Under the pieces are notes generated by a model. It was not told the DNA's origin. It was given only the letters and a program-made list of their open reading frames with translations, and ran no database searches. The position numbers were made by a program, and so were the translations under genes. This document shows positions 1-64,000 of a stretch of DNA of 64,000 nt, in pieces; positions within the stretch are counted from its first letter, which is position 1; the number at the start of each line of letters is the position of its first letter. This stretch comes from Panopea generosa (lineage: Eukaryota > Mollusca > Bivalvia > Adapedonta > Hiatellidae): positions 5,251,598 through 5,315,597 of the forward strand of contig CM055896.1 in NCBI GenBank assembly GCA_029582155.1, in the 5' to 3' direction.

Positions 1-548
1 TAACATCTTATTGATCAATTTTTATCCCCGATCAAATATGACGTGCCTCTGTTTTAAAATTGAGCAAATATGCAATAACTAAAGAATTCATAATACTTTT
101 TATTATGATCATAGTGTTTTAGTGGATACAAACAAAAGCTTATTGTCATTCAACTTTAAATCTGATGATAAAATACATATAGATTTAAAACTGGAAAACG
201 TGCCACTAAAATATATGTTTATATGTATTACCGGAGCAGCCTTTTAAACATTAAATGAAAAATGTCCTTTATAAAAGTATAGAATAAAATATATTCCCCA
301 TTGTTCTTAAAAATAAATACATTCAAGAAATGATTGATACATTAAGACACTTTTTTATAAACATTTATACAAACGTGAGTAATTTTTTATTCCATGTTTT
401 CCTAGCTTAATTGAAAGTAAATTCGATAAAATATAATTCGTTGCAATTCCCGACGATATATATCCTCCCAATATAAACAAAATCAAATTACAGCATGTTA
501 TTAAGTATATTAAGTACAATCAATCTATACAAATCCGACCAGTTTTAC
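1..548. other. Intron, no feature recognised
   Basis: AT-rich sequence following the donor of the 549-686 exon. I see no further EGF-like exon, repeat array or transposon signature here. Confidence 0.6.
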
Positions 549-686
549 CTGTTGTGCAGTTATCAAACATATATCCTGCGGAACATCCATGGCTACATGT
601 ACCAGTAATCCTATCGCATGTCGTTTTGTCTTTACAGTTACCGCATCTGTTGTTACAGTTATATCCAAAGTATCCATCGGTGCAAG
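549..686 (-). CDS. EGF-like repeat exon (last in window)
   Basis: 46 codons, acceptor CTTTTAG, donor ACAG|GTAAAA, phase 1-1. It reads CTDGYFGYNCNNRCGNCKDK, then TTCDRITGTCSHGCSAGYMFDNC. The donor keeps phase 1, so further exons of the gene must lie beyond the left edge of the window. Confidence 0.85.
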
Positions 687-1316
687 CTAAAAGATGCACA
701 GATAAAATCATTTGTGTTAAATCAACATTTGTTATCCGATCAAACAAAGGAGGCTCGTTTTAATATAAAATAATTGCATATATTCCATGTTGCATCTAAC
801 CTATTATTCAAAGGTTGACACAGTGTGATACTGAATATAAAGATACAGTTAAACAAATATATCAGTGGAAATCAATACATATGCGCGATTCAAATTTAAA
901 GTCAATATTGCACAAGGACATTGCTATTCATAATCGATGGCAAATAAACGCCACGTCGAAACAAACTACAATCCTACATACAGGCATAACACAAATGGCT
1001 GTATCAAAGATCAATTATTTATTCTTCATTGACACATTCATTGCGCAAATGGGACTAGCATATTAGACACATACCATATCGTTACCGATTAAAGCAATTC
1101 GTGAACTTATTTTCGATAACTCAATTTTATGTTTGATTTACTTTCTTACCAATATTGCGTGGTGAGACCCAACAGTTAAAATAAAACAACAAAATAAACA
1201 ATTAAAATAATTAAAACAAACTCTTGGTTTTGCACTGATTAAATATATTTACACAATACTGCGTTGGATGTAAATAGATTTATGTTATTTCTGATGTCAA
1301 GTAACCTACTACCTAC

Positions 1317-1457
1317 TTATATTGCAAAGTACGCCCGTATAGCCCCGATCACAACCTTCTGCACACCTGCCGTCAGTTATATTACATGTTTGGTTGTTTC
1401 TACAGTTGCCACTGCAGTTGAAGGAGCAATGGAGTCCATAATGTCCAGGATAGCAAG
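1317..1457 (-). CDS. EGF-like repeat exon
   Basis: 47 codons, acceptor TTAAAG, donor ATAA|GTAGGT, phase 1-1. It reads CYPGHYGLHCSFNCSGNCRN, then QTCNITDGRCAEGCDRGYTGVLC. The SGNC spacing is one residue longer than in its neighbours. Sequons NCS and NIT are present. Confidence 0.85.
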
Positions 1458-1912
1458 CTTTAAAATATAAGCATTTGTAAAAACAAACGTGGTCAAGTAT
1501 TGTGTGTTCAGTCCTAGATTTAGGACAATTTGTTTATTTAAACAATTTATATTGTAGTGCATAGTTCTCATTCATTACACACATTCATTCACAATGTCCA
1601 ATGAGTGTTGGTCTGGAAACTCACTAAATAATCATTCAATAGGAAATTGCAAATTTACAACATCAATAAACAGTGCTGGAAATGTCTGTTCTTGTTTATA
1701 TCATGCTGGAAAAAACATGTACCTTAACTGTTATCAACAAACTTTAGAATAGAAACTAAATGTCACGTAAAAGATCTTAAATATTTAACTTCAAGTCACT
1801 ACTTAACTATAAAGGATTATAAACACACTTATATTGCTTATGGTTCAAATTGCTATATAGCTAGAATGTTATGAATATACGCAGTTCCAAATGTAATTAT
1901 GTGCATACTTAC

Positions 1913-2047
1913 GCATCTTACAAATCGGTCCTGTATACCCCGCTGCACAATCAGTACAGTTTCCTTTTTCCTTATTACAAGGGCTAGCATCTAGACAATG
2001 TCCACACTCATTCCCACAATTAATACCATAGTGCCCATACTCACACG
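1913..2047 (-). CDS. EGF-like repeat exon
   Basis: 45 codons, acceptor GTTTAG, donor ATGC|GTAAGT, phase 1-1. It reads CEYGHYGINCGNECGHCLDA, then C...KGNCTDCAAGYTGPIC, eight cysteines. It belongs to a second EGF subtype (x-CGHC-x core) that also includes the 549-686 exon (RCGNC). Confidence 0.85.
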
Positions 2048-2715
2048 CTAAACAAACAGTGTACAAGTGTTTACATTACGGGTTTAGTTAAAATAACAAT
2101 ATGAAATGTTGATTGGTAATCTTGTGTGCTAGAAGGTGACCAGAAACTATCCAGAAAGTGGACTCACAGTGCAAAAATACAAGCCCATGCCGCCATTGTC
2201 ATAACATGTGCAAATATATGTGGTTATTAGTTTAAATGCGTGTACTTTGCTATTATATATGTGAAGAAAATCATCCATTTTTTATGTAGACTATCACAAG
2301 CAGTTAACAACAATTACTAACAAAGTTACTAAATGTGTTTCTTTACACCATCATGTGCATGGCTTACACACCATATCATTATTTGCATATGCAGGGTGTG
2401 CATTGTATAGTTTTTCTAAATGAAATATAGTAATGTTGTTAACATCGATAATAATATATAATTGGTACGTAAATAAAGATTAAATCAAAGACATGAAATA
2501 TATATATGCTCGGCCTTGATTGTGCACGTATTTCAAAATGACTGCTGCCTATCTATAGAAGCTATCAAGCGATCTCGTTCTGCCGATCAATTAAAAAGAG
2601 ATTGTATCAGACTGAGTGTAAAAGGGATATCCTACTATTTACTAAAATGTACAGAATTCTCACTTATTAAACACGATACGCACGATTCTATTTTGTCTAC
2701 CATATTATAATTTAC

Positions 2716-2847
2716 TGTTTGTGCAGGTCGAACCTTGGAAACCAGCGGAACAATTCCGAGGACATAGCCCGGACGTTTTGTTACACACATCAAAATCAAA
2801 ACAATGGCACTCTGTTTTACAGTCATCAAAAGTTCCATTATTGCATT
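2716..2847 (-). CDS. EGF-like exon, diverged sister of the tandem copies (copy 0)
   Basis: Same 44-codon module and splice borders as the amplified exon. I see two base changes, both amino-acid changing: Asp to Asn after the first cysteine, and Ser to Phe (CHCFDFDV instead of CHCFDSDV). Its flanks, including an L1-like LINE fragment on the right, are homologous to unit 1 but clearly more diverged, so it predates the main amplification. Confidence 0.85.
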
Positions 2848-3304
2848 CTGAAATCATCGGTAGAATTGTTTGATATTATACTACAAAACTGAATGTTGTA
2901 TTTAAAAAAAGATGAAAAAAGATTGTTTGTTTATAGAGAATTCAATTGTAGTTTGCTGTTACTGAACGGTAATTGGCAAAGAGGAATGTATTACGATTTT
3001 AGAACATTATTCCGAAATTCATACTTGTCGATGATGTTGCTAGCCTTCGCAAAGTGACATTGATGATGTCAGCATAACACTGACGCCACCATTTGAGCTA
3101 ATATTTTATATTGTTGGAGAGGGGATGGAAATTAAGATATAAATGAATACAGTGCCTCCATTAACGCTGACCAATGCAACTTGCATGCACACATATTTCG
3201 CTTTTTTACCGGTACCTTACAAAACAACACTGCCATAACAATGAATAATACATTTTTTTTTGTTACGAACAACTTGGGTCTCTGCATATATATTTTAGTG
3301 CGTA

Positions 3305-4145
3305 TCTAAAATGATGAGTAATATGTCAGTTATATCTATGAATGTACAGGGTCTTGGAGATAAAAATAAGCGGCAAGATACATTTGAATTTCTCAAAAGT
3401 AAACAATATTCAATTTTTTTCTTCAAGACACTCATTTTACTGATACAGATATACCTTTTATATGTACTCAGTGGGGTAATGAATATTTTTTAGATTGTTT
3501 TCTAGCCAATCTAGACGTATAGTATTATTATTAACAACAATTCTGAATTCGAAGTACATTCAGTGGAAACAGACCAAAATAGAAATAAAATTATATTAGA
3601 TACAACTTGATGTATTAAAAAATTAAACTGATAAACATCTATGGCCCAAATAGATCCTATTTTCTATGATAATCTGAAGGAGAATATTTATGCAACTGAT
3701 TCTTTAACCATCATTGCTGGAGACTTCAATGTAGCTCTGGATCATAATATAGACTGTTTTGAATACATTAATATAATTAATCCTAATGATCGAAAAAATC
3801 TTCAAGATTTGTTTATTGAATGTTATTTGATAGATTGTTGGCGCGACCAACATTTAGAAGAAAAAAAGTTCACATGGTTTTAAAAAATCTCTCAAAAGAA
3901 AGCAAGACTTGACTACTTTTAATCTCAGCATGTATAATGATGAATATTAATACTGTAGATGTAAAACCAGGATATATAACTTATTCGCTTAATACTAGAA
4001 TTTGGAAAATTTGAAAAGGGAAAATCATATTGGAAATACAACAATTCACTTTTAAAAGATATAAACTACATTGATAAAATAAATAAAGAATACAATAAAC
4101 TGCGTAAAATTACAATACGCTAAAGAGACTTTTAATAATGATACC
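3305..4145 (+). mobile_element. L1-like LINE fragment, endonuclease part (decayed)
   Basis: Translation of 3311 onward gives MSVISMNVQGLGDKNKRQDT and FEFLKSKQ, the N-terminal start of an L1-type APE endonuclease (family form: SxNVNGL.d..KR). A piece starting at 3641 holds LTIIAGDFNVALD, the catalytic GDFN motif. Frames are broken by stops and small indels. It is on the opposite strand to the host gene, in its intron. Confidence 0.8.
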
Positions 4146-4325
4146 ATTGATTAATTTATTCTGAAATATCAAAATGCACGGAATGAGAAATTTATTAGGA
4201 TTCGGGCTTTTCAGAGTGTTTAAAACTCTATTGAAAATATGCTTTTGTTTGAAAACAATAGAAACGATTAAACAATCGTTTCTAATAGTCAGACATATAT
4301 TTCGTCAATTCTCTATTTAATTTAC

Positions 4326-4457
4326 CTTTTGTGCATGTAGATCCTTGGTAACCGGCAGAGCAGTTACCTGGACATTCTCCATTTGTTTTATTACACACAT
4401 CAGTACCAAAACAGTGACAATACTGGGAACAATTACCATACGTTCTATCATCGCATT
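4326..4457 (-). CDS. EGF-like repeat exon
   Basis: 44 codons, acceptor ending TAG, donor AAAG|GTAAAT, phase 1-1. It reads CDDRTYGNCSQYCHCFGTDV, then CNKTNGECPGNCSAGYQGSTC. The second half is close to the amplified exon (CNKTSGLCPRNCSAGFQGSTC), making it the nearest unamplified paralogue apart from the copy at 2716-2847. Confidence 0.85.
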
Positions 4458-4668
4458 CTAAAAATAAACAACATCAGCAAAATGTTATTTAATTTGAAAC
4501 TAGTTTTATCTTCAAGTATCAGGAGTGTTTGCGGCTATTAATATTTTGAGAACACTTGCATTGAATTAATATCACGTAAATTTTTATATTGGCTCTCACA
4601 TGTGTAAATTACTATCACTTGTTTTATATATATGCATAAAGTTCGTATATTGATTACGTATATAAGAA

Positions 4669-4911
4669 GGTCCTCCGTGGCCGAAGGGGTCTAGCACGCC
4701 GTCTCAAGATCACCTACTTCTCTCAGCTGCGGTCATAGGTTCCAGTCCCGCTCGGTCCAAAACCATTTTAACAGAAAGTTTGCCAGATACTTGCGAAGGT
4801 CAGCAGTTTTATTCAGTTTAAGTATGAGGTTTTCTTCCACCAATAAAACTTGATATGCAGTATTTAACCTGAAATTTGTTGAAAATTGCGTTAAACCCCA
4901 TCAAAAATACG
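4669..4911 (+). mobile_element. tRNA-derived SINE
   Basis: The head GGTCCTCCGTGGCCGAAGGG, with TAGCACGCCGTC and GGTTCCAGTCCCGCTCGGTCC, has the A and B boxes of a class II (Ser/Leu-like) tRNA. It is followed by an unrelated body ending GCGTTAAACCCCATCAAAAAT, as in mollusc SINEs. It lies in the intron between the exons at 5009 and 4457. Confidence 0.75.
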
Positions 4912-5008
4912 TGTATTTCATCAGTCAATGTGTCCGTTAGATTCTACTTCACCTTTTGATAAAATACCTTCTTATGTTTATTTCAACCTGAAACAATGTG
5001 TCACTTAC

Positions 5009-5140
5009 GGTTTGTACATGTTGGTCCATAATAGCCAAATGAACAGTTTTTTGGGCAGACACCTGACACCTTGTCGCACACATCGTTGTTGAAACAATGG
5101 CACTCTTTAACACAGTCACCGAATTTACCATTAGGACAAG
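5009..5140 (-). CDS. EGF-like repeat exon
   Basis: 44 codons, acceptor AATTTCAG, donor AACC|GTAAGT, phase 1-1. It reads CPNGKFGDCVKECHCFNNDV, then C...SGVCPKNCSFGYYGPTC, with the same cysteine spacing as the amplified exons and a similar core (ECHCF..DVC). It looks like an older duplicate of the same ancestral exon. Confidence 0.85.
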
Positions 5141-6469
5141 CTGAAATTATAATGGTCAACTCATCAGACATACCTCTTAAAGACGCCTAAATGACTTACA
5201 CACTTAACCCTTAAACGAAATATTGTATCTTTAATGCACAAATGTAAACATGTTTTTTTTTATTTATGCAATAAAACGGTTTTTAATGTGTATATATTTC
5301 GTAGAATACCGTTTTTAAAGCACCGTCTGTCACGTGACTTCACATTACAATTGACAATGTAGTTATACTAACGGTATATACATTTGCAAATACATTCTTT
5401 TAAAACAGACATATACCGTTGACAAAGTGTAATAATCATTTGTTCAAAACATTTAAACAAAACATAGCAGGAAACTTCAAAATTAACATGTTTACTGACA
5501 ATATGTAATTAAAAGTACAATAATAACTAAATAAATGAAGAAACATTTATATTATTATCAATATTTCATACCTAACGTATTATATTTATAGGCGAGAATA
5601 TACATAATATACAAAAAAAAAACACACCAACGAATAAAAAAACGACAGACGATAACTAATATTTGCAATAAACACTTTTTAAAAAACAACTACTACTTTG
5701 TTAGGTTTATACGTTATGATGCATTAGTAGATGTCAAAATATTAATTGCCATTAGTATTGACGCTACAGGAGATATCACTATCAATTCAGCGTTGGAAAA
5801 AACAGAAATTCAAAGTCAAACGCCGGAGATAACTGGTACATGCAATAGAACAGGTAAGATATTTTTAAATTCAGGCATGCATTCGTGGCGCAGACGTTGA
5901 AAATTAGTCACGTTTTTTGAATTTGAAACAATGGTGCAGCAAATGCTATTGGATTGTTAATCAAAGCAAATCGTAAACGATACAGAATACAGGCAGTCAA
6001 TGTAAAACGTCGCATTACGTTGTTACAAGAAACTCGTGTTTACCATATTCACAGAGCATCGCACAATACGTTTTTGTTACTAGTTAGATTATTAGTATAA
6101 ATTCAACAATAAATGTACATCCTTATAGTTTTATTTGTATATTACATGTAAGCAAAATATAGGTCATGCATATATATCTCGTTCCTTTATTAATAAAATA
6201 TTTTCGATTGTTAGCAGTGTTCATGTCGATGCTTTAGCAAGATTTTCAAGCAACAGCAACGTTAGGTTTTAAGAGGAAGCTTTTCACCGTGGGTTACTGT
6301 ATATTTAAGTGATTTTTAAGCCGATTAGTAAGTGTTGGATCGCAACTGGTGTATGGAACTAGTTGCTATGACATATACTACCAAACATGAATGGCTGTAT
6401 TAATGACCAGCTATTACAATGACGCTGGACGCAAACGCCAGTTTATAACGAGCACCGTGTATGTGAAAG
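5141..6469. other. Intron, no feature recognised
   Basis: AT-rich sequence with homopolymer runs between the 5009-5140 exon and the homologous flank of unit 1. I see no exon with EGF cysteine spacing and no clear transposon motif. Confidence 0.5.
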
Positions 6470-6889
6470 TTGTTAGTTTGAATGCGTGTAATTTGCTATT
6501 ATATATGTGAAGAAAATCATTCGTTTATATGTAAACTATCACAAGCGGTTACCAACAATTGTAAGTTACAAAATTTGTTCCTTTACACCACCATGTGCAT
6601 GGCTTACACACCATATCATTATTTGCATATGTGCAAGGTGTGTATTGTATAGTTTTTTCTAAAAGAAAGTTTTTTATTTAGTAATGTTGTTTACATTGAT
6701 AATGATATACGATTGGAGCTTAAATAAAGATTAAATCAAAGACATGAAATATACATATCAATTATTTCAATATCTAGTATCATATTATAAATGATTGCCG
6801 CATTTGGTATATTTTCTCGGCCTTGATCGTGCATGTTTTTCAAAATGACTGCTGCCTATCTATAGGAACTATCAAGCAGTGTTGCTCTG

Positions 6890-8923
6890 CCGATCAATTA
6901 AGAAAAGATTGTATCAGTGTAAAAGGGATATCCTATTATTTACCAAAGTGTACAAAATGCTCACTTATTATACACAATACGAACGATTCTATTTTGTTCC
7001 ACCATATTATAACTTACTGTTTGTGCAGGTCGAACCTTGGAAACCAGCGGAACAATTCCGAGGACATAGCCCGGACGTTTTGTTACACACATCAGAATCA
7101 AAACAATGGCACTCTGTTTTACAGTCATCAAAAGTTCCATTATCGCATTCTGAAATCATAAGTAAAATTGTTTGATATTATGATACACGACTGAATGTTG
7201 TATTTGAAAAAAAGATAAAAAAAACAATTGTATGTTTATAGATAATTCAAATGTAGTTTTCTGTTACTGAACGGTTATTCACAAACAGGGATATATTACG
7301 ATTTTAGTACATTATTCCGGAATTCATACTTGTCGATGATGCCGCTAGCCTTTGCAAAGTGATATTGATAATGTCAGCATAACACTGACGCCACCATTAG
7401 TGCAAATATTTTAATATTTTATCATGATGGAGAGGGGATGGAAATTTAGAGATAAATGTATACAATACATCCATTAACGCTGATCAATGCAACTTGTATG
7501 CACATAGATTTCGCCTTTTTACCGGTACCTTACATACAATGTAACACTACTGCCAAAACATTGAATAATACATTTTTTGTTCAACTTGGCATATATTATT
7601 TTTTTAGTGCATATCTAAAATGACGAGTAATATTTCAATTATATCTATGAATGAACAGGGTGTTGGAGATAAAAAATAAGCGACAAGACACATTTGAATT
7701 TCTCAAAAATAAACAATATTTAATTTATTTTCTTTTATACGTACTCAGTGGGATAATAAATTTTTTTTAGAATTTTTTTCTAGCCAATCTAGAGGTGTGG
7801 CTATTCTTATTAACAACAATTTTGAATTCAAAGTATATTCTGTGGAAACAGACCAAAATGGAAATAAAATTATGTTAGATACAACTTGATGTAATAAAAA
7901 AATTAAACTTATAAACATCTATGGCCCAAATAGAGATGATCCTATTTTCTATGATAACCTGAAGGAGAATATTTTAGCAACTGATTCTTTAACCATCATT
8001 GCCGGAGACTTCGCCCTGGACCCTGATATAGACTGTTTTTGAATACATTAATATAAATAATCCTAATGCTCGAAAAAGTCTTCAATATTTATTGATTGAA
8101 TGTAATTTGACAGATTGTTGGTGCAATCAACATTTAGAAGGAAAACAGTTCACATGGTTTAAAAAAACTTTCAAAAGAAAACAAGACTTGACTTCTTTTA
8201 TCTCAACATGTCTAATGATGGATGTTGATACTGTAGATATAAAACCAGGATATAGAACTTATTCGCTTAATACTATGATTTGGAAAATTTGAAAAAGGAA
8301 AATCATATTGGAAATTCCACAATTTCACTTTTAAAAGATATAAACTACATTGATAACATAAAGAATACAAAAAACCGCGTAAAATTTCAATACGCTAAAG
8401 AGACGTTTAATATTGATATAAATTATGTTCCGATTTTATATAAGCGATCAACTACTTTTAGAAGTGCTTTTATTTGATATTCGTGGAGTAACTATTTCCC
8501 ATTTTATTACATCAAACGACAAGACCAAACGGTAGCAATACTTTATAATGAAATTGAAAATCTACAAAAGGAATTCATACAAAATTATACTTTAATAGAA
8601 TAATAAAAATAATAAATTGATATAAGAGAGAAAAAAATGGGGATAAGAATAAGATCACGGGTAAAATTGGTGAAAAAAGGAGAAAATAACTAAAAGAAAT
8701 ATTTTTGCAATTTAGAAAATAGGATCTTTACATCAAAATCAATGTTAAAACTTCAGGCATCTAATGGTAACCTTTTCAAAACACAAAATGAAATACTTAA
8801 AGAAACGATAAACTTAAATGATACTTTTTTGCATTTAAATATATCAAAATTGAATGAAATTAAGAAAACATTACTTGATGGTCCGATTAAAAATAATGTC
8901 GGATGATAAAAGTCCCGGCTTTG
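6890..8923. repeat. Tandem unit 1 (2034 bp): EGF exon + LINE 5' half
   Basis: Runs from CCGATCAATTAAG in the intron left of the EGF exon to the LINE joint CCCGGCTTTG. It contains the exon at 7018-7149 (minus) and an L1-like LINE start at about 7620 (plus) with endonuclease remnants (IIAGDFA, CNLTDCWCNQHLEG). Unit 1 adjoins the ancestral left flank. Diagnostic variants: GAACAGGGTG near 7660 and GTGGGATAATAAA near 7750. Confidence 0.9.
7018..7149 (-). CDS. EGF-like exon, tandem copy 1
   Basis: Identical 132 bp EGF-like exon in repeat unit 1, the unit whose left side (from about 6470) still adjoins ancestral intron sequence also found beside the 2716-2847 exon. Borders and phase match the other copies. 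It is the last of the five amplified copies in transcript order. Confidence 0.8.
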
Positions 8924-10956
8924 CCGATCAATTTAGAAAAGATTGTATCAGTGTAAAAGGGATGTCCTATTATTTTCCAAAGTGTACAAAATGCTCACTT
9001 ATTATACACTATACGAACGATTCTACTTTTGTTCCACCATATTATAACTTACTGTTTGTGCAGGTCGAACCTTGGAAACCAGCGGAACAATTCCGAGGAC
9101 ATAGCCCGGACGTTTTGTTACACACATCAGAATCAAAACAATGGCACTCTGTTTTACAGTCATCAAAAGTTCCATTATCGCATTCTGAAATCATAAGTAG
9201 AATTGTTTGATATTATGATACACGACTGAATGTTGTATTTGAAAAAAAGATAAAAAAACAATTGTATGTTTATAGATAATTCAAATGTAGTTTTCTGTTA
9301 CTGAACGGTTATTCACAAACAGGGATATATTACGATTTTAGTACATTATTCCGGAATTCATACTTGTCGATGATGTCGCTAGCCTTTGCAAAGTGATATT
9401 GATAATGTCAGCATAACACTGACGCCACCATTAGTGTAAATATTTTAATATTTTATCATGATGGAGAGGGGATGGAAATTTAGAGATAAATGTATACAAT
9501 ACATCCATTAACGCTGATCAATGCAACTTGTATGCACATAGATTTCGCCTTTTTACCGGTACCTTACATACAATGTAACACTACTGCCAAAACAATGAAT
9601 AATACATTTTTTGTTCAACTTGGCATATATTATTTTTTTAGTGCATATCTAAAATGACGAGTAATATTTCAATTATATCTATGAATGAACATGATGTTGG
9701 AGATAAAAAATAAGCGACAAGACACATTTGAATTTCTCAAAAATAAACAATATTTAATTTATTTTCTTTTATACGTACTCAGTGGGGTAATGAATTTTTT
9801 TAGAATTTTTTTCTAGCCAATCTAGAGGTGTGGCTATTCTTATTAACAACAATTTTGAATTCAAAGTATATTCTGTGGAAACAGACCAAAATGGAAATAA
9901 AATTATGTTAGATACAACTTGATGTAATAAAAAAATTAAACTTATAAACATCTATGGCCCAAATAGAGATGATCCTATTTTCTATGATAACCTGAAGGAG
10001 AATATTTTAGCAACTGATTCTTTAACCATCATTGCCGGAGACTTCGCCCTGGACCCTAATATAGACTGTTTTTGAATACATTAATATAAATAATCCTAAT
10101 GCTCGAAAAAGTCTTCAATATTTATTGATTGAATGTAATTTGACAGATTGTTGGTGCAATCAACATTTAGAAGGAAAACAGTTCACATGGGTTAAAAAAA
10201 CTTTCAAAAGAAAGCAAGACTTGACTTCTTTAATCTCAACATGTCTAATGATGGATGTTGATACTGTAGATATAAAACCAGGATATAGAACTTATTCGCT
10301 TAATACTATGATTTGGAAAATTTGAAAAAGGAAAATCATATTGGAAATTCCACAATTTCACTTTTAAAAGATATAAACTACATTGATAATATAAAGAATA
10401 CAATAAACTGCGTAAAATTTCAATACGCTAAAGAGACGTTTAATATTGATATAAATTATGTTCCGATTTTATATAAGCGATCAACTACTTTTAGAAGTGC
10501 TTTTATTTGATATTCGTGGAGTAACTATTTCCCATTTTATTACATCAAACGACAAGACCAAACGGAAGCAATACTTTATAATGAAATTGAAAATCTACAA
10601 AAGGAATTCATACAAAATCATACTTTAATAGAATAATAAAAATAATAAATTGATATAAGAGAGAAAAAAATGGGGATAAGAATAAGATCACGGGTAAAAT
10701 TGGTGAAAAAAGGAGAAAATAACTAAAAGAAATATTTTTGCAATTTAGAAAATAGGATCTTTACATCAAAATCAATGTTACAACTTCAGGCATCTAATGG
10801 TCACCTTTTAAAAACACAAAATGAAATACTTAAAGAAACGATAAACTTAAATGATACTTTTTTGCATTTAAATATATCAAAATTGAATGAAATTAAGAAA
10901 ACATTACTTGATGGTCCGATTAAAAAATATGTCGGATGATAAAAGCCCCGGCTTTG
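8924..10956. repeat. Tandem unit 2 (2033 bp)
   Basis: Begins directly after the GGCTTTG|CCGATCA joint. It carries the exon at 9053-9184 and the LINE 5' half. Variants GAACATGATG (near 9690), GTGGGGTAATGAA (near 9785) and a Phe-to-Val change in the LINE reading are shared with unit 4 but not with units 1 and 3. Confidence 0.9.
9053..9184 (-). CDS. EGF-like exon, tandem copy 2
   Basis: Identical 132 bp EGF-like exon in repeat unit 2; acceptor, donor and phase as in the other copies. The adjoining intron shares private variants with unit 4, indicating that this copy and 13120-13251 descend from one duplication step. Confidence 0.8.
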
Positions 10957-12990
10957 CCGATCAATTAAGAAAAGATTGTATCAGTGTAAAAGGGATGTCC
11001 TATTATTTTCCAAAGTGTACAAAATGCTCATTTATTATACACAATACGAACGATTCTATTTTTGTTCCACCATATTATAACTTACTGTTTGTGCAGGTCG
11101 AACCTTGGAAACCAGCGGAACAATTCCGAGGACATAGCCCGGACGTTTTGTTACACACATCAGAATCAAAACAATGGCACTCTGTTTTACAGTCATCAAA
11201 AGTTCCATTATCGCATTCTGAAATCATAAGTAAAATTGTTTGATATTATGATACACGACTGAATGTTGTATTTGAAAAAAAGATAAAAAAAACAATTGTA
11301 TGTTTATAGATAATTCAAATGTAGTTTTCTGTTACTGAACGGTTATTCACAAACAGGGATATATTACGATTTTAGTACATTATTCCGGAATTCATACTTG
11401 TCGATGATGTCGCTAGCCTTTGCAAAGTGATATTGATAATGTCAGCATAACACTGACGCCACCATTAGTGCAAATATTTTAATATTTTATCATGATGGAG
11501 AGGGGATGGAAATTTAGAGATAAATGTATACAATACATCCATTAACGCTGATCAATGCAACTTGTATGCACATAGATTTCGCCTTTTTACCGGTACCTTA
11601 CATACAATGTAACACTACTGCCAAAACATTGAATAATACATTTTTTGTTCAACTTGGCATATATTATTTTTTTAGTGCATATCTAAAATGACGAGTAATA
11701 TTTCAATTATATCTATGAATGAACAGGGTGTTGGAGATAAAAAATAAGCGACAAGACACATTTGAATTTCTCAAAAATAAACAATATTTAATTTATTTTC
11801 TTTTATACGTACTCAGTGGGATAATAAATTTTTTTTAGAATTTTTTTCTAGCCAATCTAGAGGTGTGGCTATTCTTATTAACAACAATTTTGAATTCAAA
11901 GTATATTCTGTGGAAACAGACCAAAATGGAAATAAAATTATGTTAGATACAACTTGATGTAATAAAAAAATTAAACTTATAAACATCTATGGCCCAAATA
12001 GAGATGATCCTATTTTCTATGATAACCTGAAGGAGAATATTTTAGCAACTGATTCTTTAACCATCATTGCCGGAAACTTCGCCCTGGACCCTGATATAGA
12101 CTGTTTTTGAATACATTAATATAAATAATCCTAATGCTCGAAAAAGTCTTCAATATTTATTGATTGAATGTAATTTGACAGATTGTTGGTGCAATCAACA
12201 TTTAGAAGGAAAACAGTTCACATGGTTTAAAAAAACTTTCAAAAGAAAATAAGACTTGACTTCTTTTATCTCAACATGTCTAATGATGGATGTTGATACT
12301 GTAGATATAAAACCAGGATATAGAACTTATTCGCTTAATACTATGATTTGGAAAATTTGAAAAAGGAAAATCATATTGGAAATTCCACAATTTCACTTTT
12401 AAAAGATATAAACTACATTGATAATATAAAGAATACAAAAAACCGCGTAAAATTTCAATACGCTAAAGAGACGTTTAATATTGATATAAATTATGTTCCG
12501 ATTTTATATAAGCGATCAACTACTTTTAGAAGTGCTTTTATTTGATATTCGTGGAGTAACTATTTCCCATTTTATTACATCAAACGACAAGACCAAACGG
12601 TGCAATACTTTATAATGAAATTGAAAATCTACAAAAGGAATTCATACAAAATCATACCTTAATAGAATAATAAAAATAATAAATTGATATAAGAGAGAAA
12701 AAAATGGGGATAAGAATAAGATCACGGGTAAAATTGGTGAAAAAAGGAGAAAATAACTAAAAGAAATATTTTTGCAATTTAGAAAATAGGATCTTTACAT
12801 CAAAATCAATGTTAAAACTTCAGGCATCTAATGGTAACCTTTTAAAAACACAAGATGAAATACTTAAAGAAACGATAAACTTAAATGATACTTTTTTGCA
12901 TTTAAATATATCAAAATTGAATGAAATTAAGAAAACATTACTTGATGGTCCGATTAAAAATAATGTCGGATGATAAAAGTCCCGGCTTTG
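10957..12990. repeat. Tandem unit 3 (2034 bp)
   Basis: Same content: exon 11086-11217 and the LINE 5' half. It shares GAACAGGGTG and GTGGGATAATAAA with unit 1. It has a private stop in the LINE endonuclease near 12249 and GGAAACTTC instead of GGAGACTTC near 12073. Confidence 0.9.
11086..11217 (-). CDS. EGF-like exon, tandem copy 3
   Basis: Identical 132 bp EGF-like exon inside repeat unit 3, with intact acceptor and donor and phase 1-1. Joining it to the neighbouring copy yields a lysine codon (A + AA) between repeats, so the chain reads through as ...STCTN-K-CDNGTF.... Confidence 0.8.
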
Positions 12991-15025
12991 CCGATCAATT
13001 AAGAAAAGATTGTATCAGTGTAAAAGGGATGTCCTATTATTTTCCAAAGTGTACAAAATGCTCACTTATTATACACTATACGAACGATTCTACTTTTGTT
13101 CCACCATATTATAACTTACTGTTTGTGCAGGTCGAACCTTGGAAACCAGCGGAACAATTCCGAGGACATAGCCCGGACGTTTTGTTACACACATCAGAAT
13201 CAAAACAATGGCACTCTGTTTTACAGTCATCAAAAGTTCCATTATCGCATTCTGAAATCATAAGTAGAATTGTTTGATATTATGATACACGACTGAATGT
13301 TGTATTTGAAAAAAAGATAAAAAAACAATTGTATGTTTATAGATAATTCAAATGTAGTTTTCTGTTACTGAACGGTTATTCACAAACAGGGATATATTAC
13401 GATTTTAGTACATTATTCCGGAATTCATACTTGTCGATGATGTCGCTAGCCTTTGCAAAGTGATATTGATAATGTCAGCATAACACTGACGCCACCATTA
13501 GTGTAAATATTTTAATATTTTATCATGATGGAGAGGGGATGGAAATTTAGAGATAAATGTATACAATACATCCATTAACGCTGATCAATGCAACTTGTAT
13601 GCACATAGATTTCGCCTTTTTACCGGTACCTTACATACAATGTAACACTACTGCCAAAACATTGAATAATACATTTTTTGTTCAACTTGGCATATATTAT
13701 TTTTTTAGTGCATATCTAAAATGACGAGTAATATTTCAATTATATCTATGAATGAACATGATGTTGGAGATAAAAAATAAGCGACAAGACACATTTGAAT
13801 TTCTCAAAAATAAACAATATTTAATTTATTTTCTTTTATACGTACTCAGTGGGGTAATGAATTTTTTTAGAATTTTTTTCTAGCCAATCTAGAGGTGTGG
13901 CTATTCTTATTAACAACAATTTTGAATTCAAAGTATATTCTGTGGAAACAGACCAAAATGGAAATAAAATTATGTTAGATACAACTTGATGTAATAAAAA
14001 AATTAAACTTATAAACATCTATGGCCCAAATAGAGATGATCCTATTTTCTATGATAACCTGAAGGAGAATATTTTAGCAACTGATTCTTTAACCATCATT
14101 GCCGGAGACTTCGCCCTGGACCCTAATATAGACTGTTTTTGAATACATTAATATAAATAATCCTAATGCTCGAAAAAGTCTTCAATATTTATTGATTGAA
14201 TGTAATTTGACAGATTGTTGGTGCAATCAACATTTAGAAGGAAAACAGTTCACATGGGTTAAAAAAACTTTCAAAAGAAAGCAAGACTTGACTTCTTTAA
14301 TCTCAACATGTCTAATGATGGATGTTGATACTGTAGATATAAAACCAGGATATAGAACTTATTCGCTTAATACTATGATTTGGAAAATTTGAAAAAGGAA
14401 AATCATATTGGAAATTCCACAATTTCACTTTTAAAAGATATAAACTACATTGATAATATAAAGAATACAATAAACTGGATAAAAATTTCAATACGCTAAA
14501 GAGACGTTTAATATTGATATAAATTATGTTCCGATTTTATATAAGCGATCAACTACTTTTAGAAGTGCTTTTATTTGATATTCGTGGAGTAACTATTTCC
14601 CATTTTATTACATCAAACGACAAGACCAAACGGAAGCAATACTTTATAATGAAATTGAAAATCTACAAAAGGAATTCATACAAAATCATAATTTAATAGA
14701 ATAATAAAAATAATAAATTGATATAAGAGAGAAAAAAAATGGGGATAAGAATAAGATCACGGGTAAAATTGGTGAAAAAAGGAGAAAATAACTAAAAGAA
14801 ATATTTTTGCAATTTAGAAAATAGGATCTTTACATCAAAATCAATATTACAACTTCAGGCATCTAATGGTCACCTTTTAAAAACACAAAATGAAATACTT
14901 AAAGAAACGATAAACTTAAATGATACTTTTTTGCATTTAAATATATCAAAATTGAATGAAATTAAGAAAACATTACTTGATGGTCCGATTAAAAAATATG
15001 TCGGATGATAAAAGCCCCGGCTTTG
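12991..15025. repeat. Tandem unit 4 (2035 bp)
   Basis: Exon 13120-13251 plus the LINE 5' half, with the unit 2 variants (GAACATGATG near 13755, GTGGGGTAATGAA near 13852). A small private change, CTGGATAAAAATT for CTGCGTAAAATT, lies near 14475. Confidence 0.9.
13120..13251 (-). CDS. EGF-like exon, tandem copy 4
   Basis: Same 44-codon eight-cysteine EGF-like module, acceptor, donor and phase 1-1 borders as the 15155-15286 copy, and identical to it by eye. It sits in repeat unit 4. The flanking intron has the variant shared with unit 2 (see 8924-10956). Confidence 0.8.
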
Positions 15026-17059
15026 CCGATCAATTAAGAAAAGATTGTATCAGTGTAAAAGGGATGTCCTATTATTTTCCAAAGTGTACAAAATGCTCAT
15101 TTATTATACACTATACGAACGATTCTATTTTTGTTCCACCATATTATAACTTACTGTTTGTGCAGGTCGAACCTTGGAAACCAGCGGAACAATTCCGAGG
15201 ACATAGCCCGGACGTTTTGTTACACACATCAGAATCAAAACAATGGCACTCTGTTTTACAGTCATCAAAAGTTCCATTATCGCATTCTGAAATCATAAGT
15301 AGAATTGTTTGATATTAGGATACACGACTGAATGTTGTATTTGAAAAAAAGATAAAAAAACAATTGTATGTTTATAGATAATTCAAATGTAGTTTTCTGT
15401 TACTGAACGGTTATTCACAAACAGGGATATATTACGATTTTAGTACATTATTCCGGAATTCATACTTGTCGATGATGTCGCTAGCCTTTGCAAAGTGATA
15501 TTGATAATGTCAGCATAACACTGACGCCACCATTAGTGCAAATATTTTAATATTTTATCATGATGGAGAGGGGATGGAAATTTAGAGATAAATGTATACA
15601 ATACATCCATTAACGCTGATCAATGCAACTTGTATGCACATAGATTTCGCCTCTTTACCGGTACCTGACATACAATGTAACACTACTGCCAAAACAATGA
15701 ATAATACATTTTTTGTTCAACTTGGCATATATTATTTTTTTAGTGCATATCTAAAATGACGAGTAATATTTCAATTATATCTATGAATGAACAGGGTGTT
15801 GGAGATAAAAAATAAGCGACAAGACACATTTGAATTTCTCAAAAATAAACAATATTTAATTTATTTTCTTTTATACGTACTCAGTGGGTTAATGATTTTT
15901 TTTTAGAATTTTTTTCTAGCCAATCTAGAGGTGTGGCTATTCTTATTAACAACAATTTTGAATTCAAAGTATATTCTGTGGAAACAGACCAAAATGGAAA
16001 TAAAATTATGTTAGATACAACTTGATGTAATAAAAAAATTAAACTTATAAACATCTATGGCCCAAATAGAGATGATCCTATTTTCTATGATAACCTGAAG
16101 GAGAATATTTTAGCAACTGATTCTTTAACCATCATTGCCGGAGACTTCGCCCTGGACCCTAATATAGACTGTTTTTGAATACATTAATATAAATAATCCT
16201 AATGCTCGAAAAAGTCTTCAATATTTATTGATTGAATGTAATTTGACAGATTGTTGGTGCAATCAACATTTAGAAGGGAAACAGTTCACATGGGTTAAAA
16301 AAACTTTCAAAAGAAAGCAAGACTTGACTTCTTTAATCTCAACATGTCTAATGATGGATGTTGATACTGCAGATATAAAACCAGGATATAGAACTTATTC
16401 GCTTAATACTATGATTTGGAAAATTTGAAAAAGGAAAATCATATTGGAAATTCCACAATTTCACTTTTAAAAGATATAAACTACATTGATAATATAAAGA
16501 ATACAATAAACTGCGTAAAATTTCAATACGCTAAAGAGACGTTTAATATTGATATAAATTATGTTCCGATTTTATATAAGCGATCAATTACTTTTAGAAG
16601 TGCTTTTATTTGATATTCGTGGAGTAACTATTTCCCATTTTATTACATGAAACGACAAGACCAAACGGAAGCAATACTTTATAATGAAATTGAAAATCTA
16701 CAAAAGGAATTCATACAAAATCATACTTTAATAGAATAATAAAAATAATAAATTGATATAAGAGAGAAAAAAATGGGGATAAGAATAAGATCACGGGTAA
16801 AATTGGTGAAAAAAGGAGAAAATAACTAAAAGAAATATTTTTGCAATTTAGAAAATAGGATCTTTACATCAAAATCAATGTTACAACTTCAGGCATCTAA
16901 TGGTCACCTTTTAAAAACACAAAATGAAATACTTAAAGAAACGATAAACTTAAATGATACTTTTTTGCATTTAAATATATCAAAATTGAATGAAATTAAG
17001 AAAACATTACTTGATGGTCCCATTAAAAAATATGTCGGATGATAAAAGTCCCGGCTTTG
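15026..17059. repeat. Tandem unit 5 (2034 bp), the only unit continuing into the rest of the LINE
   Basis: Exon 15155-15286 plus the LINE 5' half. At 17059 the sequence does not jump back to the intron joint but runs on as CGGATATACGG, encoding the reverse-transcriptase motif KSPGFDGY. This therefore marks the right end of the array. Flank and LINE variants are a third type (GTGGGTTAATGA near 15885). Confidence 0.9.
15155..15286 (-). CDS. EGF-like exon, tandem copy 5 (first in transcript order)
   Basis: 44 codons, acceptor GATTTCAG, donor AACA|GTAAGT, phase 1-1. It reads CDNGTFDDCKTECHCFDSDV, then cysteines in CNKTSGLCPRNCSAGFQGSTC, giving eight cysteines in all. By eye the 132 bp exon is identical to the other four array copies. 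It lies inside the fifth 2.03 kb repeat unit. Splice signals are intact, so it can be used, though transcript evidence is needed. Confidence 0.8.
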
Positions 17060-19350
17060 ACGGATATACGGTTGAATTTTACAAATTCATTTAGATAGAC
17101 CTAGGACATTTTTTTACTTATTGCTATAAATGAGGAATATACTAAGGGAGAAGTTTCAGTTTTACAAACGCAAGGGGTCATTACATGTTTACCGAAAGGG
17201 AACAAAGATAAATCGGTTTTAAAATATTGGCGAACAATTTCACTTTTAAATGTTTCTTACAAGTTAGCATCTTGATGTATTGCAAAAAGAATGAAAGATA
17301 TTTTACCATTTATTATTAATGAGGATCAGATAGGATTTTTATCAGGTCGAAATATTGGCAAAAAAAATCGATTTTTGTATGATCTAATGTTTTATTAAGA
17401 AACGAATCATATACCAGGCATGTTACTACTAACTGACTTTGAGAAAGCATTAGACTCAGTAGCCTAGGCTTTTATTTTTGCAGTTCTTAAAAATATAAAA
17501 ATATAGAATCATGTGTAATAGCCTTGGACACTAGTCAGAGTAGTTATACTTACAGAGAGGCTATATAGACCCATTATCCCCATAAAAATTAATTTAATGT
17601 GCAGATATCATAGCTGTTCTAATCAGAAATAACCCTAATATAAAAGGTATACAGATTGGCAATATAAACTATTTAATTTCACTATATGCCGATGATACAA
17701 CACTCATGCTTGATGGTTCAGAAAAAATCACTTGTTAACACACTTCAAACATTAAAATTCTTTGCTGAAATCTCCGGCCTTAATACCAATGTTGATAAAA
17801 CAGGATAGGCTCAATCAAAAAAGTAATATTAAGTTATGTGAACAATATACTATTTCTTGGGACAATGAATTTATTATCCTTGATATTCGATTTTCAGTAG
17901 ATCTAGACAAAATGGTTAATATGAAGTTTGATGATAAAATACATGATATAAAACAGCTTTTATCCATTGGTCAAAACGAGTATTGACACCAGTTGGTAAA
18001 ATAACAATCTTAAAAAGTTTAGCCATATCAAAAATTAATCATCTTATCTTAGCTCTACCAAAGCCTAACTTATATAAAATTAAAGAGATTAAAAGTTTAT
18101 TTTTAAAATTTATTTGGGATGGTAAACCAGACAAGGTGAAAAAAAATACTCTTTACAACTTTTACATAAAAGGGGGCCTCAAAATGATTGATATAGACCT
18201 TTTTATTAACTCATAAAAACTGATATGGACAAGACGCCTTTTAAACTGAAATAAAAAATATCTAGATATATTTAATTCAATGTACCCATTCATGTCAAAT
18301 GTCGGCATATATTGCCCTGATTTTATTAGTAGACACATAAACAGAATACATAATACCTTCTGGAAAGATATTTTTAGAAGTTTTCAAACATATATTCAAA
18401 CTTACTTCTAAAGCCTGCAAATTGGGGTACATTTAAAAAAATCTAATTTGGCTAGATCCGAACATTAAGGTCTGAGGTACAAGTATATTTTATAATCATT
18501 TGGTTATCTAAGGATGTTTTATTGATAAATGATATAATGAATACAAATGGTTATTTCTACTCAATGATTGATTTTATCAATAGGTAAACATAATTACAAA
18601 ATTCATAGAATATGAAGGATTGCTAGCATCTGTAAAAAGGTACTTGTCTAAACGTTTAATTGTTCATTTAGCTAGTAATGGAGGGGCACCTACATGCCCT
18701 TTATCAATATCAATGATTATGAAAGATACAAAAGGATGTTGAGTAATCTACCAATCTTGTATACAAGAAAATATAATCCCTCAATCCGCTGCTAAATGGG
18801 AAAATGAATTGGATATAAAAACCAGTTTGGTTGAAACATAATTTTACTGCCTTCCATTTAACATAACACATGACACAAATTTACAATGGTTTCAGTACAG
18901 AATAAACAACCAAATATTAGGAACCAATTCTCTTTTTAAAAAATAAAAATTAATGACTCTGATATTTGCAGTTTATGCAACAGAGAAATAGAAACAATTT
19001 AACTTTTTTTATCGCATGTTACACTTATGAACAATTTATCTCGTGTATGATGAACCATATTCACGAAAAATGTATAGGTATTAATTTAAAATAGACAAAT
19101 ACAGACATTATGTTCGGAAATAAAAAGTTTGATAAAGTCTTAAATAAAATAATATTGATTGCAATGTAATTTATTTACAATCAGAAACTTAAAATAGTTT
19201 AACCTACACTTTAACAACTTAAAAAAACATATTATAAATCTATATAATACAGAACGGTATCTTGCAAAATAAATTGTAAAAGACACACTATTGATTTGGA
19301 ATTATTATAAGCCACTAATGTCTTGATACAAATTTGAAACATTTTACATG
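15756..19350 (+). mobile_element. L1-like LINE, near full length but dead
   Basis: The endonuclease start at 15756 leads through the unit 5 part into reverse transcriptase from 17040: DDKSPGFDGYTVEFYK, then ISLLNVSYKLAS, DQIGFLSGRNIG, LLTDFEKALDS and ISLYADDTTLMLDGSE (catalytic YADD, near 17680). The C-terminal stretch at 17983-18216 has TPVGKITILKSLAISKINHL and KFIWDGKPDK, typical of L1-clade ORF2. Many stops and frameshifts show it is inactive. The 3' end is not sharply defined; I place it near 19350. Confidence 0.8.
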
Positions 19351-21000
19351 TTTCTCTTTCAATTTTAATTTAGACACAGTTGTTTAATAACAAATACATT
19401 TATATTTTGTAGACATTTAATTATATCAGTCCCCATCCCCTCCCCAGAGTGATTTTATATTTTCCTTTTTTTCATTTCTCCAATCATTATAATATTTAAC
19501 TGCTCATTATCAAGACAAGACCTGTAAGAAGAATAAGTATACCTCAATAAAACGTTACTTTCTTTTTCCAAAAAGTCAGAGAAAAAATCAATTGGATTGT
19601 TTTTATGCACTTATCTATCATCAATAAATGAAGTCCAACACTCAATTTAACATGTATTGGTGCTTTACAGTTTATACATTATAATAAGTGCAAAGCGTTT
19701 TGATAACATAACGAGGTTGGCTCTTATCAATGTTTGTTAGACTGGATGAATACTTATTAAGGACTTGCATGTGAAATTTTTCACTTTTTAGGTTGTGTAG
19801 TATTTGCTCAGGAGTTGACAAAGCTTAAGCTTACATATTTATTGTTTCATAATATCTCTTATACAAATGATTTACCTGCCAGATGTTTAATGATATTCCA
19901 CTATATAACTAAATATTTTATATTAAATTGTGAAAAATGATTTCAATTCCATGTATTAAATTCTGTACGTCTACAAATGCATATATGTACACGTTGTCTT
20001 AATGTTGTCTTAATGTTGTCCTGATATCAGTGAGATTCCACTTCACTAGCTTATTAAACAAACTATAAAAAGCAAATGCATAATCGTTGACACTTTACAA
20101 CACTTTTGTGTTTAATTTCCAGAAGTTATATTAAACACATACACAATATTCACATATTAAAACATTAGGATTTACCAATGCAATTCTTAAGAAGTTCTTC
20201 TGCAAAGTAGCTTCATAGCTTCATATTTACAGTTTATCAAAGCGGTACATTTAGACATATAAACAAAAATTTATGATAGCTTAACCAATAAAAGAAATGA
20301 GATTGCATCAATTAAAATAGAAGAAGAACCAGTAATAATACTATTTTGTGTCGTATTAGCTGGGTTTTTTAACGAAAGAAAAATTTAACAAAGACGCTTG
20401 TGGAGCTTCAGATGAAAACACGGATCGATATTTTACATCTGCTTTAAAACATATGCGAAAAACAATAAAGAAATAATTACTTTTAGGAATTATAAAGCTT
20501 GCTAGTCTCAATTATTTGTGTACAGCATCAAAAAAAGTGTTATTTTCTTTAAATGGCAAGCAAAGAGTCTGTAAATACTATTAAACAGTTCTTCACATCT
20601 GTCTATGGATAAATGATAGTTAAAAACCGCAATAATTTGATGTGCTCAAGTTTTTGTAATGTGAAAAATAAAACACCTATTTCAGATGAAATTAACAGTC
20701 GTGTTCTCCGCGAAATTGCTAATGACTTATTTAAGCCTCTTTTTAAGCTTTTTGATAAAAATCCCGACGCTTTGAAAGAAGCAATAATGTGCTTGATTAA
20801 TGCAGCTCTCTGAAGTATCCAACCACATTAATATGGAGCTTGTGTTCCAACATCATATATTACTAACACAGCAAGCAGGACTTTATATATATATATATAT
20901 TATTCGACTACATTTTTGTACATGCTATATCCACTAAATCTAAACCTAAACTTTAATGAATTCAATTAACACATATGCACGCTTCTAAACATAGTTCAAA
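19351..21000. other. Intron, no recognised gene; short unassigned open frame at 20613-20813
   Basis: AT-rich. A 66-codon plus-strand frame (20613-20813; contains ISDEINSRVLREIANDLFKP) has somewhat protein-like composition and may be a relic of a transposon or exon, but I recognise no family and see no convincing splice borders. A short (TA)n run is at about 20887-20904. Confidence 0.35.
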
Positions 21001-21240
21001 CAAGCCTACCATCTTAGATCTTAACAATTCTGCCTCTCCCATCCAAAACAGTTCCTACTCAAAACCCAACTAACTTCGTCTGCATCCCCCGACTTAACTC
21101 ACTGGCTTCCAGATCTAAACTGGAAGCCAGTGGGTTAAGTCCAAAACTCAAACTCAAACTATCTGCCTCTTCCGTCCGAACTTAACTGCTGGCCTTCTAA
21201 ATCTAAACTGTCCCATTTCAAAACTGAAACTGTTAGCCTT
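21000..21240. repeat. Degenerate internal repeat with near-perfect stem-loop
   Basis: The arms 21091-21111 and 21121-21141 are reverse complements over 21 bp with a single T-G wobble and a 9-base loop (GATCTAAAC). Around it, similar phrases recur (CTGCCTCT-CC, ACTTAACT, CTGGC-TTC, ATCTAAACTG near 21165-21210), so the hairpin sits in a small family of diverged repeats. Confidence 0.7.
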
Positions 21241-22294
21241 TTATAAAAAAACTAGCCGCTAAAATGACATGAAAGTGACAGCTAGTTCATATACAAGTCG
21301 CGTTTCTCATGTTCATACTGGACAGATGTTCGCTATACAAATTTGATACATGTTACACTAACGACAACCTATTATTTATCAGAAGTTCACACCAAGCTTG
21401 AACTTACTGTATACGAATTACCATTTACTAAAATAGTAAAAATGGAAATCAAAATATACACATATACCATGTTATGCGAGAATGTCATTTTATTTTACCA
21501 TAAAATTACTATAGGGTAATATATCATCAATTACATTATATTATATTGTGCGTAGAATGTATATACATGGCTACTTACATAATATGACAAAAATGAGGTA
21601 ATGAAGCGTTTCCTTTTACTAATTTTAGTTACAATTAGCACATTTGACCGCTATTGACTAATGTAATCTCTAACGTAATGTATCGTCAGAAAATATGACA
21701 ATTTTATAACAGTATATGATATTCAATGAATAAGCGAGAGATCCAACGAAGAAAAAGGGGAAGCGACGAAATCGTCCGCTGACTACTCTTTGAAAAAGAG
21801 ACCCAGTTGCAAAATATATATATAGTATTCTCGGAAATCATATTAATGTCAGCTTAGCACAAAAGGTTGTAGAAGCTCACACTGCAATAGTAGTGGCCGC
21901 AAACCGCTATTGCAAGAGGCACAAGAGGTGTGGGATGAAAAAATAGGTCATGGCTAAAGTTTCAATCCCAAGTGAAATTGTTTTCCGCGAAAGCAAAGTT
22001 GGGAGCACGCAGGACTCATATTTATAGTATAATCCGAGCGTTCGTTACTAGTTTATTGATATCAACATTTAGATTAAAAGACACAATGTGTGGATGACAC
22101 AAGATATGTTCTACGCAAGGTTAAAATATCGATAATCTAATTTCAAAGAACAAAGTGACAATGTAATTGAGAATGTTTACGAATTTATAGACTTCTCCTT
22201 CCTACAGTCATATTGAAAACGATATTTAATAATTATTTGTATTTATATATGGAGATGAAAATAAAAAAGAGTGAAACTGTATGACATAACTTAC

Positions 22295-22432
22295 CTTTGT
22301 TGCAAGCATTTCCTTGCCACCCAGGAAAGCAACTTATAGACTGACATGTACCATTGTACATGCCACAAGAAAGTCCATCCTTACAATGACACTTGCGTGA
22401 ACAGTTTACTCCAAACGTTCCAACTGGACAGG
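22295..22432 (-). CDS. Exon 7: EGF-like repeat
   Basis: 46 codons, acceptor CATTTCAG, donor AAAG|GTAAGT, phase 1-1. It starts CPVGTFGVNCSRKCHCKDG and carries eight cysteines in the C-x6-C-x3-C-x-C arrangement typical of laminin-type/MEGF10-like EGF modules, ending PGWQGNACNKG. The NGT sequon suggests an extracellular setting. In the model the next exon downstream is the first of the five amplified EGF exons, about 7 kb away across the L1-like LINE. Confidence 0.85.
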
Positions 22433-22457
22433 CTGAAATGCATGTTCTTGAATAATT

Positions 22458-22580
22458 ATATTACTACTACTACTACTAATAATAATAATAATAACGATAA
22501 TAACGATAATAATATAATAATAGTAATAATAATGACAAAAAAAACACATAGAAATAATAATAATTATAAAAATAATAATA
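22458..22580. repeat. AAT/ACT trinucleotide microsatellite
   Basis: Runs of TACTAC, then AATAATAAT interrupted by AACGATAAT, then AATAGTAATAATAATG. Immediately followed by the SINE at 22582, a common SINE-adjacent pattern. It lies just upstream of exon 7 in gene orientation. Confidence 0.85.
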
Positions 22581-22581
22581 A

Positions 22582-22764
22582 GGGTCCTCTGTGGCCGAGT
22601 GGCCCAAGGTGCCGTGCTAAGAGCACTTATCTAATCTCACCGCTAAGGTCGTAGGTTTGAGTCTCGTCCTCTTTAAACAACTTTATGTGAGGAAGCTACC
22701 TACAGCAGTCAACATAGATTCATTCTGAGGTCTTCCTCCAACAATTACACACATGAGACAGATA
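22582..22764 (+). mobile_element. tRNA-derived SINE
   Basis: GGGTCCTCTGTGGCCGAGTG (A box) and GGTCGTAGGTTTGAGTC (B box) give a tRNA-Leu/Ser-like head, followed by a short body. It is related in its first 20 bases to the SINE at 4669. It separates two AAT microsatellites (22458-22580 and 22774-22840). Confidence 0.75.
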
Positions 22765-22773
22765 AATTAAACT

Positions 22774-22840
22774 GAATAATAATGATAATAATAATAATAA
22801 TGAAAATGATAATAATAATGATGAATTTAGTAATAATATT
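22774..22840. repeat. AAT microsatellite
   Basis: Interrupted (AAT)n/(ATG) tract following the 22582 SINE; probably its A-rich tail expanded. Confidence 0.8.
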
Positions 22841-22868
22841 AACAAAATAGAGAGGAAGAGAGACGTAC

Positions 22869-22931
22869 TTATGTTGCACGCAGGTCCCTGCCAGCCTGGT
22901 TTACACACTTGAGTATTACACGTTCCTAATT
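22869..22931 (-). CDS. Exon 6 (tentative): C-terminal half of an EGF-like domain
   Basis: Translation gives GTCNTQVCKPGWQGPACN, the last four cysteines of an EGF-like module, then donor ATAA|GTACGT in phase 1. The same half-motif occurs in exon 7 (CFPGWQGNACNKG). The acceptor is uncertain: AATTAG at about 22932 is the only nearby one giving phase 1. A stop lies in the same frame further upstream (near 22975), so a full-length EGF exon is excluded here. The first half of the domain was not found between here and exon 5. Confidence 0.5.
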
Positions 22932-23499
22932 TTGTCTCACTTGACCACTTAATACGGAATTTGAGTACTTTTTATATTATGTTTTCTAGAAGTTTATGAT
23001 TTAAATGTCCGATAGCTATTTTTCGATATAACCAGATTTATGTTATGTTTTGAATAAATTGGAGGTATTTATTCAGACAAGAATTAGGCGAATTTAATTT
23101 CTTATCCACAGTATTGAGAGTGTTTATTAGGATAGAGGCTGACGAATCTGGGAACGTATTTTGAGATGTTTATATTGTGTTTATAATGAAGTATAGAAAA
23201 TCGGGATTTTGAAGTGAATTAACTTGTGTTTAGTTTATTCTGTGTTTTTGCAAGGCAAATAGATACAGAATTTGTCCGTCAATTTTTATATTGTATAATG
23301 TGGAAATATATAGAGATGTATATGCTACCACGATATTTAATAGACGATGCGCTGGTATTGAATATTGATAAAACTACCATGAGCTGGGATAGATGGTAAG
23401 AAATGAATGAATGTACTGTTATGCTATATTATGAAACTACCATGCAATAGAGAGATGGTAAGTGATAAACGTAATACTATTACATATTGAGTAAATAGT

Positions 23500-24230
23500 A
23501 AATCTAGGTTTATTTATATATATGTAGCCGTTTATTGACGTATATGCGACGTAGGAAGTTACCGACGTAACAGGAGTCAGGCGGTGATAGTACCGTCATA
23601 GGACGCGCAACCCAAATAATCGACATATGGACGACTAGACAATCCTGACGTCACATTGGAATCGGCAAAAGGCGACGAAGGAAGTGGACCCTGTGGATAC
23701 ATCCATCGCCTTAGCGGTCGATTGGAGATATACCTACGCATCCGGTTGTGGGCGTAGTGTTTTAATTAGTATAAATCTTATTTTAAATCATTCATTAACG
23801 TTGCAGAGCAGTTTGCATCGCGACATCAGTAATATACTAGTATGTAGCAGTTTGTATCGCGACATCAGTAATACACTAGTGAGTAGTAGTTTGTATCGCG
23901 ACATCAATTAGAAAAAGTTGATTTAAGTGAACAGTGCTAGCATAATTATAGCTCAGAACATAATTAGACTGGTATTTTTTTCATGTTGAGTAAATCTTAG
24001 TGATTTGTATATATCCTATAATTATATATTCATATATTTGTTTATGTAAAGCTATAGTTTATTCTACCTTAGTGAGTTGTCGGCCCGTGGTCAATTTTGC
24101 TAAACAAGACTGTGCAAAAATTGAGCCAGACCAGAATATCGGCTCTTTTGTAGCACAGACGTTTAGCAGCGTTCACAACGGTCACAGCAGATACTAAAGT
24201 TAACATGCAGACTGTTACTGCTACTGAATA
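23500..24230. repeat. GC-richer block with a triplicated 40-odd bp motif, possible LTR-like relic
   Basis: Between 23521 and 24200 the base composition rises above the surrounding intron. From about 23804 to 23910 a motif TTTG(C/T)ATCGCGACATCA occurs three times. The start TGTAGCCGTTTATTGACG could be the TG end of an LTR, but I find no matching CA end with target-site duplication and no internal coding region. Confidence 0.35.
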
Positions 24231-24792
24231 GAATATGTGTAACTTTCATATACACATTCAGTTTTTTTAAACATCACTTTTGATACACTTAATCGATTAA
24301 TTTATTAAGAAAAATCACAAATTTATTGACTTCTTTCCAACAATACCTTATTTATATATACCGAGTTTCATAAGTTCAGATATTCATGTTTAAGTTCATC
24401 GGAGACGAATTTGTACCTTAAGTATATAAACCAGTTTAACAAACAGTTCACGGACATAAGTAACCTTACATTTATATATTAATATAAAACGAGTAAGAGG
24501 TCAACCTTTATCTGATTTCATTAGTACTATCATAGGTGTAGATCATGACATATTGCTTAATATGTTAATGTACATGTACATATTAAACGTAATATTATTT
24601 GTAACAACTGTAGATTTATTAAATACGCTTACTTGATAAAAGTTTTAGATAATTGTATTATTTGCCTATTCACAGTAATCAAATGCGGTTTAAAGATTAA
24701 AACACAAGTCGAATTTCCCATGATTAAAATAAATTAATAATAATGCAAATGCATTGTTTTAACAGTTGATATGTATATGAATATAACTATAC

Positions 24793-24987
24793 CTTTTTCT
24801 ATCATGTTCACTTCACACAATGTTAGGAATCCAGTTTTCGTGATAGTAATATATTGTGACCATACACCTCCAATATACATGGTGAAAACATAGCCGGTTC
24901 CGATTCCGCTAAATGATGCAGGTGCCAGATTATTAGTTGTGTTACTAACGTAAAGCGAAAACCCTGTCAACTGCCCATAATCTGTTG
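24793..24987 (-). CDS. Exon 5: C-terminal half of F5/8C/F-lectin-like domain 2
   Basis: 65 codons between acceptor ATTTTCAG and donor AAAG|GTATAG, phase 1-1. It reads DYGQLTGFSLYVSNTTNN near the start and ends GFLTLCEVNMIEKG, parallel to the end of exon 3 (PLTLCEVEVLVKG). It completes the second discoidin-like domain begun in exon 4. The 5.4 kb intron between them holds a decayed minus-strand LINE. Confidence 0.8.
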
Positions 24988-25129
24988 CTGAAAATAAATG
25001 AAATACTTGTTCAAATTTATTGTTTATCAACCTTATAAACTGATATTTAGAATAATTTAATGTAGCTTATGTACATGAAGTATATTTATGATAAAACTAA
25101 ATTTTAAGTATAACATATTTCTTCTCACA

Positions 25130-25390
25130 AGTCTTATATCAGGTAACATTGACATATATACTTGGGTTATTGATTTCACACCAGCCGCACTGAATAAACG
25201 TTTATCTGCGTCACCTGCGTGACAGTTTGGTGACGTCGGAATCAACAAGGCCCTTATTTATCGGTAACCGTGTGGCTCTTTACAGCTCCAAGCATCGCAG
25301 ATTGATGACAGTGTTAGACAGTCATGGTGGACACTCACAATACTGACATTTTCCGCACCTCTTGCCAAAACATCCACGTGCTTATGAATT
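25130..25390. other. Unassigned GC-rich island in intron 4-5
   Basis: About 250 bp of balanced composition in an AT-rich intron. On the minus strand one frame gives RGCFGKRCGKCQYCECPP before a stop, rich in cysteines like the start of an EGF module. Another frame gives CDAWSCKEPHGYR. No consistent open exon results. It may be a dead exon or part of an interspersed repeat. Confidence 0.3.
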
Positions 25391-26284
25391 TGTTTTAAAT
25401 TTGATTTTCTATACAAGATATATAAATTTTATCCTGTGCACTTCAATTCGCTTTTTATAAGTAAAAAAATATTGTTATTGAATGTACAGTGGAGAGTTTC
25501 TTTTATAAGACATTCGTCATAAATGACGGAGGATTTTTTACACTAATGGTATTTAATATATAGTTTAAACATATTTTATTGCCATAAATATACACTTGGG
25601 TCACAAGTTCTTACAACATTAGTTACGACCCTTTCCTAAAAGCAGTATTAAATTTAATTAATGCAAGGCTAAAATGTTATTAGAAAGTTATACTTTTATA
25701 AACATATACAATGCTTAAGCGAAAATAAAGATATTCTCTGAATAGTATACATTTTACATGTAAACACTGAGAAGAATAAGTAAAGAAGTGCGAAATGCTT
25801 AGTACATTGATCGAACAGAAAATATAGTATAGAAAAAAGTATTTCGAAAATATAATAGCGGAAAGATAGAAGAGGCAAAGATATATACATGTACATGTCA
25901 ACCAAACACCATTGCTGTGTGATTTAACATTAATCGATAGGTGGTGTATGTGGTCGAAATCGTCCACTCTCTTTAATAAACGTATGAAAACATCTAATTA
26001 AATGTTCATAATGTTCTTGCTTACATTCGGAGTTTCCATACGAGATAATGTTTATATTTTTATACAATCACACAGAGAAGAATTACGTAAATTAAATAAA
26101 AATAAGTCGTTATTTAAATCGCTTCACATGTTACGCAAACGAGCATGCAATACCGACAATGACCGGGTACCAAAAGAATACCTCTGTTTTTGAAATAACG
26201 AGTTTATAAGTATATTTTAGAATATATTAAGTGATTCGGAATGACGTATTTCGGGTGATAATTCGTTCGATAGTTTAATAGACG

Positions 26285-28560
26285 ATGGTTAAAATGAATT
26301 GGAGAACAAAACTTTTCTTGTTTGAAATATTTCAAAACTATTCAGGTTTCTGAGAATATATGGATTTGTATTTTCTAAAGTTGGAGGAAGAAGGCCAGTA
26401 TAAAAATGTGGAACTAATCCATTTTTCATTTTATAAACAAATACTAATTTTTGTAGTTTCCTGCGATCTGACAATGCAATTCAGCTTTGTTTTTCATTAG
26501 AGTTTAAATTGAAACTTGACAAGTTAACCCTGTTACAATGCGAGCAGCGTCATATTGGAGATTTTCTTTAAAAAAAAGCACAGCTATCCCAAACAACAGC
26601 AGCATACTCTTAAGTTGGACGCATATAAGAAATATACATTTGATTTTGTTTGTTTTTCTATGGAGTTTAAATTTTAAAATATTCATTGAACCTAAAACTT
26701 TTGAGGCGTAAGCAGTTATTGTTTCTACGTGAGTGTGCCATTTTCCGTTTTGATTTAGGGTTAAACCCAAGTGCTTATGATGCTCAATGAATGTTAACTG
26801 AATATTATCAAGATAAATTCTTGGTCGTCGCATTTGGTTATTTAAAGATAAAACAATAATTCCGTTTTATTGGGATTTAAGTGAACTAACCACCGTTTAG
26901 ACCATTCTGAAATAATGGATAAATCACGGTTAAGAATGCCTTCTATATCATCTATATTAGATTTGATAGTGTAAGTGAACTATCATGAGCATATACTCGA
27001 ACGATACTTAGCATATTATCAGCAATATCATTAATATCATTAATGTATATTTAAAAAAAAACAATGTCCTTAACATACATCTTAGGAACACCTGCTGTTA
27101 TTCTCTTGATATCAGAAGAAGACACTCCTATAAAAACGTGTTGAACCTTACTTTCTGAATAACTTGATAACCAAGATAAGATTTTGCCATTGATACCATT
27201 TTGCTTCAATATAAAAAGCAAACCGTTGTGCCATACGTTATCAAACGCTTTTGTTATGACCCAAATACTATACATGTGTTCTGTGATAAATATCAATGAG
27301 TTGATAAACTGTACTGTGACTTTGGAGAAAACCAGTCTGGTTCTTAAAAATGAGATCATTACTATTTAGATGATTATAAATGTACAACTCTTTCAAAAAC
27401 TTTTCCAACAAAACTCAATAAAGAAATAGGCCTATAATTAGTTGTAACATTTGCAGATCCCCTTTTAAACAATGGCATAACATGTGCAAATTTCCTAATT
27501 TCTAGAAAGCAACATACACTTAGGGATCTATTAAAAATAATACATAGAGGCTTTGATATAATTTTAGCTGTTTCTTTTAGCATATTGTGGCTTATAATAT
27601 CAGTCACTAGCTTTATTCATTATTTTCAAAATATCTTTAATATCATGCCCAGGCATGGTAATAATAGTTTCTAATGAAGCATCTGTTTGAGAAATGTATT
27701 GTGGTAAAGATGCACGTGCAGCATGTACGGAGGAAATGTATGCAATAAAATCATTTAAACAATTGGCCTTGTCTTTATCCGAAATGGAATATACATTTTC
27801 ACCATTTGGCAAGGTTGTTTTCAACGGAGGTATTATTTATGTTTATTATTTATCAGTTTTTATAAACTTATTTAAAAAGTTTCCAGTATATTCTTGTTTT
27901 ATTAGCTTTTTCTTCGATTAAAGATAATTTGATATTATTAATAAATCATTTTTTTTGCATGTTTTTTTTTCGCAAATTATTTACTTTGTTTCTTAACTTT
28001 TTATTACATAAATAATCTGACGCCGAATTGCTTATAATGTTTTTACGGTCATGATTCCTTGTCGTACGTCTTATATCTGAATCAAACCAAGGTTTATTAT
28101 TTGGTCGTAGAGTCACATATTTGGAGGAGATGCATAATTCAACAAAAAATGACCAGTCGGTATCCGAAATAAGATCATTTAATTTTGGGAAATCTGCAAT
28201 TTTGTAAACTCAAACACGTCTGGTAAATGTCGAATAAACAAGTTGACAAAACTGTATATGTATATATGTACCATAATGGTCAGTGACGTAACGGGGCGTT
28301 TCTATAATACCAGAATCGTGAGTTTTTATAGACTGAACTGGAAATAACGATGGGGTCTATTAATGTCGCAGTACTGTCTGTCTGTTACGCGTGTGAGCTC
28401 ATTTATAACATTGGTCATATTATCAAGTAACAAAATGTGTTTTAAACGATGACTATGTACAACTAATTGATCTTCATTTATATCACCCAAAATAATAATA
28501 TCATTTGAAATTTCAAAGGCCTTTTCGATACTTATATTCAAGTCATCCCAAAACTATACA
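26285..28560 (-). mobile_element. Jockey/CR1-like LINE, decayed
   Basis: Read on the minus strand, 28326-28541 gives the endonuclease motif IIILGDINEDQL. 27600-27824 is the linker (LNDFIAYISSVHA). 27374-27607 gives the RT start (PLFKRGSANVTTNYRPISLL) and 27051-27359 gives KAFDNVWHNGLLFILKQNGI. 26504-26833 and 26289-26474 are the C-terminal part (HHKHLGLTLNQNGKWHTHV; KMKNGLVPHFYTGLLPP). The frames are split by stops, so it is inactive. It shares orientation with the host gene and lies in the intron between exons 4 and 5; more 5' remnants may extend to about 29100. Confidence 0.85.
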
Positions 28561-29486
28561 CGACCAATGCGTTATAAATAAGTCGATGTATCAAAGTGAA
28601 AACGTATAACGGTATTAAACCATTTAAATTCACAGCTAGATGACGACACTACATTATTTCCGGTAGCATTTTTGTGTTGCACTACTCTAAAAATGGTTTA
28701 CTCTTTTTTTTCCAAGTGGAAATGACTAGCAACTTCAGCATATGAAAGTTCACATCCGAATAGTCCCAAAATGCGCGCATAATTTTCAAAATTAACATTC
28801 TGAATATTTGAATTATCCAACAATTGTTTGAAATGCGGCTTGTAAGGCGGCTAATAAATTTACATAATATGCTTTACTGAAATGACCCTATGGTATAATC
28901 ACACGCACAGCACGAGGAAAGGACGCGTCAACACGTTGCAATAATATCAAGATTATGATTAATAGTGATAGATAGAAACTGTTGGAACAGTTTTAATTGA
29001 GCGTTTCATTTTGAGATCATTATATAAAGCCTTTACGCCGTATATAAAAGAAATATTCAACCAAAACTAAATATAACATGTACCATGCAGCAGTGTCAAA
29101 AGCTTTAAATGAATAAAATTAAAATAACATTGCATCCTCTATATTGGGTTTATCAGCATAATCTTTTAAATCCTGATATTGCCTGACATAATGCCCAATA
29201 AATCCGTTTTATTTATTCTTGTTGATCTAAATTGATAACATTTGGAAGTATTTGCTTTAAACGCTTTACTGATTCTTGATTGACAACATTTGGCTCTATA
29301 ATTAAATGTTATTGAACATCAATTTTCCATGTTATCTGAGTTTCTATTTTTTTAAATAGTAATAGCGGAAGACCCGCCCCTTGACTTTATTTGTTCAATG
29401 AAGATAGTACACTTTTTCTCATTCCAACACGTCGTAGAACTTTATAAGATTTTATCTTCCGTTTTAATCCTTATTTATACATAAAC

Positions 29487-29899
29487 TTATGTGTATACAT
29501 GTACATTTGAATGAATAAATATGTTTAAACTAACACGTCTGATAAAGTTCAACCATCGATCCATGAATTCCTGCAATTTGATTTCTGTTAATTTCAGAAG
29601 CAGAGGATTCGCAGTCATCCATAGATAATTCTCTACCGCAGACTCACTCTTGTTGACTGCTTTTTTTTCAAAAGATGTACTATTTGGATAATCTTTTATT
29701 TTAGTTATATCCAAATGATCTGAAGATTACAGTTCTTACTTTTGTTAATCAAGTTACATAAACATTTGAGGATTAACTTTTTGATTTGTTGCGAGCTTCG
29801 AGACCTGAAACAGATGTATTTAATATTTTCCTCCGCTAGATATTTATTGTCCTTTAACTTCTGTTTTGCATAATTCTGATATAATTTTATATCGTGCAT
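29487..29899 (-). other. Unassigned open frames
   Basis: Two overlapping minus-strand frames of 75 and 64 codons (29487-29714 and 29705-29899) are lysine- and asparagine-rich. I recognise no domain and no good splice borders. They may be 5' remnants of the neighbouring LINE, or chance. Confidence 0.2.
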
Positions 29900-30356
29900 T
29901 GCACTGTTTTACACACAGTTACTTATCTATAGTTAAAAATGAGTTTGTTTAAAAAAAGGTATGAGATAATATAAACAACTAGTAGTTAAAATTGTTGTGA
30001 TCTACACAACACAAATGAAGTGATTACTTTTGTATATTTGCTCATACCCGCACGCATTTGTAGTGTATATAGTTCAATTTTAGTCTGTAGTATATAATAG
30101 GTTCTACAATCTGTCTGCAGTATCGTCTGACAGTCATTTCACTATTGTAAAGATAGACAATTATAGAAAATTGTAAATTATTGTTTTTATGGTTTTGTTG
30201 TTTGTTTCATTCTTTGATATATATATTATAGTGAGAATCATATACCTCACAAAACACCTTTCAGAAGCACCGGATCTGCGAAGAATGCATAAAAGATAGA
30301 TATAGTAAATATTGTAGAGATTATTACCATAATATAAATATATACGACATACTCAC

Positions 30357-30590
30357 GATTACTTCTTCCTATGACCTTTATATACTCTATTTTATATTTG
30401 CTGCCCAAATTCAAAACCCATTTCGATGTGCCAGTTTTGTGATGAATGTTGTCGAAAGTTCCACTGCAACAATCGCATTCCTCTGGTGTTTTACCAACTG
30501 CTGGAAACTTATCATCAATCGCTCTATCGGCTGTCCAGTTGCTATATTGATGTGGTAAACTACTGGCTTTTACAAGGTGTTTGATTGAAC
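30357..30590 (-). CDS. Exon 4: N-terminal half of F5/8C/F-lectin-like domain 2
   Basis: 78 codons; donor AATC|GTGAGT is strong. I chose the acceptor TTTTATAG at 30591 because it keeps phase 1 and puts the start just before IKHLVKASSLPHQYSNWTADRAIDD, which lines up with the NVAL.K.ASQSS...A.DG start of the family. An in-frame TAA further upstream excludes a longer exon. The middle carries a cysteine cluster (EECDCC) and SKWVLNLGSKYKIEYIKVIGRSN, equivalent to W.VDLG...I..V.I..R. It is more diverged from the consensus than domain 1. Confidence 0.75.
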
Positions 30591-32040
30591 CTATAAAACC
30601 TTCAAACGAGCCAAAAGGTTTACATTTGGATAATGTCAAATTGAATGTTGACATACACGTTTACATAAACGGTTGTGGAACTGAAAACACATTTAACGCT
30701 TACGTTTATATCGTATATTATCATAAGAAAAGTTAAGGGAATAAACAATAACGATAAAAAAACTATTCTTGAGCATAAACGATATAAAGCTCTTGATGGG
30801 AAACACACTAATTACTTAAATATCACAAAAGGTTTTATGCAATATTTATATACTGTGCGAAACAAGTTAAGATTCATTCTTTGATCATGTGTGTAATATT
30901 CAAGGCTAAAATATATTAAACATTAGTATATGTATTGTCATTACATGATTGTTTAAACGTCTGACTATATATCTAGACCATTATTGATTATTTTAGAAAG
31001 CTTGCACTCGTTGTAGGGTGCTTTTCATCATTGTGTACGTGCTGCACGGGATACCAATGATGAAGAATCTATTTCGACAAAACAATAAACGCATTACACA
31101 GCTATTGTGCCCGTAGTCTGAAGCTACATGAAACATTTTTCTACTGTAATTATGTCGACACTACATACAAACCAATGCCTTATAGCCTTTGGTATGCTAT
31201 AAGCGAATGTACAAAAAGATCACATCCGGCATAGACAAATTCAAGAACTTAAGATTTCCACCATATGTTTAACTAATAATTAATCAGCACTTTTAAAGGA
31301 ATGAAAGAACACAATTCAGTTTCATTAATTTCTCAAATATAATAGTTTTAAAATGTAAATGAAATCATCATAAAGTGTTACTAACAACAATTACAAATGA
31401 TATATACTTAATTTCATTCATTGTTAACTGTTAGGTTTGTTTTAACTCCTTTTACCCATCACTTTATGCGCGCCTGTTTTATTGGCTTTTACACATTCCA
31501 AATTATAAATGTATAGTGAATGTGTTGTGTTTTGGTGAAAGCAGTGGCCATGTGAAGTCAGACAGCTTAGAGAGATACTTTTCAAATGGAATCAGGAGTA
31601 CATTTTGTTTCAAGGATTGTGTAGCAATATAAAGGCAAGGCTGCGACAAGTGGTGCACTAATGGTACCATAATAATATCTACAAAATATACACACACGGT
31701 ATGGCCGTATCGGTTATTATAAAAAATGAATGGAAGTTATTTACACACCAATTATAACTTTGATATATAATAACTTTTTTAAACAAAGCGAAGTCGAATT
31801 AACAAACTAGTAAGAAAATAATTTCTCATGCAAACATCTTTGAAAGGAGTACATTAACATTATTTTCATCAAAAACGCTTGGTAAAATGTTGAACAGTTG
31901 CAAGTACTTATTTGGTAGATAATTTATGTAAAACTTCATTAGAAGTTTGAAATACCAGATACATTGATTCCATAATTCTCGTCTGCATTTTTTATAATCA
32001 TCAAACATGTTTTTAAAAGTAAAGCAGATGTGCATTTAAT

Positions 32041-32160
32041 GACATTTGCTCACACCAGAGGTTGCAGGTTGGATCTCAAGTTCGACCTGATGTCTCTCAA
32101 ATAACAACACCCAACGCTGGTTCTAGCCAGGAAACGGACGGAGAGGTTCATATAAGCTTT
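32041..32160 (+). mobile_element. Possible SINE fragment
   Basis: A short GC-richer piece with GGTTGCAGGTTGGATCTCAAG followed by GGTTCTAGCCAGGAAACGGA, the latter resembling mollusc SINE bodies. No complete tRNA head is present. Confidence 0.35.
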
Positions 32161-32710
32161 GATCTTTTTATTTCAATAGAGCTAAAATAAAGTAGTAAAG
32201 ACCCAAGGAATTTGCTTTAAAAACACCTTCTGTACGTTTGTTAACATAAAAACATATTTATCTGTTGATATACTGAAAAGAACGCTAAGCCTTGAAATAA
32301 ATCTTCGATTAGTAACAATTTAATTGATATTTCCATTGTGAAACTTTATTTCCTGCTTATGTTTCTATTATAAATTAAAACACCATACGCAATAAAACCA
32401 AGCCTTATTGTATGAAACAACATAATTTGATATACTTCTTTAATGCATTGCATACATTTTCAATTTTAATAATTTATAGGAAACGGGAACCAACTTTCAA
32501 CAACTACAAAATTTATACATTTGGTTATGCATAAATACGTGTTATTTTAGATAAAGCACAATTTTGAATTTCAGTGGCGATCTCCTTATGTTTTGTCGGG
32601 TGGTCGTTACTTTTCAATATCACAGCGTCCACTTTCAATTTCTGAGTACTATTATATAACTCATGTGACCTAAAAAACTGTAAGCGGAAAATGATACAAC
32701 TAATCCTTAC

Positions 32711-32944
32711 CTTTAACTAACACTTCTACTTCACAAAGAGTTAACGGTATTAATTTGTTTCTATGAGGAATGCGTATCATCACAAATTGCGCTTGTCTTA
32801 AATGTCCTTGTATTTGATATACACCATCAGATTCATTGTATTTTTGTGACGTTTTGGTATCGTTGAATATTGCAGTTGCTGGGTTAATCGTTGTTTGTGT
32901 CAAATTTGTTGTTGACAAGAACACTTGAAATCCGTTCAGTTGTT
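32711..32944 (-). CDS. Exon 3: C-terminal half of F5/8C/F-lectin-like domain 1
   Basis: 78 codons between acceptor TTTCAG and donor AAAG|GTAAGG, phase 1-1. It opens LNGFQVFLSTTN (the strand following the VYGR motif in this family) and closes PLTLCEVEVLVKG, the usual C-terminal strand of F-type lectin and F5/8C domains (LTLCEVEV). Several N-x-S/T sequons (NLT, NDT, NES) suggest an extracellular, glycosylated chain. Together with exon 2 it gives a domain of about 150 residues, a normal length. Confidence 0.85.
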
Positions 32945-33135
32945 CTGAAACAAAGGAATTAAAACGTATACATTTAGCTTCTTTATTTATTCATTTGATA
33001 ATTCTAAGTAGCACATTCCAAATAAGAATGTATAATAGTAACTTAATTTTTATTTGACAGTGTGTGAGTGTTTGTCTCACTGTTCTAAAATTTTATATGC
33101 TTAAAGGCGACATGAATTCTAATACTTTTAATAAT

Positions 33136-34525
33136 GAATTCAATAGGCAAGTATAGGAAATTTCCTTAGCGAGAATGAACATTTCGTTACACCTGTAGTC
33201 GATCAATCATATCTACGATCAGATTCCAGTGATAATATATGCTAATTTACGAGACAATTTACAGATCAAAATGCCAAATGTCTGACAACAGAAATGTCAA
33301 CCGAAGCACAATAGGTATTAACCTTTGGCAATTCAATCTTGAACAGTATAAATCCGAAGGGTCGCGATAGTAATATTCAATAACATGCATCCAGTTGGGC
33401 AACAATCCAGTCGCTTTACAATGATATACGACAGTATGATATAAACATATTTATCATTTTTCAAGATATAGCTGTAAATGATGCAGCAAAAGCTACGGAT
33501 AAAGACTCATTTGAAGAAGAATAGGAACATTTTTCGAGTCTGATAAAGACAGCAATTCAGGACTGCGAAGACCATAAATTTCGGCAAGTACTGCGGTATT
33601 GCCAGCCATAAGTAGGGATTACTGTCGAAACAGTTGGCGCTAGACTTTTTATATTAGATTCAATACGCAATTATAGGGAATTCCTTTAACGAGAATGAAC
33701 ATTTCATTACACCTGTAGACCGATCAATCATATCTACGATCAGATTCAAGTGATAATAAATTCTAATTTACGGGACAATATACAAGACCAAAATGCCAAA
33801 GAAATGTCAACCGAAGCACAAAAAGGTATTGATATTTGGCAAATCAATCTTGAACAGTATAATTCCAAAGGGTCGCGATAGTGATATTCAGAAACATGCA
33901 TCCAGGTGGGCAACAATCCAGTCGCTTTACAATGATATACGACTGTATGATATAAAAATATTTTTCATTTTTCAAGATGTAGCGGTAAATGATGCAGAAA
34001 AAGCCACGGATAAAGACTCATTTGAAGAAACATAGGAACACATTTTGAGTCTGATAAAGACAGCAATTCAGGACTGCGCAGTTCATTAATATAGCAATGT
34101 GTCACGAAAGGACGTTGTTCTGTTCAATACTTTACAACGCCCATTAAACGAATGGCACGCTGGGGATGACAATGCATCTCAGAACAACAGTTCAGTCAAT
34201 TTATATATATGTACATTTGGCATGCAAAATAAATCATATTTCATGAGTAATAGTTATCAAGAAAACAACAGCTGGAGCATTACCAGCCATACCAACAATA
34301 ATAGGTTTATATCTATTTCGCGTAAAGTAATTACACGGAAAATCAACCGCAAATTAATCCTGATTTTACATTCTAAACCCGACATTCAAGAGAAACGGAC
34401 TACGCGGAAAATCAGCCTATGAAATGGGCACGTGGTAGTGCATCACCAAGTAATGTGGTATTACCAGTCATAAATAGGGATTCGGCATGACTGCCGAAAC
34501 AATTGGCGCTAGACTTGTGAAAAAT
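33136..34525 (+). repeat. Pair of direct repeats, unrecognised element
   Basis: Copy 1 (33136-33656) and copy 2 (33657-34525) share long near-identical stretches (such as CTACGATCAGATTC and CAATCCAGTCGCTTTACAATG) and both end in TTGGCGCTAGACTT. Copy 1 lacks about 350 bp present in copy 2 (roughly 34085-34440). Copy 2 has open frames 33793-34035 and 34099-34422; I recognise no family. The end motif TTGGCGCTAGA resembles a primer-binding site of a gypsy-type LTR element, but no LTR pair or RT is visible. Confidence 0.6.
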
Positions 34526-34701
34526 AACTGTATACATTCATTATTTATATGTGAAGTGCGTAATTTATTAAAATGCGTCTGAAACAATTACTTAACATGG
34601 CAATAACGAAACATATTATCAAGTAATGGCGATAGAATTATGTTAATAAAACGTATAGAATAATTAATGCAAATGAGAAAACAAGTCACATAAGGAAAAT
34701 A

Positions 34702-36798
34702 CACTGACCCAAAATGAAAACTTCACATCGACTTTAAAAGTGTCTCCTTTGCTGATAAATATATGTTCAGGGCAAAAAGGTTTTCATTGAAGCTTTATGG
34801 CTATATTAATGTTTCTTTGTAATTAACAGGGGAAAAAAACATCCTATGTTTTTTTATAATCTATCAAGTGAAGAAGGGTCAAAATGAAATTCCAGAACAG
34901 TGAAAATGATCATGTAACATTTGAAAAAGACATAAAGTGCTGGCTAAGTGCAATAACTGTTTTTTTAAAACGTCAATAACCAGTGTGGACTCCGTTTTTA
35001 CGAATGCATTCCTGAATATATTATCTCAGTGAACTTACGTAACGCTAAATGAACGTGTTTGGACTATGTTGCATCACGAAGATCGTGTATGGTATTAATT
35101 TGATGTTTGGACCTGTCCCACCGATCCAATTCATTCCATAGTGTTCTATGGGGTTCAGATTATAAAGGCATTGCCACTGGTGTCCCGTGGATTGCAAATG
35201 ACGTCGTGCCCATAACAGCTCGGTGGCGAACTGTCTGAATCTAACCAGTGTAAGACCGACGAGGGCGAATTGGAATATGTTTTTATCTCAAACGGTGTAT
35301 GATCGTCTGTGCATGAATACCGGCACGCCAATGACTACGTGTTGCAGGTAAGAAACGATTACGTAGGTGAGTCAACGTAATAGCGCGATGAGAACGTAAC
35401 GTTGTTGCACGTACGCGACCGGGTCTGACACGATCTCTGACATATCCAGTAGTATTGTACCGGTTCGCAAGAACATAAATAGTCTATCTGAAACAGGCAA
35501 AATGACAGGCATTTTGTTTTATAATTTCATAAAAAACAAATATAACGTTACCAGATGTGTTGTGTTTTATTAATCCTGAAAAATTTGAAATACGAATCTC
35601 CAGCTTGGGCAGTTGGTTGAGGACAAGACATGCATTATCGAGAGGCTGGATAAATACATCACTCAAAATGTAAAAAGGGTAAAACAGTCAATTTGTCCCA
35701 ACATGATTCGTTTTAATTATTGCTTTATTATTCGTTTTTATTAATTTAATTATTGACTATTGCTTTTTGGATGAAACTACCGAGGCATTGTTTTGCTTCA
35801 GTGTCGGTTCTAACTTTCACCGACTTAGTCTGTAACGTAATAACAGCTTTCCTTTTTGATGATCTAGTAGTATATGCCGGACAGCCTCCGTGCGAGACCC
35901 GTGAAGTGTAAATGGCAGTATTTGCATAGGGTTGCACTATTCTACAACGTTAAAACTATCGACATTGAATCCGTGACATTGAAATAAGGATCGACACGAC
36001 TCCGTTACCCTGTCGTCACAAAGCTGTGACATTTTAAAAATTAGAAATTTATATAAACAGATAAATGCGTGTTCTGGCATTACCAAAACTTAGCAATAAA
36101 AGTGACTATATTTATAATTTATCATGATGGTTGTGACTTGATGTGGTAGTTGTGTCAGTTATTAGCATATATCAAAAAAGCTTCAATGGCAGAGAAATGC
36201 AATTGAATTGCTTGTAAACTTGAAGAAATAGTCATAATCTCATGTTTAATTTGATCGCATTTTACTAATAATACATAAAATATCCACGAATGTAAAAATA
36301 TACTTCATATGTTTGGATATAGTTAAACATATTCAAAACAACCATGATGATGTTCCCGCTATCGACTAGAAACTGTGACAAAATTGACAAAAAAAATGAT
36401 AATGTCGACGTGAATCTGTGATAAACTGTCGAGGCGAATCACTCTACGTTGTGACAGAGTTCCCTGATCGTGATACAAAGAGCCCGATTTCTCTCAGTTT
36501 CAGAAAGACGTGGCATCGCTAAATAAAGGCGTATTTTAAAACATTTTTTTTATCTGTGCTAAGCAACGATTGAGTACTTGTCGGTGTAAAACATGTAAGT
36601 GAAAAACCGGATGTTACGTACGATCAAAGTACGAAAAAAACACATGAATACTTCGTAAATTTAGAGAGAAAAAATGATGCATAATGATTATCCGCAATTA
36701 AATTCTGATAGCAATGTATAACACGTTTTGGAATATGTATGTTAAAAAAAGAAATATTCAAAAATGTAAAGTGTGAACGTTTTCAATTTGGGTCAGTG
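34702..36798 (-). mobile_element. Tc1/mariner-type transposon, non-autonomous relic with preserved TIRs
   Basis: The left end CACTGACCCAAAATGAAAAC (34702) and the right end, read inward from 36798 as CACTGACCCAAATTGAAAAC, form inverted repeats of about 26 bp. Both are flanked by TA, the Tc1/mariner target duplication. Minus-strand remnants of transposase: MPRLSETERNRA (near 36515, helix-turn-helix start), VRDRVRPGR and ITLTHLRNRFLPATR (35340-35450), and PHRTLWNELDRWDRSK (near 35130, matching NPIEHLWDELDRR around the last acidic residue). The core with the first two catalytic acids is deleted and unrelated sequence (about 35480-36400) interrupts the gene. Confidence 0.8.
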
Positions 36799-36889
36799 TA
36801 GACGCAAAGAAACCTAAACATGATAAAATCGCAGTACACACGACGCTATGAAAATGTTTTCTCCTCAATGAAAAAGATATTTAGTATAA

Positions 36890-38768
36890 AACATATATGG
36901 TCTATGTGAGACAAACATGACACAATTTTCAGAAATTAAAATATCAGTAACATTACCAGAAAACAAAGTTTTGTATATATTTGGATTTAGTGAAACAAAT
37001 CTTAATGAATTATAAGACCTTTAATATTTTTAAGATTAGTTGATATTTAATGCTATTTAGAAAAGATAAATGGCGTAGAGGAATAATAGTTTATATTCAG
37101 TTTAAACATATTTTATTACGTATGTTATATATATATATATCAAGATATATAAATGAAATAAATGAACATAAAATGATAAAAAAATATATAACATATGCAA
37201 ATGGATTGAGCTACAAGTTATAACAACATTACTTACAGTTCTCTCCAGTGTATATACAAATGGAATAGAAGGTAATAGTTAAAAAGAAATAAATAATTTA
37301 GAAATAAATACATCATGTTTATGATTCGAGATCGTGCAGAAAAAGGGGATATAATTTATTGTAGGTACGATTTATCGTCCCCTACATTCTAAATTTGAAT
37401 GGAATAGTATAATTAAACGGCCTATACTGTATAAAATACAATAATGAAATAATTCTATTTGGTGATATCAATAAAGATCTTTTGAAAGCATATTTTACCA
37501 ATGATGAGAGTAAATCGGTTTCTACGCTAGGTTTAAGTCAATTAGTTTAAGCTCAAAATGAGAAAACGACTCATTAAGCTTATTCATCACACTTTTATTA
37601 AAGCGAAAACATAATTTCGATCGTGTCTGTTAAAAATATATACAAATGTATAAGTGATCACTAAACAATATTATGAAATAAACGAAAAGGTTTCACAATT
37701 ATATTACTTATAGACCTTTAAATATTTTAACGAAATTATCTTCTTAAAGGAATTAAGGTCAGTTCCATGGAAAATAATTTTCTATCTATAAAATACTGCA
37801 GACAGACTGAAAAACCTACTGTAAAATATTATAAACTAAAACTTTTAACTTTATACACTACAAATGCGCGCGACCACGCGCCAATAACCCATATGATGGT
37901 GTTATCCCATACATTTGTTGTTTTTAGACAAGGTAGAAGCATATATTAGCAACAAGTGGTTAAAATTTTTGTGACATACATAACACAGAGGTAGCGTTTA
38001 CAGGAATGAGTCTTGTTACAGAATCGCAGAGCGGTTAAAATTAGAATCGCTCACAATGCGTAAAGCCGAAAGCTAGCTAAAGATATCTCGTTATAAGTAT
38101 TAGCACTGTAAAATGGTAATTCTCTCAACTGTATTCACTATTTCTACCATTTATGTGTCCTTCGCGAATCCGGTGCTCCTAAAGAGTGTTTTGTTAGACG
38201 TATGATTCTCCCTATCATATATACATATAATAAAAGGCGATATAGATAAATAAATACAAAGAAGAACGAACTAATGTTTCCTTAGTAATTCATGATGCGA
38301 AGAAAGAATCGTAGTAAACAATTATAATTGAACAAAGAAAAATTATCCACAATCAAAATGAGATTTTTTTTAGATAATTTGGATTGGCTTAAAGGTCTGA
38401 TAATTATCAAGTTCTCGGATAAAAAAAATATAAATGTGTATATCAAATAAATTTATTTAAGATCATTTTTGGAAAGAATGCAAATTAAAGTGCATGATCG
38501 ATTATTCAAATTGTGATGCACTTAACTAGTCTGGCATGTCTGACTCTCCTCAAAATATATTTTTGATGTCTCAGGTAAATAAGTAAATTTAGCATCCAAA
38601 TATTTATCATATTCAGATATACTGAAAGCAACATATCTTACTGGCATTGGTCCAAGGTTGTTAAATCTACTACCCCTTTCTTTTGAAAGTATTACGTTTT
38701 TAATGTATATGATAGCGAAAACATATTTATATCCTATTGTATTAAGATGTTTAGCTGCCCCCCACCCA

Positions 38769-38828
<60 letters not shown>

Positions 38829-40070
38829 TGCTCTCTCCATACATATACTTTTCTCCATCCTCTCTCTCTCTCTCACTCTCACCTGTCTCTCTCTATATAA
38901 ATGGGTTACTATATGGTAGCTCAAAAAACAAACAATGTTTATTATAAATATGTATGATTGTCTTTATTAACTTCCAGAAGGCCTTTGATCACGATATTTT
39001 TACAATATTACTAGCAAAACAAAAATGTTATAAATGCAATGATCGTTTTTGATGTGGATGAAATCAAGTTAAGCCATTTTCAACTACCAATTATGTAATT
39101 TAAGGGTTTTGCAGGGTTTCATTTTAGGTCCATTGTTATTTTTCATAAATGATTTACTGTTACTAATTACAAACGTTTCAACAACTGACCTGTATCCAGA
39201 CGATACACTGCTATATTATATTTTAAACAAATATCTTTGAAAAGTTACTTGCATACTACAATTAATCGTCTTAATATGTGGTGCATTCAATTTCTATGGT
39301 ATTGAATACTGATAAAACCGAAGTGGTGCTATTTAACTCTTTTCAGAAACAAAAGCATTGAAATCATATCAATTCACAACTAACGTACTTCGGTACTGAA
39401 ATACCTACTACCATTAAGACGATAAAATCCTTAGAATCGTTTGTGACGATCGACGCTATGCAGTAAAGATTAACAAGATGCCAATAAAAATATTTCATCA
39501 TGTATGTGGCTATTATCAAAGGTAAACTATTACAGTACTTTCAACCATAGAACTTTATATTACAAAGTTTATATACAGTTATATTTCAATTATTGTCGTA
39601 CAATTTTTAAATAATTAACAAGTTCAATATGAAACTCTACATATTAAAAACGAAAATCTAACTATTTTGTCTATCGATCAAACTGTTTTTTGCAAAAGAA
39701 AAAAAAAAGAACCTAGAACAGAAATGTTTGAAGGTATTTATATTCAGGTGCAATTATACGAAATTATATTTTGTTTAATATAAGGAACGCGTGTTTGTTA
39801 AATGAATCCGCAAGAAAATTGTTTAATTTGGATGAATAGAAATGCCCCCAACAGCTATATACTTGTTAAATATCATAATATAAATATATTTTTAAATGCA
39901 TTGCCTTTTTGCATTGATTATTTTATTTGTTGCGTTTTTTCTTCATTATATCATAGTTAACATGACAAATTGCATGTATCTGAATTTGAATGTTGTCTTT
40001 ACGAATAAAAACAATGGCTTTTTTTGTATGAGTGTAAATGTGTATTAGTATCGTGTGCGTTTTGTATCAA
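36890..40070 (+). mobile_element. Jockey/CR1-like LINE, heavily decayed
   Basis: Plus-strand fragments: YIFGFSETNLNEL near 36975 (endonuclease), EIILFGDINKDLL near 37450, FINFQKAFDHDIF near 38970 and FILGPLLFFINDLLLL near 39130 (RT). DLYPDDTLLYYIL near 39190 carries PDD where YADD is expected. LNTDKTEVVLFNS is near 39310, and a fragment resembling the C-terminus (GIGPRLLNLLPLSFES) lies at about 38650, out of order. Stops and the CT microsatellite interrupt it. It lies in the intron between exons 2 and 3, antisense to the gene. Confidence 0.75.
38766..38895. repeat. (CT)n microsatellite
   Basis: An almost pure CT run at 38766-38827, then a degenerate CT-rich stretch to 38895. It is inserted in the LINE remnant. 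Confidence 0.9.
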
Positions 40071-40304
40071 ATTTAATAAATACATAATGTGTGATATATT
40101 AAGAAGATGAATGACAGTTATTTCCCATCTTTCTGAGAATGTTTATGTTTATATGAGGGCCTCAATGAAGATTGTTTCATCAACTGAGTTACCGTCTTGC
40201 AATAAAGACATCATTTACCTATTTAATTACTAACTTCTTATATAGCTTCATTTATGTGAGTTGGTACTTTAATATCAAGCAGCAATAATAAAAATATGGT
40301 TTAC

Positions 40305-40523
40305 CTGGTGGAGACGTTTTTCTCCCATATACTCTTATTTCTTCAACATTGTAAACTCCCCCCAAATCAACTTGCCACCATGGAGCTTTTCTGTATTCTG
40401 TTACACTAAAGTGTTCAGAATTTACAGGTGAACACTGTTTTTTACCATCTACTGCATTCCTGGCTAACCATTTTTGTTCCAATGTTCCAGACTGACTTGC
40501 ATGTTTCAGTAACGCAACGTTCA
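40305..40523 (-). CDS. Exon 2: N-terminal half of F5/8C/F-lectin-like domain 1
   Basis: 73 codons, phase 1-1, acceptor TTATAG and donor CAG|GTAAAC. It starts NVALLKHASQSGT, matching the family opening NVA..K.ASQSS, followed by ARNAVDGK and the signature PWWQVDLGGVYNVEEIRVYGR. These are hallmarks of the discoidin/F5-8C fold, here in the subtype found in fucose-binding F-type lectins. Ligand specificity cannot be read from this half alone. The second half of the domain is 7.4 kb downstream in exon 3, with a Tc1 element and a LINE in the intron. Confidence 0.85.
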
Positions 40524-40884
40524 CTATAAGTGTAGAAAAAAATTAAAAACATGAATAATTAAAACAAATCTACATTTAAATGCTATATTATTATACTATA
40601 CTCTATTGCATGTTATATTCTCAATGTGTTATGCCTTGCGAGAAAGCTTCTGGCAGCATTTTTAAAGTTTTAAATTTTACCTGGCCGAAAGTCGAACTCA
40701 TAAAACTGCTACATGATTGATGGACATACTTAAAAGATAAAACGCTAAAGTCAATTATTGTTTGAAGTTAAGAACGTCTCACATCATGAAATGTTATATC
40801 CAAACAATCTTATTGAAAGTATAATAAAATATGAATGATCATAATTTAAACTTAAAATAAAAGTTTATAGTATATTATACAGAC

Positions 40885-40975
40885 CTGAAGATGTCACGTT
40901 CAAGCCACATACACCAAACACCAGTTCTGCTATAAGACTAACAAGTAAAGGCAGACATGCAGACATCGTCTTCAT
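40885..40975 (-). CDS. Exon 1 (coding part): signal peptide
   Basis: The ATG at 40975 opens about 30 codons: a short basic start (MKTM), a hydrophobic core rich in Leu, Val and Ile (LPLLVSLIAELVFGV), then CGLNVTSS, typical of a cleaved signal peptide. The exon ends in TCAG before a GTCTGT donor, leaving phase 1. A strong acceptor (pyrimidine run, TTAG) ends at 40992, 16 nt upstream of the ATG, so the 5'UTR is probably spliced and its first exon lies above 41000. The next exon completes a valine codon and continues into the lectin-like domain. Confidence 0.75.
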
Positions 40976-40991
40976 CTTTTAAAACTTGAAT

Positions 40992-43900
40992 CTAAATAAG
41001 AAAATGGAGAATTATTCTAAAGTTTACAGTACTTGCACATGTTTTTAATAAGCTTTGTAATGCATCATATGACATGTACGTTCTGGTCACACGTGGGTAT
41101 CTGAAATACTTTTTTGCATTCCGGCATGTCTCGAAAGCCAGATATAGCATAGTCGATTTTTGTGGAACGTCAAATATGAAATAAAATCAGCAAAATATCT
41201 CCGCAAAGTTTAAAATTTATAAATTACCCCCTTCGACATTGATTCACTATTTCATATATTCGTGAAAAACATATCCGTGAAGCTTGGTACAGTTTTACGT
41301 TTGTTTAATCACAAAACTCGATAAATGTTACATGTATTTTCATACTAATTTTTATACTTATGCTATATGTAGTCTTGATATGATCATTGTGGTCTAAATA
41401 GTGTCTGTATAGTTTTGAGATGCCTAGATAATTTTTGTATTGTCTTCTGTATATTACTAGGCCAACATTTGCCGCTCATGTTGATACTCTGCACAATGTT
41501 CAATGCATACATTAATTTCCTGACTACAGATGTAGTTTATCTAATACTCTGTTTAATTAATCTAATTCTGAAGTCAAGATGGACAAATCCCATATCAAAA
41601 TAATGGCCTAGATTGACAATGAAAAAGATTCAGAAACCACAAATACAGATGTCTTCATCGACAAATTGATAATCAGAATGGAGAAGAAGAATTTTATGGT
41701 TTTGTATATACGCCACTATCCTTCGGCATGGAACCGGTGTTATTTGATGCGGATCAGACACCACTTGAGACAGCCACTTTTACTGTGTGACAAACATCAA
41801 CAGTTTCAGCGTTTGAGCTAACAAATGAGGAATAGTTATTTCTTCTCATATTAGTGACAACGTCCGATCCGCTATGCAGACTGACCAATATGTTGAAATG
41901 TCTACCTTGTTGCAGGGTTACGCAACGTACTCTTTCTTGATAATATTGGAAAGAGGGTTATTTAATGTACAAAACAAATCCAATGTTAAGATGTTAGCCA
42001 TCCATTCATGGACACTGCCACACCAACAGCACATATTCTATCCGTAAACACAGGAAAAAACTCTAAACACACGATGCTTTCTTCAGATTGCATTAATACT
42101 GTGGTGTCTACCGTTACAACGTTTAGTAGTAGTACGCTAATTGGGTAAAGATTTAGGTTATTGCCTTTAAACCGAATTGATTATAGTTTTTGTTTCACAA
42201 TGGCAAGTAATGTCTGTATCTATAGAGTAGTACATGTATATAGAAAAATGCTAATTATATTGTCAGACATTTGAGCGACTTAGCACAATGGTATATAAAA
42301 TAAACTTGCCACGCCCGTATGTTATTGATTATCGTTATTTATGGTTAGAAAATAGAGACACGGATTCTGCCATTTAAGTGCATAGGCTATAAATATCATG
42401 GGTACTTTATTACGCCACAGTTCACAAGTAGTTGGGCAGGAAAATGCTGGGTTTTTGTGCAGATAAACATCTTGGGCTAATCTTAGCTATTACCTTGTTT
42501 CAAATCGTCAATTATTTAGCTGTGTTGTGTGATCAAGGATAAAGTAACTACAGCCACGTCATTCAAATACATGACATTTCCTTTGGCAGAGTGACCTTAC
42601 ACAAAAACGACTACCGCCCCGCCCACTGGCCACGTATCATTGTTTGTCCATGAAAATACAATGTAGTGATTACTTAAACAGAGTTAACTTTTCTAAGGTA
42701 AATGACGGCGAAGCAACCGATATTTATCATTGATTAGAGTATTGACTTGTTTGGTTGACATCTCGCGTCAGGTCAGTTAGTAGGAATGTCAGTTTGAATG
42801 CATTATTACAAACATAATCTACAGGCGTGTCCTCTTTCGTTGTATATTGCTCAGAATGCCAAGAATTAAAACCTTTGTCTTGATAGAGGTACTGATTCTT
42901 ATGGTAACGCTGATCAAAAGTTTCATTCGTTCATTGTTTTGCCTGGATTGAACCAAACTAAATTCGTACAGGGGATATGAGTGCAGCAATTCTGCTTGGC
43001 TTGTAGGATGATATTGTTTACAAAATGGGTCGATGAAATTCTGATGCACTGCAAAATTATATCAGGATCTCTCATCTGTCTTGTTAGAGATATGGCTATT
43101 TATAAATATTTAAATGGAGATAATTATTTGTGAATAACCAAGACATAAATGTACAGACCAGACTACCGCGAGTGCACCTAGCTACAATGTAAACCATAGA
43201 CACAATATCAAGGTCTCTGCCAAACTAATAAATTTGGTGTCGACCATGACTTATATATTATGGAATTACATGCAACACATCTGGACAGGGTGGACAAATT
43301 TACATACATGAACTGATAGCTTTATATGAGTAGGATCCAGTTAAGGATTTATGACTACTCGCATGCTTTATAAAGAACAGATTTATAGACCTGTTGGATC
43401 ATACAGATACAGTGAATTCATATATATATATATACACATAGGACCTCTGTACTAGAAACAGTCGAATAATACAAATATCTAGGGATCATATTCCACGAAA
43501 GCAAGGCTTTTTCACAAAACTCTGATGCTTTAGCTAAAGCGTTTGAGATAAATGTCTCCATTGTTCATTCATTTAAGGAATTCGGTTTCAAGTCCTGTGA
43601 ACAATAGTTAAATAACTGTGTAATGCATACCAGAGCATAGAAAATATGCAAAACCTGGCAGCGAGATATTTCTTAAGAATGCATAGATAAGCTCCTGTCC
43701 CAGCATTTTTGGTTGCGATGTAGTTACAGACATTGGATTTCAATGTTTTAATCATTTTAACAATATAACACCTGTACACATGGCTTCTTCACATACTACG
43801 GCTATAAACTATTTTTCAAATCTAAGATCTCGTAAAATTCATTCGTATAAATCCGTTGATCATGAAGATACAGTGAAATAATATATATTTCTTTCAAAAA

Positions 43901-44024
43901 GAGAGATAATTAAAATCACAACAACGGAATGTCCGATATATGTTACTTATTAATTTTACTCATGAACAGAAAATGTTTGCTTGGTATCGAATATAGTTTT
44001 CTGTAAAATAGTGCTTAATATATT
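40992..44024. other. Upstream region, no gene recognised
   Basis: Should contain the unlocated 5'UTR exon and promoter of the minus-strand gene. I see no TATA/Inr arrangement I can defend. 41600-42150 is somewhat GC-richer without a usable open frame. A (TA)n run is at 43422-43435. Confidence 0.4.
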
Positions 44025-44423
44025 TCCTCTTATTTTTGTCTGTCTGTTTATTTATTTTGTATTGCATCAGTGTATCTAGTAGAACGACAGCTTAGTAAAA
44101 GTTATGGCATGACTAGTTTATTAATCTTTGTTTTTTACCAAGTTCAAATTTTCTAATTTTGCATGTATGATATTGTAAATAAAACAAGATACACAAATAT
44201 ATAGGACATACAACTACTTAACATATTGATGTAGTTGTACGTCTAATTTAGAAATATACTGTAAACATGGCTTTGAATTTGTAAATAACAAATGTATAAT
44301 GCCTCTCGTGGTATAGTTTGCATAATAATTGTTAGGTTGGTACAGAATAGATTTGCTTATGACTTGAACAAAGGTTGACTTTACATGAAGATGCTCTCTT
44401 GTATCAGTGCAGCTCCGAACAGG
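44025..44423 (+). mobile_element. Left flank of tandem-repeat-bearing element, copy A
   Basis: Matches 61545-61985 along its length: CCTCTTATTTT-GTCTGTCTG, TTAATCTTT, GTCTAATTTAGA, GCCTCTCGTGGTAT-GT, GCATAATAATTGT, TTGCTTATG-CTTGAACAAA and GCAGCTCCGAACAGGGCTTCTAT, each directly preceding a 67 bp repeat array. Two dispersed copies of the same flank-plus-array unit indicate a mobile unit rather than local satellite growth. Confidence 0.7.
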
Positions 44424-47400
44424 GCTTCTATGTATGTTGATGGATATACTGCCAATACTGCGGTATATAATAATATTGGCTGGAGGTATAGTATTAGTAT
44501 ATGTTGGTAAATATACTGCCAATGCTGCAGTATATGCAGATATTGGCTGGAAAGATAGTATCAGTATATGTTGGCAGATATACTACCAATGCTGCAGTAT
44601 ATGGTGATATTGGCAGGAAGTTTAGTATCAGTATATGATGGTAGATATACTGCCAACGCTGCAGTATGTGGTGATGTTGGTTGGAAGTATAGTATCATTA
44701 TATGTTGATGGATACACTGCCTATGCTGCACTGTATGGTGATATTGACTGGAAGTAAAGTATCAGTATTTGCTGGTGGATATACTGCCAATGCTGCAGTA
44801 TCGGGTGATATTGGCTGGAAGTAAAGTATCAGTAAATTTTGGTAGATATACAACCAATGTTGCACTATATGGTGATATTGGCTGGAAGTAAAGTATCAAT
44901 ATTTTTTGGTGGATATACAGTCAATGCTGCAGTATATGGTGATATTGACTGGAAGTAGGGTATCAGTATTTGTTTGTGGATATACTGCCAATGCTGCATT
45001 ATATGGTGATATTGACTGGAAGTAAAGTATCAGTATTTGTAGGTAGATATACTGCTGATGCTGCAGTATATGGTAATATTGGCTGAGAATATAATATCAG
45101 AATATGTTGGTGGATATACTGCCAATGCTGCAGTATATGGTGATGCTGGCTGTAAGTAGAGTATCAGTATTTGTTGGTGGATATACAGTCAATGCTGCAG
45201 TATATGGTGATACTGGCAGGAAGTGAAGTATCAGTATATGTTGGTAGATATACTGCCAATGCTGCAGTATATGGTGATATTGACTGGAAGTAAAGTATCA
45301 GTATATGTTGGTAGATATACTGCCAATGCTGCAGTAAATGGTGATATTGACTGGAAGTAAAGTATCAGTTTATGTTGGTAGATATACTGCCAATGCTGCA
45401 GTACATGATGATATTGGCTAGAAGTATAGTATCAGTATATATTGGTGGATAAACTGCCAATGCTGCAGTATATGGTGATATTGGCTGGAAGTTTAGTATC
45501 AGTATATGTTGGTAGGTAAACTGTCAATGCTGCACTATATGGTTATATTGGATGGAAGCATGGTATCAGTATATTTATGTTGTTGGATAAACTGACAATG
45601 CTGCAGTATATGTTGATATTGGCTTCAAGTAGAGTATCAATATATGTTGGTGAATATAATGCCAATAATATGCAATATATGTTGATATTGACTGGAAGTA
45701 AAGAATCGGTATATTTTGGTAGATATACTGCCAATGCTGCACTATATGGTGATACTGGCCGGAAGTGAAGTATCAGTATATGTTGGTAGATACACTGTCA
45801 ATGCTGCAGTACATGATGATATTGGCTAGAAGTATAATATCAGTAAATGTTGGTTAATATACTTCCAATGCTGCAGTACATGGTGATATTGGCTCAAAGT
45901 ATAGTATCAGTATATGTGGGTGAATATACTGCCAATGCTGCAGTATATGGTGATATTGGCTGGAAGTATAGTATCAGTATATGTTGGTAGATATACTGCC
46001 AATGCTGCAGTACATGGTGATATTGGCTAGAAGTATAATATCAGTAAATGTTGGTGAATATACTTCCAATGCTGCAGTACATGGTGATATTGGCTCAAAG
46101 TATAGTATCAGTATATGTTGGTGAATAAACTGTCAATGCTGCAGTGTATGGTGATATTGGCTGGAAGAATAGTATCAGTATATGTTGGTGAATTTAATGC
46201 CAATAATGCAGTATATGGTGATATTGGCTGAACATATAGTATCAGTATATGTTGGTAGATATACTGCAAATGCTGCAATACATGGTGATATTGGCTAGAA
46301 GTATAATATCAGTAAATGTTGGTTAATATACTTCCAATGCTGCAGTACATGGTGATATTGGCTCAAAGTATAGTATCAGTATATGTTGGTGAATATACTG
46401 CCATTGCTGCAGTATATGGTGATATTGGCTGGAAGAATAGTATCAGTATATGTTGGTGGATATACTGCCAATGCTGCAGTTCACGGTGATATTGGCAGGA
46501 AGTATAGTATCAGTATATGTTGGTGAATAAACTGCCAATGCTGCAGTATATGGTGATATTGGCTGGAGATAGAGTATCATTATATGTTGGTGGATATACT
46601 GCCAATGCTGCAGTACATGGTTATATTGGCTTGTAAATGAAGTATGGTATCTGTATATGTTGGTGGATATACTGCCTATGCTGCAGTATATGGTGATATT
46701 GGCTGGAAGTATAGTATCAGTATAGGTTGATGAATATACTGCCAATGCTGCAGTACATGGTGATATTGGCTGGAAGAACAGTATCAGTATAGGTTGGTGG
46801 ATATACTGCCAATACTGCAGTACATGGTGATATTGGCTGGAAGTAAAGTATCAGTATATGTTGGTGGATATACTGCCAATGCTGCAGTACATAGTGATTT
46901 TGGTTGGAAGTATAGTATCATTATATGTTGGTGGATATACTGCCTATGCTGCAGTATATGGTGATATTGGCTTGTAAATGAAGTATAGTATCAGTATATG
47001 TTGGTGGATATACTGCCTATGCTGCAGTATATGGTGATATTGGCTGGAAGTATAGTATCAGTATAGGTTGATGAATATACTGCCAATGCTGCAGTACATG
47101 GTGATATTGGCTGGAAGAACAGTATCAGTATAGGTTGGTGGATATACTGCCAATACTGCAGTACATGGTGATATTGGCTGGAAGTAGAGTATCAGTATAT
47201 GTTGGTGGATATACTCCCTATGCTGCAGTATTTGGTGATATTTGTTTGGAGTATAGTATTTGTATATGATGATGAATATATTGCCTATGCTGCAGTATAT
47301 GGTGATACTGGCTGGAAGTATAGTATCAGTATATGTTAGTGGATAAACTGTCAATGCTGCAGTATACGGTGATATCGGCAGAAGTAAAGTATCAGTATAT

Positions 47401-47550
47401 GTTGGTGAATATATTGCCAATGCTGCAGTTTAGGGTGATATTGGTTGGAAATACAGTATCAGTATATGTTGGTGAATATACTACCAATGCTGCAGTACAT
47501 GGTGATATTGGCTGGAAGTCTTTTTTCAGTATATGGTGGAAAACTGGAAT
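44424..47550 (+). repeat. 67 bp minisatellite array, copy A (about 46 monomers)
   Basis: The monomer core is GATATACTGCCAATGCTGCA, then GTATATGGTGATATTGGCTG, then GAAGTATAGTATCAGTATATG with TTGGTG. Spacing measured between successive CTGCAG sites is 67 bp. Monomers differ by point changes and small indels. Each carries an inverted repeat ATATACTGC/GCAGTATAT. Apparent minus-strand open frames across the array are an effect of the repeat, not genes. Confidence 0.95.
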
Positions 47551-48037
47551 ACTGCACTGATGTAAAATTGCTTACACGGAACGATCAGGATTAAATAGGT
47601 TTTTATTTTTTTTGTTTTCTGTAAGTGTCAATACTTGAAGTCTCAAGGACCTGCAAAAATATAATTGCAATAAAATTTATATAATTTATACGACCACACG
47701 CACGCATGTCTAAGTGTTATTTCTGTCTTTCCTATATAGTGATGAATTTATATACGAATACAGCGGCAATAAATTAGGATTTATAAAGTAAATAAGAAAT
47801 ATCGAATGAACCGATTGTGTTCATAAACATACTATGTGTCGTGTATGTTATCAGCAATGTTTATTAATATTCCTTTAACCGCTAGTTTGCACGATTTCGT
47901 AGTATAAATTATACAAATTAGGTTACAGTTGTAGTTTTTCCACATCATTGAAACGTTTCTACACCTACCAAAACATATCAAACATCACGGAAACACATTC
48001 ATACATGTTACACAGTTGGTTCAATACAGCAATAAGA
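47551..48037. other. Right flank of array A, no gene
   Basis: The array breaks off at about 47515-47550 (TTTTTTCAGTATATGGTGGAAAACTGG). The end of the window shows a similar break (CAGCATATGGTAGAA at 63986), so the start of this stretch may be the element's right end. Nothing else is recognised. Confidence 0.45.
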
Positions 48038-48232
48038 TGATTGATTGATTGATCGATTGAACATTTAGCATCATTTTAATGCCATCGAGGGCTAAGAAAC
48101 GATCAGTTAACCTAACCATTGTTTCCCGGGATCCTAAAAGGTTAATGAGACACAATGGCGTATATCAATCATCACGACCCCGGAATGATAGCCAGGCGCG
48201 TTACCGACTGACCTAACGGTCCCGGTCGCAGT
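48038..48232 (-). mobile_element. tRNA-derived SINE, same family as 51782
   Basis: On the minus strand: GACCGTTAGGTCAGTCGGTAAC head, GGGTCGTGATGATTGATATACG, CATTGTGTCTCATTA, GGTTAACTGATCGT and a tail with repeated ATCA. The body matches the SINE at 51782-52058 nearly phrase by phrase. Part of the body is missing. Confidence 0.8.
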
Positions 48233-48239
48233 AAAATGA

Positions 48240-51190
48240 AACAAACATTGACTATGATATGTTTAAGATAACTTCTTGAAGATATGAAATTAATAGATAA
48301 ACACATACCTCCATGGTTTGAAGTGTATGTTTTGAATTGAGGTAAAAGTAAAAAACAAATGTTGCTCTTCAACTTGGTTTTCTTGTTCATGTGATGTATT
48401 ACTTTGCCAAGTAAATCAAAAATTTCCAAAGACGTTATTCTTTCAATGGTCTAACTGTTAGATCGAATGGTAGAAGAAATTATTTAAGTTTGTTTTAAAA
48501 TAAAGCTTAAACTAGATATATATATATACTCAAACTATTAACTATGTAAATAAGCTGAAACGTAAATCAGACGTATATGCAAAGAGAATAAGAAAATATT
48601 TCAGTGAAAACAAACATCCAAATTGTTTGTTTAATCGAGCGAGCACTGAACTGAGCATATTGAATTCAGTATCAAAAAGTAAAATTCAATTGATATTTCA
48701 TTGAAACCAAAATTCTTGATTTTTGTTTCATATATCATTTAGTTTTAAAAACAATGCTTTTCAGTCTGTTTTTAAGAGTAATTACGGGGTTTATGTTTGT
48801 GTTTTGGTTGCTCCAACTCTTGTGTGAAACGGTATAACATATATAAATTCATTTACAGACCATTTTGATAGCATCTGATATAATCATATTATAAAACATT
48901 TTTAATTTCGTAAATATTTTATAACTTAGACGTGATATCCTTACATTGAAGTATGTTATTTGAGGATATAAATATTAAAGTCAAGGTTTACGGAACTATT
49001 AATTAAATTTTACTTACATTTTACTATACTGTCTTATCCATTGAAATGCTTTCAGTACACTTCATAGTACAGTGTAAATTTATTTAAAATGATCACCGTC
49101 ACAAGGAAGTTTTTAAAACCAAGATAAATGGAGATAGCGTAACATCTGTGGTTGGTCGAGCGCTGATAAATTACCCTATTTGATAAAACTTTGTTGATGA
49201 CTATATATTTAATTTAGATAGTATATATAGGGCGAGCAGATAAAATTGAACTGCAAAAAAGGTAGTTTGTCAATTATTTGCTCTGTCATATACAAAAATG
49301 AAATAAACACGTTTAAACAAATCAAGTACTTCTTTTCGCTTAAGATTGGTTTGATGATGTTTGTCCATCAGCCCGTACGTCCGTCTGTTCGTTATTCAGT
49401 CTGTAAACGGCATCTGCTAATTGGAACGGAATTGAACTTTACACTAGTATTAGCAAGTTGTGCTATTTTTGGATGTGGCCTTTTTGTCAGTTTTTATTGA
49501 TTTCTATTAAGAATAATGGTATTGTTTTTTACCTGTCTACACAAAACATCTCATTTCATAGCTTTGTTTTTTGTTAAACTTACAAATAATGTTACTCTGC
49601 ATAAATTGCCGTTATTAGGATTATATTTGGTGCAAAATACCATTGTTGATTGTCAAAAACATGTATTAAAACTCGCTATAAAATCCAATATTTGAGTTAG
49701 ATCTGAGCTGTGAAATAATGTAAATGATTTAGTATATATTGATCTCAGTTGTATCCGTAAACATCTAGACATTCCCGGGTATAATCTACTAAACAAAAGT
49801 AAGCAGTTAAGCCGATCTTGTCCTACATAGCCCAGTAGTTGTGTAGGGCGATCCGAGTTAAATTCCTGTGAGAAGAATTATGTTTGTTTCGTTCATTTCC
49901 ATAGCAGCACTGTTTTTTTCGTTCAGTGCCCCATAAACAGTTTCTCAAATAAAAAAATCGGTTCCAACAGAACGAAAAACGTCTATATATGAATCGATAT
50001 ATTTGGTCATATATAGCGATCGTTCTTATACCGATGGATGACGGAATTGGCCGAGTATATATGATTAAATCGGAATTTAACGATACTGTCTGTCAGCGAA
50101 GCAGCTAATTTGCATCCAGTAGATATAAATTTAATACATGATTATTATTGTATAAGAGAGGTAGTGGCAGTTATAAATCCACAAAAGGCGATAACCATTG
50201 ACGATAATGTTTGTCATTCATAAATTTATAAAATTTATAAAAGAAACATCTTAATATGTTAGTGTTTTTGCCGATTTAAGGGAAATTTTAATTGTAGACG
50301 TTAGTCAAATCTTGAATCCAGATTATAACTATTAATGGTCCCTACATATTCCGAGGTGGGAGACTCATGGTGATAGAACAAAGTGTATGGTCAATCATCA
50401 CAAAGAAGACAACGACATTAGAGCTTTTTATAACAACTAAAGAAATCCATAAAGAAACACATCATATATGTTAAATTATACATATTTTATTATTATTCTA
50501 TCATTAATAGTATGGCAACAACCAAGACATACAGGAATGTGAGAAGGTCACATAAGCAGAACAAAGCATGTTATATACAAAATTGTTAGTCCAAGTCTGA
50601 GGTATAGGGAAAAAATGAGTTTATTGAATAATGTAATATAATTTTTTTACTACACGTCCATTTAGAGTGTTTATTTAGCTATCAAAGGAAACGTTGTTTG
50701 GTCACGTTTACATCTGTAGCTATTCCTGAACATAGAAACGAAATTATTTCATACACTTACCGGATAAACAAAAAAAACAGATAAACTTATTTATGGTGTT
50801 TTTATCATGTCTAACAAGGAAGTTACAGTATCCAGTATGACAACATAAAATTTTACTTTTAATGAGGGTTTAATTTCGTATTTCACGACATGACAGTTTA
50901 TACACGGTTATCAAATTTACAGATGGAAGACGACCTGAGAATGACTCTTAATAGATGCATACCGGAAGAATATGACGAGCTTGATCACATAATGTTCTTG
51001 GACAGAGCTGGACTCACAAGCTCTGCCATGAGGGGTTAAGAGGTCATTAGGTGACATCACCTTGTCCAAATCGGACACGGAGGGCCGTTCAATAATTTAC
51101 ACTTTTATATATGTATTACGCTGAATTGTACCCTTATTTCAGAATAGTATGCAATGTACTCGTATACTCGACAAACTTAGTTTTTTATCC
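48240..51190. other. Intergenic, no gene recognised
   Basis: AT-rich with scattered homopolymers and a (TA)n run near 48517. A frame at 49246-49500 (84 codons) shows no domain and no splice borders; I treat it as chance. Confidence 0.45.
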
Positions 51191-51194
51191 GCCG

Positions 51195-51610
51195 GGTCTG
51201 GTTAGCTCAGCCGGTAGGTTTCTGATTTTCAATTTAGGGATTGTCTTTAATGTTCCTAGTGTTAAAACTACAATGGTATACACAATTGTAAACTAATGAT
51301 TCGTTTTCCCATCCTGAGTCTCATTGTACGTTGGCCGTAATGCGCCTAGCTTACGGAGTGAATTGCCCTGACGTGACGGTTTACAAATATATCTAAGGCA
51401 ACATTTTTCGTGATGATTAATAAACGGCATTCCGTCTGATTTTCATTCTTCTCTCACCACTGATTCAACTGGGAAAGTCCTCACTTACTTGCAGATACGG
51501 GTATATTAGAGTACTGATTAGTTTCCCAAGATTTCAGAAAATAGTGATGGTTAAGTTGACAAACCGTCTGTTACCAATCGCTGGCATAAGAATGACACTA
51601 AACATTTACA
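51195..51610 (+). mobile_element. tRNA-derived SINE, diverged and interrupted
   Basis: The head GGTCTGGTTAGCTCAGCCGG (A box) is followed after about 165 unrelated bases by the body GATGATTAATAAACGGCATT, CTCACCACTGATTCAACTGGGAAAG and CTGGCATAAGAATGACACTAAA, matching the SINE at 51782. Confidence 0.75.
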
Positions 51611-51781
51611 CAAATCTTTGTTATCTTATCTTGATTTATATGTTTTGAAATCTTATTTCTGCCTCAGGATATGATTTTGACGCATTAATGCACAATTTGA
51701 CACATTTTGTAACTTTTGGCTAATGCTAACAGACATAAATTATATATTATACTTGCAATACTTGTATTTGATACAAAGCCA

Positions 51782-52058
51782 GGCCCGATTAGCTCAGTCG
51801 GTTACACGTCTGACTATCGATCCAGGGGTCGTGAGTTCAAATCCCCCGCCCGGCTACAGTCTCCATGATGATTGATATACGACATTGTGTCTCATTATCA
51901 TTTGTCCCTCACCACTGATTCAAGTGGGAAAGTTATCAGTTACTTGCGGAGATGGGGTGTGCTCGAGTACTGGTTAATCCCAGGAAACAGTGGTTTGGTT
52001 AACTGATCGTCTGTTAGCCTTCGATGGCATAATAATGACGCTAAATAATTTATCAATC
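51782..52058 (+). mobile_element. tRNA-derived SINE, best preserved copy
   Basis: The head GGCCCGATTAGCTCAGTCGG and GAGTTCAAATCCCCC give A and B boxes, but the T-stem does not pair, so it is not a tRNA gene. The body contains CTCACCACTGATTCAAGTGG, CTCGAGTACTGGTTAA and GCATAATAATGACGCTAAAT, with a TCAATCAA tail. At least three copies lie within 4 kb (also 48038 minus and 51195 plus). Confidence 0.85.
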
Positions 52059-52204
52059 AATATTTGATATAGTTATGAAACATATCGTTGATACAGTTAT
52101 GAAACATATCGTAGAACTAAATTTTGTCTAAAACAAGTCAATACTAAACAAAAATATCCTTAAAAGTAAAGCAAGTACTGCTGAAGGTTTATCTTTTATT
52201 TTCC

Positions 52205-52495
52205 CTTTTTAATTATGCAGTAGTGGTATATAGGTAGAGCATCTGTCTCGCATGTGGAAGGTCGTGAGTTTGCTCCCCGTCGGGTGATACCAAAGCTCAG
52301 ATTTAGAAGATATGGTAAGGTCTGGTCGGCCAAGTGTCCGTATAATGTGACTGGGTGGAGTATCGTACCATGTGAATACGGTATGATGCTTCAGTCTGGC
52401 AGCGCTCCAAATACTGTCACAAACAAACACCGTCGCGATATAGCTGAACAATTGTTAAAAACGACGCTTAACACCATACAAACACACCATTATGG
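52205..52495 (+). mobile_element. tRNA-derived SINE, second family
   Basis: The head GTGGTATATAGGTAGAGCAT, GGTCGTGAGTTTGCTCCCCG is followed by a body with TGACTGGGTGGAGT, GTATGATGCTTCAGTCTGGC and a 3' part CGATATAGCTGAACAATTGT, AAAACGACGCTTAACACC. This body type is widespread in molluscs (Meta/Core-like SINEs, from memory of the class). Open frames on both strands here are repeat artefacts. Confidence 0.75.
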
Positions 52496-52499
52496 GTCG

Positions 52500-53305
52500 A
52501 CAGGAAGGACTGGGAACTCAATGGTGGCAAATTGTTTCTCAAACTCATAACCGATGGAGGAGTTATATTTTCCCGATCTCCAGGATTGGAGAACCTTTAA
52601 TTATATCCTTTGATTGCTTCTTCTCCGATTGAAAATATATATTTTTTTAAAGGAACATAAAACGCAGACGTGACGATGTAGTCATACCTGTCATCTTACA
52701 CTTGGCAATCTGCGCATTTTAAAACAATGTGAACACCGTTGAGATAAATAAATACTTCAGATTGCGTTCATATCTAAATATGTGTGTAGTCTATATAAAT
52801 AACATTGGTCTGATCAAGTTTTTAACTTAGAGTTAAGTAGGTGTGTGATAACAAAAATATACAATCGATTTTATATCGAAACACAGAGTAGTGAATAATG
52901 CAATTACATGTCAAAGATAAAAAAAAAACAATACAATGACGTATAAAACATATCGATGTCATTGTTGTACATTGTTCATTGTTCGGGTTCTACACACGAT
53001 AATGGTAATATACTTGTAGTATATGGGGTATATAATTTATATGTTGTTTTTGACTGTGCTGCAAAGTCGGTTTCTAGAAATGTGTCTGTTTTGGTATCTA
53101 GCACATCACTTTTTAATAAACACACCGCTGCTTTCCACAATTATCCTTTTCCCATTCATGTTGTTTAAAAAGGGCTAAAAACGCGCTTTTAAAGTATATA
53201 TAATTAAACTAATTTAGGGTGAAGATAGAACATATTTTCAATTTTAAAAGTCATGTTACAAACGAGTGTGCTACAAACTTCTGTTAGAATCGTATGTACA
53301 ATAAA
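52500..53305. other. Intergenic, no gene recognised
   Basis: AT-rich sequence. The 70-codon frame at 52956-53168 has no recognisable features. Confidence 0.4.
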
Positions 53306-53731
53306 GTAGGTAGGTAGGTAGGTAGGTAGGTAGGTATGTAGGCAGGTAGGTAGGTAGGTAGGTGGTAGGTAGGTAGGTAGGCAGGCAGGCAGGTAGGGTA
53401 GGGTAGGGTAGGGTAGGGTAGGGTAGGGTAGGGTAGGGTAGGGGAGGGGAGGGGAGGGGAGGGGAGGGGAGGGTAGGGTAAGGTAGGTAGGTAGGTAGGT
53501 AGGATAAAGTTTGTGAGTAGGTAGGTAGGTAGGTAGGTAGGTAGGGTAGATTATGTAGGTAGATAGGTAGGGTAGAGTATGTAGGTAGGTAGGGTAGGGT
53601 AGGGTAGGGTAGGGTAGGGTAGGGTAGGTAGGTAGGTAGGTAGGTAGGTAGGTAGGTAGGTAGGTAGGATAGAGTATGTATATAAGTCGGTCGGTCGGTC
53701 GGTCGGTCGGTCGGGTAGGGTAGGGTAGGGT

Positions 53732-53766
<35 letters not shown>

Positions 53767-53822
53767 CAAGTAGGTTAGGGTAAGTAGGTAGGTAGGTAGG
53801 TAGGTAGGTAGGTAGGGTAGAG
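53306..53822 (+). repeat. Compound G-rich simple repeat (GGTA/GGGTA/GGGGA/GGTC/GGCA)
   Basis: Blocks in order: (GGTA)n, (GGCA)3, (GGGTA)n, (GGGGA)6, (GGTA)n with breaks, (GGGTA)7, (GGTA)n, (GGTC)6, (GGGTA)4, (GGCA)n, (GGTA)n. All G runs are on the plus strand, so strong strand asymmetry persists over 0.5 kb. The (GGGGA) and (GGGTA) blocks meet the G-quadruplex pattern. Confidence 0.95.
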
Positions 53823-54042
53823 TATGAATATGTTCGAGCGTTAAAATTCCTTCTCCGTGCAGCTAATCATGGATGCGATATGATGACGATTGAATAATAT
53901 ATAAGTATCGGTTAATTAACAGTTATATCACTATTTACGTTCAAACACCAAACATTAATTTACAGATATACACGGAATATTCATAAGTGCAATGTAGATA
54001 AAAACGCAAAATACCAAGATGACCATGTGTCTCCCATATCGC

Positions 54043-54044
<2 letters not shown>

Positions 54045-54081
<37 letters not shown>
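54045..54081. repeat. (AAT)n microsatellite
   Basis: Twelve AAT units followed by TTTATTTTATTAACG. The arrangement resembles the 3' end of a minus-strand LINE, but no RT follows. Confidence 0.9.
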
Positions 54082-54082
<1 letters not shown>

Positions 54083-55855
54083 TTATTTTATTAACGTGTC
54101 ACATGTTATAAAACAATAAAGAGTATACATATTTAAAAACATGATGAGTTATAACATTCTGCCAGTAATGACTTATGAGACACACATAATAACATACATA
54201 TGAATATTTACAAATAAAGCTAAAGGTTTATAATATGTGAAATGCATTAAAAATGTTAAAACTTAAATAAGAGTAACTTCTAATAATTAAGAAACACTAA
54301 AATATATATAAAATAAAAAGATAAAATAAAAAAAAAATAAAATTAATGAAACATTTTTCTTCTACAAAACATTTGTGAAGAAGAGATAGTAGGACCCAGA
54401 TGACTTTTGAAAACAATGTGGTAGCAATTAGTCGTAACGAGTAATTGCTCCTTTTCCCACAGTGTTTTCTACTTTGTCCGAAATTTCGGCGAAACTGACA
54501 ATTGTCTGTCATGTTGAAAATACCCATTTTGATAATTTCTTGAAATATTTTCACAAAAAATGTAGGAATAGTGAGTTTTTTTATGAAAAAGAAAGAAAAA
54601 ATAGGAGTCCAAAAAGTACTAAGGAAAAGTTGGACCGCCTAAAAGCCTGTATTCAACTTTATTTTAATCCTCATTAATATTTTTTAGACAAACAAAAAAA
54701 TAAAAGATCTTTGCACGTTCTAAAAAGATCAATATTTAATAAGATAACAGCCTATGGGTGCTAGCCACCCGTCAACAAAATGTTACTTAATGGATGTATG
54801 TTTCACATTGTACTGAGTCCGACTCAATGAATATCTGAATGCTATTTCAAATTGAAACCAATGCGTTAATCTAAAGTGATTGCAATATATTATCTAATAT
54901 TTAGATATATAATGGTTAGCATGCATATACATTACTTAAAATAGATCTACGTTTCACATCGTGTAATTCCGGCTCAAGGGATTTGAATTTGTGTTAATCC
55001 GAAATTATTGCAGAAACATTGTCTACTGTCTCAACAAAGCTTGTGGGCGCATTTCTGCCTGATTAAAGATTAGCTCCTGATTTGTTTTGTTTGCATTTTT
55101 TTGGCGTGATGGTAGTGAACTGTAATACAAACATTTGTGTTCGTGTAATATAGGTATTGTTGCTGATGTTTGATTTGTTCTTTGTTTTTGTTTAATATGT
55201 ATCATTTTGTTAAATGGAAAAACTCTATACAATATAATTATTCAATTTAATGTCTTGAAATAAGTGTTGCTCATTTTATGTAAAGAAACGGAATTGTAAA
55301 CAATATGTCATGTACTAACTACAAAGGGTAGTACTTTAATGAATCCATAATTGTTAGCGTTAAAACAATAATCTCATAGTTATATATTATATATTTTGTA
55401 AGCTTTGGTTTGCTGTGCCTTATCCCGTGATAAATTACAATCATTATATATCCATTGATACAAAATTATAACGCTACGTAAAGCACAATAAGGCGATCCG
55501 AAAATGTTTTGTTTAGCAGATTCACTCACATATTCTCATTTACTTAGGTTTTTTCTTTAATGACGGAATGCATCGAAATGTATATTCTTTAGTATATTGT
55601 ATTTTGTACCTCTCATAAATAAAGCACATGCTATTATCTATATAACGCATCATTCACACATTTTTATCTCTTAAATCAATTAATCTTACTTATTGCATGC
55701 TAAGACATTATCACTCTCTAATTGTTGAAATTTGTGTTACGTTCATTGTTACTGTTTATATACTGTATATTATATTGATCAGTATGTGCAATTGTGTGAA
55801 ATTATTATAATTGTTTAGATCACTCATTTGAGAATGACGTTTGTTTAGCACACAG
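54082..55855. other. Intergenic, no gene recognised
   Basis: AT-rich. Overlapping opposite frames at 54297-54677 show no known domain. The last part, near 55800-55860, probably belongs to the 5' side of the following LINE. Confidence 0.4.
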
Positions 55856-56460
55856 GTACTTTAACATCCACATGGACAATATGTCAGATTGCTACACCAA
55901 ACAATTCCAGCAGTGTTTGAAATCCTATGGACTGGTACAACATGTCAATGCTTCAACTCACTCTGGTGGTCACATTCTTGATCTGATTATCACAAAGTTA
56001 CAAGACAAACGTGTGAATGTCTCAGAACCTGTGTCAGACTATTACATCTCTGACCACTGCTGTGTCAGTTGTAATGTTGAACAATGTCGTCCTCCTCTGG
56101 TCAGGAAAGAAATCAAATCTCGCAATTGGAAATCGGTATCCAGCGACGTCTTACATACAGATTTCGGAGAATTAAACAACATTGTAGCGAACTCGTCCAA
56201 TGTCAATGATCTCGTGTCTGAATTTACAAGAATGACGTCAGACATTGTCCAGAAACATACCCCTCTGAAGGAAAGAACTATTCTCTGTAGACCAACCATT
56301 CCATGGTACTCGGGGTACCTAAAACAGCTGAAACAGTACAAACGATCAATAGAGAAAATCTTTATGAATGACAAATCTGACCTGTCAAAGAAAGTCTATA
56401 GAGGTGTAAGAAACATATATAGTGCTGAACTTTCTAGGGCCAAAGATGAGTACTATCAGA

Positions 56461-57695
56461 CCAAGATTGGAGAAGCAGAAGGAAATATCAAGAAGCTGTA
56501 TGCTGTAACATCAGATTTACTGGGAAGGTCGAAGGATAAACCGCTCCCATTACACACAAGTGCAGTATCTTTGGCAAATGACTTCCAACGATACTTTGCC
56601 AATAAAACAATCAAGTTGAGAAATGATCTTGACAATATACCAATTGAAACACCCAGCAATTGTGGTTCTTCCTACTCGAATCCACCTGTTAACACAATGT
56701 CATTTACTGCGTTCAAACCACTCTCCGAAAATGATATTTTGAAACTTGTATATGCATCAAAATCGACAACATGTGAACTTGATGTGATTCCAACTTCAAA
56801 ATTAAAGGAGCATTTTTCACAACTTGCTCCCGTTGTGACAGAAATTGTAAATCGATCACTACTATCTGGTGTATTCCCTGAGGAGTGGAAAAGTGCCTTG
56901 TTAAACCTTTGTTGAAGAAGAAAGGTCTCCCGCTGGAACTGCAAAACTATCGTCCGGTATCAAATTTAACATTCCTCTCCAAAATTCTTGAAAAAGCTGC
57001 ATTAAATCAAATCAATATGCATATTGAAACTAACAATCTCCTCCCAGCTTATCAAAGTGCCTATAGAAAATACCACGGGGTTGAAACGGCAATGGTCAAA
57101 ATGTATAATGATCTTTTAGAAACCATAGATAAAAATCAAGTTACAATCGTGGTCATGATCGACTTGAGTGCAGCGTTCGATATCATCGATATCCCAATAC
57201 TGACTCAAATCCTTCAAGATGAATTCGGTATTCATAGCACTCCGTTGAAATGGATCGAATCTTATCTTACGAACAGAACTATGAAAGTCTAAGTCGAACA
57301 GTCAGCATCTGACACTGAACTAGTGAGGTTCGGTGTTCCGCAGGGTTCTTGTGCTGGACCGGTGATCTTCACCCTGTATATATTGGCTCTCAATCGAGTT
57401 GTGCAGAAATATCCAGCCGATCTTCATGGATATGCGGATGATCACAAGATTGCATTAAAAATTCAATCGGGAAATGCTCAAAACGAGACAACTGTTCTTC
57501 AACAACTTAACAGTTGCCTCAATGAAATCATACAATGGATGACAACCTTCAAACTGAAAATAAATCAGTCTAAAACTGAAATAATTATATATGGATCCAG
57601 ACAACAGTTAGCGAAATTGAACATCACAAGTGTAAACGTTGGTGGGTGTGACGTAAAATGTGTTGATCATGTCAGAGATCTGGGTGAAATCATGA
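56461..57695 (+). repeat. First copy of the 1.23 kb duplication inside the LINE
   Basis: Starts CCAAGATTGGAGAAGCAG and ends at GAAATCATGA before the second CCAAGATTGG at 57696. It carries the frameshift near 56905 and the stop at 57290-57292. Confidence 0.95.
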
Positions 57696-58926
57696 CCAAG
57701 ATTGGAGAAGCAGAAGGAAATATCAAGAAGCTTTATGCTGTAACATCAGAGTTACTGGTCGAAGGATAAACCGCTCCCATTACACACAAGTGCATTATCT
57801 TTGGCAAATGACTTCCAACGATACTTTGCCAATAAAACAATCAAGTTGAGAAATGATCTTGACAATATACCAATTGAAACACCCAGCAATTGTGGTTCTT
57901 CCTACTCGAATCCACCTGTTAACACAATGTCATTTACTGCGTTCAAACCACTCTCCGAAAATGATATTTTGAAACTTGTATATGCATCAAAATCGACAAC
58001 ATGTGAACTTGATGTGATTCCAACTTCAAAATTAAAGGAGCATTTTTCACAACTTGCTCCCGTTGTGACAGAAATTGTAAATCGATCACTACTATCTGGT
58101 GTATTCCCTGAGGAGTGGAAAAGTGCCTTGTTAAACCTTTGTTGAAGAAGAAAGGTCTCCCGCTGGAACTGCAAAACTATCGTCCGGTATCAAATTTAAC
58201 ATTCCTCTCCAAAATTCTTGAAAAAGCTGCATTAAATCAAATCAATATGCATATTGAAACTAACAATCTCCTCCCAGCTTATCAAAGTGCCTATAGAAAA
58301 TACCACGGGGTTGAAACGGCAATGGTCAAAATGTATAATGATCTTTTAGAAACCATAGATAAAAATCAAGTTACAATCGTGGTCATGATCGACTTGAGTG
58401 CAGCGTTCGATATCATCGATATCCCAATACTGACTCGAATCCTTCAAGATGAATTCGGTATTCATAGCACTCCGTTGAAATGGATCGAATCTTATCTTAC
58501 GAACAGAACTATGAAAGTCTAAGTCGAACAGTCAGCATCTGACACTGAACTAGTGAGGTTCGGTGTTCCGCAGGGTTCTTGTGCTGGACCGGTGATCTTC
58601 ACCCTGTATATATCGGCTCTCAATCGAGTTGTGCAGAAATATCCAGCCGATCTTCATGGATATGCGGATGATCACAAGATTGCATTAAAAATTCAATCGG
58701 GAAATGCTCAAAACGAGACAACTGTTCTTCAACAACTTAACAGTTGCCTCAATGAAATCATACAATGGATGACAACCTTCAAACTGAAAATAAATCAGTC
58801 TAAAACTGAAATAATTATATACGGATCCAGACAACAGTAAGCGAAATTGAACATCACAAGTGTAAACGTTGGTGGGTGTGGCGTAAAATGTGTTGATCAT
58901 GTCAGAGATCTGGGTGAAATCATGAC
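57696..58926 (+). repeat. Second copy of the 1.23 kb duplication inside the LINE
   Basis: Nearly identical to 56461-57695, with a 5 bp deletion near 57758 (CTGGTCGAAGG for CTGGGAAGGTCGAAGG) and a TAA in place of TTA near 58839 (GACAACAGTAAGCG). It ends where GAAATCATGACCA continues as ATACACTCAAC into the rest of the element. The joint shows a short GACCA overlap. Confidence 0.95.
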
Positions 58927-59562
58927 CAATACACTCAACTTTGACCATCACATCCAAAAAAAGTGTCGGATAGCTCATGTGCAGTTCGAAATCTTCGCGC
59001 TATACGTAAACATCTCACACAAAAGTCAACTGAATCATTAGTGCATGGATTGGTTCATTCCCACATTGACTTCTGCAACGGTTTATTTACTGAAATTCCA
59101 GCCTATCAAATCAACAAACTACAGCGAGTCCAAAATCATGCCGCCAGAGTTGTCATGAATGCTTCCTATGATCAACCAAGTGCGCAACTACTAAAAGAAT
59201 TACACTGGCTTCCAGTTAAAGCTTGAGTCATGTTCAAAGTCTTAGTAATGGTTTTCCGTGTCATCAATGGTACAGCTGCAGTATTCCTGAGGGAAATGTT
59301 TGTACCTACTCGACTACGGTACAGACTACGATCACAAGGTGACATTAACTTTAACATACATATACGGCGAACAAAACTAGCAGACAGATCAATGGCCGTT
59401 GTTGGTCCCAAATGGTGGAATAATCTACCGAGTTATCTTAAAAACATTCAATCTGAATCCAGTTTTAGATCAAAACTGAAAACACATTTGTATAGTCAGT
59501 TTCATGAACAATGAGTGTGCTCTGGTTAAATACAAAGTACCTGTAGCAATATAAAACAGTAT

Positions 59563-59565
<3 letters not shown>

Positions 59566-59614
<49 letters not shown>
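59566..59614. repeat. (TA)n microsatellite
   Basis: About 49 bp of pure AT/TA alternation in the LINE 3' region. Confidence 0.95.
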
Positions 59615-59618
<4 letters not shown>

Positions 59619-59989
59619 GTCTAAATCTAAGTTCTAGAATCATGTTAATATATTGAATGTATATGTTTTAAATCTGTGTTATGTAATTGTGAAGCGCAAT
59701 AGAATATTTTATATTTTTTTGCGCTATATAAATGTCATGTATTTGTATTTGTATAGGTAACAGGTTTAACCCCACCACCCGACCTTATAGAGATTAATAT
59801 TTATCTTGTGAACCTGGTGACTTTCATTTACATTAACCTTGATGTTGATCATTAGGTCTCATTTTTTTACTGGTCCAGGATTAATATTGATTAAATTGAT
59901 AAGTGCTAGTTTATTAAATTGATAAACGGCCACTTATACCTGAGTAGTATATATCGCATTTTCCGTTGAATGATTAGGATTCATATTAT

Positions 59990-60190
59990 TTATTTTTTTA
60001 CATCGATTGTGAAACAAGTTCTTACACCTTAGACACATCACGCTCAGTCTTACTGGATACAGACAGTGCTAAACATATGCAGATAAAATGTTTTGCTCAC
60101 GGACACCACACGTACATGTAGCCGTTGCAGGAGGATCGAACCCACAAATCACCGATGTTGAATGATCACTTGGCCACGAGTTCCACTATG
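59990..60190 (-). mobile_element. tRNA-derived SINE
   Basis: On the minus strand: GGAACTCGTGGCCAAGTGAT (A box) and GGTTCGATCCTCCTGCAACG (B box) give a class II tRNA-like head, then a body with GATGTGTCTAAGGTGTAAGAA. The 3' end is not clearly defined. Confidence 0.6.
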
Positions 60191-60689
60191 ATTTCTAATA
60201 GGACGCCTTAAAGCAGAACAAAACGCTTAGTGAGTGAAAACATTTAACTATGGCAAGTAACGTTTCACGAAATGTGTTGTAGTAGCCGCATAAAACTCTA
60301 CGGGGTATGTAAAAGAACATAGCGTTTCATATTATACAACTATCTGCATTTTCGTTGTCAAAAGTTAAAACTATTTATCCAAGGAAAATGAGTGTTGACC
60401 CAAAGCATTGAACTTTTTACAGAGACGAAATTCTCTGCTTTGTGTTTAAAAACACATAGTGTCCAATTGGAATTCTTACCTTCCAACTTGCTTTAGTTTC
60501 CAAAGGAAAATTACTATTTCTAACGGGTCAACACAAGTTACAAATTGGAATATAAAGGGTCCAGTTGGAAGATTCTATATTCATAGATCAAGTTTCGAAT
60601 TGGGAATAAAAAGTCCAACTGGAAGATTCTGTTTATGGATCAAATAAGTAAGTAAATAGTATAATGTATAATGCGTGTGGACTTGTGCA

Positions 60690-60900
60690 GGCGTGCGTTT
60701 GTGTGTGCGTGTAAAGTAGGTGTGTGTATGTGTCAGCGCAAGCTGGCATGCATGAGCTCGTGCGTTTGTTTGTGAGTGCAGAGTAGGTGCTTGTGTGATT
60801 GTGTTTGTGTATTCGTCTCTGTGTGTGCGTGTGCGTGTGCGTGTGTGTGTTTGTATATGCAGCGTTAGCGTAGATGCATGTGCATGCATATGTGTGTAAT
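60690..60900. repeat. (TG)n-rich degenerate dinucleotide tract
   Basis: GTGTGTGCGTG phrases interrupted by short unique pieces. The complementary histidine/threonine-rich frames are artefacts of the repeat. Confidence 0.85.
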
Positions 60901-60974
60901 GAAGTAGTAGTGACAGTCGCAAAAAAAACCCAGAAACATTCGATCATGTATTAATATGTGAGTGTGCATGTAGT

Positions 60975-61560
60975 GTTCGCAGTAGCAGAAGAAATATCAG
61001 AAGTAGCAGCAGTAGTAGTAGTAGTAGCAGCAGCAGAAGTTGATATGTAGCAGCTGCAGGCGTAGTAGTAATAGCAGCAGCAGAAGTAGATAATAGTAAC
61101 AGAAGCAAATGTAGTAGTAGCAGCAACAGAAGTAGGAGTAGCAGTAAAAGTAGTAGCAGTATCAGTAGAAACAGCAATGTCGTTGTTTATGTTATTGTAG
61201 TTGTAGTATTAGTAGTATCAGCAGTGATAGGAGTGGTATTATTATTATTATTATTAACAGCAGCAGGAGTAGTAGTAGTAGAAGTATTAACAGCAGTAAC
61301 AGAAGTAGAAGTAGTAGTAGTAGCAGCATCAGTGATAGTAGTAGCAGCAGCAGAAGTAGTAATAACAGCAGCAGGAATAATATTAGTAACACCAGCATAA
61401 GAAGTGGTAGTAGAAATAGTAGTAGCAGTAGCAGTTGCTGTTGTTGTTGTTGTTGTTGTTAGTATTGTTTATTGCTGTTTTTATTGTTGTGGTAGTATTA
61501 GCAAAGTAATAGTAGTAGCAGCAGCAAAAGTAGTAGTATTCTTAATATATATTTCCTCTT
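60975..61560. repeat. Long degenerate AGT/AGC (GTA/GCA) trinucleotide tract with a TGT block
   Basis: About 0.58 kb of AGTAGC/AGTAGT/AGAAGT triplets, with (TGT)n at 61437-61460. Leucine-rich minus-strand and valine-rich plus-strand frames here are repeat artefacts. It directly adjoins the left flank of element copy B. Confidence 0.9.
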
Positions 61561-61985
61561 ATTTTCGTCTGTCTGATTTTTTATTTGTATTTTATCAATG
61601 TATCCTAGTGGAATGTCAGCTTAGTAACGGTTATAACATGGCTAGTGTATTAATCTTTAATTTTAACAAGTTCATATTTTCTTTTTTGCATGTAAGATAT
61701 CAAAAAATTAAAAAAGATACACATATATATAAAACATAACAATTGTTAAAAATATTGATTGCAATTGTGCGTCTAATTTAGATAAAAATATAAGGCAAAC
61801 ATAGCTTTGATTCTGTTAATAGCAAAATTGTATAAAGCCTCTCGTGGTATGGTATGCATAATAATTGTCAGGTGGGGGCAGACGTATAAAGATTGGATTT
61901 GCTTATGGCTTGAACAAAAGCCTATGGGTGACTTTTCATAAAGCATGCTATCTTATATCAATGCAGCTCCGAACAGGGCTTCTAT
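61545..61985 (+). mobile_element. Left flank of tandem-repeat-bearing element, copy B
   Basis: Homologous to 44025-44423 (see that entry), with small indels such as an extra stretch GGGGCAGACGTATAAAG near 61875. It starts right after the AGT triplet tract, so the element may have inserted next to or within it. Confidence 0.7.
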
Positions 61986-64000
61986 ATATGTTGATGGATA
62001 TACTGCCAATGCTGCAGTATATGGTGATATTGACTGGAAGTCTAATATCAGTATATGTTGGTGGACATACTGCCAATGCTGCAGTATACGGTAATATTGG
62101 TTGGAAGTATAGTATCAGTATTTGTTGGTGGATATACTGCCAATGCTGCAGTATATGGTGCTATTGTCAGGAAGTCTATTATCAATATATGTTGGCGGAT
62201 AAACAGTCAAAGCTGCACTATATGGTGATAATGGCTGGAAGTATAATATCAGTATATGTTGGTGGATAAACTGTCAATGCTGCAGTATATGGTGATATTG
62301 GCTGGAGAATTAGTATCAGTAAATGTTAATGGATATACTGCCAATGCTGTAGTATATGGTGATATTGGCTGGAAGAATAGTATCAGTATATGTTGATGGA
62401 TATACTGCCAATGCTCCAGTATATGGTGATATTGGCTGGACGAATAGTATCAGTATATGTTGATGGATATACTGCCAATGCTGCAGTATATGGTGATATT
62501 GGCTGGAGAATTAGTATCAGTAAATGTTAATGTATATACTGCCAATGCTGCAGTATATGGTGATATTGGCTGGAAAAATAGTATCAGTTTATGTTGGTGG
62601 ATAAACTGTCAATGCTGCAGTATATGGTAATATTGACTGGAAGTATAGTATCAATTTATGTTAGTGGATAAACTGCCAATGCTGCACTATATAGTGATAT
62701 TGGCTGGTAGTATCAGTATATGTTGGTAAATAAACTACTTATGCTGCAGTATATGGTGATATTGGATTGAAGTATAGTATCATTATTTATTGGTAGATAT
62801 ACTGCTTATGGTGCAGTATATGGTGATATTGGCTGGAAGTATAGTGTCAATATATGTTGGTGAATAAACTGCTTATGCTGCAGTATATGGTGATACTGGC
62901 TGAAAATATAGTATCAGAATATGTTGGTGGATATACTGCTAATGGTGCAGTTTATGGTGATATTGGCTGGAAATATAGTATCAGTATATGTTGGTGGATA
63001 TAATGCCAATGCTGCATTATATGGTGATATTGGCTGGAAATATAGTATCAGTATATATTGGTAGATATACTGCCAATGGAGCAGTTTATGGTGATATTGG
63101 CTGGAAATATAATATCAGTATATGTTGGTAGATATACTGCCAATGCTGCAGTATATGGTGGTATTGGCTGGAGGTAGAGTATCAGTATATGTTTGTGGAT
63201 ATACTGCCAATGCTGCAGTATATGGTGATATTGGCTGGAGGTAGAGTATCAGTATATGTTGATGGATAAACTGCCAATGCTGCAGTACATGGTGATATTG
63301 GCTGGAAGTAGAGTATCAGTATATGTTTGTGGATATACTGCCAATGCTGCAGTATATGGTGATATTGGCTGGAGGTAGAGTATCAGTATATGTTGGTGGA
63401 TAAACTGCCAATGCTGCAGTACATGGTGATATTGGCTGGAAGTATAGTATCAGTTTATGTTGGTGGATATACCGCCAATGCTGCAGTATATGGTGATATT
63501 GGCTCGAAGTATAGTATCAGTATAAATTGGTAGATATACTGCCAATGCTGCAGTTTATGGTTATATTGGCTGGAAATATAGTTTCAGTATATCTTGGTAG
63601 ATATACTGCCAATGGTGCAGTTTATGGTGATACTGGCTGGAGGTAGAGTATCAGTATATGTTGGTGGATATACTGCCAATGCTGCAGTATATGGTGATAT
63701 TGGCTGGAAGTAGAGTATCAGTATATGTATGTGGATATACTGCCAATGCTGCAGTATATGGTGATATTGGCTGGACATATAGTATCAGTATATCTTAGTA
63801 GATATACTGCCAATGGTGCAGTTTATGGCGATACTGGCTGGAGGTAGAGAATCAGTATATGTTGGTTGATAAACTGTCAATGCTGCACGATATGGTGATA
63901 TCGGCAGAGGTATAGTATCAGTATATGTTGGCGGATATACTGCCAATGATGCAGTATAGGGTGATATTGGCTCGAAGTCTATTATCAGCATATGGTAGAA
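61986..64000 (+). repeat. 67 bp minisatellite array, copy B (about 30 monomers, reaches window edge)
   Basis: Same monomer and period as 44424-47550: GCTGCAGTAT recurs at 62011, 62078 and 62145. Monomer variants (GGTGCAG, CTGGAGGTAGAG) cluster in runs, implying recent local duplications. The last bases (CAGCATATGGTAGAA) resemble the point where array A ends. Confidence 0.95.

Follow-up and report, generated by a model that had tools for sequence, protein, structure and literature searches.

A tandem array of five units joining an EGF-like exon to part of an L1-like LINE, in a probable receptor phosphatase gene of Panopea generosa

In the portions of the literature drawn on here, the kringle IV type-2 VNTR of human LPA is a variable array of 5.6-kb units, with 1-40 units per allele (PMC11462820), and the repeated exon blocks of nebulin and titin are described as prone to copy-number change. 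The SmPoMuc genes of Schistosoma mansoni also vary in repeat number between individuals; unequal crossing-over and gene conversion are discussed for them, and retrotransposons have been proposed as possible mediators of recombination between genes (PMC2576457). Here we describe an array that pairs an EGF-like exon with part of a LINE, in a 64,000-nucleotide stretch of the Panopea generosa genome (the window; contig CM055896.1 of assembly GCA_029582155.1). No published report of this type of array was found among the matches listed in a search of open-licence PubMed Central.

As assembled, the array consists of five head-to-tail units spanning 6890-17059 (Table 1), in each of which a 132-bp EGF-like exon on the minus strand is paired with an L1-like LINE segment of about 1520 bp on the plus strand. 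BLAST alignment of the array to itself, shifted by one, two, three or four units, gave identities of 98.3-99.1%, and pairs of units differ at 0.30-1.57% of ungapped sites, confirming the five-unit array as real in the assembly. All four internal joints are alike over 17 bases, with GGCTTTG of the LINE fused to CCGATCAATT of the intron, and the exact sequence common to both founding breakpoints is TG, sitting within a looser match of GCTcTG to GCTtTG. The measured unit lengths and joints agree with the original prediction, made from the sequence alone, of five units of 2033-2035 bp that repeat a single joint with about 2 bp in common between the founding breakpoints.

Table 1. Positions of the array, its EGF-like exons and other features in the window
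Feature	Position	Strand	Remark
U1, type A	6890-8923		2034 bp
U2, type B	8924-10956		2033 bp
U3, C-like head and A-type tail	10957-12990		2034 bp
U4, type B	12991-15025		2035 bp
U5, type C	15026-17059		2034 bp; LINE part continues into right flank
Left founder breakpoint	6888-6889		TG in common with 17058-17059
LINE part of U1	7404-8923	+	From just before main open frame to early reverse transcriptase; equivalents in U2-U5
Rest of LINE copy, beyond array	17060-20005	+	Homology to relatives stops at 20005
EGF exon X1	7018-7149	-	132 bp, phase 1-1
EGF exon X2	9053-9184	-	Identical to X1
EGF exon X3	11086-11217	-	Identical to X1
EGF exon X4	13120-13251	-	Identical to X1
EGF exon X5	15155-15286	-	Identical to X1
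EGF exon Z	4326-4457	-	132 bp, phase 1-1
EGF exon Y	5009-5140	-	132 bp, phase 1-1
First EGF exon	22295-22432	-	138 bp, phase 1-1
EGF module, first to last Cys	1920-2045	-	Exon with phase-1 acceptor
EGF module, first to last Cys	1324-1455	-	Exon with phase-1 acceptor
EGF module, first to last Cys	556-684	-	Exon with phase-1 acceptor
Older duplicate (flank, exon and LINE)	2191-4143		Homologous to 6436-8418
EGF exon X0, older duplicate	2716-2847	-	2 differences from X, both residue-changing
Open frame, candidate second part of F5/8 type C-like domain	24734-25066	-	Below cut-off
Open frame, candidate first part of F5/8 type C-like domain	30247-30660	-	Below cut-off
Second tandem duplication	56455-57688 / 57689-58929		GACCAA common at joint

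Homology of the array LINE to its relatives begins at 7404, which corresponds to position 4008 of one relative (L011) whose 1258-residue open frame begins at 4226, and the piece within the array ends at element position 5672, inside this main open frame. Because relatives reach further 5', the array copy is 5'-truncated. At the right edge of the array, the last bases of the unit correspond to element position 5672 and the flank from 17060 to position 5673. The piece had been predicted to be the 5' half of an L1-like LINE on the plus strand: it is L1-like and on that strand, but rather than a 5' half it is a stretch of a truncated copy, running from just before the main frame into the early reverse transcriptase. 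By similarity, the element is an L1-like LINE with a reverse transcriptase related to that of L1: one of the four LINE pieces matched the reverse transcriptase family PF00078 (7.4e-8), and comparison with PDB sequences gave five matches, four of them named LINE-1 ORF2 protein (best 6e-8). A profile search for an AP endonuclease in two short LINE pieces returned no endonuclease family and one sub-threshold glycosylase match; a putative endonuclease is assigned by sequence motifs. Runs of A close the 3' ends of six related LINE copies, the shortest being that of L016, and the related copy L013 begins later than other family members. Flanks picked before the ends of the LINE copy were known shared no target-site duplication longer than 10 bp. 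Within the first 288 codons of the LINE, all six copies (the five units and an older duplicate described below) have one stop and one frame-breaking indel in common, and seven of the 8-10 frame-breaking indels in each unit are common to all five, showing that the damage to the LINE predates the array.

The EGF-like exon X is, as predicted, phase 1-1 and a single distinct sequence in all five units. Read on the minus strand, it begins with AATGC after an acceptor ag and ends with CACAAACA before the donor gtaagt; it encodes an eight-cysteine EGF-like module, and no unit has lost a splice site or the reading frame. Nine exons with phase 1 at both ends, when joined, give 397 residues with no stop, which bears out the expectation of an in-frame, longer EGF stalk, and all five X exons would be spliced into it. 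Three further EGF exons have phase-1 acceptors. When the EGF modules are aligned, the eight cysteines stand in fixed order and are invariant in 8 of 8. Pfam returned no family for a two-module EGF peptide (E up to 10) and no EGF family for a 461-residue predicted query (E up to 1); the EGF pair had three matches among PDB sequences at E up to 1 (best Spitz, E 0.22). The top Foldseek match was SCARF1 (E 0.043), with none at 0.001. A protein search with four EGF modules gave 64 candidates, none at 1e-6, and hence no near-identical protein from the same species was found.

Judged from the domains predicted around the array, the host gene most likely encodes a receptor-type tyrosine phosphatase. 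In DNA to the left of the window, three of the six frames tested match the Y_phosphatase family PF00102 on the same strand as the EGF modules (4.2e-13, 5.9e-10 and 1.2e-4, all exceeding its cut-off), and one phosphatase frame contains CSAGVGRTG, which we take to be a tyrosine phosphatase signature. As a candidate membrane-spanning segment between ectodomain and phosphatase, a simple scripted pattern picked out a hydrophobic run in a frame of the neighbouring DNA (L010:5705-5935), where Pfam gave only a sub-threshold match to Rft-1, and the F5/8 type C profile PF00754 scored E 0.0025 and 18.4 bits, under its cut-off of 28.2. All of the EGF and phosphatase exons may belong to one transcript, and their arrangement suggests a predicted receptor with at least 12 EGF modules. 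Modules of the same EGF type occur in bivalve MEGF10-like proteins and in a receptor-type phosphatase of the chiton Liolophura sinensis, some of which have an F5/8-like domain. The 25 EGF relatives examined (P0001-P0025) are 26-37% identical to the predicted query, and 6 of them match themselves over 40 residues at 32 or more positions (40 of 40 in P0024), which points to recent EGF repeats there too.

The units stand in the order A-B-A-B-C. Pairing of U1 with U3 and of U2 with U4 is supported by 21 sites and either alternative pairing by 0; U1 and U3 differ by 0.54% and U2 and U4 by 0.30%, and the three types differ mutually by 0.84-1.57%. Ultrafast bootstrap values are 98 (full tree) and 100 (tail tree) for U1 with U3, and 96 and 93, respectively, for U2 with U4. 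Such paired similarity is the trace expected of a two-unit exchange, and the final growth step would be the addition of a two-unit block; the branching of A, B and C received values of 52-58, which gives no order for the two steps before it. The best fit for U3 combines a U5-type head with a U1-type tail at a single breakpoint within 6965-7165 (10 differences, versus 13 with U1 alone, and 11 and 12 with a U4-type or U2-type head). A tree of the head groups U3 with U2, U4 and U5 (92), and 585 of 20,000 permutations did as well (P 0.03); site 6976 conflicts with the chimera. There is modest support, then, for reading U3 as a chimera whose head is C-type and whose tail is A-type, the product expected of an unequal crossover between C and A with an offset of two units. 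The LINE had been credited with most of the homology for exchange. It does make up about 1520 of the 2034 bp in a unit, yet the one crossover that can be placed, with the same modest support, would lie around the exon and outside the LINE.

The window also holds an older duplicate, about 10% diverged from the array (Table 1); neither this copy nor the A-B-A-B-C order figured in the original prediction. No counterpart of 4144-6435 was found to the left of 2191, where a search gave three short matches (E up to 0.1, best 0.002). Unequal rates of evolution in the older copy and the array were considered and rejected: across 986 sites, 48 changes are specific to U1, 48 to the older copy and 37 to the family, and U2-U5 resemble U1.

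We consider it probable that the array arose by tandem duplication through one non-homologous joint and then grew by unequal exchange, within the probable receptor phosphatase gene. The starting material would have been a symmetric EGF exon, intron sequence and part of the broken, 5'-truncated L1-like LINE in a neighbouring intron. Breaks in the intron at 6889/6890 and in the reverse transcriptase region of the LINE at 17059/17060 would have been joined through the 2-bp TG microhomology, homologous exchange between units would have produced lineages A, B and C, and a copied A-B pair would have completed A-B-A-B-C. One illegitimate joint followed by exchange, as originally proposed, accords with the 2 bp in common, the unbroken LINE at the right edge and the 21/0/0 pairing. 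Comparable traces could result from gene conversion or from replication-based amplification, and replication template switching, or re-insertion of a circular copy, might have taken the place of unequal crossover. The short microhomology at the founding joint would suit such an origin, as would the GACCAA of the second tandem duplication, consistent with events in this genome that were mediated by microhomology; however, the paired units and the mosaic head of U3 need only homologous exchange, and we regard a replicative origin as rather unlikely. As for the genomic background, eighteen 10-kb stretches (180 kb) were sampled from the same genome, and nine of them have adjacent head-to-tail repeats (at least 300 bp, at least 90% identity); among the matches listed, up to six per stretch, all offsets of adjacent repeats are under 500 bp, and offsets beyond that, reaching about 1 kb (L023, L026), lie in the same short-period arrays. 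The same test found repeats in two of six 10-kb pieces of the window (1.2-kb and 2.0-kb units) and one unit of 1.0 kb in the neighbouring DNA L010, a comparison that is no test, since its repeat was the reason for choosing the window. Rfam gave 0 matches over the window at gathering scores.

It is unlikely that the five units are partly an artefact in which the A-B pairs of two haplotypes were placed in series and the true number is smaller (for example, A-B-C). False duplication in the assembly could account for two of the units: the differences within the pairs could be allelic, and the inferred switch point in U3 falls where the units hardly differ. However, A, B and C differ by 0.84-1.57%, the joint of LINE to intron requires at least two real units, and the window lies in a 97.8-Mb contig, which suggests a long-read assembly. 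We judge it improbable that the array arose by accident and is neutral and non-coding, its extra exons being skipped or its gene dead. The identity of the exon among the units, partly explained by their youth, is weak evidence of selection and was rejected as proof of it: none of the 51 variable columns falls in the exon (P about 0.03), and it is the LINE that holds the longest run without variation, flanked by variable sites 7761 and 8007. The predicted contrast between a conserved exon and broken LINE frames does not apply among the five units, given that the LINE lesions predate the array. Against an accident stand the intact splice sites and frame of all five copies and the comparison with the older copy, in which 2 of the 132 sites in the exon and 176 of the 1746 elsewhere are different (Fisher P 2.9e-4). 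This is stronger evidence of selection than identity among the units, although both exon differences alter the residue, with no silent change, so that the case for purifying selection is not a clean one; the exons may also have undergone gene conversion with one another.

Under growth by exchange, every added unit would lengthen the receptor stalk by 44 residues (one EGF module), in frame by virtue of the symmetric phase of the exon, and the array may affect the receptor. The locus would record successive steps of domain accretion, from an old exon duplication (10% diverged) through the founding joint to a recent two-unit expansion, all of them in frame and in a probable signalling receptor. 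A more tentative reading, possible but short of an even chance, is that the array is a living exon VNTR, in which the number of X exons, and hence stalk length, varies among individuals through rapid multi-unit exchange. In that case, the dead LINE fragment would act as a long homologous arm that eases misalignment, and reads from multiple individuals would give the rate of stalk-length change and distinguish the LINE remnant from the exon as the site of exchange.

As far as the sources drawn on describe them, the known systems share parts of this arrangement. Like LPA KIV-2, the array repeats a coding module in tandem within one gene in kilobase-scale units; unlike it, the unit here is 2.03 kb, is mostly LINE, and is present five times in one assembly. 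The exon-2 arrays of SmPoMuc, with units of about 1 kb, likewise consist of a small exon and flanking intron in tandem, but their exon is a 27-bp mucin exon, polypurine microsatellites lie between units, and the genes form a multigene family; solo-LTRs occur elsewhere in the genes, and the sections of the report used here describe no LINE within the unit (PMC2576457). The nebulin triplicate region and the segmental duplication of titin similarly repeat exon blocks within one gene, although those of nebulin comprise eight exons and both genes encode muscle proteins. Octovafibrin, from octopus egg tethers, is also molluscan and rich in tandem EGF modules, 29 in number and each with three disulphides, in a load-bearing thread with terminal C-type lectins (PMC10336842), whereas the modules here have eight cysteines and lie in a probable receptor phosphatase. 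The Panopea array is a clear, well-preserved example of the mode of gene growth known from LPA KIV-2, nebulin and SmPoMuc.

Comparison of the window with itself resolved 6890-17059 into five head-to-tail units (U1-U5) of 2034, 2033, 2034, 2035 and 2034 bp, which, together with the joint sequences, bears out the tandem array of the original prediction. All four internal joints read GGCTTTG followed directly by CCGATCAATT, the fifth GGCTTTG (17053-17059) continues into ACGGATATAC, and the exact sequence common to the founding breakpoints is TG. The repeated EGF exon (X; 132 bp, minus strand, phase 1-1, ag acceptor, gtaagt donor) has a single distinct sequence in 5/5 units, and a dead LINE fragment makes up about three-quarters of each unit (1520/2034 bp).

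U1 and U3 differ by 0.54%, U2 and U4 by 0.30%, and the remaining pairs by 0.84-1.57%; 21 sites pair U1 with U3 and U2 with U4 (0 for either alternative pairing), and the full-length tree gives 98 to the split uniting U1 with U3 and 96 to U2 with U4. These sites and splits give the order A-B-A-B-C (U1 being type A, U2 and U4 type B, U5 type C), with a two-unit block added last; the tree settles no relation among the three types (56). One main doubt concerns the assembly, in which the repeated A-B block may come from the alternative haplotype. An exchange between C and A at a two-unit offset is expected to produce a third unit with a C head and an A tail, and U3 agrees with that: where U1 and U5 differ, U3 agrees with U5 at 6930, 6942, 6964 and 6991 and with U1 at 6976, and from 7165 onward it mostly equals U1, the four exceptions (7342, 8357, 8586, 8777) being sites where U1 alone departs from the other units. 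A chimera with a U5-type head, best broken within 6965-7165, leaves 10 differences vs 13 under U1 alone and 11 or 12 with a U4- or U2-type head (permutation P 0.029). That interval contains the exon and is free of LINE sequence; the earlier view that the LINE supplied most of the homology for exchange holds by length, but the one crossover that could be placed, with modest support, falls outside the LINE.

To the right of the array, the reverse-transcriptase sequence hits PF00078 (7.4e-8) as well as the ORF2 protein of human LINE-1. The unit's LINE part recurs at 80-84% in at least 38 other genomic places, one with a second piece at 73%, a lower bound, as scoring covered 39 of 321 candidates (genome 1.474 Gb, 39 contigs); inside the window it also matches the older copy and exon Z. 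Six relatives (L011-L016), a young-looking L1-like family, are 98.6-99.99% identical to one another over long alignments and carry A-runs at their 3' ends; L011, the sole copy checked for open frames, has one of 1258 residues. Homology in the gene's copy starts at window 7404 (position 4008 on L011), shortly ahead of that frame, and because the relatives reach further 5', the copy is 5'-truncated. Rather than the 5' half originally supposed, the unit thus holds the part from 4008 to the joint at 5672 inside the reverse-transcriptase region, and the right flank picks up at 5673. A second, different LINE bears a head-to-tail duplication at 56455-58929 (~1234 bp, 98.9% identical, GACCAA in common at the joint).

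An older duplicate of 6436-8418 lies at 2191-4143, differing from the units by 9.9-10.3% of ungapped sites, and its LINE begins at the same point (element positions 4020 and 4008). Rooting on a related copy of the LINE shows equal change in the two lineages, 48 of 986 sites being changed in U1 only, 48 in the older copy only and 37 in the family only. Its homology ends at 4143/8418, also within the LINE (element position 5075), so two separate exon duplications have an edge in one LINE copy. One stop and one frame-breaking indel within the first 288 codons are common to 6/6 copies, and each unit has 8-10 frame-breaking indels, 7 of them in all five; given these common lesions, the LINE was already broken ahead of either duplication. 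The exon's identity across 5/5 units stands, but among the five units a broken LINE offers no valid contrast to it. Lack of exon differences among units (0, P 0.033) is weak evidence of selection, because of that P value and a longer invariant stretch in the LINE. Against the older copy, however, the exon differs at 2/132 sites vs 176/1746 elsewhere (Fisher P 2.9e-4), with both differences residue-changing and silent ones 0 vs ~2.7 expected; constraint is likely, with conversion between exons a possible alternative.

EGF modules on the minus strand of the window (12 in all)
Feature	Position	Strand
EGF exon	22295-22432	minus
Five X exons, one per unit	within 6890-17059	minus
EGF exon Y	5009-5140	minus
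EGF exon Z	4326-4457	minus
EGF exon X0 (older duplicate)	2716-2847	minus
Further EGF module	1920-2045	minus
Further EGF module	1324-1455	minus
Further EGF module	556-684	minus

Eight cysteines are invariant in 8/8 aligned modules (identical X copies counted once), and nine exons joined read through 397 residues with no stop; strand, order and phase predict a single transcript for all these exons. The modelled fold of a single module (pLDDT 79, pTM 0.47) lies nearest SCARF1 and laminin-type modules, the best E not below 0.04, and F5/8 type C likeness in frames 30247-30660 and 24734-25066 falls under the Pfam cut-off. Among the best 8000 candidates by word sharing, a search with the predicted protein gives 25 proteins at 1e-5; most of the named ones come from oysters and are annotated as MEGF10/11-like or similar, and Liolophura contributes one receptor-type phosphatase. 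These relatives suggest a mollusc-like genome. The 20 kb to the left of the window (L010) carry, on the same strand, a hydrophobic segment (L010:5705-5935) as well as protein tyrosine phosphatase matches in 3/6 tested frames (4.2e-13, 5.9e-10, 1.2e-4). A receptor-type tyrosine phosphatase with an EGF stalk is therefore the likeliest identity of the gene. Between segment and phosphatase frames sits another head-to-tail duplication (L010:1480-3680, offset 997 bp, 90.8% identical). Elsewhere in the window are two arrays of one 67-bp satellite (44433-47539, 61985-63994), 83% likeness between 44018-46452 and 61547-63994, and a ~440-bp direct repeat (33124-33567, 33644-34078; 87% identical).

Self-matches over 40 residues with 32 or more agreeing show recent EGF repeats in 6/25 homologues, one of which agrees at all 40. 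Exon-bearing tandem arrays inside genes are already known, examples being LPA KIV-2 (PMC11462820), SmPoMuc exon 2 (PMC2576457), and nebulin and titin; what sets this one apart is a unit made up to about three-quarters of dead LINE sequence and a history whose steps are still legible.
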